This document shows, piece after piece, positions 1 through 43,761 of a stretch of DNA of 43,761 bases. The position numbers and the translations under genes were made by a program. This DNA is from Sphingomonadales bacterium (GTDB taxonomy: Bacteria > Pseudomonadota > Alphaproteobacteria > Sphingomonadales > Sphingomonadaceae): the NCBI GenBank assembly GCA_018334165.1, contig JAGXTB010000022.1, positions 1 through 43,761 on the forward strand, given 5' to 3'. Within the stretch, counting starts at the first letter, position 1. Each line of letters starts with the position of its first letter. The notes under the pieces are model-generated. The model worked only from the letters and a program-made list of their open reading frames with translations. It did no database searches and was not told where the DNA came from.

Positions 1-660
1 GATACCGGGATCAACCGGCTGGGGCTGCCACTGGCCGACCTCAGCGATCCGGTAATCACCGGGCTGCAAGTCGACGTGCTGCATTCGCACCTGGCTTCGG
101 CGGACGAGGACGTCCCGCAAAACGAAGCGCAGCGCCTGCGCTGGCTGGAGGCGCAGGGCCTGGTCCAGCACCGCCGCGCCAGTCTGGCCAACAGCGCAGG
201 GATCGCGCTGGGCAGTGCCTATCACGGCCAACTGACCCGGCCTGGCATCGCGCTCTATGGCGGGGTGCCTTCAGCTGCGCTGGCGGGGCAGATCAAACAA
301 GTCGCCCAGCCCGAAGCTCAGGTGATCCAGACCCGCGAACTCGAGGCTGGCGACCAGATTGGCTACAACGCGACCTTCACGGCCGCCGAACCAATGCGCG
401 TCGGCGTGGTCAGCCTGGGCTATGCCGATGGCTATTTGCGCTGCTGGTCGGGCAAGGGTGCGATGTTGGCCGATGGGCTGCGCTTGCCGGTGCTGGGCCG
501 TGTCTCGATGGACATGACCGTGATCGATCTGAGCCATGCACCCCAAGTCGGCGAGGGGGATTGGCTGGCGCTGGACTATGACCTGCCCGCCGCATCGGCG
601 CTCACCGGGCTGTCCCAATATGAGCTGCTGACCTCGCTGGGCCGCCGTTTTCCGCGCTGA
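1..660 (+). CDS. alr: Alanine racemase, C-terminal part (5' end outside window)
   Basis: PLP enzyme that interconverts L- and D-alanine in the cytoplasm to supply D-Ala for peptidoglycan. The reading frame is open from base 1 and starts with DTGINRLG, the family's DTGMNRLG-type motif, so the gene is cut by the window edge and its PLP-lysine half is not visible. The visible 219 residues hold the end of the barrel and the C-terminal beta domain. That domain has the catalytic-tyrosine segment GYNATF, then VSLGYADGY and GRVSMDMTVID, all typical of Alr. It ends with TGA at 658-660. No U-tract terminator follows, only a TGC-rich palindromic stretch before phaR. Assignment is firm; choosing alr over a paralogue such as dadX is by default. 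Confidence 0.93.
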   Translation, partial: DTGINRLGLPLADLSDPVITGLQVDVLHSHLASADEDVPQNEAQRLRWLEAQGLVQHRRASLANSAGIALGSAYHGQLTRPGIALYGGVPSAALAGQIKQVAQPEAQVIQTRELEAGDQIGYNATFTAAEPMRVGVVSLGYADGYLRCWSGKGAMLADGLRLPVLGRVSMDMTVIDLSHAPQVGEGDWLALDYDLPAASALTGLSQYELLTSLGRRFPR

Positions 661-671
661 TGCTGCGCGCG

Positions 672-715
672 TGCTGCGCAGCATAGCGATGTTGCATTGC
701 ACCTATTGCAGGTGC
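672..715. promoter_or_regulatory. TGC-rich inverted repeats upstream of phaR (candidate PhaR operator)
   Basis: Two inverted repeats lie in the 98-base gap between alr and phaR. At 672-683 is a perfect 12-base palindrome, TGCTGCGCAGCA. At 699-715 the arms GCACCT and AGGTGC flank five bases, ATTGC. PhaR proteins of Paracoccus and Rhodobacter are known to bind TGC-rich or CTGC/GCAG motifs and to repress their own genes. Autoregulation here is therefore a reasonable inference, not something the sequence proves. The 672-683 palindrome could also act as a weak hairpin after alr. Confidence 0.4.
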
Positions 716-758
716 TAACGAAATGCCAAGGGGACGTCTCCCCTGCGGGATTACGGAC

Positions 759-1313
759 ATGAGCGACGCCAAGGGCGAAACGGTCATCATCAAGAAGTAC
801 GCCAACCGGCGGCTCTACAACACCAAGAGCTCGAGCTACATCACGCTCGATCACCTCGCGAAAATGACCCGCGAAGGCGTGGACTTCAAGGTTGTCGATG
901 CCAAGACAGGCGCTGACATCACCCATCAAATCCTCACGCAAATTATCATGGAAGAAGAAACCGTGCGCGGCGAACAGATGCTGCCGGTGAACTTCCTGCG
1001 CCAGTTGATCGGGATGTACGGCAATTCGATGCAGGGACTTGTCCCGCATTACCTCGAAGCCAGCATGGAACAGTTCCGTTCTAACCAGTCCAAGCTGCGC
1101 GAGGCGTTCGAATCGAGCCTAGCGGGCAACCCGCTGGCCAAGCTCGCCCAGCACAATTTGTCGATGTTCAAGGCGGCCGCTTCGGCGTTCGTGCCGGGCC
1201 TGACCGACGACAAGAATGCCCCCGCCGCCAAGAGCGAAAGCGACGAGATCGCCGCGCTGCGCAAGCAGATGGCCGAAATGCAGGCCAAGCTCGACAAGCT
1301 GGGCAAGGACTAG
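759..1313 (+). CDS. phaR: Polyhydroxyalkanoate synthesis repressor PhaR
   Basis: DNA-binding regulator that senses polyhydroxybutyrate and controls phasin and PHA genes. The 184-residue protein opens with the PHB accumulation regulator N-terminal domain: IIKKYANRRLYNTKSSSYIT at about residues 8-27, then LDHLAKMTREG and DFKVVDAKTGADIT. A second PHB_acc region (LRQLIGMYGNSMQGLVPHYLE) follows, and the protein ends in a predicted coiled coil (EIAALRKQMAEMQAKLDKLGKD). An in-frame ATG at 723 exists, but homology begins after the ATG at 759, which is chosen. TGC-rich palindromes upstream suggest autorepression. proS begins 50 bases downstream on the same strand. No PHA synthase or phasin gene is in view. 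Confidence 0.9.
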   Translation: MSDAKGETVIIKKYANRRLYNTKSSSYITLDHLAKMTREGVDFKVVDAKTGADITHQILTQIIMEEETVRGEQMLPVNFLRQLIGMYGNSMQGLVPHYLEASMEQFRSNQSKLREAFESSLAGNPLAKLAQHNLSMFKAAASAFVPGLTDDKNAPAAKSESDEIAALRKQMAEMQAKLDKLGKD

Positions 1314-1362
1314 TCCGCAGCAATCCTTGCCCCGCCGGGCCCAAGCCGCTATCGGCGCGGCC

Positions 1363-2895
1363 ATGAAGCACGCACTCACCGTCACTCGCCAAGAAGACTT
1401 CGCCGCCTGGTACCAGGAGGTCATCGCCGAGGCCGAAATGGCCGAAGAAAGCGGCGTGCGCGGCTGCATGGTGATCCGCCCGTGGGGCTATGGCATCTGG
1501 GAACGGATTCAGGCGCTGATGGACGCCCGGATCAAGGCGGCCGGCGTCGACAACTGCTATTTCCCGCTGTTCATTCCCTTGAGCTATTTCGCCAAGGAAG
1601 CCGAACACGTTGACGGCTTTGCCAAGGAAATGGCCGTGGTCACCCACCACCGCCTGATCCAGGACGGCAAGGGCGGGCTGGTACCGGACCCCGAAGCCAA
1701 GCTGGAAGAGCCGCTGATCGTGCGGCCCACGTCCGAGACCGTGATCGGCCAGGCGATGGCGCGCTGGATCCAGTCGTGGCGCGATCTGCCCTTGCTCACC
1801 AACCAGTGGGCCAATGTGGTGCGCTGGGAAATGCGCACCCGGATGTTCCTGCGCACCAGCGAGTTCCTCTGGCAGGAAGGCCACACCGCGCACGCCGACC
1901 GTGACGATGCAATGGCCGAAACGCTGCGCGCGCTCGAAATGTACCGCGCCTGCGCCGAGGATGATCTCGCGCTGCCGGTGCTTTACGGCGAAAAGCCCGA
2001 GCACGAACGCTTCCCCGGCGCGGTCGCGACCTATTCGATCGAAGCGATGATGCAGGATGGCAAGGCGCTCCAGGCCGGGACCAGCCATTACCTCGGTACC
2101 GGTTTCGCTGAAGCTGCCGGGATTCGCTATCAGGACAAGGAAGGCCAGCAGACGCTGTGCCACACCACCAGCTGGGGCGTTTCAACCCGCCTGATCGGCG
2201 GCGTGATCATGACCCACGGCGATGACGATGGGCTGCGCGTGCCGCCCGCGATCGCCCCGCACCAGGTGGTGATCCTGCCGATGCTGCGCGATGACGATGG
2301 CGACGAGGCCCTGCTGGCCTATTGCGAAGACCTGCGCCGCGCGCTCGCCGCGCAAACCGCGCTGAGCGAGCCAATCCGCGTGCTGCTTGACAAGCGGGCC
2401 GGCAAGGCCACGCAAAAGCGCTGGGGCTGGGTCAAGAAGGGCGTGCCGCTGATCCTCGAGATTGGTGGGCGCGATGCCGCTGGCGGGCAGGTTTCGGTGG
2501 TCCGCCGTGACCGGCTTTACCGCGAGGACGGCAAGGTCAATTTCGCCGGGCAAGACAAGGATGCGTTCCTTGGTGCCGCCGCTGCGGAACTCGAAGACCT
2601 CCAGCATTCGCTCTACACACAGGCCAAGGCGCACCGCGACGCCAACATCCGCCGCGATGTGACCGACATGGCCGAGCTCGAAGCCCACTTCGCCGAAGGC
2701 AACCGCTATCCGGGCTGGGTTGAATTGGCCTGGTCGCGCCCCACCGGCGCCGCGCTCGAGGCCGTGGTGCAGAAACTGAAAGCGCTCAAGCTCACCGTGC
2801 GCAACACCCCGCTGGGCGGTGAGCCGGTTTCCGGCACCTGCATGTTTACGGGCGAACCAGCTGTCGAACGGATCTACGTGGCGCGGGCTTACTGA
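1363..2895 (+). CDS. proS: Prolyl-tRNA synthetase, eukaryote/archaea-like type
   Basis: Class II aminoacyl-tRNA synthetase that charges tRNA-Pro. The 510-residue product looks like the eukaryote/archaea-type enzyme rather than the long E. coli type with an editing insertion. It has VIRPWGYGIWERIQ and EHVDGFAKEMAVVTH early, RPTSETVIGQAMARWI and motif 2 WEMRTRMFLRTSEFLWQEGH in the middle, and motif 3 GVSTRLIGGVIMTHGDDDGL. A class II anticodon-binding domain follows (APHQVVILPML, LLDKRAGKATQKRWGW). It ends with a C-terminal tyrosine (YVARAY), as in that type. The start is ATG 1363; the open frame further upstream overlaps phaR and is not homologous. The gene stops just before a palindromic repeat that fills the gap to rnr. 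Confidence 0.95.
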   Translation: MKHALTVTRQEDFAAWYQEVIAEAEMAEESGVRGCMVIRPWGYGIWERIQALMDARIKAAGVDNCYFPLFIPLSYFAKEAEHVDGFAKEMAVVTHHRLIQDGKGGLVPDPEAKLEEPLIVRPTSETVIGQAMARWIQSWRDLPLLTNQWANVVRWEMRTRMFLRTSEFLWQEGHTAHADRDDAMAETLRALEMYRACAEDDLALPVLYGEKPEHERFPGAVATYSIEAMMQDGKALQAGTSHYLGTGFAEAAGIRYQDKEGQQTLCHTTSWGVSTRLIGGVIMTHGDDDGLRVPPAIAPHQVVILPMLRDDDGDEALLAYCEDLRRALAAQTALSEPIRVLLDKRAGKATQKRWGWVKKGVPLILEIGGRDAAGGQVSVVRRDRLYREDGKVNFAGQDKDAFLGAAAAELEDLQHSLYTQAKAHRDANIRRDVTDMAELEAHFAEGNRYPGWVELAWSRPTGAALEAVVQKLKALKLTVRNTPLGGEPVSGTCMFTGEPAVERIYVARAY

Positions 2896-2903
2896 TGGTT
2901 GAT

Positions 2904-3037
2904 TCACGCGGAGACGCGGAGACGCGGAGGAGTAGGGAGGAATCTGCTGCGCCGCAGGCTTTCTCCTTCGAGCTTCCCGATCGTTTGGCGGCTGCGCCGA
3001 AAGCAAGGCATCTCCGCGTCTCCGCGCCTCCGCGTGA
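2904..3037. repeat. Inverted-repeat element between proS and rnr
   Basis: Two 26-base arms, 2904-2929 and 3012-3037, are reverse complements with one mismatch. Each is built from a short GCGGAGAC-type tandem unit (TCACGCGGAGACGCGGAGAC at the left end). The 82-base centre contains a CTGCGCC-rich smaller hairpin. The arrangement resembles a miniature inverted-repeat or REP-like element and is not coding. It occupies almost the whole proS-rnr gap and ends 6 bases before the rnr ATG, so it lies over the place where the rnr ribosome-binding site should be. Confidence 0.75.
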
Positions 3038-3043
3038 CATTTC

Positions 3044-5371
3044 ATGACTCGCAGAGTCACACCCGGCCTGCCCAGCCGCCAGCAGATCCTGGACCTTATC
3101 GCCGCAAGCGCCGATCCGGTTGGCAAGCGTGAGATTTCGCGTGCCTTCGGGCTGAAGGGGCAGGAAAAGATCGCGCTCAAGGCGCTGCTCAAGGACATGG
3201 CCGAGGAAGGCCTGATCGACGGCAACCGCACCGCGTTCCACCGGATGGGCGGCGTGCCCAAGGTCACGGTCCTGCGAGTGGTGGAAATTGAGGATGGCGA
3301 GGCCGTGGCGGTGCCCGACAGCTGGACGCCCGACGATGCCTCGGTTCCGCCGCGCCTGCGGCTGCGCGAGAAGGGCCGGGGTTCCGCGCTGCGTTCGGGC
3401 GACCGCGTGCTGGCCCGCACCGAGGAGACCGCGACCGGCTGGATCGCGCATCCGATGAAAAAGCTTCCCGCCCATGCCGACCAGATCATGGGCGTGGTCG
3501 AGATCGACAAGACCGGCAAAGGCTGGCTCGCGCCGGTGGACAAGCGCGAGCGTCATTCGCAGGTCATCGCCGACCTGGGCGGGGCCGAGGAGGGCCAGCT
3601 GGTACTGGCGGAGCCAGTCGGACGCAGTCCGCGTTCAGGGGTCAAGGTCACCACCGTGCTGGGCGATCCGCTGGCGCCCAAGGCCTTCAGCCTGATCGCG
3701 ATCCACAAGCACGGTATCCCTTTCGCTTTCGCGCCCGAAACGGTGGACGAGGCGCATGTCGCCGCCAAATTGCCGCTCAGCGTTGAGACCCGCGAAGACC
3801 TGCGCCACCTGCCGATCGTCGCGATCGATCCCAGCGATGCCCGCGACCATGACGATGCGATCTGGGCCGAACCCGACGGCGAGGGCGGATTCCGCGCGCT
3901 GGTGGCGATCGCCGATGTCAGCTTCTACGTCCGCCCCGGCGGCGCGATTGACCGCGATGCCAGGAAGCGCGGCAATTCGGTCTATTTCCCCGACCGGGTG
4001 GTGCCGATGCTGCCCGAAGTGCTCTCGGCCGATGTCTGCTCGCTCAAGGCCGGGGAGCCTCGGGCGGCGATGGCTTGCCACCTGAAAATCGCTGCCGATG
4101 GCCGGGTGACGTCATGGCGTTTCACCCGCGCAATTGTGCAAATTCATGAGGTTATCGCCTACGAAGAGGCGCAAAGGCGCATTGATTCAGCCCAAAGTCC
4201 CGTTCGTGTCGAGCGAAGTCGAGACACCGCGCCAGGCATCTCGACTTCGCTCGATGCGAACGGAGGTGGGGTAGGAACCAACGTTCTCCAGAACCTCTGG
4301 GCGGCCTGGGCCGCGCTGGAGCAGGCCCGCAAGGCCCGCGATCCGCTCGACCTCGACTTGCCCGAGCGCCGGGTGGTGCTGGACGAGCACGGCAAGATCA
4401 AGGAAATCGCGCTGCGCGAACGGCTTGATGCGCACCGGGTGGTCGAAGATTTCATGATCGCCGCCAATGTCGCGGCAGCCAAGGCGCTCGAAGCCAAGGT
4501 CGCCCCAGTGGTCTATCGCTTGCACGAGCCGCCCAGCCGCGAAAAGCTGGTTGCGCTCAAGGACTACCTCGCAACCTTCGACAAGAAGCTCTCGCTGGGC
4601 CAGGTTGTCACTCCCAGCTTATTCAACCGGATGATGAAGGATATCTCCGATGAGTCTGAAAAAGCTCTGATTATGGAGGCCGTGCTGCGCAGCCAGACTC
4701 AGGCCTACTACGGCCCGCGCAACATGGGACACTTCGGACTTTCGCTGGGCAGCTACGCGCACTTCACTTCACCGATCCGGCGCTATTCGGACCTGCTGGT
4801 CCACCGCGCGCTGGTCGATGCCTATGGGCTCGAGCAACCCAAGCCCAAGGCCGACCTTCCGCCCACCAGTGGCCTTGCCGAGCGCGACCGCGCCGATCTC
4901 AGCCGCGTGTCCGATGCGATCAGCCAGGCCGAACGCCGCGCAATGATGGCTGAGCGCGAAACCATCGACCGCTATGTCGCGGCCTGGCTCGCCTCGCGGA
5001 TCGGCGAAGTGTTTGAATGCCGGATCACCGGAGTCCAGCGTTTCGGCCTGTTCGCAACGATCATTGCGCTGGGCGGTGATGGCCTGGTTCCGGTCTCGGT
5101 GCTGGGCGATGAACGTTTCTTCCACGACGAGAAAAGCCACGTGCTCGAAGGCGAGCAGACCGGCACGAAGTTCGTGCTGGGCGGCCGACTTCGGCTGCGA
5201 TTGGCCGAAGCCAATCCGCTGACCGGCGCGCTCAAGTTCGAGCCCGAGGAGAGTTCAGGCGGACGGATAGAACCGCGCGGCAAGCCTTTGCCACTCCATA
5301 AAAAAGGCAAGCACCTGGCCGGGCAACGTGGCCGCCCCGGAAATATCCGTCATCAGGGCAAGCGGCGCTAG
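3044..5371 (+). CDS. rnr: Ribonuclease R
   Basis: 3'-5' processive exoribonuclease of the RNase II/R family that degrades structured RNA, defective rRNA and mRNA. The 775-residue protein has a helical N-terminal region (LPSRQQILDLIAAS), cold-shock-like RNA-binding domains, and the RNB catalytic domain with DPSDARDHDDA at residues 262-272, whose acidic residues bind Mg2+. Next come the C-terminal RNB segments (AYYGPRNMGHFGLSLGSYAHFTSPIRRYSDLLVHR), an S1 domain from about residue 655, and a basic tail. The odd feature is residues 386-407, encoded by a 64-base palindromic repeat inside the RNB domain; the conserved sequence resumes at NLWAAWAALEQA. The start ATG 3044 has no clear Shine-Dalgarno because a repeat element sits directly upstream. 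The stop overlaps the convergent usp stop. Confidence 0.95.
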   Translation: MTRRVTPGLPSRQQILDLIAASADPVGKREISRAFGLKGQEKIALKALLKDMAEEGLIDGNRTAFHRMGGVPKVTVLRVVEIEDGEAVAVPDSWTPDDASVPPRLRLREKGRGSALRSGDRVLARTEETATGWIAHPMKKLPAHADQIMGVVEIDKTGKGWLAPVDKRERHSQVIADLGGAEEGQLVLAEPVGRSPRSGVKVTTVLGDPLAPKAFSLIAIHKHGIPFAFAPETVDEAHVAAKLPLSVETREDLRHLPIVAIDPSDARDHDDAIWAEPDGEGGFRALVAIADVSFYVRPGGAIDRDARKRGNSVYFPDRVVPMLPEVLSADVCSLKAGEPRAAMACHLKIAADGRVTSWRFTRAIVQIHEVIAYEEAQRRIDSAQSPVRVERSRDTAPGISTSLDANGGGVGTNVLQNLWAAWAALEQARKARDPLDLDLPERRVVLDEHGKIKEIALRERLDAHRVVEDFMIAANVAAAKALEAKVAPVVYRLHEPPSREKLVALKDYLATFDKKLSLGQVVTPSLFNRMMKDISDESEKALIMEAVLRSQTQAYYGPRNMGHFGLSLGSYAHFTSPIRRYSDLLVHRALVDAYGLEQPKPKADLPPTSGLAERDRADLSRVSDAISQAERRAMMAERETIDRYVAAWLASRIGEVFECRITGVQRFGLFATIIALGGDGLVPVSVLGDERFFHDEKSHVLEGEQTGTKFVLGGRLRLRLAEANPLTGALKFEPEESSGGRIEPRGKPLPLHKKGKHLAGQRGRPGNIRHQGKRR
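4200..4263. repeat. Palindromic repeat inside the rnr coding sequence (copy 1)
   Basis: Arms 4200-4225 and 4238-4263 are reverse complements at 23 of 26 positions, with a 12-base centre. The core is TCGAGCGAAGTCGAGA and its complement. The element is read through in the rnr frame as VRVERSRDTA...STSLDANG. Copy 2 at 20702-20767 is the same element in reverse orientation: the TGTC-type and CATC-type arms swap places and the loop is nearly identical. From memory, in-frame fragments of this repeat type are common in sphingomonad proteins. Confidence 0.88.
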
Positions 5372-5820
5372 CTCAGCTGCTCAAGGCCGGCTTCATCGAG
5401 CCCGCCGGGAATGACATAAACCGGGCAAGGCAGCTGCCCTGCGGTTGCAGCAAAGTGGGAGACCAGCGGACCAGGGCCGCCGCTGCTGGCCGCGCCAAGT
5501 ACCAGCGCCGAAACTTCGGGATGCTCGGCCAGGTAGTCGCGCACAACGCTGACCCCGTCGCCTTGCTTGACCGCGATTACCGGAGCCTTGCCGCCATCGC
5601 CCAGCAGCGAGCCCGCGGCTGCGGTCACCAGCGCCTCGGCCCGCAAGCGGGCCTCTTCCTCGATCGTGGCCTGGATTCCGCCGAAAGCCACGAATTGCTG
5701 GCGCGGGACCAGCGCCAGCAAGTGTACCGTGCCGCCGGTGCGCTGCGCCCGCCGCGCGGCAAAGCGCAGCGCCAGGCTGGCCTCATCGGTTTCGTCCATG
5801 ATCACCAGGTAAACGCGCAT
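5368..5820 (-). CDS. Universal stress protein (UspA family)
   Basis: Single-domain Usp protein of 150 residues, cytoplasmic, probably nucleotide-binding and induced in stress. The start gives MRVYLVIMDETDEASLALRFAARRA, a typical Usp opening beta strand and helix. The centre has TVHLLALVP and ALVLGAASSGGPGPLVSHFA, then the closing strand CPVYVIPGG. The GxxG-9x-G(S/T) ATP motif is only approximately kept, so ATP binding is uncertain. The start ATG (complement 5818-5820) lies 126 bases from pdhC, which diverges. The stop TAG shares the palindromic CTAG with the rnr stop, so the two genes converge with a 4-base overlap and no room for a terminator. Confidence 0.85.
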   Translation of the reverse strand: MRVYLVIMDETDEASLALRFAARRAQRTGGTVHLLALVPRQQFVAFGGIQATIEEEARLRAEALVTAAAGSLLGDGGKAPVIAVKQGDGVSVVRDYLAEHPEVSALVLGAASSGGPGPLVSHFAATAGQLPCPVYVIPGGLDEAGLEQLS

Positions 5821-5904
5821 GGCTGTTCCCCCCATCGGCGCGATATCTGCTACAAACGTATTCTGCGCAAGCATCTTGCCGAGAGCCGACATTTTGGCCA
5901 GAGA

Positions 5905-5929
5905 TGGTGCGTTACTTAGCCTTGCACCA
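5905..5929. promoter_or_regulatory. Inverted repeat upstream of pdhC
   Basis: TGGTGC at 5905-5910 and GCACCA at 5924-5929 form a perfect 6-base inverted repeat with a 13-base spacer, ending 17 bases before the pdhC start in the 126-base usp/pdhC divergent gap. It could be an operator or a leader hairpin. No regulator can be named from the sequence. Confidence 0.3.
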
Positions 5930-5946
5930 GGGACCAGTCGCCAGCC

Positions 5947-7188
5947 ATGCCGATCGCCATCAAGATGCCCGCGCTTTCGCCGACCATGGAGGAAGGCACG
6001 CTCGCCAAATGGCTGGTCAAAGTGGGCGACAAGGTCTCCTCGGGCGATATCATGGCCGAGATCGAGACCGACAAGGCGACGATGGAATTCGAAGCCGTCG
6101 ATGAAGGCGTGATTACCGCGATCGAAGTGGCCGAAGGCACCGAAGGCGTGAAGGTTGGCACGGTGATCGCCATGCTGGCGGGCGATGACGAGGATGCGAG
6201 CGCGGCTCCGGCACCCAAAGCAGCGCCCAAGCCGGCTGAAACCGCGCCGGTGCCTGCGCCTGCGCCTGCGGCAGTCCCCACTCCTGCGGCGCCGATATCG
6301 CAAGGCGAGCGCGTGATCGCCTCTCCCTTGGCCAAGCGGATCGCCGAGCAAAAGGGCGTCGATCTGAAAGGCGTTCAGGGATCCGGCCCCGGCGGCCGGA
6401 TCGTCAAGGCCGATGTCGCAGGGGCCCAGTCCGGGGCAGTGGCTCCCGCTGTCAGTGCCGCAGCCCCGGCACCGGCCGCGCCGACGTCTGACTTCGGCAT
6501 CCCTTACGAAGCCGAAAAGCTGGGCAACGTCCGCAAGGTTATCGCGCGCCGTCTGACCGAGGCCAAGCAGACCATTCCGCACATCTACCTGACTGTCGAT
6601 GTCCGGCTCGATGCCTTGCTCAAGCTGCGCGGTGAACTGAACAAGGCACTTGAAGCTGACGGCGTAAAGCTTTCAGTCAATGATCTTTTGATCAAGGCAC
6701 TGGCCAAGGCGCTGATCCGCGTGCCCAAGTGCAACGTCAGCTTTGCCGGAGACGAGCTGCGCAAATACAGCCGCGCCGATATCTCGGTCGCAGTGGCCGC
6801 GCCTTCGGGGCTGATCACGCCGATCGTGTTCGATGCCGCGACCAAGGGCGTCGCCCAGATCAGCACCGAAATGAAGGCGCTGGCCGACAAGGCCAAGGCC
6901 GGCAAGCTTCAGCCGCTCGAGTTCCAGGGCGGAACCGCCAGCCTGTCCAACCTCGGCATGTTCGGGATCAAGCAGTTCGACGCGGTGATCAACCCGCCGC
7001 AGGGCATGATCATGGCGGTCGGGGCGGGGGAACAGCGGCCTTATGTGGTCGATGGCGCACTGTCGGTCGCCAGCGTGATGTCTGCCACCGGCAGCTTTGA
7101 CCACCGTGCAATCGACGGGGCCGATGGGGCGCAGCTGATGCAGGCGTTCAAGGACCTGGTGGAGAACCCGTTGGGGCTGCTCGCATGA
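5947..7188 (+). CDS. pdhC: Pyruvate dehydrogenase E2, dihydrolipoamide acetyltransferase
   Basis: E2 core of the pyruvate dehydrogenase complex; it moves the acetyl group from E1 onto CoA via a lipoyl arm. In 413 residues it has one lipoyl domain ([20 protein letters not shown], lipoyl Lys43 in ETDKATME), an Ala/Pro-rich linker (about 85-115), a peripheral subunit-binding domain ([20 protein letters not shown]), a second Ala/Pro linker, and the acyltransferase domain ending with DHRAIDG (His386, Asp390). [20 protein letters not shown] marks the start of the catalytic domain and is PDH-type. E1 genes are not adjacent. lpd lies 857 bases downstream, after an unrelated outer-membrane gene. LipA, which makes the cofactor, is encoded at 42018-42950. 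The start ATG 5947 has a weak ribosome-binding site. Confidence 0.94.
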
Positions 7189-7273
7189 CAACCGCGGACA
7201 AGCTCAAAGGGTGGCCTAACTGCCACACAAATTTTGAGATTTGCCTTCGCGCCCGGCAAGCGGTGCCGTCACC

Positions 7274-7301
7274 TTGTCAACTAAACCTGACTTGATACTA
7301 A
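7274..7301 (+). promoter_or_regulatory. Candidate sigma70-type promoter for the outer-membrane gene
   Basis: TTGTCA at 7274-7279 and TACTAA at 7296-7301 are separated by 16 bases, about 40 bases before the ATG at 7343. A good Shine-Dalgarno, GGAGGA, is at 7331-7336. The hexamers are a partial match to the consensus, so this is a weak prediction. It would give the membrane-protein gene its own transcript, independent of pdhC. Confidence 0.3.
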
Positions 7302-7342
7302 GTCTCCAGCGCCACACAGGTGACGCCATCGGAGGATATTTT

Positions 7343-7984
7343 ATGCGGAAATTGCTTTTTGCAGCATTTGTACTGGGCGCGACACCGGCTTTTGCCGATG
7401 CGGGTGAGGAGCCCAAAGTTGGCGGGATGCGGATCGAGGTTCACGCCGGGATCGAGCGTCCGAACCTGAGCGATACCCAGGGCGGGACCACCTATGTCGC
7501 CTCGCTGGGTTCGGGCTTCGTCTATGGCGCCGAAATCGGCTATGACGTGAAGGTCTCTGAGACGGTCACGGTCGGACCCTATCTCAGCTTTGATGCTGGC
7601 GGTGCCAACAAGTGTGAGAACTACACCGATCCGGGCGTGAACGGGCAAGTGTGCTTCAAGTCGAAGTCCGACCTGTCGGTTGGCCTGCGCGGGGCCGCGC
7701 GGCTTGGCAGCAAGACCGAGCTCTACCTGGGGCTGGGCTATGACGTGTTCGACACTGACTTCACCATTGTCGAGCGCAATTCGGTGACCAACGCCGTGGT
7801 GTTCAACTATGCCGCCACCGAAAACCGCAAGGGCATTGGCGTCAGCTTTGGCGGGAACTACGATCTCTCGCGAAACATGTATATCGGCCTGGGCATGCGG
7901 GTTTCTGAACTGGGTGATTTTGAAGGCTCGGGGTTCAAACTCCAGCGTTTCCAGGGCCACGCGACCCTCGGATTCCGGTTCTAA
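7343..7984 (+). CDS. Outer-membrane beta-barrel protein (opacity/OmpW-like size)
   Basis: Exported protein of 213 residues. The signal peptide is MRKLLFAAFVLGATPAFA with cleavage after AFA. The mature chain has alternating strands typical of an 8-stranded barrel: VGGMRIEVHAGIERPNL, FVYGAEIGYDVKVSE, TVTVGPYLSFDAGG, LSVGLRGAARLGSKTELYLGLGYDV. It ends in a phenylalanine-final strand, GHATLGFRF, the usual outer-membrane targeting signal. Two cysteines (KCENYTDPG, VCFKSKS) may form a loop disulfide. ATG 7343 is chosen because it follows GGAGGA and starts the signal peptide. The gene sits between pdhC and lpd. No specific function is recognised. Confidence 0.8.
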   Translation: MRKLLFAAFVLGATPAFADAGEEPKVGGMRIEVHAGIERPNLSDTQGGTTYVASLGSGFVYGAEIGYDVKVSETVTVGPYLSFDAGGANKCENYTDPGVNGQVCFKSKSDLSVGLRGAARLGSKTELYLGLGYDVFDTDFTIVERNSVTNAVVFNYAATENRKGIGVSFGGNYDLSRNMYIGLGMRVSELGDFEGSGFKLQRFQGHATLGFRF

Positions 7985-7985
7985 T

Positions 7986-8024
7986 CGGGCGGGCCTCCGT
8001 GATCGCCCGGCTTTCACGGAGGCC
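7986..8024 (+). promoter_or_regulatory. Two mutually exclusive hairpins ahead of lpd
   Basis: Stem A pairs CGGGCG (7986-7991) with CGCCCG (8004-8009). Stem B pairs the 11 bases 7992-8002 (GGCCTCCGTGA) perfectly with 8014-8024. The arms interleave A-B-A-B, so the stems compete or form a pseudoknot-like fold. The block lies between the stop of the membrane-protein gene and the lpd Shine-Dalgarno (AAAGGAG, 8036-8042). No U-tract follows, so a simple intrinsic terminator is not clear. Confidence 0.55.
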
Positions 8025-8045
8025 TGACCTCCACAAAGGAGCACC

Positions 8046-9455
8046 ATGAGCGACTACGATGTAATCATCCTCGGATCGGGCCCGGGCGGCTATGTCTCGG
8101 CAATCCGCTGTGCGCAATTGGGGCTCAAGACGGCGATCGTCGAGCGGGAGAACCTGGGCGGGATCTGCCTCAACTGGGGCTGCATCCCGGCCAAGGCGCT
8201 GCTGCGCTCGGCCGAAGTGCTGCACCAGATGAAGCATGCGGCCGACTATGGCCTGGCGGCCGACAATGTGCGCGCGGACCTGGGCGCGGTGGTCAAACGC
8301 AGCCGCGGGGTGGCCAAACAGCTCAACCAGGGCGTCACGCACCTGATGAAGAAGAACAAGATCACCGTGCATATGGGCGTGGGGACGCTTCTGGGCGGCG
8401 GCAAGCTTGAGGTCAAAGGCGATAAGGGGAGCGAAACGCTTTCTGCCAAGCATATCGTGATCGCCACCGGCGCCCGCGCGCGCGACCTGCCCTTTGCCCC
8501 GGCCGATGGCAAACGCGTCTGGACCTATCGCCACGCGATGACTCCGGCCGAGCTGCCGGGCAAGCTGCTGGTAATCGGATCGGGCGCGATCGGAATCGAA
8601 TTCGCTAGCTTCTACAATGATATGGGAAGCGAAGTTACAGTCGTTGAGATGATGGACCGGATCGTTCCGGTTGAGGATGCCGACGTTTCGGCCTTCCTTG
8701 AGAAGGCGCTTAAGAAGCAGGGCATGACCATCATGACCGGGGCCGGGGTCGAGGCGCTGGCGGTGAGCGACAAGGGCGTCAAGGCGAAGATCAAGGCCAA
8801 GGACGGCACGGTCGCGGACAGCGAGTTCAGCCATGTGATTGTTGCGGTGGGGATCGTGCCAAACACTGAGAACATTGGCCTTGAAGCTGTTGGAGTTAAA
8901 GCAGAACGCGGGATTGTTGCGATTGATGGCCTGGGCCGCACCAATGTTCCGGGGGTCTGGGCGATCGGCGATGTCACTCCAGGCCCCTGGCTCGCGCACA
9001 AGGCCAGCCACGAAGGCGTGATCACTGCCGAGGCGATTGCTCAGGCGCTGGGCAACAAGGATGTCCATCCGCACGCGATGGACAAGGCCAACATCCCTGG
9101 CTGCACGTACTGCCACCCGCAAGTCGCCTCGGTCGGCCTGACCGAGGCCAAGGCCAAGGAGGCCGGCTACACGGTCAAGGCCGGGACTTTCCCGTTCATC
9201 GGCAACGGCAAGGCGATCGCGCTGGGTGAGGCGGAAGGCTTCATCAAGACCGTGTTCGACGCAAAAACCGGCGAACTACTGGGCGCGCATATGGTTGGTG
9301 CCGAAGTGACCGAACTGATCCAGGGCTATGTCGTGGGCAAGACGCTCGAGAGCACCGAGGCCGAGCTGATGGCTACCGTCTTTCCGCACCCGACGCTATC
9401 GGAAATGCTCCACGAAAGCGTGCTCGCGGCCTACGGACGCGCGCTGCACATCTGA
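8046..9455 (+). CDS. lpd: Dihydrolipoyl dehydrogenase (E3)
   Basis: FAD flavoprotein that reoxidises the dihydrolipoyl arm of E2 and passes electrons to NAD+. In 469 residues it has the FAD-binding start DVIILGSGPGGYVSAIRCAQ, the redox-active disulfide CLNWGC (Cys41, Cys46), the NAD-binding GSGAIGIEFASFY, and the second FAD motif VWAIGDVTPGPWLAHKA. The dimer domain carries the catalytic His-Glu segment HPTLSEMLHESVLAAYGRA. The CLNWGCIPAK form, in place of CLNVGC, is common in alphaproteobacterial E3. A strong AAAGGAG precedes ATG 8046. The TGA is one base from the convergent PilZ stop. It serves PdhC and probably other lipoyl complexes. Confidence 0.95.
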   Translation: MSDYDVIILGSGPGGYVSAIRCAQLGLKTAIVERENLGGICLNWGCIPAKALLRSAEVLHQMKHAADYGLAADNVRADLGAVVKRSRGVAKQLNQGVTHLMKKNKITVHMGVGTLLGGGKLEVKGDKGSETLSAKHIVIATGARARDLPFAPADGKRVWTYRHAMTPAELPGKLLVIGSGAIGIEFASFYNDMGSEVTVVEMMDRIVPVEDADVSAFLEKALKKQGMTIMTGAGVEALAVSDKGVKAKIKAKDGTVADSEFSHVIVAVGIVPNTENIGLEAVGVKAERGIVAIDGLGRTNVPGVWAIGDVTPGPWLAHKASHEGVITAEAIAQALGNKDVHPHAMDKANIPGCTYCHPQVASVGLTEAKAKEAGYTVKAGTFPFIGNGKAIALGEAEGFIKTVFDAKTGELLGAHMVGAEVTELIQGYVVGKTLESTEAELMATVFPHPTLSEMLHESVLAAYGRALHI

Positions 9456-9456
9456 C

Positions 9457-9804
9457 CTAGCGGCCTATCGCGAGCGCCTGGTTGGCCTGGCGGACCAGGT
9501 GCTCGAACACGGCAACATGCAGCGGGGCGGCAAATTCGCAGCCAACCTCGTTGCCGCGGTGCCAGCGGACATGTGCCGAAAGCAGCTGCATTCCCGGGAT
9601 CCGGATGCTGAGCGGCTTGATCGTGCTGGGCTGCGACAGGCCGGCGATCCGGAAGCCCGTTGGCGACAGATCGTCCAGGTGCACAACCTGCCACGGGCGC
9701 GTGCCCTGGCGCACTTCGCAGGCAATAACCAGAAGAGCACGATTGCTGGCGCGCGCGCAGTCTTGGCCGGTGGGGATGGCAGGAGTCATGGATTGATCGT
9801 TCAT
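9457..9804 (-). CDS. PilZ domain protein, probable c-di-GMP receptor
   Basis: Small stand-alone PilZ protein of 115 residues, cytoplasmic. It has both halves of the c-di-GMP-binding signature: RASNR (RxxxR) near the N-terminus and DLSPTG (DxSxxG) about 25 residues later. Barrel strands follow (IRIPGMQLLSAHVRWHRGNEVGCEF) and a C-terminal helix, HVAVFEHLVRQANQAL. The start is taken at the ATG (complement 9802-9804), preceded by ACAAGG; an earlier in-frame ATG at 9837 adds 11 non-conserved residues. It is convergent with lpd and divergent from the DUF11 locus that starts at 9972, so a link between c-di-GMP and surface proteins is possible but only inferred from position. Confidence 0.82.
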   Translation of the reverse strand: MNDQSMTPAIPTGQDCARASNRALLVIACEVRQGTRPWQVVHLDDLSPTGFRIAGLSQPSTIKPLSIRIPGMQLLSAHVRWHRGNEVGCEFAAPLHVAVFEHLVRQANQALAIGR

Positions 9805-9971
9805 CGCCTTGTCCGGTTGCCAGAACCGGGTTTCCAAATGGTAAGCGTACTGCGCGTTTTTTGCTGAAATGCTGACCCGGGCATGCCGATTGACGTGGTT
9901 CCGGGATGGAATCTCTGCCTAATGCAGTAACTTAATCGGCCATTTACCATTGCCGGCTAGGGAAAACCCTG

Positions 9972-11960
9972 ATGGGTCCGAAAACGAAACCTGAAGGTAC
10001 CGTAAGTGTACTGCTGAGCCGCCTGTGTTTGCAGGTGCTGCTGACCATTTGCGCGCTGGCTGGGTGGAGCTCTTCGGCCATGGCGCAGACGGTGACGCGC
10101 TACACCAACACCACTGACAGCGCGACCAACGCGATCAACGAGACCAACTTTCTCTGTCCGACTGTTTTCACGCGGTCTTTCACGGTTGGAACCAGCTATA
10201 CCGTCAGCGACGTCAATATCGCCGTTCTGATGAGCCACACCTGGCGCGCTGACATTTTGATGTATCTCGTGTCGCCGGGCGGAACGCGAGTGCAGCTGAC
10301 GAACGGGCAGGGGGCCGATGCCGACAATTTCAATCTAACCTTCGATGACGAAGCGGCCAGTGCGATCACTGCCTATACTGCCAATTCAACCGCCACTTCG
10401 ACCACCACAGTTCCGCCCTACAGCGCCAGCTTCCGGCCGACTGCCGCACTTACCGCCTTCGATGGGACCAACTCGGCAGGCAACTGGGTGCTTGAGATCT
10501 GCGACAATGCCAATGCCGACAGCGGGACCTTTTTCCAGGCAGACCTCTATCTAACCTCCAGCCCGACCAACTATGCCGACCTGTCGCTCGCGATGTCGCT
10601 AAGCAATGCGGCGCCCGCGACCGGTTCGACCGTCACCTACACGCTGACCATTGCCAATGCCGCGGGTTCACCTAACTCAGCAAGCGGTGTGGTGGTACGC
10701 CAGGCGCTGCCCAGCGGACTCAGTTTCGTCAGCGCAACAGCCAGCCTTGGCAGCTACAACTCAGCGACCGGAGACTGGAGCGTGGGAGCCCTCGCGCCAA
10801 ATCAGAATGCCACTTTGACTGTCACTGCAACGGTAACCGCAGCGGCGGGCACCAGCGTGGTCAATAGTGCCGAGGTAACCAGTTCGTCGATCACCGATCT
10901 TGATTCGACTCCCAACAACGCCGTGACCAGCGAAGACGACTTTGCCAGTACCACATTTACCGCCAGTTCAACCCGCAGCGCCGGTACCGCGCCGACGCTG
11001 ACATGTGCTGCCGGTTCGGCGTTGTTCGACTGGGACAGCCAGACCTGGAGCGCCGGGTCAACCTCGAACAACTACACGCTGACCGGGATCGGCGCCTTCA
11101 ACTTTGCGATCACCAATCCCGGGACATTCCTCAACAACGCGACCTATGGCGGTCAATCGCCGGCCCGGCAGACCGCCAACAATGGTGGGTTCAGCGGACA
11201 GAACTCCTTGGTGCAGCTGGTCGATATGGCCAACACCAGCCAGGTTGTGACCACGACGATCACACTGGGGACGGCCGCGCAGGGGGCCCAGTTCAGGATT
11301 CTCGACGTCGACTTTGCGTCCGGTCAGTTTGCCGACATGGCCACGGTTACGGGCTATCTGAACGGCAATGCCGTCAGTCCGACTCTGACCAATGGGGTGA
11401 CCAACTATGTGCTGGGCAACAGTGCTTATGGCGACGGGACTTCAGCGGACGGATCCGCCAATGGCAACATTGTCGTGACTTTCAACTCGCCGATCGACCA
11501 GATCGTTGTCCAATACGGCAACCACTCGCTTGCCCCCAGCAACCCTGGCCAACAAGCAATCACCCTGCATGATTTCACGCTGTGCCGGCCGGTGCCGAAC
11601 GTCAGCGTCACCAAGGTCAGCTCTGTCCTGTCCGACCCGGTCAATGGCACCACCAATCCCAAGGCCATTCCGGGCGCGGTGATGGAGTACTGCATCCTGA
11701 TTACCAACAACGGCACCGCCACACTGACCAGCCTTGCGGTGAGCGACACGCTGCCCGCGAACTTCACCTATGCTGCCGGAACGATGACCAGCGGAAGCAA
11801 TTGCGCCAGCGCCACCACAGCTGAGGATGACAACAATGCGGGCGCGGACGAGAGCGATCCGCACGGTGCCTCGATCAGTGCCGGAGTGCTTGGGGCAACA
11901 GCTTCAACGCTGACCGCTTCAAGCAGTTTTGCCCTCAAATTCCGGGGCACTGTTAACTGA
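9972..11960 (+). CDS. Secreted P/Homo B and DUF11 domain surface protein
   Basis: Exported protein of 662 residues. The signal peptide ends at SSSAMA before QTVTRYTN. Residues about 50-195 form a proprotein-convertase P (Homo B) domain: SYTVSDVNIAVLMSHTWRAD, YLVSPGGTRVQLTN, GNWVLEICDNANADSGTF. Usually this follows a subtilisin domain, but none is present. Next is a DUF11 beta-sandwich (about 200-320: ATGSTVTYTLTIANAAG). An unassigned 200-residue middle domain follows (LFDWDSQTWSAGST onward), then a second DUF11 (VSVTKVSSVLSDPVNGTTN) that ends exactly at the C-terminus with LKFRGTVN. AGGGA precedes ATG 9972. It is the first gene of the surface locus; a surface structural or adhesive role is inferred. 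Confidence 0.82.
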   Translation: MGPKTKPEGTVSVLLSRLCLQVLLTICALAGWSSSAMAQTVTRYTNTTDSATNAINETNFLCPTVFTRSFTVGTSYTVSDVNIAVLMSHTWRADILMYLVSPGGTRVQLTNGQGADADNFNLTFDDEAASAITAYTANSTATSTTTVPPYSASFRPTAALTAFDGTNSAGNWVLEICDNANADSGTFFQADLYLTSSPTNYADLSLAMSLSNAAPATGSTVTYTLTIANAAGSPNSASGVVVRQALPSGLSFVSATASLGSYNSATGDWSVGALAPNQNATLTVTATVTAAAGTSVVNSAEVTSSSITDLDSTPNNAVTSEDDFASTTFTASSTRSAGTAPTLTCAAGSALFDWDSQTWSAGSTSNNYTLTGIGAFNFAITNPGTFLNNATYGGQSPARQTANNGGFSGQNSLVQLVDMANTSQVVTTTITLGTAAQGAQFRILDVDFASGQFADMATVTGYLNGNAVSPTLTNGVTNYVLGNSAYGDGTSADGSANGNIVVTFNSPIDQIVVQYGNHSLAPSNPGQQAITLHDFTLCRPVPNVSVTKVSSVLSDPVNGTTNPKAIPGAVMEYCILITNNGTATLTSLAVSDTLPANFTYAAGTMTSGSNCASATTAEDDNNAGADESDPHGASISAGVLGATASTLTASSSFALKFRGTVN

Positions 11961-12195
11961 ATCGGGCTTCCGTTCCTTGTCGCAACGGATAGCCGGTCGA
12001 AGTAACGATCTCGGTCAGTTATTCAATAAATCAATATCTTATAGCATATTATTGCTATCAAACCCGAATTAAGCTTGAAACGCCCGGATTACGGCGCTTT
12101 CTGAATCAGGCCCTCACCAGCTTCCTACTGAAATCTAACGAAAATTAGAAAACCAGTTTGGGAGTTTGTTAACCCTGTGTCGCTACCACGCAGGC
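11961..12195. promoter_or_regulatory. AT-rich intergenic region with an inverted repeat
   Basis: This 235-base gap is markedly richer in A and T than its surroundings (roughly 12015-12165) and separates the first DUF11 gene from the next three and the barrel gene. ATAGCA (12041-12046) and TGCTAT (12053-12058) form an inverted repeat around TATTAT. No clear terminator is seen. It probably holds the promoter for the downstream genes, but I cannot assign a -35/-10 pair with confidence. Confidence 0.4.
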
Positions 12196-13182
12196 ATGAA
12201 GAACCATCTTGCCATGCGTGCCTCCTGGGGCACCGCTACCGTCGCCGCGCTGGGAGCCATGCTTGCTCCGGGCCTGGCCCATGCCGCCGGCGTAAGCGCC
12301 GGGACGCTGATCCAGAACACCGCTACGGCGACCTACACCTCGGGCACGACCAGTGGCTCGGTGACCTCGAACACGGTCACGGTCCGGGTCGATGAACTGC
12401 TCGATGTCGCAGTCGCCGGGCTGACCACCACGCCGGCGCTGGCCGGGGCCAGCAACGTCGTGCTGGAATATTCGCTCACCAACACCGGCAACGGTCCGGA
12501 GGCATTCAACCTGGTGGTCAACACCGCGGTGGCGGGCAACCAGTTCGATGCCGTGCTGCAATCGGTGGTGGTCGATACCAACGGCAACAACACCTACGAT
12601 CCGGGGGTCGATCAGGTCCTGACCAGCGGCCAGCCGACCCCTTCGATCGCCGCCGATGGCTCGCTCAGGGTCTTCGTGATCGTCAGCCTGCCGGGCACGG
12701 CCATCGATGGCCAGACCAGCCAGGTCCAGCTCAGCGCGACTGCGGTGACCGGATCGGGCACGCCGGGCACGGTCTTCGCGGGGCAGGGCCAGGGCGGCGG
12801 CGACGCCGTGGTAGGTGCCTCGACCGCGACCCAGAGCGCCAACGACGCCCTGATCGCGGCGCTGGCTACGGTCGCACTGACCAAAGCGGCCGCTGTGGCC
12901 GATCCGTTCGGCGGCACCCAGCCGGTCCCGGGCGCGGTGGTGACTTACACCCTGACCGCGACTGTCAGCGGGACCGGCCAGGCCGATAACCTGCACGTTA
13001 CCGACGTGATCCCGGCCGGAACCACTTACGAGATCGGCACGCTCACGCTCGATAGCGCCGCGCTGACTGACGGCAACGACACCGACGCCGGCGAGGCTTC
13101 GGCCGCCGGGATCGATGTGGACCTGGGCAATGTCGCGGGCGGCACGACCAAGGTCGTCACGTTCAAAGTCAAGATCGATTGA
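12196..13182 (+). CDS. Secreted DUF11-type surface protein
   Basis: Exported protein of 328 residues. The signal peptide region MRASWGTATVAALGAMLAPG ends LAHA before AGVSAGTLIQ. The mature N-terminus carries the motif IQNTATATYTSGTTSG...SNTVTVRV, shared with the proteins at 13742 and 14862. The centre holds an acidic loop, DTNGNNTYDPGVD, which looks like a Ca2+ site. The C-terminal DUF11 sandwich (VALTKAAAVADPFGG, VPGAVVTYTLTATV, LHVTDVIPAGTTYE) ends flush with the stop at VTFKVKID. The start is uncertain: ATG 12196 is preferred; TTG 12166 and ATG 12214 are alternatives. The next gene follows after 11 bases with its own GAGGAG, so the two are co-transcribed. Confidence 0.78.
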   Translation: MKNHLAMRASWGTATVAALGAMLAPGLAHAAGVSAGTLIQNTATATYTSGTTSGSVTSNTVTVRVDELLDVAVAGLTTTPALAGASNVVLEYSLTNTGNGPEAFNLVVNTAVAGNQFDAVLQSVVVDTNGNNTYDPGVDQVLTSGQPTPSIAADGSLRVFVIVSLPGTAIDGQTSQVQLSATAVTGSGTPGTVFAGQGQGGGDAVVGASTATQSANDALIAALATVALTKAAAVADPFGGTQPVPGAVVTYTLTATVSGTGQADNLHVTDVIPAGTTYEIGTLTLDSAALTDGNDTDAGEASAAGIDVDLGNVAGGTTKVVTFKVKID

Positions 13183-13193
13183 GGAGACCAGCA

Positions 13194-13667
13194 ATGAACA
13201 AGCTTCTGATTGCCGCCGTATCGGGCCTGCTGGCCAGCATGGCTGCACCGGCCGTTTCGGCCCAGGCCGCACAGCCGGTTGAACTGAAAGGCGATGTGAA
13301 AGTCGTCAAGGTAGTTGTTGAAAACGGGCAAGAAAAGCGCGTCCTGATCGATCCGAAAGTGGTCGTTCCGGGCGACAAGCTGATCTTCTCGACCGCCTAT
13401 CGCAACACCGGCGTCGAAGCGGTCAAGGATTTCGTGGTGACCAACCCGATCCCGGCCGGGGTCGCGCTGGCGCCGCAAGGGGCCGACAAGCTCGAGGTTT
13501 CGGTCGATGGCGGCAAGACCTGGGGGCGGCTTGCCGCGCTCAAGGTCAACAACGCCGCCGGGCCGCGCGCGGCAGAAGCCGGTGATGTCACGCATGTCCG
13601 TTGGGTCCTGCCGATGCTCGCACCCGGAGCCAGCGGCACGCTCACTTACAACGCTTTGGTCCGCTGA
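13194..13667 (+). CDS. Small secreted single-DUF11-domain protein
   Basis: Exported protein of 157 residues. The signal peptide is MNKLLIAAVSGLLASMAAPA with cleavage near VSAQA. The mature protein is a single DUF11-like sandwich: VKVVKVVVENGQEKRVLIDP, VVPGDKLIFSTAYRNTGVEA, FVVTNPIPAGVALAP, THVRWVLPMLAPGASGTLTY. It ends directly after the last strand, YNALVR. A clear Shine-Dalgarno (GAGGAGA) precedes ATG 13194. It lies between two larger DUF11 proteins in the same direction. As the smallest unit of the locus it is a plausible repeating or capping subunit, which is inference from size and position only. Confidence 0.8.
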   Translation: MNKLLIAAVSGLLASMAAPAVSAQAAQPVELKGDVKVVKVVVENGQEKRVLIDPKVVVPGDKLIFSTAYRNTGVEAVKDFVVTNPIPAGVALAPQGADKLEVSVDGGKTWGRLAALKVNNAAGPRAAEAGDVTHVRWVLPMLAPGASGTLTYNALVR

Positions 13668-13741
13668 GAAGCGGCACAACCGCCACGACACGCGGGCGGG
13701 CTTTTACGCGGGTCGCAAGGGTAACAGATGAGGACCAGACA

Positions 13742-14800
13742 ATGAGAAAGTATGGCAGACTGCTAGGGACGGTCGGTGCTGCTGCACTGGCCGTCGTTGG
13801 CGCAAGTCCAGCCTTTGCCGCGGGTACCGCGGCGGGCTCGACGATCACCAACACGGTGACCGTAAACTACCAGGTCGGCGGCGTATCGCAGACCGCAAGC
13901 TCGGCTTCGGATACCTTCACGGTCGACCGCAAGGTCAACCTGACGGTGGCCGAAGTCGGTACTACCACGACCCAGGTTTCGCCTGGCCAATCCGCGGTAG
14001 TGACCACCTTCACGGTGACCAACACCTCGAACGCGGTGCTCGACTTCGCGCTTGCCGCAGCTCAGCAGACGGGCGGAGCAGGGGCGCATGCGAACACCGA
14101 TACGTTCGATGCCACCAATGTGAAGATCTATGTCGATACCAACAACAACGGCTCGTACGATGCCGTTACCGATCTTGAGGTTGCATACCTTGACGAACTG
14201 GCAGCCGATGCCAGCCAGACGGTCTTCGTGGTCGCCGACATCCCGCTTAACCTGGCCACCAACGATGTGGCCGCGGTTACGCTGACTGCCACGGGCCGTG
14301 AAGGCGGCGCTGCGGCAAGCCAGGGTGCGGCGCTGAGCGAAACCACCGGGGCCAATACCGCGGGCATGGATACCGTCTTCGCCGATGGCGCGGGCGCAAC
14401 CGATGCCTCGCGCGATGCGGCGCATTCGGCCAAGGATGACTGGACTGTTCTGGCTGCCGCTTTGACGGTCAGCAAGCTCAGCACGGTGATCTCGGATCCG
14501 CTCAACGGGACCACCAATCCCAAGGCGATTCCGGGTGCCACGATCGAGTATTGCATCGTCGTCTCGAACGCTGCGGGCAGTGCCGCTGCCAGCTCTGTCG
14601 CCATCTCGGATCCGCTGCCCAGCACGGTCACGTACGATTCGGGCTACGGTATCTTCCTCAACGGTTCGGTCACCTCGGGTGCCTGCAACGCGGACGGAAC
14701 TGCCGGCGGTTCGTTTGCGTCGGGCACGGTCAGCGGCACGCTGACCAGCGTCGCGGCGAGCGAAACCAAGACGCTGCGCTTCCGCGCGACGATCAACTAA
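13742..14800 (+). CDS. Secreted DUF11-type surface protein
   Basis: Exported protein of 352 residues with signal peptide MRKYGRLLGTVGAAALAVVG...ASPAFA. The mature N-terminus, AGSTITNTVTVNYQVGG, matches the start of the 12196 protein. An acidic loop, DTNNNGSYDAVTD, corresponds to the same putative Ca2+ site. The C-terminal DUF11 domain begins LTVSKLSTVISDPLNGTTN and shares the 12-residue string NGTTNPKAIPGA with the C-terminal domain of the 9972 protein. It ends flush at LRFRATIN. The start ATG 13742 is chosen for the signal peptide. The 74-base gap upstream has a weak G+C hairpin near 13680-13700. A strong hairpin lies after the stop, before the giant barrel gene. Confidence 0.8.
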   Translation: MRKYGRLLGTVGAAALAVVGASPAFAAGTAAGSTITNTVTVNYQVGGVSQTASSASDTFTVDRKVNLTVAEVGTTTTQVSPGQSAVVTTFTVTNTSNAVLDFALAAAQQTGGAGAHANTDTFDATNVKIYVDTNNNGSYDAVTDLEVAYLDELAADASQTVFVVADIPLNLATNDVAAVTLTATGREGGAAASQGAALSETTGANTAGMDTVFADGAGATDASRDAAHSAKDDWTVLAAALTVSKLSTVISDPLNGTTNPKAIPGATIEYCIVVSNAAGSAAASSVAISDPLPSTVTYDSGYGIFLNGSVTSGACNADGTAGGSFASGTVSGTLTSVAASETKTLRFRATIN

Positions 14801-14807
14801 CCAGGGG

Positions 14808-14840
14808 GCGGGCGGCATGCACCTGATGCATGTCGCCCGC
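14808..14840 (+). promoter_or_regulatory. Strong hairpin between the last DUF11 gene and the giant barrel gene
   Basis: Arms 14808-14821 (GCGGGCGGCATGCA) and 14827-14840 (TGCATGTCGCCCGC) pair with one mismatch around a 5-base loop, CCTGA. It begins 7 bases after a stop codon and ends 21 bases before the preferred start at 14862. It lacks a U-tract, so it may act as an mRNA-processing or attenuation stem. An alternative ATG at 14817 would lie inside the stem. Confidence 0.6.
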
Positions 14841-14861
14841 TGCCGCAGCTCCCAAGGGTCG

Positions 14862-17800
14862 ATGGGCGTTCTCAGGCAAATCGTTACGGTCATGGCAGCG
14901 CTGTTCGCGCTGCTTTTTGTCGTTCCGATGGCCAGCGCCCAGGCCCAGAGCCAGACCATCGACAATATTGCTGCCGCGCAGTGGGGCCAGGGCGGGAGTA
15001 CCCGTTCAACCAGTTCGAACCTTGTTTCGATCTCGCTGGCTGCACAGTCGGCAACGATCGATACGCTGGTTCCTTCCAGTGGGGGTCAGTCGCATGGCTT
15101 CAGCGCACCCACTTGCGGGGGAAGCCCGCTCAATCTTCCGGGCGGCTTGGGTTCCAGCAATCCCACCGCCACGCTGACGCCGACCTCGACCTACCGGATC
15201 GGCGAACTGCTGTTTTTCCAGGCTTCTGCCGCTTCGGCCAACCTCGATCAGGCGGCAATTGACACCCTGACAGCCACGCTCACCACCAGTTCGGGTGACA
15301 GCGAAGTGCTGACCATTTTCGAAACCGGGCTCAACACCGGGGTGTTCCTGGGCGCCATCCCCACTGTGGGCATGCCGCCCGCACCCACCCATGGCGATTG
15401 CCGCCTGTCCACTGTTGGCGGGACCCGGGTGACCATCGCGGTTAGCGGTTCCAGCTCGGGTAACACCATCGCTACTGCTCAGGTCAATGTCCTGGCCGAC
15501 CCCTTCGGGCTGGTCTTCGACAGCGAAACCGGCACCCCGATCAATGGCGCGCGGGTCACGCTGGTCGATGCGATCACCGGAGCTCCGGCGCGGGTCTATG
15601 GCGACGATGGGGTCACCTTGTGGCCGTCGACCGTCTATTCGGGCCAGAACGTGATCGACGGCGCGGGCAATGTCCACGTCATGGCCCCTGGCGAATACCG
15701 CTTCCCGCTGGCCGCACTGGGCCAGTACCGGATCGTCATCGAACCGCCTGCGCCCTATACTGCGCCTTCGGCCGCCACGCCGGTCCAGCTTTCATCCCTG
15801 CGCCGCCCGGATGGGCTGCCATTTATCATTGTCCCCGGCTCGTTCGGTGGGGTGATCACGCTTGACGGCCCCGCACCGGTCCGGGTCGATATTCCGCTCG
15901 ACCATCCGCCGGTCGCCGTTTCGCTGACCAAGGTCGCTTCGCGCGCCGTGGCGCAGCCGGGCGATGCGGTGTTCTATACCGTGACCGTGCGCAATCCCGA
16001 TCCGCTGGGGCCAAAGCGCGGGGTGACGCTGGTCGATACTCCGTCGCCGTGGTTGCGCCTGCGTCCGGATTCGGTCCGGATTGACGGGATCGCCGCGCCG
16101 GGTGCGGTACAGGTTGCCCCGGACGGACGTAGCGTGACGCTTTTGCTGGGCGATATCCCTGCGCTCGACAGCCGGACCATCACTTACGCGATGACCGTGC
16201 GCGCCGATGCCCCCGCCGGACAGGCCGAAAACCGCGTCGTTGCAACCGACAGCCGCGGGCTTTCGACCACGACCGGCGCCGTTGTCCGGATCGACCGCCA
16301 GGATATCGCTGCACGCATGACAATTATTGGCCGGATCACCGACGGCGGCTGCTCCGTTGAAGGCAATCGCCAGGGAATTCCGGGCGTTCGCGTGGTCATG
16401 GAGGACGGAACCTTCGCGATCACCGATGCCGATGGACGCTACCACATCGACGGCGTGGTGCCGGGGACGCATGTTGTGCAGGCGCAGTGGCAAACGCTGC
16501 CCAAAGGCGGCTTTTTCACCGATTGCACCCGCTCGACCCGCAGTGCTGGCAGCGCCAGCTCGCGCTTCGTGATTGGGCAGGGCGGCAGCCTGGTGACCGC
16601 CGATTTTTCCGCGAAATTGCTTGAAGGTTCGCTTGTAAAGCACGAAAATAACCGCGCAAAACTCGGTTATGAAGCCACCGAAGGCAAAGCCGGCGTCAAG
16701 ACCGCCGAACAACAGGCCAGCGAAGCTGCGGAACGCCGCGCCGCGGGTGCCGATACTGATTGGATGGCCAAAGGCGACGGCCCGACCGAATTCCTGTTCC
16801 CCGCCGTGGACCACAACCCGCGCGCTCCGGCCATCCGTGTCGCGATCCGCCACCGCGCAGGCCAGAAGGTTGAGCTGAGCCTGGGCGGCAAAGCGGTCGA
16901 TCCGCTGAGCTTCGATGGCGCGCGGGCTGCCCCGGGCGGGACCTTTGCGGTCAGCCTGTGGCGCGGGATTCCGCTGACCGGCGAAGTGACCAAGCTTTCG
17001 GCAATTGTGCGCGACGACAAGGGCCAGGAAGTGGCCCGCCTGTCACGCGATGTCTATTACTCCGCCACCCCGGCCCGGGTCGAACTGATCCCGGCCAAGA
17101 GCAAGCTGGTGGCCGATGGCAGCACCCGCCCGGTGCTGGCGCTGCGGATCCTCGATCACAACGGCCGTCCGGTCCATGCTGGCCTCACCGGCGAGTTCAC
17201 GCTGTCCGCGCCCTACGAAAGCGCCGCCGCAATCGACGCGCTGCAACAGCGTCAGCTTTCGGGGCTGGGCCGCCAGGCTCCGCGCTGGATGGTCAAGGGC
17301 GATGACGGCATTGCCTATGTCGAACTGGCCCCGACCATGGCCAGCGGCAAGCTCCACATGGAATTCAACTTCAGCGATGGCCAGCAGCGCCGCCGCCAGG
17401 AGCTCGACGCCTGGGTTGTTCCGGGTGAGCAGCCCTGGACCGTGGTTGGCCTGGCCGAAGGCACTGTCGGCAAAGGCGCGCGCGGCACTGTGGCCAAGGG
17501 CATGGAACGCACCGGCGCTTTCGACAGCGACCTGGGTCAGCATGCCCGCGTGGCTTTCTATGCCAAGGGTCCGGTGGTGAAGGGCCTGCTGCTGACCGCT
17601 GCCTATGACAGCGCCAAGCAGAAGGACGACAAGCAGCTGCTCGGCACGATCGATCCGCGCGCTTACTACACTGTCTTCGCCGACGGATCGGATCGCCGCA
17701 GCGATGCCGCCAGCCGCGACAAGTTCTACCTCAAGCTGGAAAGCAGCAAGGGCTACGCCATGTATGGCGACTTCGAGGCTGGCTTCGACCAGACCCAGCT

Positions 17801-19961
17801 GGCCCGCTACAACCGCACCGCGACCGGCCTCAAGGCCGAAGTCAACGCCGGCGGCTTCCACGCCCAGGGCTTTGCCGCCAAGGTTGCGACCACGCACCGC
17901 CGCGACGAGATCCAGGGCGGGGGCATTTCCGGTCCCTACCGCCTCTCCAGCCGCGCGCTGATCGCGGGCAGCGAAGTGGTGACCATCGAAGTGCGCGACC
18001 GCTTCCGCAGCGAAGTGATCGTCGAGCGCCGCAGCCTGACCCGCTATGTCGATTACACCATCGACCTGCTTTCGGGCACGATCACCTTCAAGGAGCCGGT
18101 GCTGAGCCGCGACGCCAATCTCAACCCGCAATTCATCGTGATCGACTACGAACTCGATCCGGCCACGGCCAAGGGCGGCGAATGGAACGGCGGTGTCCGC
18201 GCTGACTTGACCGTCGCCAAGGGCGCTCTGCGTGTGGGCGGCAGCGTGATCAGCGACACCAGCGCCAACAACCAGACCCGCACCACCCTGATGGCGCTCG
18301 ACCTCAAGGCCCGCCTTGGCCTGGCGACCGAAGTGCGCGCCGAATATGCCCGCAGCCACAATCAGGGCAAGCAGGCCGAAGCCATGCTGGTTGAGGTCGA
18401 GCATCGTTCCGGCCGGTTCGACCTGCTCGCCTACTTCCGTCAGGCCGACCGCGAGTTTGGTCTGGGCCAGACCAGCGGAGCCGAACTTGGCCGCCGCAAG
18501 ATCGGTCTGGATGCCCGCGTGCGGATCACCCCCGACCTGTCGGTGGTGACCAGCGGCTGGGTTGACGACAGCCTGACCGACGGCACCCGCCGGGTTGCGG
18601 TGCAGACCGGGCTCAACTGGCGCACCGCCAAGGGTGAGGCGCGGATCGGCTATGCCCATTTCAACGACCGCCGCCAGGATGGCAGCCAGGCCAAGAGTGA
18701 CGTGATCGAAGCCTCGGTCTCGCGCCGGTTCCTCGACAACAAGCTTGAGATCAGCGCCGCGACCAGCTTTGCGATCGGCAAGAGCGAGTCGGTCGATCTG
18801 CCCGAGCGCCACCGCTTCACCGCGCGCTATGCGGTCAGCAATGCGGTCAAGCTGGTCGGCACTTACGAAATCGCCATCGGCGAGAGCCTCGATGCCCGCA
18901 CTGGCCGGATCGGCGTGGAAGTCGCCCCGTGGAGCGGCGGGCGCGTAACCGGCATGCTCGGCCAGCAAGAGCTCAGCGAATTCGGCAAGCGCAGCTTCGC
19001 CGCCTTCGGCCTGTCGCAGTCGATCCCGGTGACCAAGACGCTGACGCTCGACGCGACGCTCGATTCAAACCGCACGCTGTCGGGCTTCAACCTCAATGAC
19101 CTGGTCAACCCTGCGCACCCCGCTTCCAGCGGCGGCTCGATTGGCGCGACCGGAGCCCTGGCCGAAGACTTCACTGCGGTGACGCTGGGCGGCTCGTGGC
19201 GCTCGGGCCTGTGGAGCGCGACGCTCCGCGGCGAATGGCGCGATGGCGAGCTGGGCACCCGCAAGGGCGCGACCTTTGGTCTGCTGCGCCAGCTCGGCAA
19301 TGGCTCGATGCTGGGTACCGGAGCAACCTGGACCAAGGCCGATGCCAGCACCGGCGCGACCACTGAAATGTTCGACGGCGCGATTGCGCTGGCGCATCGC
19401 CCGGCCAATTCGGACTTCGCATTCCTCAGCAAGGTCCGGTTCCGTTCGGATATTGTCCACGGCGCGGTCGCAGGCGAAGCCGGGGCCGCAGGGCGTTCAA
19501 TCTTCACCATCAATGGCGATGCCCGCTCGGACCGCCTGATCGCCAGCGTCTCGGGCGACTGGACCCCGCGCAGCAAGGACGATGGCCAATATGTCCAGCG
19601 CCACAATCTGGGCTTCTTCCTGGGCGCCCGCCACAACTTCGACCGCTTCGAAGGCTATGACCTGTCCAGCACTACGGTGCTCGGCGGGCTCGACCTGCGC
19701 TATGGCATCGGCGATCACTTCGAAATCGGTGCGATTGGCAACGTGCGCTACAACGTGCAGGACAAGACCGCGCAGTTCTCCTACGGCCCGCAGATCGGGA
19801 TCTCGCCGACCAAGGATGTGCTGCTGCTGCTGGGCTACAACGTGACCGGCTTCCGCGACCCCGATTTCTCGGCACTGCGCAGCACCGACCAGGGCCTGTT
19901 CGCCTCGGTCAAGGTCAAGTTCGACGCCGATACCTTCAGCTTCCTGGGACTGGGGCGTTAA
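14862..19961 (+). CDS. Giant multidomain outer-membrane protein of the DUF11 locus
   Basis: Exported protein of about 1,699 residues. The signal peptide is MGVLRQIVTVMAALFALLFV...ASA before QAQS. Order: N-terminal module IDNIAAAQWGQGGS, as in its neighbours; a prealbumin-like domain (about 212-310, FDSETGTPINGARVTLVD); a DUF11 domain (about 352-476, VSLTKVASRAVAQPGDAVFY); a carboxypeptidase-regulatory-like domain (about 486-545, GIPGVRVVMEDGTFAITDAD); a charged linker; a Big_1-like Ig domain (about 737-857, KSKLVADGSTRPVLALRI). About 840 residues of alternating strands follow, including RYVDYTIDLLSGTITFKEPV, ending VKVKFDADTFSFLGLGR. The last part looks like a very large outer-membrane barrel. 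ATG 14862 has AAGGG upstream; ATG 14817 (1,714 aa) is the alternative. Probably an anchor, assembler or exporter for the upstream proteins; inferred. Confidence 0.8.
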   Translation: MGVLRQIVTVMAALFALLFVVPMASAQAQSQTIDNIAAAQWGQGGSTRSTSSNLVSISLAAQSATIDTLVPSSGGQSHGFSAPTCGGSPLNLPGGLGSSNPTATLTPTSTYRIGELLFFQASAASANLDQAAIDTLTATLTTSSGDSEVLTIFETGLNTGVFLGAIPTVGMPPAPTHGDCRLSTVGGTRVTIAVSGSSSGNTIATAQVNVLADPFGLVFDSETGTPINGARVTLVDAITGAPARVYGDDGVTLWPSTVYSGQNVIDGAGNVHVMAPGEYRFPLAALGQYRIVIEPPAPYTAPSAATPVQLSSLRRPDGLPFIIVPGSFGGVITLDGPAPVRVDIPLDHPPVAVSLTKVASRAVAQPGDAVFYTVTVRNPDPLGPKRGVTLVDTPSPWLRLRPDSVRIDGIAAPGAVQVAPDGRSVTLLLGDIPALDSRTITYAMTVRADAPAGQAENRVVATDSRGLSTTTGAVVRIDRQDIAARMTIIGRITDGGCSVEGNRQGIPGVRVVMEDGTFAITDADGRYHIDGVVPGTHVVQAQWQTLPKGGFFTDCTRSTRSAGSASSRFVIGQGGSLVTADFSAKLLEGSLVKHENNRAKLGYEATEGKAGVKTAEQQASEAAERRAAGADTDWMAKGDGPTEFLFPAVDHNPRAPAIRVAIRHRAGQKVELSLGGKAVDPLSFDGARAAPGGTFAVSLWRGIPLTGEVTKLSAIVRDDKGQEVARLSRDVYYSATPARVELIPAKSKLVADGSTRPVLALRILDHNGRPVHAGLTGEFTLSAPYESAAAIDALQQRQLSGLGRQAPRWMVKGDDGIAYVELAPTMASGKLHMEFNFSDGQQRRRQELDAWVVPGEQPWTVVGLAEGTVGKGARGTVAKGMERTGAFDSDLGQHARVAFYAKGPVVKGLLLTAAYDSAKQKDDKQLLGTIDPRAYYTVFADGSDRRSDAASRDKFYLKLESSKGYAMYGDFEAGFDQTQLARYNRTATGLKAEVNAGGFHAQGFAAKVATTHRRDEIQGGGISGPYRLSSRALIAGSEVVTIEVRDRFRSEVIVERRSLTRYVDYTIDLLSGTITFKEPVLSRDANLNPQFIVIDYELDPATAKGGEWNGGVRADLTVAKGALRVGGSVISDTSANNQTRTTLMALDLKARLGLATEVRAEYARSHNQGKQAEAMLVEVEHRSGRFDLLAYFRQADREFGLGQTSGAELGRRKIGLDARVRITPDLSVVTSGWVDDSLTDGTRRVAVQTGLNWRTAKGEARIGYAHFNDRRQDGSQAKSDVIEASVSRRFLDNKLEISAATSFAIGKSESVDLPERHRFTARYAVSNAVKLVGTYEIAIGESLDARTGRIGVEVAPWSGGRVTGMLGQQELSEFGKRSFAAFGLSQSIPVTKTLTLDATLDSNRTLSGFNLNDLVNPAHPASSGGSIGATGALAEDFTAVTLGGSWRSGLWSATLRGEWRDGELGTRKGATFGLLRQLGNGSMLGTGATWTKADASTGATTEMFDGAIALAHRPANSDFAFLSKVRFRSDIVHGAVAGEAGAAGRSIFTINGDARSDRLIASVSGDWTPRSKDDGQYVQRHNLGFFLGARHNFDRFEGYDLSSTTVLGGLDLRYGIGDHFEIGAIGNVRYNVQDKTAQFSYGPQIGISPTKDVLLLLGYNVTGFRDPDFSALRSTDQGLFASVKVKFDADTFSFLGLGR

Positions 19962-19970
19962 GCAGCACGA

Positions 19971-20086
19971 TCCTCCCCCTCTGGGGGAGGTGGGCCGCCG
20001 TAGGCGGGTCGGAGGGGGCAAGTCCTCTATCGCACAGGCCCCCGCCGTCAGCGCTGCGCGCTGCCACCTCCCCCAAAGGGGGAGGA
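19971..20086. repeat. Palindromic intergenic element with hairpin ends
   Basis: Left end 19971-19994 and right end 20063-20086 are near reverse complements, and each is itself a hairpin (CCTCCCCC/GGGGGAGG type). The interior carries GC-rich arms, including GCCGCCGTAGGCGGG and CCGCCGTCAGCGCTGC. This is a REP-like element that follows the giant barrel gene and may also stop its transcription. It is distinct from the elements at 4200, 2904 and 20905. Confidence 0.75.
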
Positions 20087-20156
20087 TTTGGTGTGACCAA
20101 AGGCTGGCCTTAACCGCCCGACTAGGCTCTATTCCTCCAATCCAAGGGGGAATGCC

Positions 20157-20681
20157 ATGAGCGAGAACACTGCACCCGAAGCTGCCGCTACACCTGGCCC
20201 GCTGGCCGCCATCGCCATTACCGCGATCATTGTGGTCCTGATCGTCGCCTGGATAGCGATTGCGATCGGCGCCTTGGGGTTGAGCGACACCACGCTGGTC
20301 GGGGCCTTCATGTTCCTGTGGTACTGGGCCAATAACGAGCAGATGCAATTCACCCGGCTGGTCCCCGCGATGCTGGGATCGCTGGTCGGGATCGGGATTG
20401 CCTGGCTGCTGTGGTACGGCCCCGCGGCCTATGGCGGGGCAGGGCTGGCCGGCGGGCTTGGCGTGCTGATCGTGGCGCTCTATCTCGATATCACCAAGAT
20501 GGTTCCGATCGCAGTCAACACCGCCACCATGCTGTTCCTCACCCTCGCGGCTGCACCGCTGATCCAGTTGCAGGTCGATTGGCTCGAGCTGGTCAAATCG
20601 ACCGTGCTGGGCGGGCTGTTCTTTGCGGGGGCGGTCTGGGGCTTGCAGAAGCTGGCGGCAAAGTTCGCTCCTGCAAGTTAA
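20157..20681 (+). CDS. Integral membrane protein of unknown function
   Basis: Protein of 174 residues with about five hydrophobic segments: AIAITAIIVVLIVAWIAIAI, TLVGAFMFLWYWANN, LVPAMLGSLVGIGIAWLLWY, GLGVLIVALYLDITK with NTATMLFLTLAAAPLIQ, and STVLGGLFFAGAVWGLQKL. The N-terminal 17 residues are polar and Ala/Pro-rich. No catalytic or transport motif is recognised. A Shine-Dalgarno-like AAGGGGG precedes ATG 20157. It stands alone between a palindromic element and a tRNA gene. The composition resembles small inner-membrane DUF families; I cannot name one. Confidence 0.75.
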   Translation: MSENTAPEAAATPGPLAAIAITAIIVVLIVAWIAIAIGALGLSDTTLVGAFMFLWYWANNEQMQFTRLVPAMLGSLVGIGIAWLLWYGPAAYGGAGLAGGLGVLIVALYLDITKMVPIAVNTATMLFLTLAAAPLIQLQVDWLELVKSTVLGGLFFAGAVWGLQKLAAKFAPAS

Positions 20682-20701
20682 TCTTGAGCCAACCCCCTAC
20701 G

Positions 20702-20767
20702 CCCGTTCGCATCGAGCGAAGTCGAGATGCCGCGCGCAGTGTCCCGACTTCGCTCGACACGAACGGG
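20702..20767. repeat. Palindromic repeat copy 2, beside tRNA-Ser
   Basis: Arms 20702-20728 and 20741-20767 form an inverted repeat around a 12-base centre. The unit is the reverse complement of the element at 4200-4263, with the same core TCGAGCGAAGTCGAGA and only a few differences. It lies 21 bases after the membrane-protein stop and 21 bases before the 3' end of the tRNA gene. Confidence 0.88.
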
Positions 20768-20788
20768 AGAGATGATTGAGAATAGGCT

Positions 20789-20878
20789 TGGCGGACAGGG
20801 TGGGATTCGAACCCACGGTGAGCTTGCACCCACGGCGGTTTTCAAGACCGCTGCCTTAAACCACTCGGCCACCTGTCC
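20789..20878 (-). tRNA. tRNA-Ser (anticodon UGA)
   Basis: On the minus strand the 90 bases fold as a class II tRNA. The acceptor GGACAGG pairs with CCTGTCC, with discriminator G and an encoded CCA at 20791-20789. The D arm is GCCGAGTGG...GGC. The anticodon stem GCGGT/ACCGC encloses loop CTTGAAA, giving anticodon UGA. A long variable arm (GTGGGTGCAAGCTCAC) and T arm GTGGG-TTCGAAT-CCCAC follow. It reads UCA and UCG-type serine codons. Palindromic repeats flank it on both sides. Confidence 0.97.
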
Positions 20879-20904
20879 AGAATTGCCCAAGCCAGACCGA
20901 ATTT

Positions 20905-20993
20905 CCCCTCCCCAGCGGGGAGGGGTTGGGGGTGGGGGCTCGACGCCCGAGAGGGCAGAACCCCCATCCCAACCCTTCCCCAACGGGGAAGGG
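20905..20993. repeat. Palindromic element with CCCC(T)CCCC hairpins
   Basis: Two hairpins, 20905-20925 (CCCCTCCCC-agc-GGGGAGGGG) and 20973-20993 (CCCTTCCCC-aac-GGGGAAGGG), stand at the ends, and the inner sequence is roughly inverted (GTTGGGGGTGGGGG against CCCCCATCCCAAC). A truncated copy in the opposite orientation is at 43700-43761. It follows the 5' end of tRNA-Ser and is not coding. Confidence 0.82.
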
Positions 20994-21099
20994 CTATTGC
21001 TGTTCGGTCCAATCAGGACAAATCCATTGATCGGGCCGCTAGCCGGTTTCTGGGCGAGCGGCAATTCCCGAATCGCGTGGCATGTGCGATGGTCGGCGC

Positions 21100-22170
21100 A
21101 TGAACCTGTTGCGCAACATCAAGCTGGCCGCTCCGCTGGGGCTGGTGACAGCCCTGTTCTCTGCACCGCAGGGCGGGGCGCAGGTGGCGCAACCGGTCGT
21201 CCAGCCGCTCGCCGCCGCGCCCGATCCGGCCGATGGCTTTGGCGGTTATCTTGAGCTGGTGCGGGCCAAGGCCCGCGCGCGAGGGGTTAGCCAGCGCAGC
21301 ATCGATGCCATGACTGACGGGCTGACTTACAATCCGCGCGTGGTCGCGCTTGACCGGGCTCAACCAGGGTCGCGGCCCGGTTCGCCCCCGGCCTTCTGGC
21401 CCTATTACCGCAATCACGTCGATGCCGCACGGATCAGTGGTGGACGCGCGATGCTGGATGCCAGTGCGGCAATCGTGCCGCGGATCGAGGCCGAATACGG
21501 TGTGCCGGGCAAGATGCTGATGGCGATCTGGGGGCACGAATCCTATTACGGGCGGATCAAGGGCGATTTCGACCTGGCCCGCTCGCTCGCCAGCCTGGCC
21601 TATGAAGGGCGCCGCCGGTCCCTGTTCGAAGGCGAATTCCTGGCCTTGCTCAAGATGGCAGACCGGGGCGTGCCGCGCAGCAAGATGGTCGGCAGCTGGG
21701 CCGGGGCCTTTGGCAATCCGCAGTTCCTGCCCTCGGTTTACCTTCGCGTCGCGCGCGATGGTGATGGCGATGGCTTTGCCGATATCTGGAACAACCGTGC
21801 CGATACCCTGGCCTCGATCGCCAACTATTTCCGCGATGCCGGCTGGCGGCGCGGCGAGCCGTGGGGAGTGCGGGCATCGGTTTCGGCCGAATTCAACCGG
21901 GCCGGGCTGGCCGAAAAGCTTCAGGCCCCCAACTGCACCAACGTCCACGCCCGCCATTCGCTGTGGAAGACCGTGGCCGAATGGAAGGCGCTGGGGGTTC
22001 AACCGCAAGCCCCGATTGCCGACCAGACCATGGCCACCCTGTTCGAACCCGACGGACCGGGGAATGGTTCATTCCTGTTAACCGGGAATTATCGGGTGAT
22101 CCTGCATTATAACTGCTCGAACTACTACGCCTTGACCGTGGGGTTGCTTGCAGATGAGATTTCGCGTTGA
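21100..22170 (+). CDS. Lytic murein transglycosylase (MltB/SLT_2 family)
   Basis: Periplasmic enzyme that cleaves the MurNAc-GlcNAc bond of peptidoglycan. The 356-residue protein has signal region MNLLRNIKLAAPLGLVTALF and the SLT_2 core. That core includes the catalytic Glu147 in IWGHESYYG, then SLASLAYEGRRRSLFEGEFL, SWAGAFGNPQFLPSVYLR and DGDGDGFADIWNNRADTLAS, which are family hallmarks. It ends with NYYALTVGLLADEI. No lipobox Cys is seen, so it is probably soluble in the periplasm. ATG 21100 is chosen for the signal peptide over ATG 21082. It overlaps the next gene, an RlpA-like lipoprotein, by 17 bases, consistent with a cell-wall operon. Confidence 0.9.
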   Translation: MNLLRNIKLAAPLGLVTALFSAPQGGAQVAQPVVQPLAAAPDPADGFGGYLELVRAKARARGVSQRSIDAMTDGLTYNPRVVALDRAQPGSRPGSPPAFWPYYRNHVDAARISGGRAMLDASAAIVPRIEAEYGVPGKMLMAIWGHESYYGRIKGDFDLARSLASLAYEGRRRSLFEGEFLALLKMADRGVPRSKMVGSWAGAFGNPQFLPSVYLRVARDGDGDGFADIWNNRADTLASIANYFRDAGWRRGEPWGVRASVSAEFNRAGLAEKLQAPNCTNVHARHSLWKTVAEWKALGVQPQAPIADQTMATLFEPDGPGNGSFLLTGNYRVILHYNCSNYYALTVGLLADEISR

Positions 22171-23098
22171 CCAAAGCCTGCCCTTTGCGGCGCTGATCCT
22201 TTTGGCCGCTTGTGGCGGCGGAGCGATTGACAGCACTCCCGCGCTGGCTGCCGGGGGGCAGGGTCCTGCCGGTGACTATCCGGTGGTGGTCGGCCCCGCC
22301 TATTCGGTGGGCGGCACGACCCATACCCCCGTTGATACGATGAATTTCGACACTGTCGGCCGCGCCGAAGTGGGCGGCGAGGGCGGCAGCACCGTGACCG
22401 CCGCGCATCACACCCTGCCGCTGCCCAGCTATGTCGAAGTGACCTCGCTCGATAGTGGCCGCACGATCCTGGTCCGGGTCGAACGGCGCGGACCGATGCA
22501 GAGCAATGCCGCGATCGAGCTTTCGCCCGGCGCTGCGACACAATTGGGCCTGGTTGACCAGACCCGCGCCGCTGTGCGCGTGCGCCGGGTCAATCCGATC
22601 GAGCCCGAACGCGCGCTGCTGCGTTCAGGCCAGCCTGCTCCGGCGCGGATGGATACGCCCAAGTCGCTGCTGGGCGTGCTGTACCGCAAGCTCGATACCC
22701 AGGAAGGCGTGACCCGCCCCGCGCCCGACGCGGCACCGGCCCCTGCGCCGGCTCCTGCACCGGCGCCCGCACCCGTTCCCGCGCCCAAGCCGGACAAGGG
22801 CAAGAAACCCAAGCCGGTTCCCGCGCCTGTGCCAGCTCCCGCTCCCAAACCCGCTCCTGCCCCGGCGCCCGCTCCGGCAGCTGTGGCCAAGGGCAAGTTC
22901 GTGGTCCAGGTCGGCGCGTTCGCCAATCAGGCCAATGCCAAGGCCGCCGCTGCCAAGACTGGCGGTTCGGCAAGCATGGCCGGCAAGCTCTGGCGCGTGC
23001 GGATGGGGCCCTATGCCTCTGAAGCCGATGCCAGGGCCGCCTTGGCGAAGGCCCGGGCTGCAGGCTATAGCGACGCACGAATCCAGCGGGCGGGCTAA
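22154..23098 (+). CDS. rlpA: RlpA-like lipoprotein with SPOR domain; catalytic Asp replaced
   Basis: Septal-ring lipoprotein of 314 residues. The signal ends in lipobox LAAC (C before GGG). The double-psi beta-barrel has VTAAHHTLPLPSYVEVTSLD and GRTILVRVERRGPM, followed by IELSPGAATQLGL. A long Ala/Pro linker comes next (about 195-245), then a SPOR domain (FVVQVGAFANQANAKAAAAK ... WRVRMGPYASEADARAALAK) that binds denuded glycan at the septum. His85 (TAAH) is kept, but the usual NDRGP is ERRGP, so the Asp needed for transglycosylase activity in Pseudomonas RlpA is Arg111. The protein is probably a glycan binder without that activity. ATG 22154 lies inside the end of the transglycosylase gene. 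Confidence 0.88.
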   Translation: MRFRVDQSLPFAALILLAACGGGAIDSTPALAAGGQGPAGDYPVVVGPAYSVGGTTHTPVDTMNFDTVGRAEVGGEGGSTVTAAHHTLPLPSYVEVTSLDSGRTILVRVERRGPMQSNAAIELSPGAATQLGLVDQTRAAVRVRRVNPIEPERALLRSGQPAPARMDTPKSLLGVLYRKLDTQEGVTRPAPDAAPAPAPAPAPAPAPVPAPKPDKGKKPKPVPAPVPAPAPKPAPAPAPAPAAVAKGKFVVQVGAFANQANAKAAAAKTGGSASMAGKLWRVRMGPYASEADARAALAKARAAGYSDARIQRAG

Positions 23099-23134
23099 AA
23101 GCTTAGGCCCCGCCGCTGCGGCGAGGGGCTGAAC

Positions 23135-24304
23135 TTGTTCAACTGGCGTTTCCTGCTGCCAATCGCGCTGGTGCTTTCCGGCGCCACCTCGCAGGCCACC
23201 AAGATACCGCCCGACAGGGTACTCCCCGCCGGTGTTGCTGACGCCCGGCTGGCCCCGGTTGCCTTGCTGGCCGACATCTCCTCGGGCCAAATCCTGTTCG
23301 CACGCGCGGCCGACAAGCGGATGCTGCCAGCCTCGATGACCAAGGCGATGACTGCACTGGTGGCGTTTGACCTGATCAAGCAGGGCAAGCTGAACGAGGA
23401 TGCAATCGTGACCGTCAGTCCCGCCGCTGCCCGCCTGGCGGGCAAGGGAACGACGCTCAACCTGCGCACCGGAGAGAAAGTGCGGCTTGGCGACCTGCTG
23501 ATGGGCACCACCATTGTGTCGGCCAACGATGCCGCAGTGGCTCTGGCTGAAGCTGCCCTCGGTTCCAGCGACACCTTCGTCCAGACGATGAACGCCTATG
23601 CCCAGGCGCTGGGGATGGGCGGCAGCCGCTTTGCCAGCGTCAACGGCCTGCCCGATGGCGGCAAGACCTATGTCACTGCCAACGACATGATCCGGCTGGC
23701 GACCGCGCTGGTGGCTGAGCATCCGGCGCTCTACCGCAAGTATTTCGGGCACAAGTCGATGATCTGGCGCGGCGGTCGCTACAACAGTCACGATCCCTTT
23801 GCCGGGGTGCTGCCCGGGGCCGACGGGATCAAGACCGGCCACACCCGTGAGGCCGGGTTCAATTTCCTCGGCGCTGTGGAGCGCGATGGGCGGCGGCTGG
23901 TCTTGGTGATCGGCGGCGCCCCGACCGAAGCAGCGCGGGCCGATGCCTCTCGCGGGTTGGCCGAATGGGGCTATCGCGCTTGGGACAGCCGGGCTTTTCT
24001 GACGCCCGGTTATGTCGTCGGCGCCGCAAAGGTGCAGGGTGGCGATGCGCGCGACGTACAGCTTACCGTGCCGCGTGCATTTGCACTGTCACAAGCCAAG
24101 GGTCAGGCATCTGAGGTCAGCGGGCGGATTGTCTATCAGGGACCGCTCAAGGCGCCGCTAGCCAAAGGACAACAAGTGGCGCGGCTGGAGATCACGATCC
24201 CCGGGCAGCCGGTTTATGCCTTGCCCTTGGTCACGGCAAAGGCTGTCGGCTCCGCCGGAACAATCGACAGGGTCATGGGCGGCCTGCTAGGGCTGCTGGA
24301 ATGA
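23135..24304 (+). CDS. D-alanyl-D-alanine carboxypeptidase (PBP5/6 type)
   Basis: Periplasmic serine DD-carboxypeptidase of 389 residues that trims terminal D-Ala from stem peptides. All three penicillin-binding motifs are present: S67-M-T-K70, S129-A-N and K233-T-G, with LADISSGQILFARAADKRML and VNGLPDGGKTYVTANDMIRL between. A C-terminal PBP5-associated domain follows (ARDVQLTVPRAFAL onward), with an amphipathic tail (GTIDRVMGGLLGLLE) likely to sit on the inner membrane. The start is a TTG at 23135 after GAGGGG, giving signal peptide MFNWRFLLPIALVLSGATSQ. Its stop overlaps the tmk ATG (ATGA), so it is coupled to tmk. Confidence 0.92.
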   Translation: MFNWRFLLPIALVLSGATSQATKIPPDRVLPAGVADARLAPVALLADISSGQILFARAADKRMLPASMTKAMTALVAFDLIKQGKLNEDAIVTVSPAAARLAGKGTTLNLRTGEKVRLGDLLMGTTIVSANDAAVALAEAALGSSDTFVQTMNAYAQALGMGGSRFASVNGLPDGGKTYVTANDMIRLATALVAEHPALYRKYFGHKSMIWRGGRYNSHDPFAGVLPGADGIKTGHTREAGFNFLGAVERDGRRLVLVIGGAPTEAARADASRGLAEWGYRAWDSRAFLTPGYVVGAAKVQGGDARDVQLTVPRAFALSQAKGQASEVSGRIVYQGPLKAPLAKGQQVARLEITIPGQPVYALPLVTAKAVGSAGTIDRVMGGLLGLLE

Positions 24305-24936
24305 CGCGCGGGAAATTCATAGCTTTCGAGGGCGGGGAAGGGGCGGGCAAGAGTACTCAGGCCCGGCTGCTCGCGGCGGAACTGGAGTCACGCGGCATCG
24401 CCTGCGTGGTTACGCGCGAACCCGGCGGCACGCCAGGCGCCGAAGCGATCCGCGCGCTGCTGCTGGGTACCGAAGGGGAAGGGTGGCATCCCCGCGCCGA
24501 AGCCCTGCTGTTCGCCGCCGCGCGATCCGATCATGTCGAGCGATTGATTGTGCCCGCTTTGGAGCGCGGCGAATGGGTAATCTGCGACCGCTTTGTCGAT
24601 TCGAGCCGGGCCTACCAGGGCGCGGCAGGGGGGCTATCGGATGAGGACGTGCTCGCCTTGCACAGCGTCGGCAGCCAGGCCTTGCTGCCTGACCTGACGC
24701 TGTTGATCGAAGTCTCGCCCGAGGTGGCTAAGGCCCGCGCCCATGCCCGCGACCTCGGTTCACCCGACCGGATCGGCGGGCGCGATGCAGCCTATCATGC
24801 CCGTGTCGCGGCGGCTTTTTCCGCCTTGGCAGACGCCGAACCCGCGCGCTTTGCGCGGATCGACGGCAATGGCGATGCCGAGGGCGTGTTTGGTGACATC
24901 CTGGGCACGCTCCAGTCACACTTTGGTGCGCTTTGA
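24301..24936 (+). CDS. tmk: Thymidylate kinase
   Basis: Phosphorylates dTMP to dTDP with ATP, in the cytoplasm. The 211-residue protein has P-loop FEGGEGAGKSTQ, the dTMP-site motif VTREPGGTPGAEAIRALLL, DRFVDSSRAYQGAAGG, and LLIEVSPEVAKARAHAR before the lid. In the segment usually written DR(F/I)E it reads DRIGGRDAAYH, so the Glu is replaced by Gly. This may be a lineage variant. The start overlaps the carboxypeptidase stop and its TGA overlaps the holB TTG start, making a tightly coupled run. Confidence 0.95.
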   Translation: MTRGKFIAFEGGEGAGKSTQARLLAAELESRGIACVVTREPGGTPGAEAIRALLLGTEGEGWHPRAEALLFAAARSDHVERLIVPALERGEWVICDRFVDSSRAYQGAAGGLSDEDVLALHSVGSQALLPDLTLLIEVSPEVAKARAHARDLGSPDRIGGRDAAYHARVAAAFSALADAEPARFARIDGNGDAEGVFGDILGTLQSHFGAL

Positions 24937-25892
24937 AGTCGCTCCACGGCCACGATGAGGCATGGCGTGAGTGGCGCGCTGCCAGCGGCTCCGCGCGGAT
25001 GCACCATGCGTGGATCCTCTCAGGCGTCAAAGGCCTCGGTAAAGGCCTGTTTGCCCGCGCCGCCGCCGCTCAGCTGGTTGCCGAGGAGGGCGTCAGGCAG
25101 CCGGAGGGCGCGGCCCATCCGGACGTGCTGGTGCTCGATCACTTGCCGCTCAACGATGCTGAAGAAGAAAAGAAGGCCGAAGGCAAACCCTTCCAGGTCA
25201 AACGCAATATCACCGTTGACCAGATCCGCCGGATGCAGGCCCGGCTGACCACGCGGCCGACACTCGGCAACCGCCGGGTGGTGATCATCGATCCCGCCGA
25301 CGACATGGAAAAAGGCGCGGTCAACGCGCTGCTCAAGAGCCTTGAGGAACCGCCGGCCGGAACCTATTTCATCCTCGTCGCGCACCGGCTCGGGCGGCTG
25401 CTCCCGACGATCCGCTCGCGCTGCCGGATCATGCGGTTCAGTCCGCTCAATGCCGATGAAATAGACGAAATCCTGCGCCGCGAGGAGCCTCAGGCCAATG
25501 CCGAAACCCGCGCCGCAGCGATCGCCGCAGCCGATGGTTCGCCCGGTGCGGCCATCGAATTCGTCGAACAGGACCTCGGCAAGCTCCACATCTTGATGCA
25601 GCGGCTGATCAATGAGGGCGACGAACACTTCGCCTTGCGCGGCGCGCTGGCTGAAGAGATCGGCGCCCGGCCTGACCGCGACCGCCAGCTTGCCGCGCTC
25701 GATCTCGCTCGCGCGGTCGTCTCCGCCGAACTGGGCAAGGACCGTGACCGCGATACCCGCGCGATTGCGGTGCATGGCGAACTGGTCAAGCTGGCCGGGC
25801 AACTGCCGACCTACAACTTCGACCCCGGCCTGGTTGCGATGGAACTGGGGGCCTTGCTGGCCTCGCTCGCCATGCCTAGAGAGGCCGCTTGA
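24933..25892 (+). CDS. holB: DNA polymerase III delta' subunit
   Basis: Clamp-loader subunit of 319 residues that helps open the beta clamp. It has a degenerate P-loop, GVKGLGKGLFA, as expected for delta', which does not hydrolyse ATP. ITVDQIRRMQARLTTRPTLG and VVIIDPADDMEKGAVNALLK correspond to the AAA+ Walker B region. The SRC arginine-finger motif is in TIRSRCRIMRFSPL. The start is TTG 24933, overlapping the tmk stop. The C-terminal helical collar domain is intact (LDLARAVVSAELGKDRDRD). metG follows after 28 bases. The tmk-holB-metG-tatD order is a conserved bacterial cluster. Confidence 0.92.
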   Translation: MKSLHGHDEAWREWRAASGSARMHHAWILSGVKGLGKGLFARAAAAQLVAEEGVRQPEGAAHPDVLVLDHLPLNDAEEEKKAEGKPFQVKRNITVDQIRRMQARLTTRPTLGNRRVVIIDPADDMEKGAVNALLKSLEEPPAGTYFILVAHRLGRLLPTIRSRCRIMRFSPLNADEIDEILRREEPQANAETRAAAIAAADGSPGAAIEFVEQDLGKLHILMQRLINEGDEHFALRGALAEEIGARPDRDRQLAALDLARAVVSAELGKDRDRDTRAIAVHGELVKLAGQLPTYNFDPGLVAMELGALLASLAMPREAA

Positions 25893-25920
25893 CCTCGTTT
25901 CAGAAAGTCCAGACCCGGCC

Positions 25921-27480
25921 ATGGCCGAAAAATACTACATAACCACCGCGATTTCGTACCCCAACGGACGCCCGCACATCGGCCACGCTTATGAAGCGAT
26001 CGCCGCCGACGTGATCGCGCGCCATCAGCGGATGCAGGGCAAGGACGTGCGGTTCCAGACCGGGACCGACGAACACGGGCTGAAGATGGCCCAGAAGGCC
26101 CGCGAGCTGGGAGTGACACCGACAGCACTTGCCGATGAAATGACTCAATATTTCATTGATATGTGCGATGGTCTGAATGTGTCTTATGATGTTTTCCAGC
26201 GCACCACCGAGCCGCTCCATCACCTGGCCAGCCAGGAGCTGTGGCGGCGCATGGAGGCCAATGGCGACCTTTACCTCGATCGCTACGAAGGCTGGTACTC
26301 GGTCCGCGATGAGGCCTACTACGACGAAAGTGAGCTGATCGAAGGGGAGGGAGGCGAAAAGCTCTCCCCGCAAGGCACTCCGGTGGAGTGGACAGTCGAG
26401 GAATCGTGGTTTTTTCGGCTGTCGAAGTATGCGGAGCCGCTGCTGAAGCTCTACAGCGAGCAGCCCAATTTCATCCGGCCCGAAAGCCGCCGCAACGAGA
26501 TCATGCGCTTCGTTGAGGGCGGTCTGCGCGATCTGTCGGTCAGCCGCACCAGTTTCGACTGGGGGGTCAAGGTGCCTGGCAGCGAACAGCACGTCATGTA
26601 CGTCTGGGTCGATGCGCTGACCAATTACATTACCGGCCTCGGTTTTCCGGATGAACAGGGCGATTTCGCGAAGTACTGGCCGGCCGATCTGCACCTGATC
26701 GGCAAGGACATCACCCGCTTCCACACCATCTACTGGCCGGCCTTCCTGTGGAGCGCCGGGATCGCCATTCCGGAGCACGTGTTCAGCCACGGTTTCCTGC
26801 TCAATCGCGGACTCAAGGAATCAAAATCGCTGGGCAATGTCACCGACCCGATGGACCTGGCCGAACGCTTCGGGGTGGACGTGCTGCGCTATTTCCTGAT
26901 GCGCGAAGTTGCATTCGGGCAGGATGGCAGTTATTCGCCCGAAGCGATTGTAATGCGTGGAAATACTGAGCTTGGAAATGCCTTCGGCAACCTTGTCCAG
27001 CGCACGCTGAGCTTCATTGCCAAGAACCTTGAATGGCTGCCCCAGATCGGCGGGCATGACGCGGCTGACAGCGCCTTGTTCGAAGTGGTTGGCAACGCGG
27101 TGCAGAAGGCTGTTCCAGCAGCATTTGACGACCTGGCCCTGCAACAGGGGATCGACGCCTGGCTGCAGGCGGTCTTTGCCTGCAACGCCTATATCGACGA
27201 ACAGGCGCCGTGGACCCTGCGAAAGACCGATCCTGAACGGATGGAAACCGTGCTGGCCACGCTTTACATCTGCATTGCACAGCTTGCGGTGGGCATCCGC
27301 GCGGTCACGCCGACAAAGGCCGACGCCTTGCTCGACATGATGGGCATTCCAGTAGAAAACCGGACATATCAGGAGATTGGCGCGCACTGGTACTCGCCGC
27401 TGGCCGAAAGCGAGTTCAATCTCGCCGCGCCGAGCCCGTTGTTCCCCCGCCTGGAACTGCCGCCAGAAGACGCCGCCTGA
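25921..27480 (+). CDS. metG: Methionyl-tRNA synthetase with a variant KMSKS loop
   Basis: Class I synthetase of 519 residues that charges tRNA-Met and the initiator tRNA. The HIGH motif is in NGRPHIGHAYE. TGTDEHGLKMAQKA, the connective domain, EQHVMYVWVDALTNYITG and GKDITRFHTIYWPAFLWSAG are all present. The signature loop normally written KMSKS reads K299-E-S-K-S303 (LKESKSLGN). The second Lys and both Ser are kept, but Met is replaced by Glu and the Glu before it by Leu. The anticodon helix bundle is intact (NTELGNAFGNLVQRTLSFIA). The start ATG 25921 is set by homology. The stop overlaps the tatD ATG (TGATG). Confidence 0.95.
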   Translation: MAEKYYITTAISYPNGRPHIGHAYEAIAADVIARHQRMQGKDVRFQTGTDEHGLKMAQKARELGVTPTALADEMTQYFIDMCDGLNVSYDVFQRTTEPLHHLASQELWRRMEANGDLYLDRYEGWYSVRDEAYYDESELIEGEGGEKLSPQGTPVEWTVEESWFFRLSKYAEPLLKLYSEQPNFIRPESRRNEIMRFVEGGLRDLSVSRTSFDWGVKVPGSEQHVMYVWVDALTNYITGLGFPDEQGDFAKYWPADLHLIGKDITRFHTIYWPAFLWSAGIAIPEHVFSHGFLLNRGLKESKSLGNVTDPMDLAERFGVDVLRYFLMREVAFGQDGSYSPEAIVMRGNTELGNAFGNLVQRTLSFIAKNLEWLPQIGGHDAADSALFEVVGNAVQKAVPAAFDDLALQQGIDAWLQAVFACNAYIDEQAPWTLRKTDPERMETVLATLYICIAQLAVGIRAVTPTKADALLDMMGIPVENRTYQEIGAHWYSPLAESEFNLAAPSPLFPRLELPPEDAA

Positions 27481-28256
27481 TGCTGATCGATTCGCACTGC
27501 CACCTGGAATACAAGGGCCTGGTCGAGGACCAGCAGGGCGTGCTGGCTCGTGCCCGCGAGGCTGGCATCGGCGGTTTTCTGTCGATTTCGACCCGTCAGC
27601 GCGAGTGGGAGCAAGTGATCGGCACTGCCGAGCGTGAGGCCGATGTCTGGGCCTCGGTCGGGATCCACCCGCACGAGGCCGATGGCCATGCCGATATGGG
27701 TGAGGGCGCCCTGCTCGAAGTGGCCGCGCACCCACGGGTGATCGCGATCGGCGAGACGGGGCTTGACTACTACTACGATCATTCCGAGCGCGAGACGCAG
27801 AAAGCTTTGTTCCGGCGGCATATTTCGGTCGCGCGCGAAACGGGCCTGCCGATCATCATCCACACCCGCGATGCCGAGGATGAAACCGCTGCGATCCTGG
27901 CCGAGGAGATGGAGCAGGGGGCCTATCCGGCCTTGATCCATTGCTTCACCGCTTCGGCCGATTTTGCCCGCAAGGTGCTCGATCTGGGGCTCACGATCTC
28001 GCTTTCGGGCATCGTGACGTTCAAGAATGCCAAGGACTTGCAGGCGGTTGCCGCAGAACTGCCCGAAGATCGGATCCTGGTCGAAACCGACGCGCCGTTC
28101 CTGGCCCCGGTGCCGCACCGCGGGAGAGTCTGCGAGCCGGCCTTTACCGCCGATACCGCGCGGTTCGTGGCGGGACTGCGCGGCGTTTCGCCTGAGGCGC
28201 TGGCCGAAACCACGACCCGCAACTTTGCGCGGTTGTTCACGAAAGCGGGTCTGTGA
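27480..28256 (+). CDS. TatD family metal-dependent hydrolase
   Basis: TIM-barrel metal-dependent deoxyribonuclease-like hydrolase of 258 residues, cytoplasmic. Metal ligands appear in order: HCH in LIDSHCHLEY, Glu in IGETGLDYYYD, His in PIIIHTRDAEDE, His in ALIHCFTAS, Asp in VETDAPFLAPVP. The RGRVCEPAF segment after the Asp is typical of the YcfH/TatD subgroup. Its ATG overlaps the metG stop by one base and its TGA overlaps the GTG start of the next gene, so metG, this gene and the metallo-hydrolase are translationally linked. Relatives have roles in DNA repair and D-Tyr-tRNA quality control; which applies here is not shown. Confidence 0.92.
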   Translation: MLIDSHCHLEYKGLVEDQQGVLARAREAGIGGFLSISTRQREWEQVIGTAEREADVWASVGIHPHEADGHADMGEGALLEVAAHPRVIAIGETGLDYYYDHSERETQKALFRRHISVARETGLPIIIHTRDAEDETAAILAEEMEQGAYPALIHCFTASADFARKVLDLGLTISLSGIVTFKNAKDLQAVAAELPEDRILVETDAPFLAPVPHRGRVCEPAFTADTARFVAGLRGVSPEALAETTTRNFARLFTKAGL

Positions 28257-29023
28257 AAGTCCTGATCCTGGGCAGCGGCACTTCGACAGGGGTTCCCAGG
28301 GTCGGCAACGATTGGGGCCAATGCGACCCTGCGGAGCCCAAAAACCGCCGCTCGCGCGTCTCGATCATGGTCGAGAACGACGAAGGCAAGCGGCTGCTGG
28401 TCGATACCTCGACTGATCTGCGGATGCAGCTGCTCACCCAGGAAATCGACCGGATCGATGCGGTGTTCTGGACCCATGAACATGCCGACCACTGCCACGG
28501 GATCGATGATCTACGGGTGCTGCGCTATGGCCGTGCCGGGCCGATCCCGGGCTTTGCGCAGAGCGAAATCGCCCGGATCCTGCGCGCGCGGTTTGGTTAT
28601 GTCTTTGCCGGACAGCACGGTTATCCGACATTGATCGAACTCGATACGCTGGACCGGATACGGATGTGCGCCGGGTTTGGCGTGCGCCACTGCCAGATGC
28701 CGCATGGGCCGTCTGAAACGACCGGGTATCGGTTCGATTATGACGGTAAATCTATTGCTTACGCGACAGACTTCAGTGCGATTACGCGCGAAATGGTCGA
28801 TCTGTTCGACGGCGTCGATGTGCTGGTCAGCGATTGCCTGCGCCGCGATCCGCATCCAACGCATGCACATCTGGCCATGGCGCTGGAGCTGATCGAGGCC
28901 TGCCGGGCGCGCAAGGGCGTGTTGACGCATCTCGACAAGAGCCTCGATTATGCCACCTTGCAGGCAGAAGTACCGCCGCATGTGCTGGTGGGCTATGATG
29001 GTTTGGAGGTTTCGGCATGCTAA
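28253..29023 (+). CDS. MBL-fold metal-dependent hydrolase (PhnP-like)
   Basis: Metallo-beta-lactamase-fold protein of 256 residues. The start is GTG 28253, overlapping the tatD stop. The N-terminus KVLILGSGTSTGVPRVGNDW and the metal motif HEHADH (in FWTHEHADHCHGIDDLRVLR) match the PhnP-type phosphodiesterase group. IAYATDFSAI supplies a further metal-ligand Asp, and LTHLDKSLDY the last His. It has CDP in the position where PhnP relatives have a Cys-rich zinc loop. No phosphonate genes are nearby; in this context it is usually an uncharacterised housekeeping hydrolase. It overlaps the next small gene by 7 bases. Confidence 0.88.
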   Translation: MKVLILGSGTSTGVPRVGNDWGQCDPAEPKNRRSRVSIMVENDEGKRLLVDTSTDLRMQLLTQEIDRIDAVFWTHEHADHCHGIDDLRVLRYGRAGPIPGFAQSEIARILRARFGYVFAGQHGYPTLIELDTLDRIRMCAGFGVRHCQMPHGPSETTGYRFDYDGKSIAYATDFSAITREMVDLFDGVDVLVSDCLRRDPHPTHAHLAMALELIEACRARKGVLTHLDKSLDYATLQAEVPPHVLVGYDGLEVSAC

Positions 29024-29202
29024 CGACCGCCGCAGTTGTCTCGTTGATCGCGTCACTGGGTTGGCTGGTGCTCAACTGGCAAGCTTACAAGTCTGATGCG
29101 CGCGCGGCTGGGTGGAGTCGGTCGACTCAATTCCAGATGGTCTTGATCTGGGTCGCAATCATTGCCGGGTTGGCGCTGATTTTGGACCGGTTTTGGCTGT
29201 GA
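29017..29202 (+). CDS. Small two-helix membrane protein
   Basis: Protein of 61 residues with two hydrophobic segments, TAAVVSLIASLGWLVLNWQA and FQMVLIWVAIIAGLALILDR, joined by a basic loop (KSDARAAGWSRS), which predicts a hairpin in the inner membrane. Its ATG lies inside the end of the metallo-hydrolase gene (TTCGGCATGC, 7-base overlap), suggesting translational coupling. No family is recognised. Reality is supported by the membrane topology, the overlap pattern and the lack of a competing frame. Confidence 0.65.
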   Translation: MLTTAAVVSLIASLGWLVLNWQAYKSDARAAGWSRSTQFQMVLIWVAIIAGLALILDRFWL

Positions 29203-29232
29203 GGGACCTCGCGGGCCTCGATATCATTTAAC

Positions 29233-29246
29233 ATAATATATATTAT
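29233..29246. promoter_or_regulatory. AT-rich palindrome upstream of mazG
   Basis: ATAATATATATTAT is a perfect 14-base palindrome in a short A+T-rich stretch (about 29220-29255) just before mazG, in an otherwise G+C-rich region. It is 9 bases from the ATG, so it covers the expected ribosome-binding site. It may be a promoter -10 region, an operator, or both. Confidence 0.4.
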
Positions 29247-29255
29247 CATTCTGAT

Positions 29256-30050
29256 ATGTCCGAACCAGCAATAGCCCCTCTCAGCCGCCTCCTCGCGATC
29301 ATGGCCCGCTTGCGCGATCCGCAGCGCGGCTGCGAATGGGATCTTGCGCAAAGCTTCGCCACGATCGCGCCGTACACGATCGAGGAAGCTTACGAAGTGA
29401 CCGACGCAATCGAACGCGGCGACATGGCGGCGCTCAAGGACGAACTTGGCGACTTGCTGCTCCAGATCGTGTTCCACGCGCGGATCGCCGAGGAAGCCGG
29501 CCTGTTTGCTTTCGCAGACGTGGCCGATGCAATTTCAGCCAAAATGGAAGCGCGCCATCCGCACATTTTCGGCGATGCGCCCGATCTCGGCCAAAGCCGC
29601 GAGGAACGCTGGGAGAAGCTCAAGGCCGACGAACGCGCAGCCAAAGGCGCCGCCAGCGCACTAGACGGGGTCGCCCTCGCCCTTCCAGCCTTGATGCGCG
29701 CCGAGAAACTGCAGAAGCGCGCGGCGCGCCACGGGTTTGACTGGCCCGATACGATCGGCCCGGCAGCAAAGGTTTATGAGGAGGTCGAAGAGCTTGCCGT
29801 CGCCGGAACAGATGCGGAACGCGTTGAAGAAGCCGGAGACTTGCTGTTCGCCGCAGTCAATCTGGTGCGCGCCCACGGGATTGCCCCCGAAGATGCCCTG
29901 CGCGCCGCCAATCTCAAATTCGAACGCCGGTTCAGGGCAATGGAAGCTCTGGCAGCGAACCGCGGAGAGGATTTCGCCGCCCTGACGCTCGACCAGCAGG
30001 AAGAGCTGTGGCAATCGGTCAAAGGTTCAGAGCCGCGAAAAGCGCCCTAA
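29256..30050 (+). CDS. mazG: Nucleoside triphosphate pyrophosphohydrolase MazG
   Basis: Hydrolyses NTPs and dNTPs to monophosphates, removing abnormal nucleotides and, in E. coli, lowering ppGpp. The 264-residue protein has two MazG repeats. The first is at about residues 25-100: GCEWDLAQSF, YTIEEAYEVTDAIERGD, KDELGDLLLQIVFHARIAEE. The second is at about 165-240: GFDWPD, KVYEEVEELAVAGTDAERVE, EAGDLLFAAVNLVRAHG, LRAANLKFERRF. The EExxE...ExxD metal ligands are kept in both. It is convergent with hflX and the coding ends overlap by 24 bases. Confidence 0.94.
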   Translation: MSEPAIAPLSRLLAIMARLRDPQRGCEWDLAQSFATIAPYTIEEAYEVTDAIERGDMAALKDELGDLLLQIVFHARIAEEAGLFAFADVADAISAKMEARHPHIFGDAPDLGQSREERWEKLKADERAAKGAASALDGVALALPALMRAEKLQKRAARHGFDWPDTIGPAAKVYEEVEELAVAGTDAERVEEAGDLLFAAVNLVRAHGIAPEDALRAANLKFERRFRAMEALAANRGEDFAALTLDQQEELWQSVKGSEPRKAP

Positions 30051-31301
30051 CTCACGCGGTTCCAACCGAACTTCAAGCCGCCGCAGCGGACCGCGTTCGT
30101 CTTCTCCGGCCTCCGCTTCGCTCACTACCTCGCCGTGCGCATGCAGCCACGCCAGCCGCTGACCATCGCTGACCGGCAGGACAAAACTGTGCAGCCGCGC
30201 GCCCTGAGTGAGCAACCTGCTGACCGCTTCGAGCAATTCAGGGCAGCCCTCCCCGGTCAAGGCGGAGACCGGCACGATCACTTCGTCCGGGTGCGCGGCG
30301 ACTTGCTCTTTCAGCTCGGCCGCACGATCTTCGTCGAGCAGGTCCCACTTGTTCCAGGCCTCGACAATCGGCACGCTCGGTGTTGCGCCTTCGTCTTCAA
30401 TCAGGCCCAGTTCGCCCAGCACCTCAAGCACCATCCGCCTTTGCGCGGCGGTGTCGGGATTGGCGATATCGCGGACGTGGACCACCACGTCGGCGGCAGT
30501 GACTTCTTCCAGCGTGGCGCGAAAGGCTGCCACCAACTGCGTCGGCAGGTCGGAAATGAACCCCACAGTGTCCGACAGGATCGCCTTGTCCACCCCCGGC
30601 AAACGGATCCTCCGCATGGTCGGATCGAGCGTGGCGAACAGCAGGTCCTCGGCCATCACCCCGGCCCCGGTCAGGCGGTTGAACAGCGTGCTTTTTCCGG
30701 CATTGGTATAGCCCACCAGCGCGATCACCGGCCAGGGTGCCTTTTCGCGGCGGCTGCGGTGGAGCCCACGGGTTCGGCGGACCTGCTCAAGCTCGCGGCG
30801 CAACTTCGCCATGCGGTCACGGATAAGGCGGCGGTCGGCTTCGATCTGGGTTTCGCCCGGGCCGCCGAGGAAGCCGAAGCCGCCGCGCTGGCGTTCCAAG
30901 TGGGTCCAACTGCGCACCAGCCGCCCGGCCTGGTAATCGAGGTGGGCGAGTTCAACCTGCAAGCGCCCTTCGGCGGTCGCGGCGCGTTCGCCGAAGATCT
31001 CCAGGATCAGGCCGGTCCGGTCGATCACCTTGCGCTTGAGCTTTTCCTCCAAATTGCGCTGCTGGATCGCGCTGAGCGAGCCATCGACGATCACCAGGTC
31101 GGCCTCGCCCATGTTGCAAGCGACGTCGATGTTCTGGATCTGCCCTTCGCCGAACAGCGTGCCGGCGCGTGCCTCGCGGATCGGGATGGCAAAGGCATCG
31201 GTCACGACCAGTCCGATTGCCAGCGCCAGGCCCTTTGCCTCTTCAAGCCGGGCAGCAGTATCGACCCCTGCCCCGCCCTTCACCCGGAACTCCGGATACA
31301 C
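30027..31301 (-). CDS. hflX: Ribosome-associated GTPase HflX (N-terminus probably extends upstream)
   Basis: GTPase that binds 50S subunits and splits stalled or heat-stressed ribosomes. From GTG 31301 it has 424 residues: glycine-rich N-terminal domain (LFGEGQIQNIDV), the HflX helix GGPGETQIEADRRLIRDR, and G motifs G1 VGYTNAGKST, G3 DTVGFISDLP and G4 NKWD. The frame stays open upstream for 19 more codons (GEETDGEVTRGARAVVVYPE) to a CTG at 31358 that overlaps the hfq TGA, and this extension looks like the normal HflX N-terminus. Thus the real start may be a non-standard CTG coupled to hfq. The 3' end overlaps mazG by 24 bases. Confidence 0.93.
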   Translation of the reverse strand: MYPEFRVKGGAGVDTAARLEEAKGLALAIGLVVTDAFAIPIREARAGTLFGEGQIQNIDVACNMGEADLVIVDGSLSAIQQRNLEEKLKRKVIDRTGLILEIFGERAATAEGRLQVELAHLDYQAGRLVRSWTHLERQRGGFGFLGGPGETQIEADRRLIRDRMAKLRRELEQVRRTRGLHRSRREKAPWPVIALVGYTNAGKSTLFNRLTGAGVMAEDLLFATLDPTMRRIRLPGVDKAILSDTVGFISDLPTQLVAAFRATLEEVTAADVVVHVRDIANPDTAAQRRMVLEVLGELGLIEDEGATPSVPIVEAWNKWDLLDEDRAAELKEQVAAHPDEVIVPVSALTGEGCPELLEAVSRLLTQGARLHSFVLPVSDGQRLAWLHAHGEVVSEAEAGEDERGPLRRLEVRLEPRELGRFSRL

Positions 31302-31354
31302 GACAACAGCCCGCGCGCCGCGGGTTACCTCGCCATCGGTTTCTTCGCCAAAGA

Positions 31355-31921
31355 TCAGACTTCTTCGCCTTCGTCGGCATCGCCCATCAGATCGACCGGG
31401 CCGAGCGGCTGGATCGTCGAGACGGCGTGCTTGTAGGCGAGCTGGACATAGCCTTCGCGCTCCAGCAGCATGCAGAACAGGTCATAGGCCGCGACCCGGC
31501 CCTGCAGCATCACCCCGTTGACCAGGAACATGGTGACCTGGACCTCGGCCTGGCGCACGCTGGACAGGAACACGTCCTGCAGCAGCCGCACTTTCTTGCC
31601 GCCCTCGGCCGCGCCATTGAACTGGCGAACATCGATCGGCTGGCTGGGCATGATCGTCGAGATCGCGTGCTTGTAAACCAGCTGGGCCTGGCCATCGCGG
31701 CGCAGCAGGATCGAGAAATTGTCAAACCAGGTGACGATCCCCTGCAGCTTGACGCCCTTGACCAGGAACATGGTCACCGGGGTCTTGTTCTTGCGGAGCA
31801 GATTGAGGAACTGGTCCTGAAGGTTCTGGCCTTTGGCCGCAGCGGGTGCGGGTGCATCGGCTGCCGGTTCGGCTTCGGCCTTCTCGGCGCGGGGGCGCGC
31901 AGTCAGGGTGCGAGAGGTCAT
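31355..31921 (-). CDS. hfq: Hfq with two tandem Sm domains
   Basis: RNA chaperone that pairs sRNAs with mRNAs. It has 188 residues, about twice the usual 80-100. After a 30-residue Ala/Glu-rich lead, domain 1 (about 31-95) is canonical: [47 protein letters not shown]. Domain 2 (about 110-175) is a divergent second Sm fold: [47 protein letters not shown]. Double-Sm Hfq proteins are known in Zymomonas and Novosphingobium. An acidic tail (DADEGEEV) follows. AAGGAG precedes the ATG (complement 31919-31921). It lies downstream of ntrX and upstream of hflX, the usual alphaproteobacterial order. Confidence 0.95.
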
Positions 31922-31967
31922 CGTTGTGCTCCTTCTTGTTGGCGGCCGCTTGTGCGGTCCGCAATCT

Positions 31968-31991
31968 GGCCCCTCCTGCGATTGAGGGGCC
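31968..31991 (-). promoter_or_regulatory. Hairpin in the hfq leader
   Basis: GGCCCCTC (31968-31975) and GAGGGGCC (31984-31991) pair perfectly around 8 bases. The stem lies 47 bases before the hfq start, in the 139-base gap after ntrX. No U-tract follows on the minus strand, so it is more likely a leader structure or partial terminator than a clean terminator. A weaker stem, CGTGAC/GTCACG (32046-32051/32060-32065), overlaps the ntrX stop codon. Confidence 0.5.
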
Positions 31992-32060
31992 GTATTCCTG
32001 AGGTTCTTACTTAGTCCGCTTTGATCCTAGGGTAAACGGCATTTTCGTGACCATTTCTTG

Positions 32061-33464
32061 TCACGCCTCAAGCGCGCCTTCTTCGTCCTCCTCATCCTCG
32101 CGGCGATCGACCATGCCCAGCAGCTTGAGCTTGCGGTGCAAGGCCGAGCGTTCCATCCCGATGAAGCTGGCGGTGCGCGAGATATTGCCCGAGAACCGCT
32201 TGATCTGGACCTTGAGGTATTCGCGTTCGAAATTCTCGCGCGCCTCGCGCAGCGGCACCCCCATCAACGAGGGCAAACCGTTGTCGCCTGAGATCCGGCC
32301 CGAAACCACTTCGGCCGGTAGCATGTCGGCCTCGATCCGGGCGAGCTTGTCGCGCGGGGTGAGGATAATCGTGCGTTCGACCACATTGCGCAGCTGCCGC
32401 ACATTGCCGGGCCATTCATAGCTTTGCAGCGCGGCCAGGGCTTCGGGGGTGACTTCGGGCGGCGGGACGCCCTGGTCGGCGGCAAAGCGGGCAAAGAAGT
32501 GATCGACCAGCGTCGGGATATCGTCGCGCCGCTCAGCCAGCGAGGGGATCGAAACCGGGACCACGTTAAGCCGGTAGAACAGGTCCTCACGGAAGCGCCG
32601 CTCGGCAATCTCCTTTTCCAGATCGCGCGCGGTGGAGGATACCACCCGCACATCGACCCGGATCTGGCGGTTGCCGCCCATCCGCACGAACGACTGGTCG
32701 GTCAGCACCCGCAAAATCCGCGCCTGGGTGGACAGCGGCATGTCGGCCACTTCGTCGAGGTAGAGCGTGCCGCCATCGGCCATTTCAAGCAGGCCGGCCC
32801 GCACCAGCTTGCCCCCGGCCTCTTCGCCAAACAGTTCCTGTTCAAAGCGTTCGGGCGTGATCCGCGCCGAATTGACCGTGACAAAGGCCCCGTTCGAGCG
32901 ACCGCTCCAGCTGTGCAGCAGCCGCGCGGCCACTTCCTTGCCCGATCCCGCCGGGCCGCTGATCAGCAGACGGCTGCCGGTGTTGGAAACCCGCTTGAGC
33001 GTCGCGCGGACCTGGTTGATCGCGGCCGAATTGCCGGTGAATTCGTCCGAAGTGACAAAGCCTTCGCGCAGCCGGGCATTTTCGCGGCGCAGCCGTTCGG
33101 TTTCGGTCGCGCGGCCAACCAGCAGCAGCAGGCGTTCGGCCTCGAACGGCTTTTCGATGAAATCCATCGCTCCGCGGCCAATCGCCGAAACCGCGGTGTC
33201 GATATTGCCGTGACCGGAGAAAATGATCACCGGCAGCTCGGGCTCGCGGCTCTTGATTGCGTCGAGCACTTCGAGGCCGTCCATCGGACTGCCGTGGAGC
33301 CACACGTCGAGCAGCACCAGGCTGGGGCGCCGCTCGTCGATCATGTCCAGCGCGCTGCCGCTGTCACCAGCGGTGCGGCATTCATAGCCTTCATCGCTCA
33401 GCACGCCGGCCACGAGATCGCGGATATCGCGTTCGTCATCGACGATCAGAATTTCGAGCGCCAT
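32061..33464 (-). CDS. ntrX: NtrX, AAA+ response regulator lacking GAFTGA
   Basis: Response regulator paired with NtrY, linked to nitrogen, redox and envelope control in alphaproteobacteria. In 467 residues it has a receiver domain (ILIVDDERDIRDLV, phospho-Asp in LVLLDVWLHG, KPFEAERLL), an AAA+ domain (Walker A SGPAGSGKEVA, Walker B GGTLYLDEVADMP, R-finger region FREDLFYRLNVVPVSIP), and a C-terminal Fis-type helix-turn-helix (ISRTASFIGMERSALHRKLK). The loop that carries GAFTGA in sigma54 activators reads ELFGEEAGGKLVRAG, as in other NtrX, so it probably does not activate sigma54. ATG is at complement 33462-33464. It lies 20 bases after ntrY. Confidence 0.93.
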   Translation of the reverse strand: MALEILIVDDERDIRDLVAGVLSDEGYECRTAGDSGSALDMIDERRPSLVLLDVWLHGSPMDGLEVLDAIKSREPELPVIIFSGHGNIDTAVSAIGRGAMDFIEKPFEAERLLLLVGRATETERLRRENARLREGFVTSDEFTGNSAAINQVRATLKRVSNTGSRLLISGPAGSGKEVAARLLHSWSGRSNGAFVTVNSARITPERFEQELFGEEAGGKLVRAGLLEMADGGTLYLDEVADMPLSTQARILRVLTDQSFVRMGGNRQIRVDVRVVSSTARDLEKEIAERRFREDLFYRLNVVPVSIPSLAERRDDIPTLVDHFFARFAADQGVPPPEVTPEALAALQSYEWPGNVRQLRNVVERTIILTPRDKLARIEADMLPAEVVSGRISGDNGLPSLMGVPLREARENFEREYLKVQIKRFSGNISRTASFIGMERSALHRKLKLLGMVDRREDEEDEEGALEA

Positions 33465-33484
33465 TCAATTACCCTCTATTTCAT

Positions 33485-35713
33485 TCATTCCGCTGCTTCC
33501 GGCTTTTCCTGCCGGTCGAGCGGATCGCGCGCAAAGCGCATGGTCACGACGGTCCCCTGGGTTTCAGCGGCGGTGAACTGAATTTCGCCGCCGTGTTCCT
33601 CAATGATCTTCTTGACGATCGCCAGCCCCAGCCCGGTGCCTTTGTCGCGCGTGGTGACATAGGGCTCCATGATCCGCTCGCCGTCTTGCGGCAGGCCAAT
33701 TCCGTTGTCGGCCACACAGACCAGGACGTCTTCCGGTCCGCCCTTGATCGTAACGCTGATCCGCCCGCGATAGTCTGCGTCCTCGCTCTTTTGCCGCGCC
33801 TCGACCGCCTCGACCGCGTTCTTGAGCACATTGGTCATCGCCTGGCCGAACTGGTGACGATCGCAGGCGATGATCCCAAGGTTCGCATCGGCGGCGAAGG
33901 CAAAGTTGATATCGGGCCTGGCCACTTCCTGCAGGAACAAGGCCTGCCGGGCCAGATCGACCGGGTCTTCGCCGCGAAACAGCGGTTTGGGCAGGCGCGC
34001 GAAGGACGAGAATTCATCGACCATCCGGCGCAGTTCGCCGACCTGGCGGATGATCGTGCCGGTCAGTTCCTCGAACAGATCGCTGTCGGCGATCACTTGC
34101 TTGGAATAGCGCCGCTTGAGCCGCTCGGTGGCAAGCTGGATCGGGGTCAGCGGGTTCTTGATCTCATGCGCGATACGCCGCGCCACGTCGGACCAGGCAG
34201 CCTGGCGCTGGTCGATCAGCTGGCGAGTGATGTCTTCGAAGGTCACCACCAATCCGGTCGCCGAACGGGTCGATTTGACCGCCAGCGTGAGCAGCTCGCT
34301 CCCTTTGGAGAACTGAACGATCCCGCCCTCCTCGCCGCTGGCGGCCAGCGCGGCGATTTGCGGGGCGACCTGGGACAGTTCGGTCCCGATCGGCACTTCG
34401 GCATCGCGTTCGAGCAGCAATTTCTGCGCCGATCCGTTCATCAACCGGATCTCGCCTTCAGCATTGGTGCTGATGATCCCGGCGGTCACCGATTCGAGCA
34501 CGGCTTCCATGAAAGCGCGGCGTTCGTCGAGTTGCTGGTTGGCACCAAGCAGCGCGTGGTTCTGCCGTTCGAGCTGCTGGGTCATGCGGTTGAAGGCGCG
34601 GTTGAGCAGGCCGATTTCGTCGGCGCCGGTGCGCCCTTCGACCCGCATCGAGAAGTTGCCCGAGCCGACCTCACGCGCGGCATCGACCAGATCGTAGAGC
34701 GGTTTGACTTGCCGGTCGGCAAAGCGCAGCGCGAACCACACCGACAGCCCGACCAGCGCCAGGCTGGCAACAAACAGCGCCACATTGAAGCGCAGTTGCT
34801 GGATCCGGGTGCGCTGGGTCAGCTCGTCATAGGCGCGCACGATGTTCTGGGCGTATCCGGCTGAGAGCAGGTCGCTCTTGCGCTCGGTATAGAGGTAGAG
34901 CCCCGCCCTGCGGTCAATCGGGGTGACCGCCTGGATGCTCTTGGCCGAAGAGTTGACCACGATCCGCTCACCCCGGTCGAGCTGGCGCAGCACTTCGTTC
35001 GAAACGTTTTCGGACAAGGGCTGCGGGCCGCTCGCCACCGCCTGGCGCCGCAGCAGGCCATCGCGCCCTTTGACCAGGATCACCGATTCATCGAGCTTGC
35101 GGTTGTGGACATTGTACGAAAACATTTCCGGAAATGCCGGACTGTCAAAGCCATCGTGGGTCAGAAAGTCGGCGATATCGGCCGACATCGCCAGCGTTTC
35201 GTACTCCATGTCCTTCTTGATCTGCTCGGAATAGCCGATCGCCAGCTGGTTGGCGTTTTCCAGCAGCCCGCGCGACTTGTCAGAGAACCAGAATTCCACC
35301 CCTGACTGGAACAAGAACGAGGCGAAAATCACCACGAGCAAGGTCGGAACCGCCGAAATCAGCGAGAACAGGAACACCAGGCGGACGTGCAACTGCCCGC
35401 TGCGGCCGATCTCTTCCTGGGCGCGTTGCAGGGCGAGCCGCCGGCCCAGCAGCACCAGGATGCCCATCGCCGGGACCAGCGTGCCGACCAGCAGGATCGA
35501 AGTCAGCTCGGTCGGCAGCAATTGCCCGCGCCCGGCCTGGGCCTGGAAGGCGTACCAGGTGATCCCGGTCATGGTCAGGAAAGCAACGACCGAGCCAATC
35601 TCAAGAATTCGGAACAGGTTGGAGCGGCGCACCGTGACTTGCGCCCGGCGCCAGAGACGCGCCCAGGCCTTGCGGCGGTCCGGCGTGCGGTCCAGAGGGC
35701 GGGCTTGCTCCAT
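33485..35713 (-). CDS. ntrY: NtrY sensor histidine kinase
   Basis: Membrane histidine kinase of 742 residues, partner of NtrX. The N-terminal region has membrane segments (NLFRILEIGSVVAFLTMTGI, LLPTELTSILLVGTLVPAMG, LVFLFSLISAVPTLLVVIFA), then a periplasmic sensing domain of roughly 190 residues and a further membrane segment, FNVALFVASLALVGLSVWFA. HAMP (FADRQVKPLYDLVDAAREVG) and PAS (AVLESVTAGIISTNAEGEI) domains follow. The H box is [18 protein letters not shown]; the N box is NVLKNAVEAVEA; G boxes are ADNGIGLP and GTGLGLAIVKKII. The gene starts 50 bases after ntrC, with a possible promoter in that gap. Confidence 0.94.
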   Translation of the reverse strand: MEQARPLDRTPDRRKAWARLWRRAQVTVRRSNLFRILEIGSVVAFLTMTGITWYAFQAQAGRGQLLPTELTSILLVGTLVPAMGILVLLGRRLALQRAQEEIGRSGQLHVRLVFLFSLISAVPTLLVVIFASFLFQSGVEFWFSDKSRGLLENANQLAIGYSEQIKKDMEYETLAMSADIADFLTHDGFDSPAFPEMFSYNVHNRKLDESVILVKGRDGLLRRQAVASGPQPLSENVSNEVLRQLDRGERIVVNSSAKSIQAVTPIDRRAGLYLYTERKSDLLSAGYAQNIVRAYDELTQRTRIQQLRFNVALFVASLALVGLSVWFALRFADRQVKPLYDLVDAAREVGSGNFSMRVEGRTGADEIGLLNRAFNRMTQQLERQNHALLGANQQLDERRAFMEAVLESVTAGIISTNAEGEIRLMNGSAQKLLLERDAEVPIGTELSQVAPQIAALAASGEEGGIVQFSKGSELLTLAVKSTRSATGLVVTFEDITRQLIDQRQAAWSDVARRIAHEIKNPLTPIQLATERLKRRYSKQVIADSDLFEELTGTIIRQVGELRRMVDEFSSFARLPKPLFRGEDPVDLARQALFLQEVARPDINFAFAADANLGIIACDRHQFGQAMTNVLKNAVEAVEARQKSEDADYRGRISVTIKGGPEDVLVCVADNGIGLPQDGERIMEPYVTTRDKGTGLGLAIVKKIIEEHGGEIQFTAAETQGTVVTMRFARDPLDRQEKPEAAE

Positions 35714-35720
35714 CGTTGCG

Positions 35721-35751
35721 ATAATACAACACTACTGTTGCAAAGTTGCAA
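35721..35751 (-). promoter_or_regulatory. Candidate promoter and small repeats between ntrC and ntrY
   Basis: The 50-base gap is A+T-rich. On the minus strand TTGCAA (35751-35746) and TATTAT (35726-35721) could be -35 and -10 elements, with a longer than ideal 19-base spacer. CAACA/TGTTG (35727-35731/35736-35740) is an inverted repeat, and TTGCAA occurs twice. This could give ntrYX a transcript separate from ntrBC. Confidence 0.3.
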
Positions 35752-35763
35752 GGTGTTTCGGTG

Positions 35764-37167
35764 TCAGGGTTGAAGTTCGCCCGGATCAATCGCCAGTTCG
35801 GTCAGGCGCTTGCGCAAGGTGTTGCGGTTTATGCCCAAATGCTGCGCGGCGCGGAGCTGGTTTCCGCCGGTCTGGCGCAGCACTTCGATAAACAGTGGAC
35901 GTTCAAACGCCGCCAGCGCGGCATCATAAACCTGCCCAGCGGTGGGGCGATTCTCGCCAAGCCAGCTGACTACAGCCGCATCGAGGCCGCCTTGTTCGCC
36001 CAAGGAACTGCTGGTTGGTACACTGGCGAGCAGCGGTTCAAGCCCTTCGGCATCGACCAGATCCTCGCGCGCCAGCAGCGCCATGCGGTAGATGAAATTG
36101 CGCAGTTCGCGGACATTGCCGCGCCACGGCTCGCTGGCGAGTACCATGGCGGCGTCTTCGGACAGACGTCGACGCGGGAGCCCTTCTCCGGCTGCCTGTT
36201 GCAGGAAGTGCCGGGCCAGCGCGGGCACGTCGTCAGCCCGTTCGCGCAGCGGCGGCAAAGTGATCGGCACCACATTGAGCCGGTAGAACAGGTCCTCACG
36301 GAAAGTCCCGGCGGCGATCATCGGTTCCAGGTCCTTGTTGGTCGCGGCCACGATCCGGACATCGACCGCCACTTCCTCGCGCCCGCCAACCCGGCGGATC
36401 CGCCCCGATTGCAGCGCGCGCAGCAGGCGGGTCTGGGCATCGAGCGGCATGTCGCCAATCTCGTCGAGGAACAGTGTGCCGCCCTGGGCCTGTTCGAACT
36501 TGCCGGCGTGACGCGCGACCGCGCCGGTGAAGGCGCCCTTTTCGTGCCCGAACAGTTCGCTTTCGATCAGCTCGGCGGGGATTGCGGCGGTGTTGACCGC
36601 CACGAACGGCCCGGCCTTGCGGTGGCCAAGCTGGTGGATCGCTTCGGCGACCAATTCCTTGCCGGTGCCGCTTTCGCCCAGCACCAGCACGGTCAGATCG
36701 TTGCGCAGCACGCGGGTGATCATCCGGTAGACCGCTTGCATCGGCGCCGAGCGCCCGACCAATGGCAATCCGGCAACCGGAGCGTCTTCCTCCCCTCCCC
36801 CGCGCGCCGAGGCATTGCCGACCGCCTGGCGCACCGTGCGGGCCAGTTCGTCGATATCGAAGGGCTTGGGGAAATACTCGAACGCGCCGGTATCACTGGC
36901 GCGCACCGCGGTATCGAGCGTGTTCTGGGCCGAGAGGATAATGATCGGCATCCGGGGGGCCGCTTCGCGTACCGCGCCCAGCGTCTCGATCCCGTCACCA
37001 TCGGTCAGCATCACGTCGGTGACCAGGGCATCATAAGCCCGTTCACCCAGCAGCCGGTCACGCTCGGCGATCGAATCGCAACCGGTTACGGCAAAGCCCT
37101 CGGCCTCCAGCGCGGCGGTGATCACCAGCGCAATCGAGACATCGTCTTCAACCAGCAGCACGCTCAT
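35764..37167 (-). CDS. ntrC: NtrC, sigma54-dependent nitrogen regulator
   Basis: Enhancer-binding protein activated by NtrB under nitrogen limitation; it drives sigma54 promoters. In 467 residues it has a receiver (VLLVEDDVSIALVI, phospho-Asp in DALVTDVMLTDGD, KPFDIDEL), an AAA+ core with Walker A GESGTGKELVA, an intact GAFTGA (HEKGAFTGAVARH), Walker B GGTLFLDEIGDMP, and FREDLFYRLNVVPITLP. The C-terminal Fis-type helix-turn-helix is GNQLRAAQHLGINRNTLRKR. GAFTGA separates it clearly from the neighbouring NtrX. The 3' end of ntrB overlaps its start (4 bases). Confidence 0.95.
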   Translation of the reverse strand: MSVLLVEDDVSIALVITAALEAEGFAVTGCDSIAERDRLLGERAYDALVTDVMLTDGDGIETLGAVREAAPRMPIIILSAQNTLDTAVRASDTGAFEYFPKPFDIDELARTVRQAVGNASARGGGEEDAPVAGLPLVGRSAPMQAVYRMITRVLRNDLTVLVLGESGTGKELVAEAIHQLGHRKAGPFVAVNTAAIPAELIESELFGHEKGAFTGAVARHAGKFEQAQGGTLFLDEIGDMPLDAQTRLLRALQSGRIRRVGGREEVAVDVRIVAATNKDLEPMIAAGTFREDLFYRLNVVPITLPPLRERADDVPALARHFLQQAAGEGLPRRRLSEDAAMVLASEPWRGNVRELRNFIYRMALLAREDLVDAEGLEPLLASVPTSSSLGEQGGLDAAVVSWLGENRPTAGQVYDAALAAFERPLFIEVLRQTGGNQLRAAQHLGINRNTLRKRLTELAIDPGELQP

Positions 37168-38249
37168 GCCGCTTCCTCCCGGCTGGGTTTGCGGCGCTCT
37201 TCAGCCAGCGGCAGGTGCACACGGAAATGAGTCCACCCGGCCGCCTCGTCGCGGTCATGGGTGATGCGCCCGTTCATGTCGGCCACCAGACGCCGGACCA
37301 GGGCGAGGCCAAGCCCCTGCCCGCTCTTCTTGCCGGTCACGAAGGGTTCGAAAATGTGATCGCGCAGCACTGGATCGATCCCGGGGCCATTGTCGCTGAC
37401 CCGAAGCTCGATCGGCAAGCGCACCGGCTGGCCATCGGCGCTGCGGTGGAGCTGAAGGCCGCTGGCAAAGCGGGTCCGTACCGCGATTCTGGGTTCGTCG
37501 CGGGAACGGACGGCATCGGCGGCATTGGCGAGCAAGTTGATCAACACCTGGACCAGCGCATCGCCATTGCCCAGCACCGCGGGCAGCGAGGGGTCAAACT
37601 CTTCGGCAATCGGGGGCGATTTACCGCTGGCCTCAATTACCGCGCGCGCCCTACGGACGGCTTCATGGAGGTTGCAAGGGGCGAGGTCAGGTACGGTCCG
37701 GCGCGAGAGCGACTGCATCTGGTCGATCAGCTTGGCGATCCGGTCCACTTCGTCGGCGATCAGGCGGGTCATGGCGAGGTCACTGCCGTCGAGCTTGCGC
37801 CCCAGCAGCTGCGCCGCACCGCGAATGCCGGCCAGCGGGTTCTTGATCTCATGCGCCAGCACTTCGGGCGCGCGCAGCATCGAATCCTCGCCCGAGGACT
37901 GCGTTTCGCGCATCGCTTCGGCGCCGCCGATGTCGTGGATGGTCAGCACTTGCCAGCCCGGCTGGTCGATCACCGGCGCCACGGTCACATCAACCCGGCG
38001 CGGCCCTTGCCCCAGCACGCGGATCCCCGTTGCCCGCGCCGAAAGCTGGGCGTCGGTTTCGGCCAGGCGTTCGGCCAGACGCTCTTCGTCGAAGACCAGC
38101 AATTCGCCCAGTGGACGCCCTTCAAACCGCCGGAACGATTGGCCCAGCAATTGCTCCGCTGCCGGATTGGCCGCCGCCACTGTCTGCCCCGGCGCCAGCA
38201 CCACTACCGCGTGCGGCAGACTGGCTAGCTGGCGCAGCGGATCGAGCAT
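37164..38249 (-). CDS. ntrB: NtrB nitrogen-sensor histidine kinase/phosphatase
   Basis: Cytoplasmic kinase of 361 residues that phosphorylates or dephosphorylates NtrC, normally under PII control. An N-terminal PAS domain ([20 protein letters not shown]) precedes the H box [20 protein letters not shown] (phospho-His near residue 133). The N box is [11 protein letters not shown], and G boxes are [10 protein letters not shown] and [18 protein letters not shown]. No membrane segments are seen, as expected for NtrB. The ATG overlaps the dusB stop (ATCA on the + strand), and the stop overlaps the ntrC start, so dusB-ntrB-ntrC is one translationally coupled unit. Confidence 0.94.
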
Positions 38250-39262
38250 CAGGCCGCGGCCCGGCTGAGGAAGGGGCCGTAGAACTCGGTCAGTTCGCGC
38301 ATCACATCCTCAGCGTCTTCGATGAAGTTGACCTTGTTGCGGAATGCCGCCGATGCGGGGAGCCCGCGGGTGTACCAGGCCAGGTGCTTGCGGGCCATGC
38401 GCACGCCGGTGTGCTCGCCGTAATGATCGAGCATCCAGCGGTAGTGTTCCAGCACCAGGTCGAACTGGGTGTCGAGATCGGGATCGGCCAATTCCTGCCC
38501 GGTCTTGAGCCAGTGCATCACCTGCGCAAGGAACCACGGCCGCCCATAGGCCCCGCGGCCGATCATCAGCCCATCGGCGCCCGATTGCGCGAGCGCCTTG
38601 GCACTGTCTTCGATCGTGCAGATATCGCCGTTGACGATCACCGGGATCGAGACCGCATCCTTGACCGCGCGCACGAAGGCCCAGTCGGCATCGCCGCGGT
38701 ACATCTGGTTGCGGGTGCGGCCGTGGACGGTGACCATTTTCGCGCCCAGGTCCTCGGCGATCCGCGCCAGTTCGGGGGCGTTGAGGCTGTCATGGCACCA
38801 GCCCATGCGCATCTTGACTGTCACCGGGACTTTGACCGCCTTGACCGTGGCCTCGATCAGCTTGGTCGCCAGCGGAATGTCGCGCATCAGCGCCGAACCG
38901 GCGTCGCCGTTGACCACTTTCTTGACCGGGCAGCCCATATTGATGTCGATGATCGCCGCGCCGCGATCCTCAACCAGCTTGGCGGCCTCGGCCATTTGTG
39001 CGGGCTCGCAGCCAACCAGTTGCATCGAGACCGGATCTTCGCACACGTCCCACATCGCCTTTTGCACCGACTGGCGGGTTTCGCGGATCGCAGCCGGGCT
39101 CGCGATCATCTCGGTGACATTGAGCCCCGAGCCAAAGCGGCGCACCATGCGGCGAAACGGCAAGTCAGTGACGCCGGTCATCGGCGCGAGGATCACCGGG
39201 CAATCGATCTGCACCGGGCCGACCTGGATCGGCGAGAGAATGGTCGGAACGGGAAGAGTCAT
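38249..39262 (-). CDS. dusB: tRNA-dihydrouridine synthase (DusB/NifR3 type)
   Basis: Flavoenzyme of 337 residues that reduces uridine to dihydrouridine in the tRNA D-loop. The FMN-barrel motifs are [19 protein letters not shown], the catalytic Cys in [33 protein letters not shown], and IPVIVNGDI with [16 protein letters not shown]. It is first in the dusB-ntrB-ntrC unit, the nifR3-ntrBC arrangement known in Rhodobacter and Rhizobium. The ATG (complement 39260-39262) lies only 3 bases from a perfect 11+1+11 palindrome, so regulation at this point would affect the whole ntr cluster. Confidence 0.95.
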
Positions 39263-39265
39263 TGC

Positions 39266-39288
39266 TGCTGCCTAAAATTTAGGCAGCA
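39266..39288. promoter_or_regulatory. Perfect 23-base palindrome between dusB and ispDF
   Basis: TGCTGCCTAAA (39266-39276), a single A, and TTTAGGCAGCA (39278-39288) form an exact inverted repeat. It lies in the 72-base divergent gap, 3 bases from the dusB start and 46 bases from the ispDF start. The symmetry and near absence of a loop favour a DNA operator over an RNA hairpin. No regulator is identified; NtrC autoregulation is one possibility. Confidence 0.6.
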
Positions 39289-39334
39289 CATAGGGAATTG
39301 CCCCGGCGAGAGCAAGCCTATACCGCGTTGCAAC

Positions 39335-40483
39335 ATGAACGAAGCCCCACCCCTGCCCCGCACCGCCGCCGTGATCGTCGCGGCCGGGCAAGGCTTGCGC
39401 GCGGGCCAGCCGGTTCCCAAGCAGTTCGCGCAATGGCGCGGCAAGCCGGTGGTGCGGCATTCGGCAGAGGCGCTGGCGGCTGCTGGGATCGCGCCAATCG
39501 TGGTTGCGATCCCTGAGGGCGGCGAGGAATTGGCCCAGCAGGCACTGGCCGGGATTGCTGGTGTGCGATTGGTCATCGGCGGTGCCACGCGGCAGGAATC
39601 GGTGCGCAAGGCTCTCGAAGCACTCGAAGGCGAGGCCCCTGCCCTGGTGCTGATCCACGATGCCGCGCGGCCGCACTTGCCCGGCGCAGTGATCGAGCGG
39701 CTTATCGCCGCGCTGGCCCAGCATCCCGGCGCAATCCCGGTGCTGCCAGTAGTGGACAGCCTGACCGAAGCCAGCGGTGACTTCATGGGCCAGCCCGCCA
39801 ACAGAGAGGCGCTGCGCCGGGTGCAGACCCCGCAAGCCTTCCGCTACGCAGAAATTCTGGCCGCACACCGCACATGGACAGGGGCGCTCATGGCCGGCGA
39901 CGATGCCCAGGTTGCCCAAGCCGCCGGGCTTTTGGTCGCGCTGGTTGAAGGAGACGAGAAGCTGCACAAGCTGACATTCGCGGGCGATTTCTCCGCTGAC
40001 CTGCCCCCGGTCCGGATCGGAACCGGCTATGACGTCCACCGCCTGGCCGATGGCGAGGAGCTGTGGCTGGGCGGGGTCAGGATCGACCATCCGCGCGGGC
40101 TTGCCGGGCACAGCGATGCCGACGTGGCGGTGCATGCGCTGGTCGATGCCATTCTGGGCGCGATCGGCGCGGGCGATATCGGCAGCCATTTCCCGCCCAG
40201 CGATCCGCAGTGGAAGGGCGCGAGCTCTGACCGCTTTTTGGCTCACGCGGTGAAACTGGCCGCCGAGGCTGGCTACCGGATCGGCAATGTCGATCTGACA
40301 ATCATTTGCGAGGCTCCCAAGATCGGCCCGCACCGCGAGGCGATGCGGGCGCGACTGGCTGACTTGCTTGGCTCCCCGCTTGCCGCAGTCAGCGTCAAGG
40401 CGACCACCACCGAGCGGCTCGGCTTTACCGGGCGCGGTGAAGGGATCGCGGCGCAAGCGGTAGCCACCTTGTTGGCAAACTGA
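39335..40483 (+). CDS. ispDF: Bifunctional IspD/IspF isoprenoid enzyme
   Basis: Fused enzyme of 382 residues in the MEP isoprenoid pathway. The N-terminal IspD half makes CDP-ME from MEP and CTP ([40 protein letters not shown]). The C-terminal IspF half, from about residue 226, cyclises CDP-MEP ([20 protein letters not shown] with metal-binding Asp and His, [38 protein letters not shown]). The fusion is typical of alphaproteobacteria such as Agrobacterium and Rhodobacter. ATG 39335 begins the IspD homology. No ispE partner is in view. Confidence 0.95.
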
Positions 40484-40560
40484 TCTTTCGCGCTGGAATT
40501 CATCGCAGATTCACGGCAGAGCCATCACCAAGAGGTTTTCTCAGACTCGAAAGCGAATCC

Positions 40561-41091
40561 ATGACCCAGCACGCCAAGTCCATCGCCGGTGCCCTCGCCC
40601 TTGCCGCCGTGACCTTGCCCAGTGTGGCCCAGGCAGCGACCGTGCCGTGCATGACCAAGCCCGAACTGCGCGGGATGGTGGCCTATATGCTGCCGTTCGT
40701 GGTCGATTCGGTGATCGAAAAGTGCTCGGCAACCGTGTCCAAGGATTCGTTCATGGCGACCCGCGCGCCCGCACTGTCGAAAGAACTGACCACGGGCCAG
40801 CCCGCCGCCTGGCCAATGGCCAAGCGCGCCTTCCTGAAGTTCAGCGGTGATACCGACAAGGAAACTGCGGCAATGATGGATTCGATGCCCGAAACGGCAA
40901 TGCGGCCGCTGCTTGAAAGCGTGATGACCCAGGAATTCACCAGCAAGATCAAGACCAAGGATTGCAAGGATATCGACGCCGTGCTGGGCACCCTCGCCCC
41001 GCTGCCGGCCACCGGGTTCGTCGATCTGATTACCGAAGTGGTGGTGATCGGCGCGCGCGAAGACAAGGAAATGCGGGTCTGCGAGGTCTGA
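40561..41091 (+). CDS. Small exported protein of unknown function
   Basis: Secreted protein of 176 residues. The signal peptide is MTQHAKSIAGALALAAVTLP with SVAQA cleavage. The mature chain is mainly helical (CMTKPELRGMVAYMLPFVVD, AMRPLLESVMTQEFTSKIK, CKDIDAVLGTLAPL) with four cysteines (PCMT, EKCSA, KDCKD, RVCEV), which could form two disulfides. No family is recognised. The ATG at 40561 follows a gap of 77 bases after ispDF with no strong terminator, and pncC starts 10 bases after the stop. Confidence 0.7.
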   Translation: MTQHAKSIAGALALAAVTLPSVAQAATVPCMTKPELRGMVAYMLPFVVDSVIEKCSATVSKDSFMATRAPALSKELTTGQPAAWPMAKRAFLKFSGDTDKETAAMMDSMPETAMRPLLESVMTQEFTSKIKTKDCKDIDAVLGTLAPLPATGFVDLITEVVVIGAREDKEMRVCEV

Positions 41092-41101
41092 GTTTGCAGC
41101 C

Positions 41102-41599
41102 ATGAGTGCAACCCTGCTTCCAACCGAGCTGGCCGAGCTGGCCGCGCGCGTCGTGGCTGAGAACCGCGCTGCGGGCCGCACCGTCGCCTTGGCGGAAAGC
41201 TGCACCGGCGGGCTGGTCTGCGCCGCGCTGACCGAGATCCCCGGCTCTTCGGCAGTGCTCGATCGCGGCTTTGTGACCTATTCGAACGAGGCCAAGCAGG
41301 AATCGCTGGGGGTCGCGAACTATGTGATCGAAACCTTCGGCGCGGTTTCGATCGCGTGTGCCTGGGCGATGGCGCAAGGCGCCCTGAAGAACAGCAATGC
41401 CGATGTTGCGGTGGCGATCAGCGGGATCGCCGGGCCGGATGGCGGCACTCCCCAGAAGCCGGTCGGGACGGTGGTCTTTGCCCGGGCGGTACGTGGTGAA
41501 GAAGAGGTTCTGGCCGAGGAACGCTGGCTCGATGCTCCCGACCGCGTCGGGGTGCGGCATCAGGCCGCGCTGGTCGCGCTGGAGCTGTTGCTGCCGTAA
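41102..41599 (+). CDS. pncC: Nicotinamide-nucleotide amidohydrolase (CinA C-terminal type)
   Basis: Deamidates nicotinamide mononucleotide to nicotinate mononucleotide in NAD salvage. The 165-residue stand-alone CinA-C domain has ALAESCTGGLVCAALTEIPG (the ESCTGG catalytic segment), VLDRGFVTYSNEAKQESLGV, VAVAISGIAGPDGGTPQKPV and GTVVFA. It lacks the N-terminal MoaB-like domain of long CinA, as the usual PncC does. It starts 10 bases after the exported-protein gene. Its 3' end overlaps the convergent COQ10/START gene by 40 bases, one of three overlapping convergent pairs in the window. Confidence 0.92.
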   Translation: MSATLLPTELAELAARVVAENRAAGRTVALAESCTGGLVCAALTEIPGSSAVLDRGFVTYSNEAKQESLGVANYVIETFGAVSIACAWAMAQGALKNSNADVAVAISGIAGPDGGTPQKPVGTVVFARAVRGEEEVLAEERWLDAPDRVGVRHQAALVALELLLP

Positions 41600-42018
41600 A
41601 GCGCATTGGCGCGGTCTTCAAAGGCGCCGACCATCTTGCGGAAGGCCCGGTCAAAATACTGGCCCGCGAGCTTTTCGAACATGGCATTGCGGAAGGTGAA
41701 CTGGACTGTGAAGTCCACTTCGCAACCGCCTTCGATCTCACGAAAATGCCAGTCATTGTCCAGATCGCGCATTGGCCCGTCGAGGTAGTGGACCTTGATT
41801 TCGAGCGGGCGCACCTTGAGCACCCGCGAGGTAAACTTCTCGCGAAGCGCGTTGAAGCCCACCAGCAGGTCCGCGATCATCTCATGCTCGTTGTCCGAAC
41901 GGACCCGGGCACCGACGACCCAGGGCAGGAATTCGGGATAGCGCGCGACATCGGCCACCAGATCGAACATCTGTTCGGCGCTGTAGGGCAGTTGCCGGAC
42001 TTCGCGGATCCCCGGCAT
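41560..42018 (-). CDS. COQ10/RatA-type START-domain protein
   Basis: Small lipid-binding-fold protein of 152 residues. The START/SRPBCC segments are IREVRQLPYSAEQMFDLVAD, VARYPEFLPWVVGARV and VDFTVQFTFRNAMFEKLAGQ, ending in the long C-terminal helix (YFDRAFRKMVGAFEDRANAL). Family members include COQ10, which binds ubiquinone and aids respiration, and RatA, which inhibits 70S assembly in E. coli. In alphaproteobacteria the COQ10-like role is the usual guess. It shares ATGA with lipA (start overlaps the lipA stop), so the two are coupled, and it overlaps pncC at its 3' end. Confidence 0.88.
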   Translation of the reverse strand: MPGIREVRQLPYSAEQMFDLVADVARYPEFLPWVVGARVRSDNEHEMIADLLVGFNALREKFTSRVLKVRPLEIKVHYLDGPMRDLDNDWHFREIEGGCEVDFTVQFTFRNAMFEKLAGQYFDRAFRKMVGAFEDRANALYGSNSSSATSAA

Positions 42019-42950
42019 CAGAGCTTGGCGGCCGCCCGGTCAGCCTGCGCCTGGCGCGCCGCGCGCATGGCCTTGAAATCGTCGCCGGCATGATAGCTTG
42101 AGCGGGTCAGCGGGCTGGAAGCGACCTGCAGGAAGCCCTTGGCCCGGGCGATCGAGCCGTAAGCGTCAAATGTCTTGGGTTCGACGAATTCCATTACCCG
42201 CGTGTGCTTGGGCGTGGGCTGAAGGTACTGACCCATTGTCAGGAAATCGATCCCGGCGCTGCGCATGTCGTCCATCACCTGGTGGACTTCCAGCCGCTCC
42301 TCGCCCAGCCCCAGCATGATCCCGCTCTTGGTGAAAATCAGCGGATCGTGGTGCTTGACCTCTTCGAGCAGCCGCAGCGAGGCATAGTAGCGCGCACCCG
42401 GACGGATCGTGGGATAGAGCCGCGGCACGGTTTCCAGGTTGTGGTTGTAAACGTCCGGCCCGGCCGCGACGATGGCTTCGACTGCGGGGCGCATCTTGCC
42501 GCGGAAATCGGGGGTCAGGATCTCGATCGTGGTCTGCGGGGTATTGGCCCGCAGCGCCTCGATCACCTTGACGAACTGCCCGGCCCCGCCATCGGGCAGG
42601 TCATCGCGGTCCACCGAAGTGATCACGATATGCTCCAGCCCCAGCTTGGCGGCGGCAATCGCGACGTGTTCGGGCTCAAGCGGGTCAACCGCGCGGGGCA
42701 TCCCGGTCTTGACGTTGCAGAAGGCACAGGCGCGGGTGCAGACATCGCCCAGGATCATCACGGTCGCGTGCTTCTTGGTCCAGCATTCGCCGATATTCGG
42801 GCAAGCCGCTTCCTCGCACACGGTGTTGAGATTGAGGTCGCGCATCAGTTGGCGGGTTTCGCCATAGCCCTTGCTGGTCGGGGCCTTGACCCGGATCCAG
42901 TCCGGCTTGCGTTGACGCTGCGGCGCGGGGGCGTTCGAAAGGTCGTTCAT
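42018..42950 (-). CDS. lipA: Lipoyl synthase
   Basis: Radical-SAM enzyme that inserts two sulfurs into octanoyl groups to make lipoyl cofactor. The 310-residue protein has the auxiliary cluster motif [13 protein letters not shown] and the radical SAM motif CTRACAFC, with [11 protein letters not shown] before it. It continues [17 protein letters not shown] and [19 protein letters not shown], and ends with the conserved Ser of [14 protein letters not shown] (complement 42948-42950) is chosen: the longer open frame upstream lacks homology and overlaps the carbonic anhydrase gene. It is divergent from that gene by 65 bases. Its product matures PdhC (5947-7188) and related E2 proteins. It is coupled to the COQ10/START gene through ATGA. 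Confidence 0.96.
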
Positions 42951-43015
42951 GGCGCCCAGATAGGCGCAAGAGGCCGGGGTTGCCAGTCGGAATTTGCAAG
43001 GCCACAAGCGCGCCC

Positions 43016-43669
43016 ATGACCACGGATTCGCCAAGCGGACTTGACCGCCTGATCGCCGGCTATCGCCGCTTTCGCAGCACCGGCTGGGCCCCCAATCATG
43101 AACGGTGGGCCGCCTTGCGCGAAGGCCAGGAGCCCGATGTGATGGTGATTGCCTGCTCTGACAGCCGGGTCGATCCCTCGCAGATCTTCGATGTCGATCC
43201 GGGCGAAATCTTCGTGGTCCGCAATGTCGCCGCGATGGTCCCGCCGTTTGAGACCACACCCGGCCACCACGGCGTTTCCGCCGCGCTCGAATTTGCCGTG
43301 CAGTTCCTCAAGGTCAAAGAAATCGTGGTTGTGGGCCACGGGATGTGCGGCGGCTGCAAGGCCGCGCTGACCCAGGAAATGCACGGCAGCGAGCCCGGCG
43401 AAGGCGGCTTCATTGCCGACTGGATCGGCATGCTGGATGAGGCCCGCGCCGAAGTGGCGGCGCTTCACGGCACCGAAGGCCGCGCTGCCGAACGGGCGAT
43501 GGAGCAGGCCGGGGTCAGGGTCAGCCTGGCCAACCTGCGCACGTTCCCTTGCGTCCGCCAGAAGGAACGCAGCGGCGAGCTGCGGCTGACCGGGGCGTTC
43601 TTTGCGATCTCGGACGGATTGCTGCATGTGCTGGATGAAGCCAGCGGTGCATTTGGGCCGGTTGAATAG
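43016..43669 (+). CDS. can: Beta-class carbonic anhydrase
   Basis: Zn enzyme that interconverts CO2 and bicarbonate. The 217-residue protein has the zinc ligands in order: Cys in [14 protein letters not shown] with the Asp-Arg dyad, then His and Cys in GHGMCGGC. Other segments are [13 protein letters not shown] and [20 protein letters not shown], with a C-terminal [18 protein letters not shown]. Residues before ATG 43016 in the same frame are not homologous. It starts 65 bases from the divergent lipA gene, and no operon partner follows before the window ends. Symbol by family; cynT or cah-type names are also used. Confidence 0.93.
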
Positions 43670-43699
43670 AACACGATGACATTGCTTATAATCGCATAG

Positions 43700-43761
43700 C
43701 CCTTCCCCGTTGGGGAAGGGTTGGGATGGGGGTTCCACGCTGGCGTCGAGCCCCCACCCCC
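43700..43761. repeat. Truncated palindromic repeat at the window end
   Basis: CCCTTCCCC (43700-43708), GTT, then GGGGAAGGG (43712-43720) form the same hairpin as the end of the element at 20905-20993, followed by GTTGGGATGGGGG and GCGTCGAGCCCCC as in that copy. Orientation is opposite, and the window cuts the right end. It starts 31 bases after the carbonic anhydrase stop and may also serve as its transcript end. Confidence 0.8.

Follow-up and report, generated by a model that had tools for sequence, protein, structure and literature searches.

The locus at positions 9,972 to 19,961 raises the question of how four small DUF11 proteins and one giant protein, encoded in a row, might form a surface structure without a recognizable assembly machinery. 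The window (the whole 43,761-nucleotide stretch that was analyzed) is one contig of a 3.1 Mb genome that comprises 247 contigs and is about 94% complete. Its five plus-strand ORFs, D1 to D4 and BIG, lie between lpd, with its divergent PilZ gene, and a small ORF (20157-20681) that matches no Pfam family clearly. The first-pass annotation described five same-strand genes with signal-like N-termini, DUF11 domains, and a barrel-like end of BIG; the ORFs and the DUF11 and TIGR01451 scores bear this out, as does remote profile similarity in the case of the barrel. Its reading of a single surface system, with subunits first and an outer-membrane partner last, gains support from the conserved gene order, co-occurrence in genomes, and natural fusions and splits between DUF11 and barrel proteins. 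The locus probably, at roughly 60%, encodes a thin surface fiber formed by donor-strand complementation of DUF11 (CLIPPER) domains, with its base in BIG; this view is drawn from sequence comparison. The likely linkage, which goes beyond the earlier description, is a strand missing in one protein and a matching N-terminal strand in the next.

All five N-termini read as a hydrophobic stretch followed by an AxA-like site; they were judged by eye from sequence and are termed signal-like only. D1 (9972..11960) continues with a P_proprotein domain (proprotein-convertase P-domain; about 10206-10538; Pfam, 3e-12), a complete internal DUF11 (10578-10925), a middle domain, and a C-terminal strand-less DUF11 (11601-11957) that has a gap and no donor strand. 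D2 (12166..13182, with a likely ATG at 12196) harbors a donor-strand candidate, GTLIQNTATATY (12301..12336), an Ig-like region, and a C-terminal strand-less DUF11 (12871-13179). D3 (13194..13667) consists of one strand-less DUF11 (13296-13664), in which Asn replaces the catalytic Asp, and has no donor strand. D4 (13742..14800) repeats the plan of D2, with a donor-strand candidate, GSTITNTVTVNY (13835..13870), an Ig-like region, and a C-terminal strand-less DUF11 (14462-14797). BIG (14862..19961; 1,699 residues) starts with the donor-strand candidate SQTIDNIAAAQW (14949..14984; AQTITNTATASW in a relative) and carries N-terminal domains, a complete DUF11 (15918..16250), a CarboxypepD_reg domain (16365..16487; Pfam), an Ig-like region, and, by profile comparison, a barrel-like C-terminus (residues 845-1699; 17394..19958) that includes a conserved plug-like segment (GGGISGPYRL ... 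FIVIDYEL; 17916..18155). The P-domain of D1 and the CarboxypepD_reg domain of BIG are additions to the first-pass annotation. The DUF11 scores, in bits for Pfam and TIGR01451, respectively, are 111.8 and 65.5 for D1, 24.5 and 31.1 for D2, 21.1 and 24.4 for D3, and 19.3 and 26.5 for BIG. D4 reaches 28.7 with TIGR01451; one search gave a DUF11 match for it and another gave no Pfam DUF11.

Of 37 same-genus genomes, the window's own included, 12 encode BIG, either in full or cut by a contig end, and two more have a partial relative; BIG is absent from 24 genomes of other genera of the order. The two named relatives detected with BIG are Novosphingobium MAGs, at 95% (locus L024) and 82% (L025) identity, so the window probably comes from Novosphingobium or a closely related genus. 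Seventeen loci were compared with the window genes, of which L018 (cut by a contig edge), L037 and L038 (distant), and L039 (an unlinked paralogue) were set aside. In each of the 13 remaining loci, all long enough to show it, the order D2-D3-D4-BIG is kept; genome G018 contributes two of these loci, and the flanks differ in many of the 13. D1 adjoins D2 in only four of these loci, and G005 and G007 have a D1 relative immediately following BIG; the core is therefore D2-D3-D4-BIG. Thus, the proposed co-occurrence of five genes holds for these four (13/13) and fails for D1, which is a variable, adhesin-like gene instead of a member of an invariant set. D1, or a protein sharing its C-terminal domain, is present in every same-genus genome with BIG except G008 (11 of 12), and a D1-type match occurs in 1 of the 25 other genomes (G001, 83% complete). 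In G014, the D1-type matches are D2 and D4 themselves.

When genomes were searched with a 12-row profile of the barrel region, 10 of 289 in the class had a match, as did 56 of 398 in the phylum. DUF11 occurs in 90 of the same 398 genomes, namely in 55 of the 56 barrel-positive versus 35 of the 342 barrel-negative ones (Fisher p 4e-42, with genomes counted regardless of relatedness). This co-occurrence is partly trivial, because many barrel genes themselves hold DUF11. Of 46 barrel loci fetched, a subset of all barrel matches, 44 have DUF11 in the barrel frame or in another frame of the stretch. The other barrel relatives, L063 and L064, show no detectable DUF11 within 19 kb, which would fit a barrel able to work without DUF11 or a partner too distant to recognize. 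Type A (29 loci) combines two to four small DUF11 proteins with a giant that has both the barrel and an internal DUF11. Type B (14 loci, sorted by hand) has a barrel frame of about 975-1,480 residues without DUF11, and in 11 of the 14 a DUF11 gene, mostly long, stands just before the barrel gene. L060 has an intermediate layout, and L065 and L067 are unsorted; a 4,548-residue frame of the latter (10-13653) is an extreme case of fusion, with DUF11 and part of the barrel profile on a single chain.

The barrels of both types are homologous (hhalign E 9e-107 over 788 columns). Residues 206-549 of BIG match type B giants (tblastn; L037 3e-13, L038 2e-15), so that BIG resembles the C-terminal portion of a type B giant to which a barrel has been joined. 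As the computation shows, split-gene type A loci and single-chain adhesin-plus-barrel loci share ancestry. The first part of the barrel, plug included, has relatives in 24 plasmid records (roseobacters, rhizobia, and two cyanobacteria), annotated as TonB-dependent receptor, OmpA family, DUF11, or hypothetical, and the barrel family seems to reach beyond its phylum.

The C-terminal DUF11 of each of D1 to D4 is cut off before the last strand, as seen with Pfam and with a model of internal domains. The Pfam matches of C-terminal domains stop at model position 64-87 of 114, and the internal copy of D1 spans 1-111. A second model of 126 columns was built from 86 internal domains. Its 32 matches that end within 5 residues of the frame end stop at columns 91-100, 30 of them at 93-95; the lone match reaching column 100, in L032, is cut by the locus edge. 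Among the other matches, 98 of 164 reach columns 110-126; however, the remaining 66 likewise stop before column 110, which is counter-evidence. In the consensus of 62 complete domains, drawn from 12 of the 15 stretches fetched from genomes that have no barrel match, a strand "TvTvtv" is followed by "sGtitNTATVss". Most C-terminal DUF11 chains of the small proteins end 0-2 residues past the match. The chain runs on for 7-98 residues in L027, L031, L035, L066, L091, L097, L098, and L101; several of these exceptions end in the same kind of strand, and L027 has an unread residue. Unlinked proteins on G000:C87 and G034:C19 likewise stop at the gap, and the regular expression finds no strand in them (5 of the 12 proteins tried in this check were resolved). 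The one on contig C87 of the genome itself (L039 5993-7342, minus strand) is a 450-residue D1-like protein with 50% identity to D1 58-335, one complete DUF11, and a strand-less C-terminal DUF11, possibly a spare tip adhesin.

The mature N-termini of D2, D4, and BIG resemble the missing DUF11 strand, Asn included, whereas D1, D3, and the downstream extra genes mostly have the gap without the strand. Across loci, positions are numbered from the barrel protein (0), with -1 just before the barrel gene and +1 downstream. A 12-column profile of the missing strand, made from the same 62 domains of genomes without a barrel match and scored in the N-terminal zone (shuffle p<0.05), is positive for 16 of 29 proteins at -1, 20 of 29 barrel proteins, and 6 of 26 at -3, and for 1 of 6 at -4, 4 of 29 at -2, 0 of 7 at +1, and 3 of 15 type B barrel frames. 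When the training set is restricted to type B loci, the counts are 14/28 at -1, 13/28 for the barrel, 5/26 at -3, 0/6 at -4, 0/28 at -2, and 0/6 at +1. An HMM of the strand plus its tail (E<=10) finds 16 of 84 N-termini at donor positions; it finds none of the 42 at other positions, none of the 15 type B barrels, and 6 of 1,285 other frames, which served as decoys. The three tests agree in placing the signal at -1, 0, and partly -3 and stay close to background at -4, -2, and +1. A regular expression, composed after looking at the sequences, matches 28/28 at -1, 25/28 barrel proteins, 19/26 at -3, 3/28 at -2 (L034, L095, and L096, where the gene order differs), 0/6 at -4, and 0/6 at +1; the motif is thus missing in 3 of 28 barrel proteins and 7 of 26 proteins at -3.

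These signals are individually faint: the best HMM E-value of a single donor is 0.06, several 12-column hits do not directly follow the signal peptide (e.g., barrel proteins of L025, L036, L066, L095, and L096), and several hits at -3 are a second SNTVTV-like strand. A rival reading is that D1 to D4 are ordinary DUF11 surface proteins with short C-terminal Ig-like copies and low-complexity T/N/A/V N-termini, and that BIG is a porin-like adhesin. The matches are indeed short and weak one by one, and such proteins are rich in T, N, A, and V residues. Moreover, acceptor and donor joined in silico score no better than joins with shuffled N-termini when untrimmed; in most of the appended pieces, the donor sat 7-21 residues in. 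Once the pieces had been trimmed on the motif itself, which favors the test, and with no composition correction, the mean gain is 5.4 bits versus 1.7 for shuffled and 1.8 for reversed pieces, and 6.9 versus 2.3 and 2.4 with the second model. AlphaFold2 gave no confirmation, with a mean pLDDT of 51 for D4 and 29 for the barrel. However, the signal is confined to certain gene positions, against controls that include shuffled copies and the neighboring DUF11 proteins of the same operons, and chain breaks such as those of L060 are hard to account for in this way. This plain reading is quite unlikely.

The structural comparisons are of limited discrimination. The C-terminal domain of the D4 model aligns with 9IFR at Z 7.7 (VIA-align) over chain residues 18-109, a range that runs past the proposed missing strand and disagrees with the register used, and unrelated Ig-like chains reach equal or higher Z. 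Foldseek found no match for the D4 model at E<=0.001, and PDB sequence searches with D4, barrel, and plug yielded nothing useful. The approximately 200 residues of D4 between strand and gap are modeled, at low confidence, as another Ig-like domain.

L060 offers a natural split. Three consecutive secreted proteins precede its barrel, and, read by eye, the first two end in the penultimate DUF11 strand. After the signal peptide, the second protein begins with AENTATITAPAGAIETNTANNSATDSDTV and the third with AVVTNTASISAPDDVIEVNTADNTVQDSDTL, both resembling a last strand with its inter-domain tail. The strand profile gives p 0.002 for the third protein, 0.17 for the second, and 0.09 for the barrel, which has no such N-terminal strand. 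This arrangement is as expected if a single-chain stalk had been cut at strand junctions that can re-form.

L060 also bears on whether the strand could serve its own chain. D2 and D4 carry strand and gap on one polypeptide, and intramolecular isopeptides are the rule for CLIPPER domains (PMC12617251), so these proteins might be self-complemented monomers in which a circularly permuted domain closes on itself, giving a coat and no polymer. Such closure appears unlikely. In L060, strands and gaps pair between consecutive chains; BIG has a strand and no gap; D1, D3, and the downstream extras have a gap and mostly no strand; and in D4 the ~200 intervening residues separate the two elements.

The chemistry of the domain suggests how the joints might be sealed. 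DUF11 corresponds to CLIPPER, which forms a Lys-Asn isopeptide bond; in the 712-812 domain the residues are Lys 715, Asp 748, and Asn 806, the Asn being near the domain end (PMC12617251). The placement of Asn 806 of 9IFR on the last strand is approximate only, because the alignment mapping is one residue off the published Asp 748. In sequence, Lys, Asp, and last-strand Asn are all present in the complete DUF11 of BIG and are divided between chains for D1, D2, and D4. In 12 aligned D4 orthologues, the donor Asn, Lys, and Asp are invariant. By regular expression, 22 of 26 proteins at -3 have both Lys and Asp; at -1 the figure is 17 of 28, the expression having misread five others at Asn-Asp and left six unread. 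At -2, the usual site of D3, 20 of 28 proteins have Asn at the catalytic position and 3 have Asp, the other 5 being unread, and in some the Lys is replaced by Arg; D3 should therefore seldom form the bond.

In the fiber proposed here, the N-terminal strand of subunit n+1 would insert into the gap of subunit n, each of D1 to D4 ending in a DUF11 that lacks its last strand and the strand following the signal peptide of D2, D4, or BIG replacing it, bonding Asn included. Where Lys and Asp are kept (D1, D2, and D4 of the window), a Lys-Asn isopeptide could then lock the joint with no enzyme required, in the manner of a natural split domain. The predicted polarity runs from D1 (P-domain and gap, no strand) as the tip cap, through D2 and D4 (strand and gap) as the shaft, to BIG (strand, no gap, its own DUF11 complete) as the base, whose C-terminal barrel would fix it in the outer membrane. 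D3, with a gap, no strand, and Asn for Asp, would be a non-covalent partner, perhaps a reversible periplasmic holder of donor strands; it may instead be a tip. The P-domain of D1 fits a tip adhesin, as does that found weakly in the -4 gene of L097; the other extra genes have no adhesin family match.

The barrel assignment itself is indirect. The last ~850 residues of BIG have no Pfam or NCBIfam match at E<=1, and no match at that threshold was found in BIG for the TonB-dependent receptor families PF00593 and PF07715 or for PF03797-type autotransporter barrels; there is likewise no TpsB family match in Pfam. The barrel-region profile has no PDB sequence match, BIG alone finds only a beta-galactosidase among PDB sequences (E 0.022), and the AlphaFold2 model of the barrel (1,051 residues; three rows, from the window, L024, and L025) is unusable at its pLDDT. 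In contrast, a profile built from 25 diverse members of the family matches TonB-dependent receptors at E 2.5e-9 over 539 columns and ushers at 1e-9 over 241 columns, with LptD at only 0.02 and nothing below 0.05 for the reversed profile. Type A barrels alone give 8e-6 (65 columns) and 6e-6 (227 columns) for TonB-dependent receptors and ushers, respectively, and classical ushers taken alone give 0.004. The usher similarity begins at the plug-like segment, and a crude scan counts 48 amphipathic ten-residue segments, plug included. The C-terminus of BIG is thus predicted to be an outer-membrane barrel with an internal plug-like segment, its closure as a barrel, like the insertion of donor strands, being a prediction. 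Membership among the ushers was rejected because TonB receptors fit equally well. Type 11 secretion (DUF560) was also dropped, as BIG has no DUF560 match at E<=1; in the portion of the type 11 secretion paper available (PMC12282271), text matching "DUF11" is mostly DUF1194.

The first-pass annotation had the barrel anchor, export, or polymerize the small proteins. Export of D1 to D4 through BIG, which would then act as a pore of usher or type V kind gated by the in-barrel segment, with fiber attachment secondary, is a tentative possibility and only a partial rival, since it is compatible with anchoring. It would suit the very long barrel-like region with its internal plug-like segment, the usher similarity that starts there, and a genome (about 94% complete) without an usher or PapD match. 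However, the similarity to TonB-dependent receptors is as strong and that of classical ushers alone far weaker, and the N-terminus of BIG, with its donor-like strand, would itself need export. The giant of L102 (type B) has an OmpA-like tail by eye, and the type B barrel protein of L100 has an OmpA domain (PF00691, 7.6e-18), which suggests anchoring. Anchoring through BIG's own N-terminal strand is better supported than export or polymerization by the barrel; export of the small proteins through it is possible.

Chaperone-usher pili have an N-terminal donor strand, incomplete Ig-like subunits, a tip adhesin without a donor strand, and an outer-membrane partner. These features are also given in the introduction of PMC9715654. 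At the sequence level the locus shows a similar pattern, in which the donor strands, the incomplete Ig folds, the tip adhesin, and the outer-membrane partner are all predicted. However, it differs in using another Ig family, a donor strand on the membrane protein, and predicted covalent joints. As the first-pass annotation had remarked of the usher-like order, no PapD-type chaperone (PF00345; E. coli control positive) is matched in the genome itself, and no usher (PF00577) in the genome or BIG beyond the remote hhalign similarity shared with TonB receptors.

Type V secretion (autotransporter and two-partner) knows fused and separate arrangements of passenger and barrel. The fused and separate layouts parallel types A and B; however, BIG has no autotransporter or TpsB match and its barrel-like region is far larger. 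CLIPPER fibrillar adhesins such as Acinetobacter silvestris B9T28_05395 are single long chains with an OmpA-like anchor (PMC12617251). The window locus resembles them in its DUF11 stalk, its predicted Lys-Asp-Asn chemistry, and its secretion, as far as the signal-like N-termini tell, and the OmpA-like anchor recalls some type B relatives. In contrast, the stalk is divided here among several secreted proteins, five chains in all, at an apparent junction before the last strand, with a barrel-like region at the base; single long chains with tandem DUF11 stalks occur in the type B relatives.

Archaeal threads (Saci_0406) combine donor-strand complementation with a proposed intermolecular isopeptide, from the N-terminal amine to an Asn two subunits away, in a subunit without a Pfam domain (PMC9715654). 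They are shared in principle and differ in being archaeal and in using another protein and another bond. SpyTag/SpyCatcher, a man-made split of a Gram-positive adhesin domain (PMC5814910), likewise reseals an isopeptide domain between two chains; here the split would be natural. The available part of the F-ENA preprint places DUF11 in the anchor protein only. DUF11 stalks with isopeptides and donor-strand fibers are already known, as is the combination of both in the other protein of archaeal threads. No account of a split DUF11 fiber or of this barrel family was found in the open-license literature, a scope outside which most subscription journals fall. The locus may, tentatively and at less than even odds, represent a Gram-negative fiber class in which split CLIPPER subunits assemble by donor-strand insertion and spontaneous intermolecular Lys-Asn bonds without sortase, chaperone, or usher. 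Such a fiber would be bonded covalently to the N-terminus of a giant outer-membrane barrel, which might double as its exporter, with an isopeptide-dead D3 shielding strands before assembly. If so, bacteria evolved on their own a split, resealing domain akin to SpyTag/SpyCatcher for surface fibers without the usual assembly enzymes. A function would then be at hand for widespread, uncharacterized partners, DUF11 proteins and a barrel found in 56 of the 398 phylum genomes sampled, with clear and cheap predictions in an environmental genus.

The PilZ-domain gene adjoining the locus (9457..9837, minus strand; PF07238, 8e-7) is matched at the corresponding site in L024, L025, and L028, and c-di-GMP control of the fiber through it is possible. 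A small OMP_b-brl protein gene lies at 7334-7984 in the window, between pdh E2 and lpd, with a match in L024 and none in L025. Finally, and unrelated to the fiber, the minus strand at 32064-37167 encodes an NtrY-like kinase (33488-35713) between two sigma-54-type response regulators.
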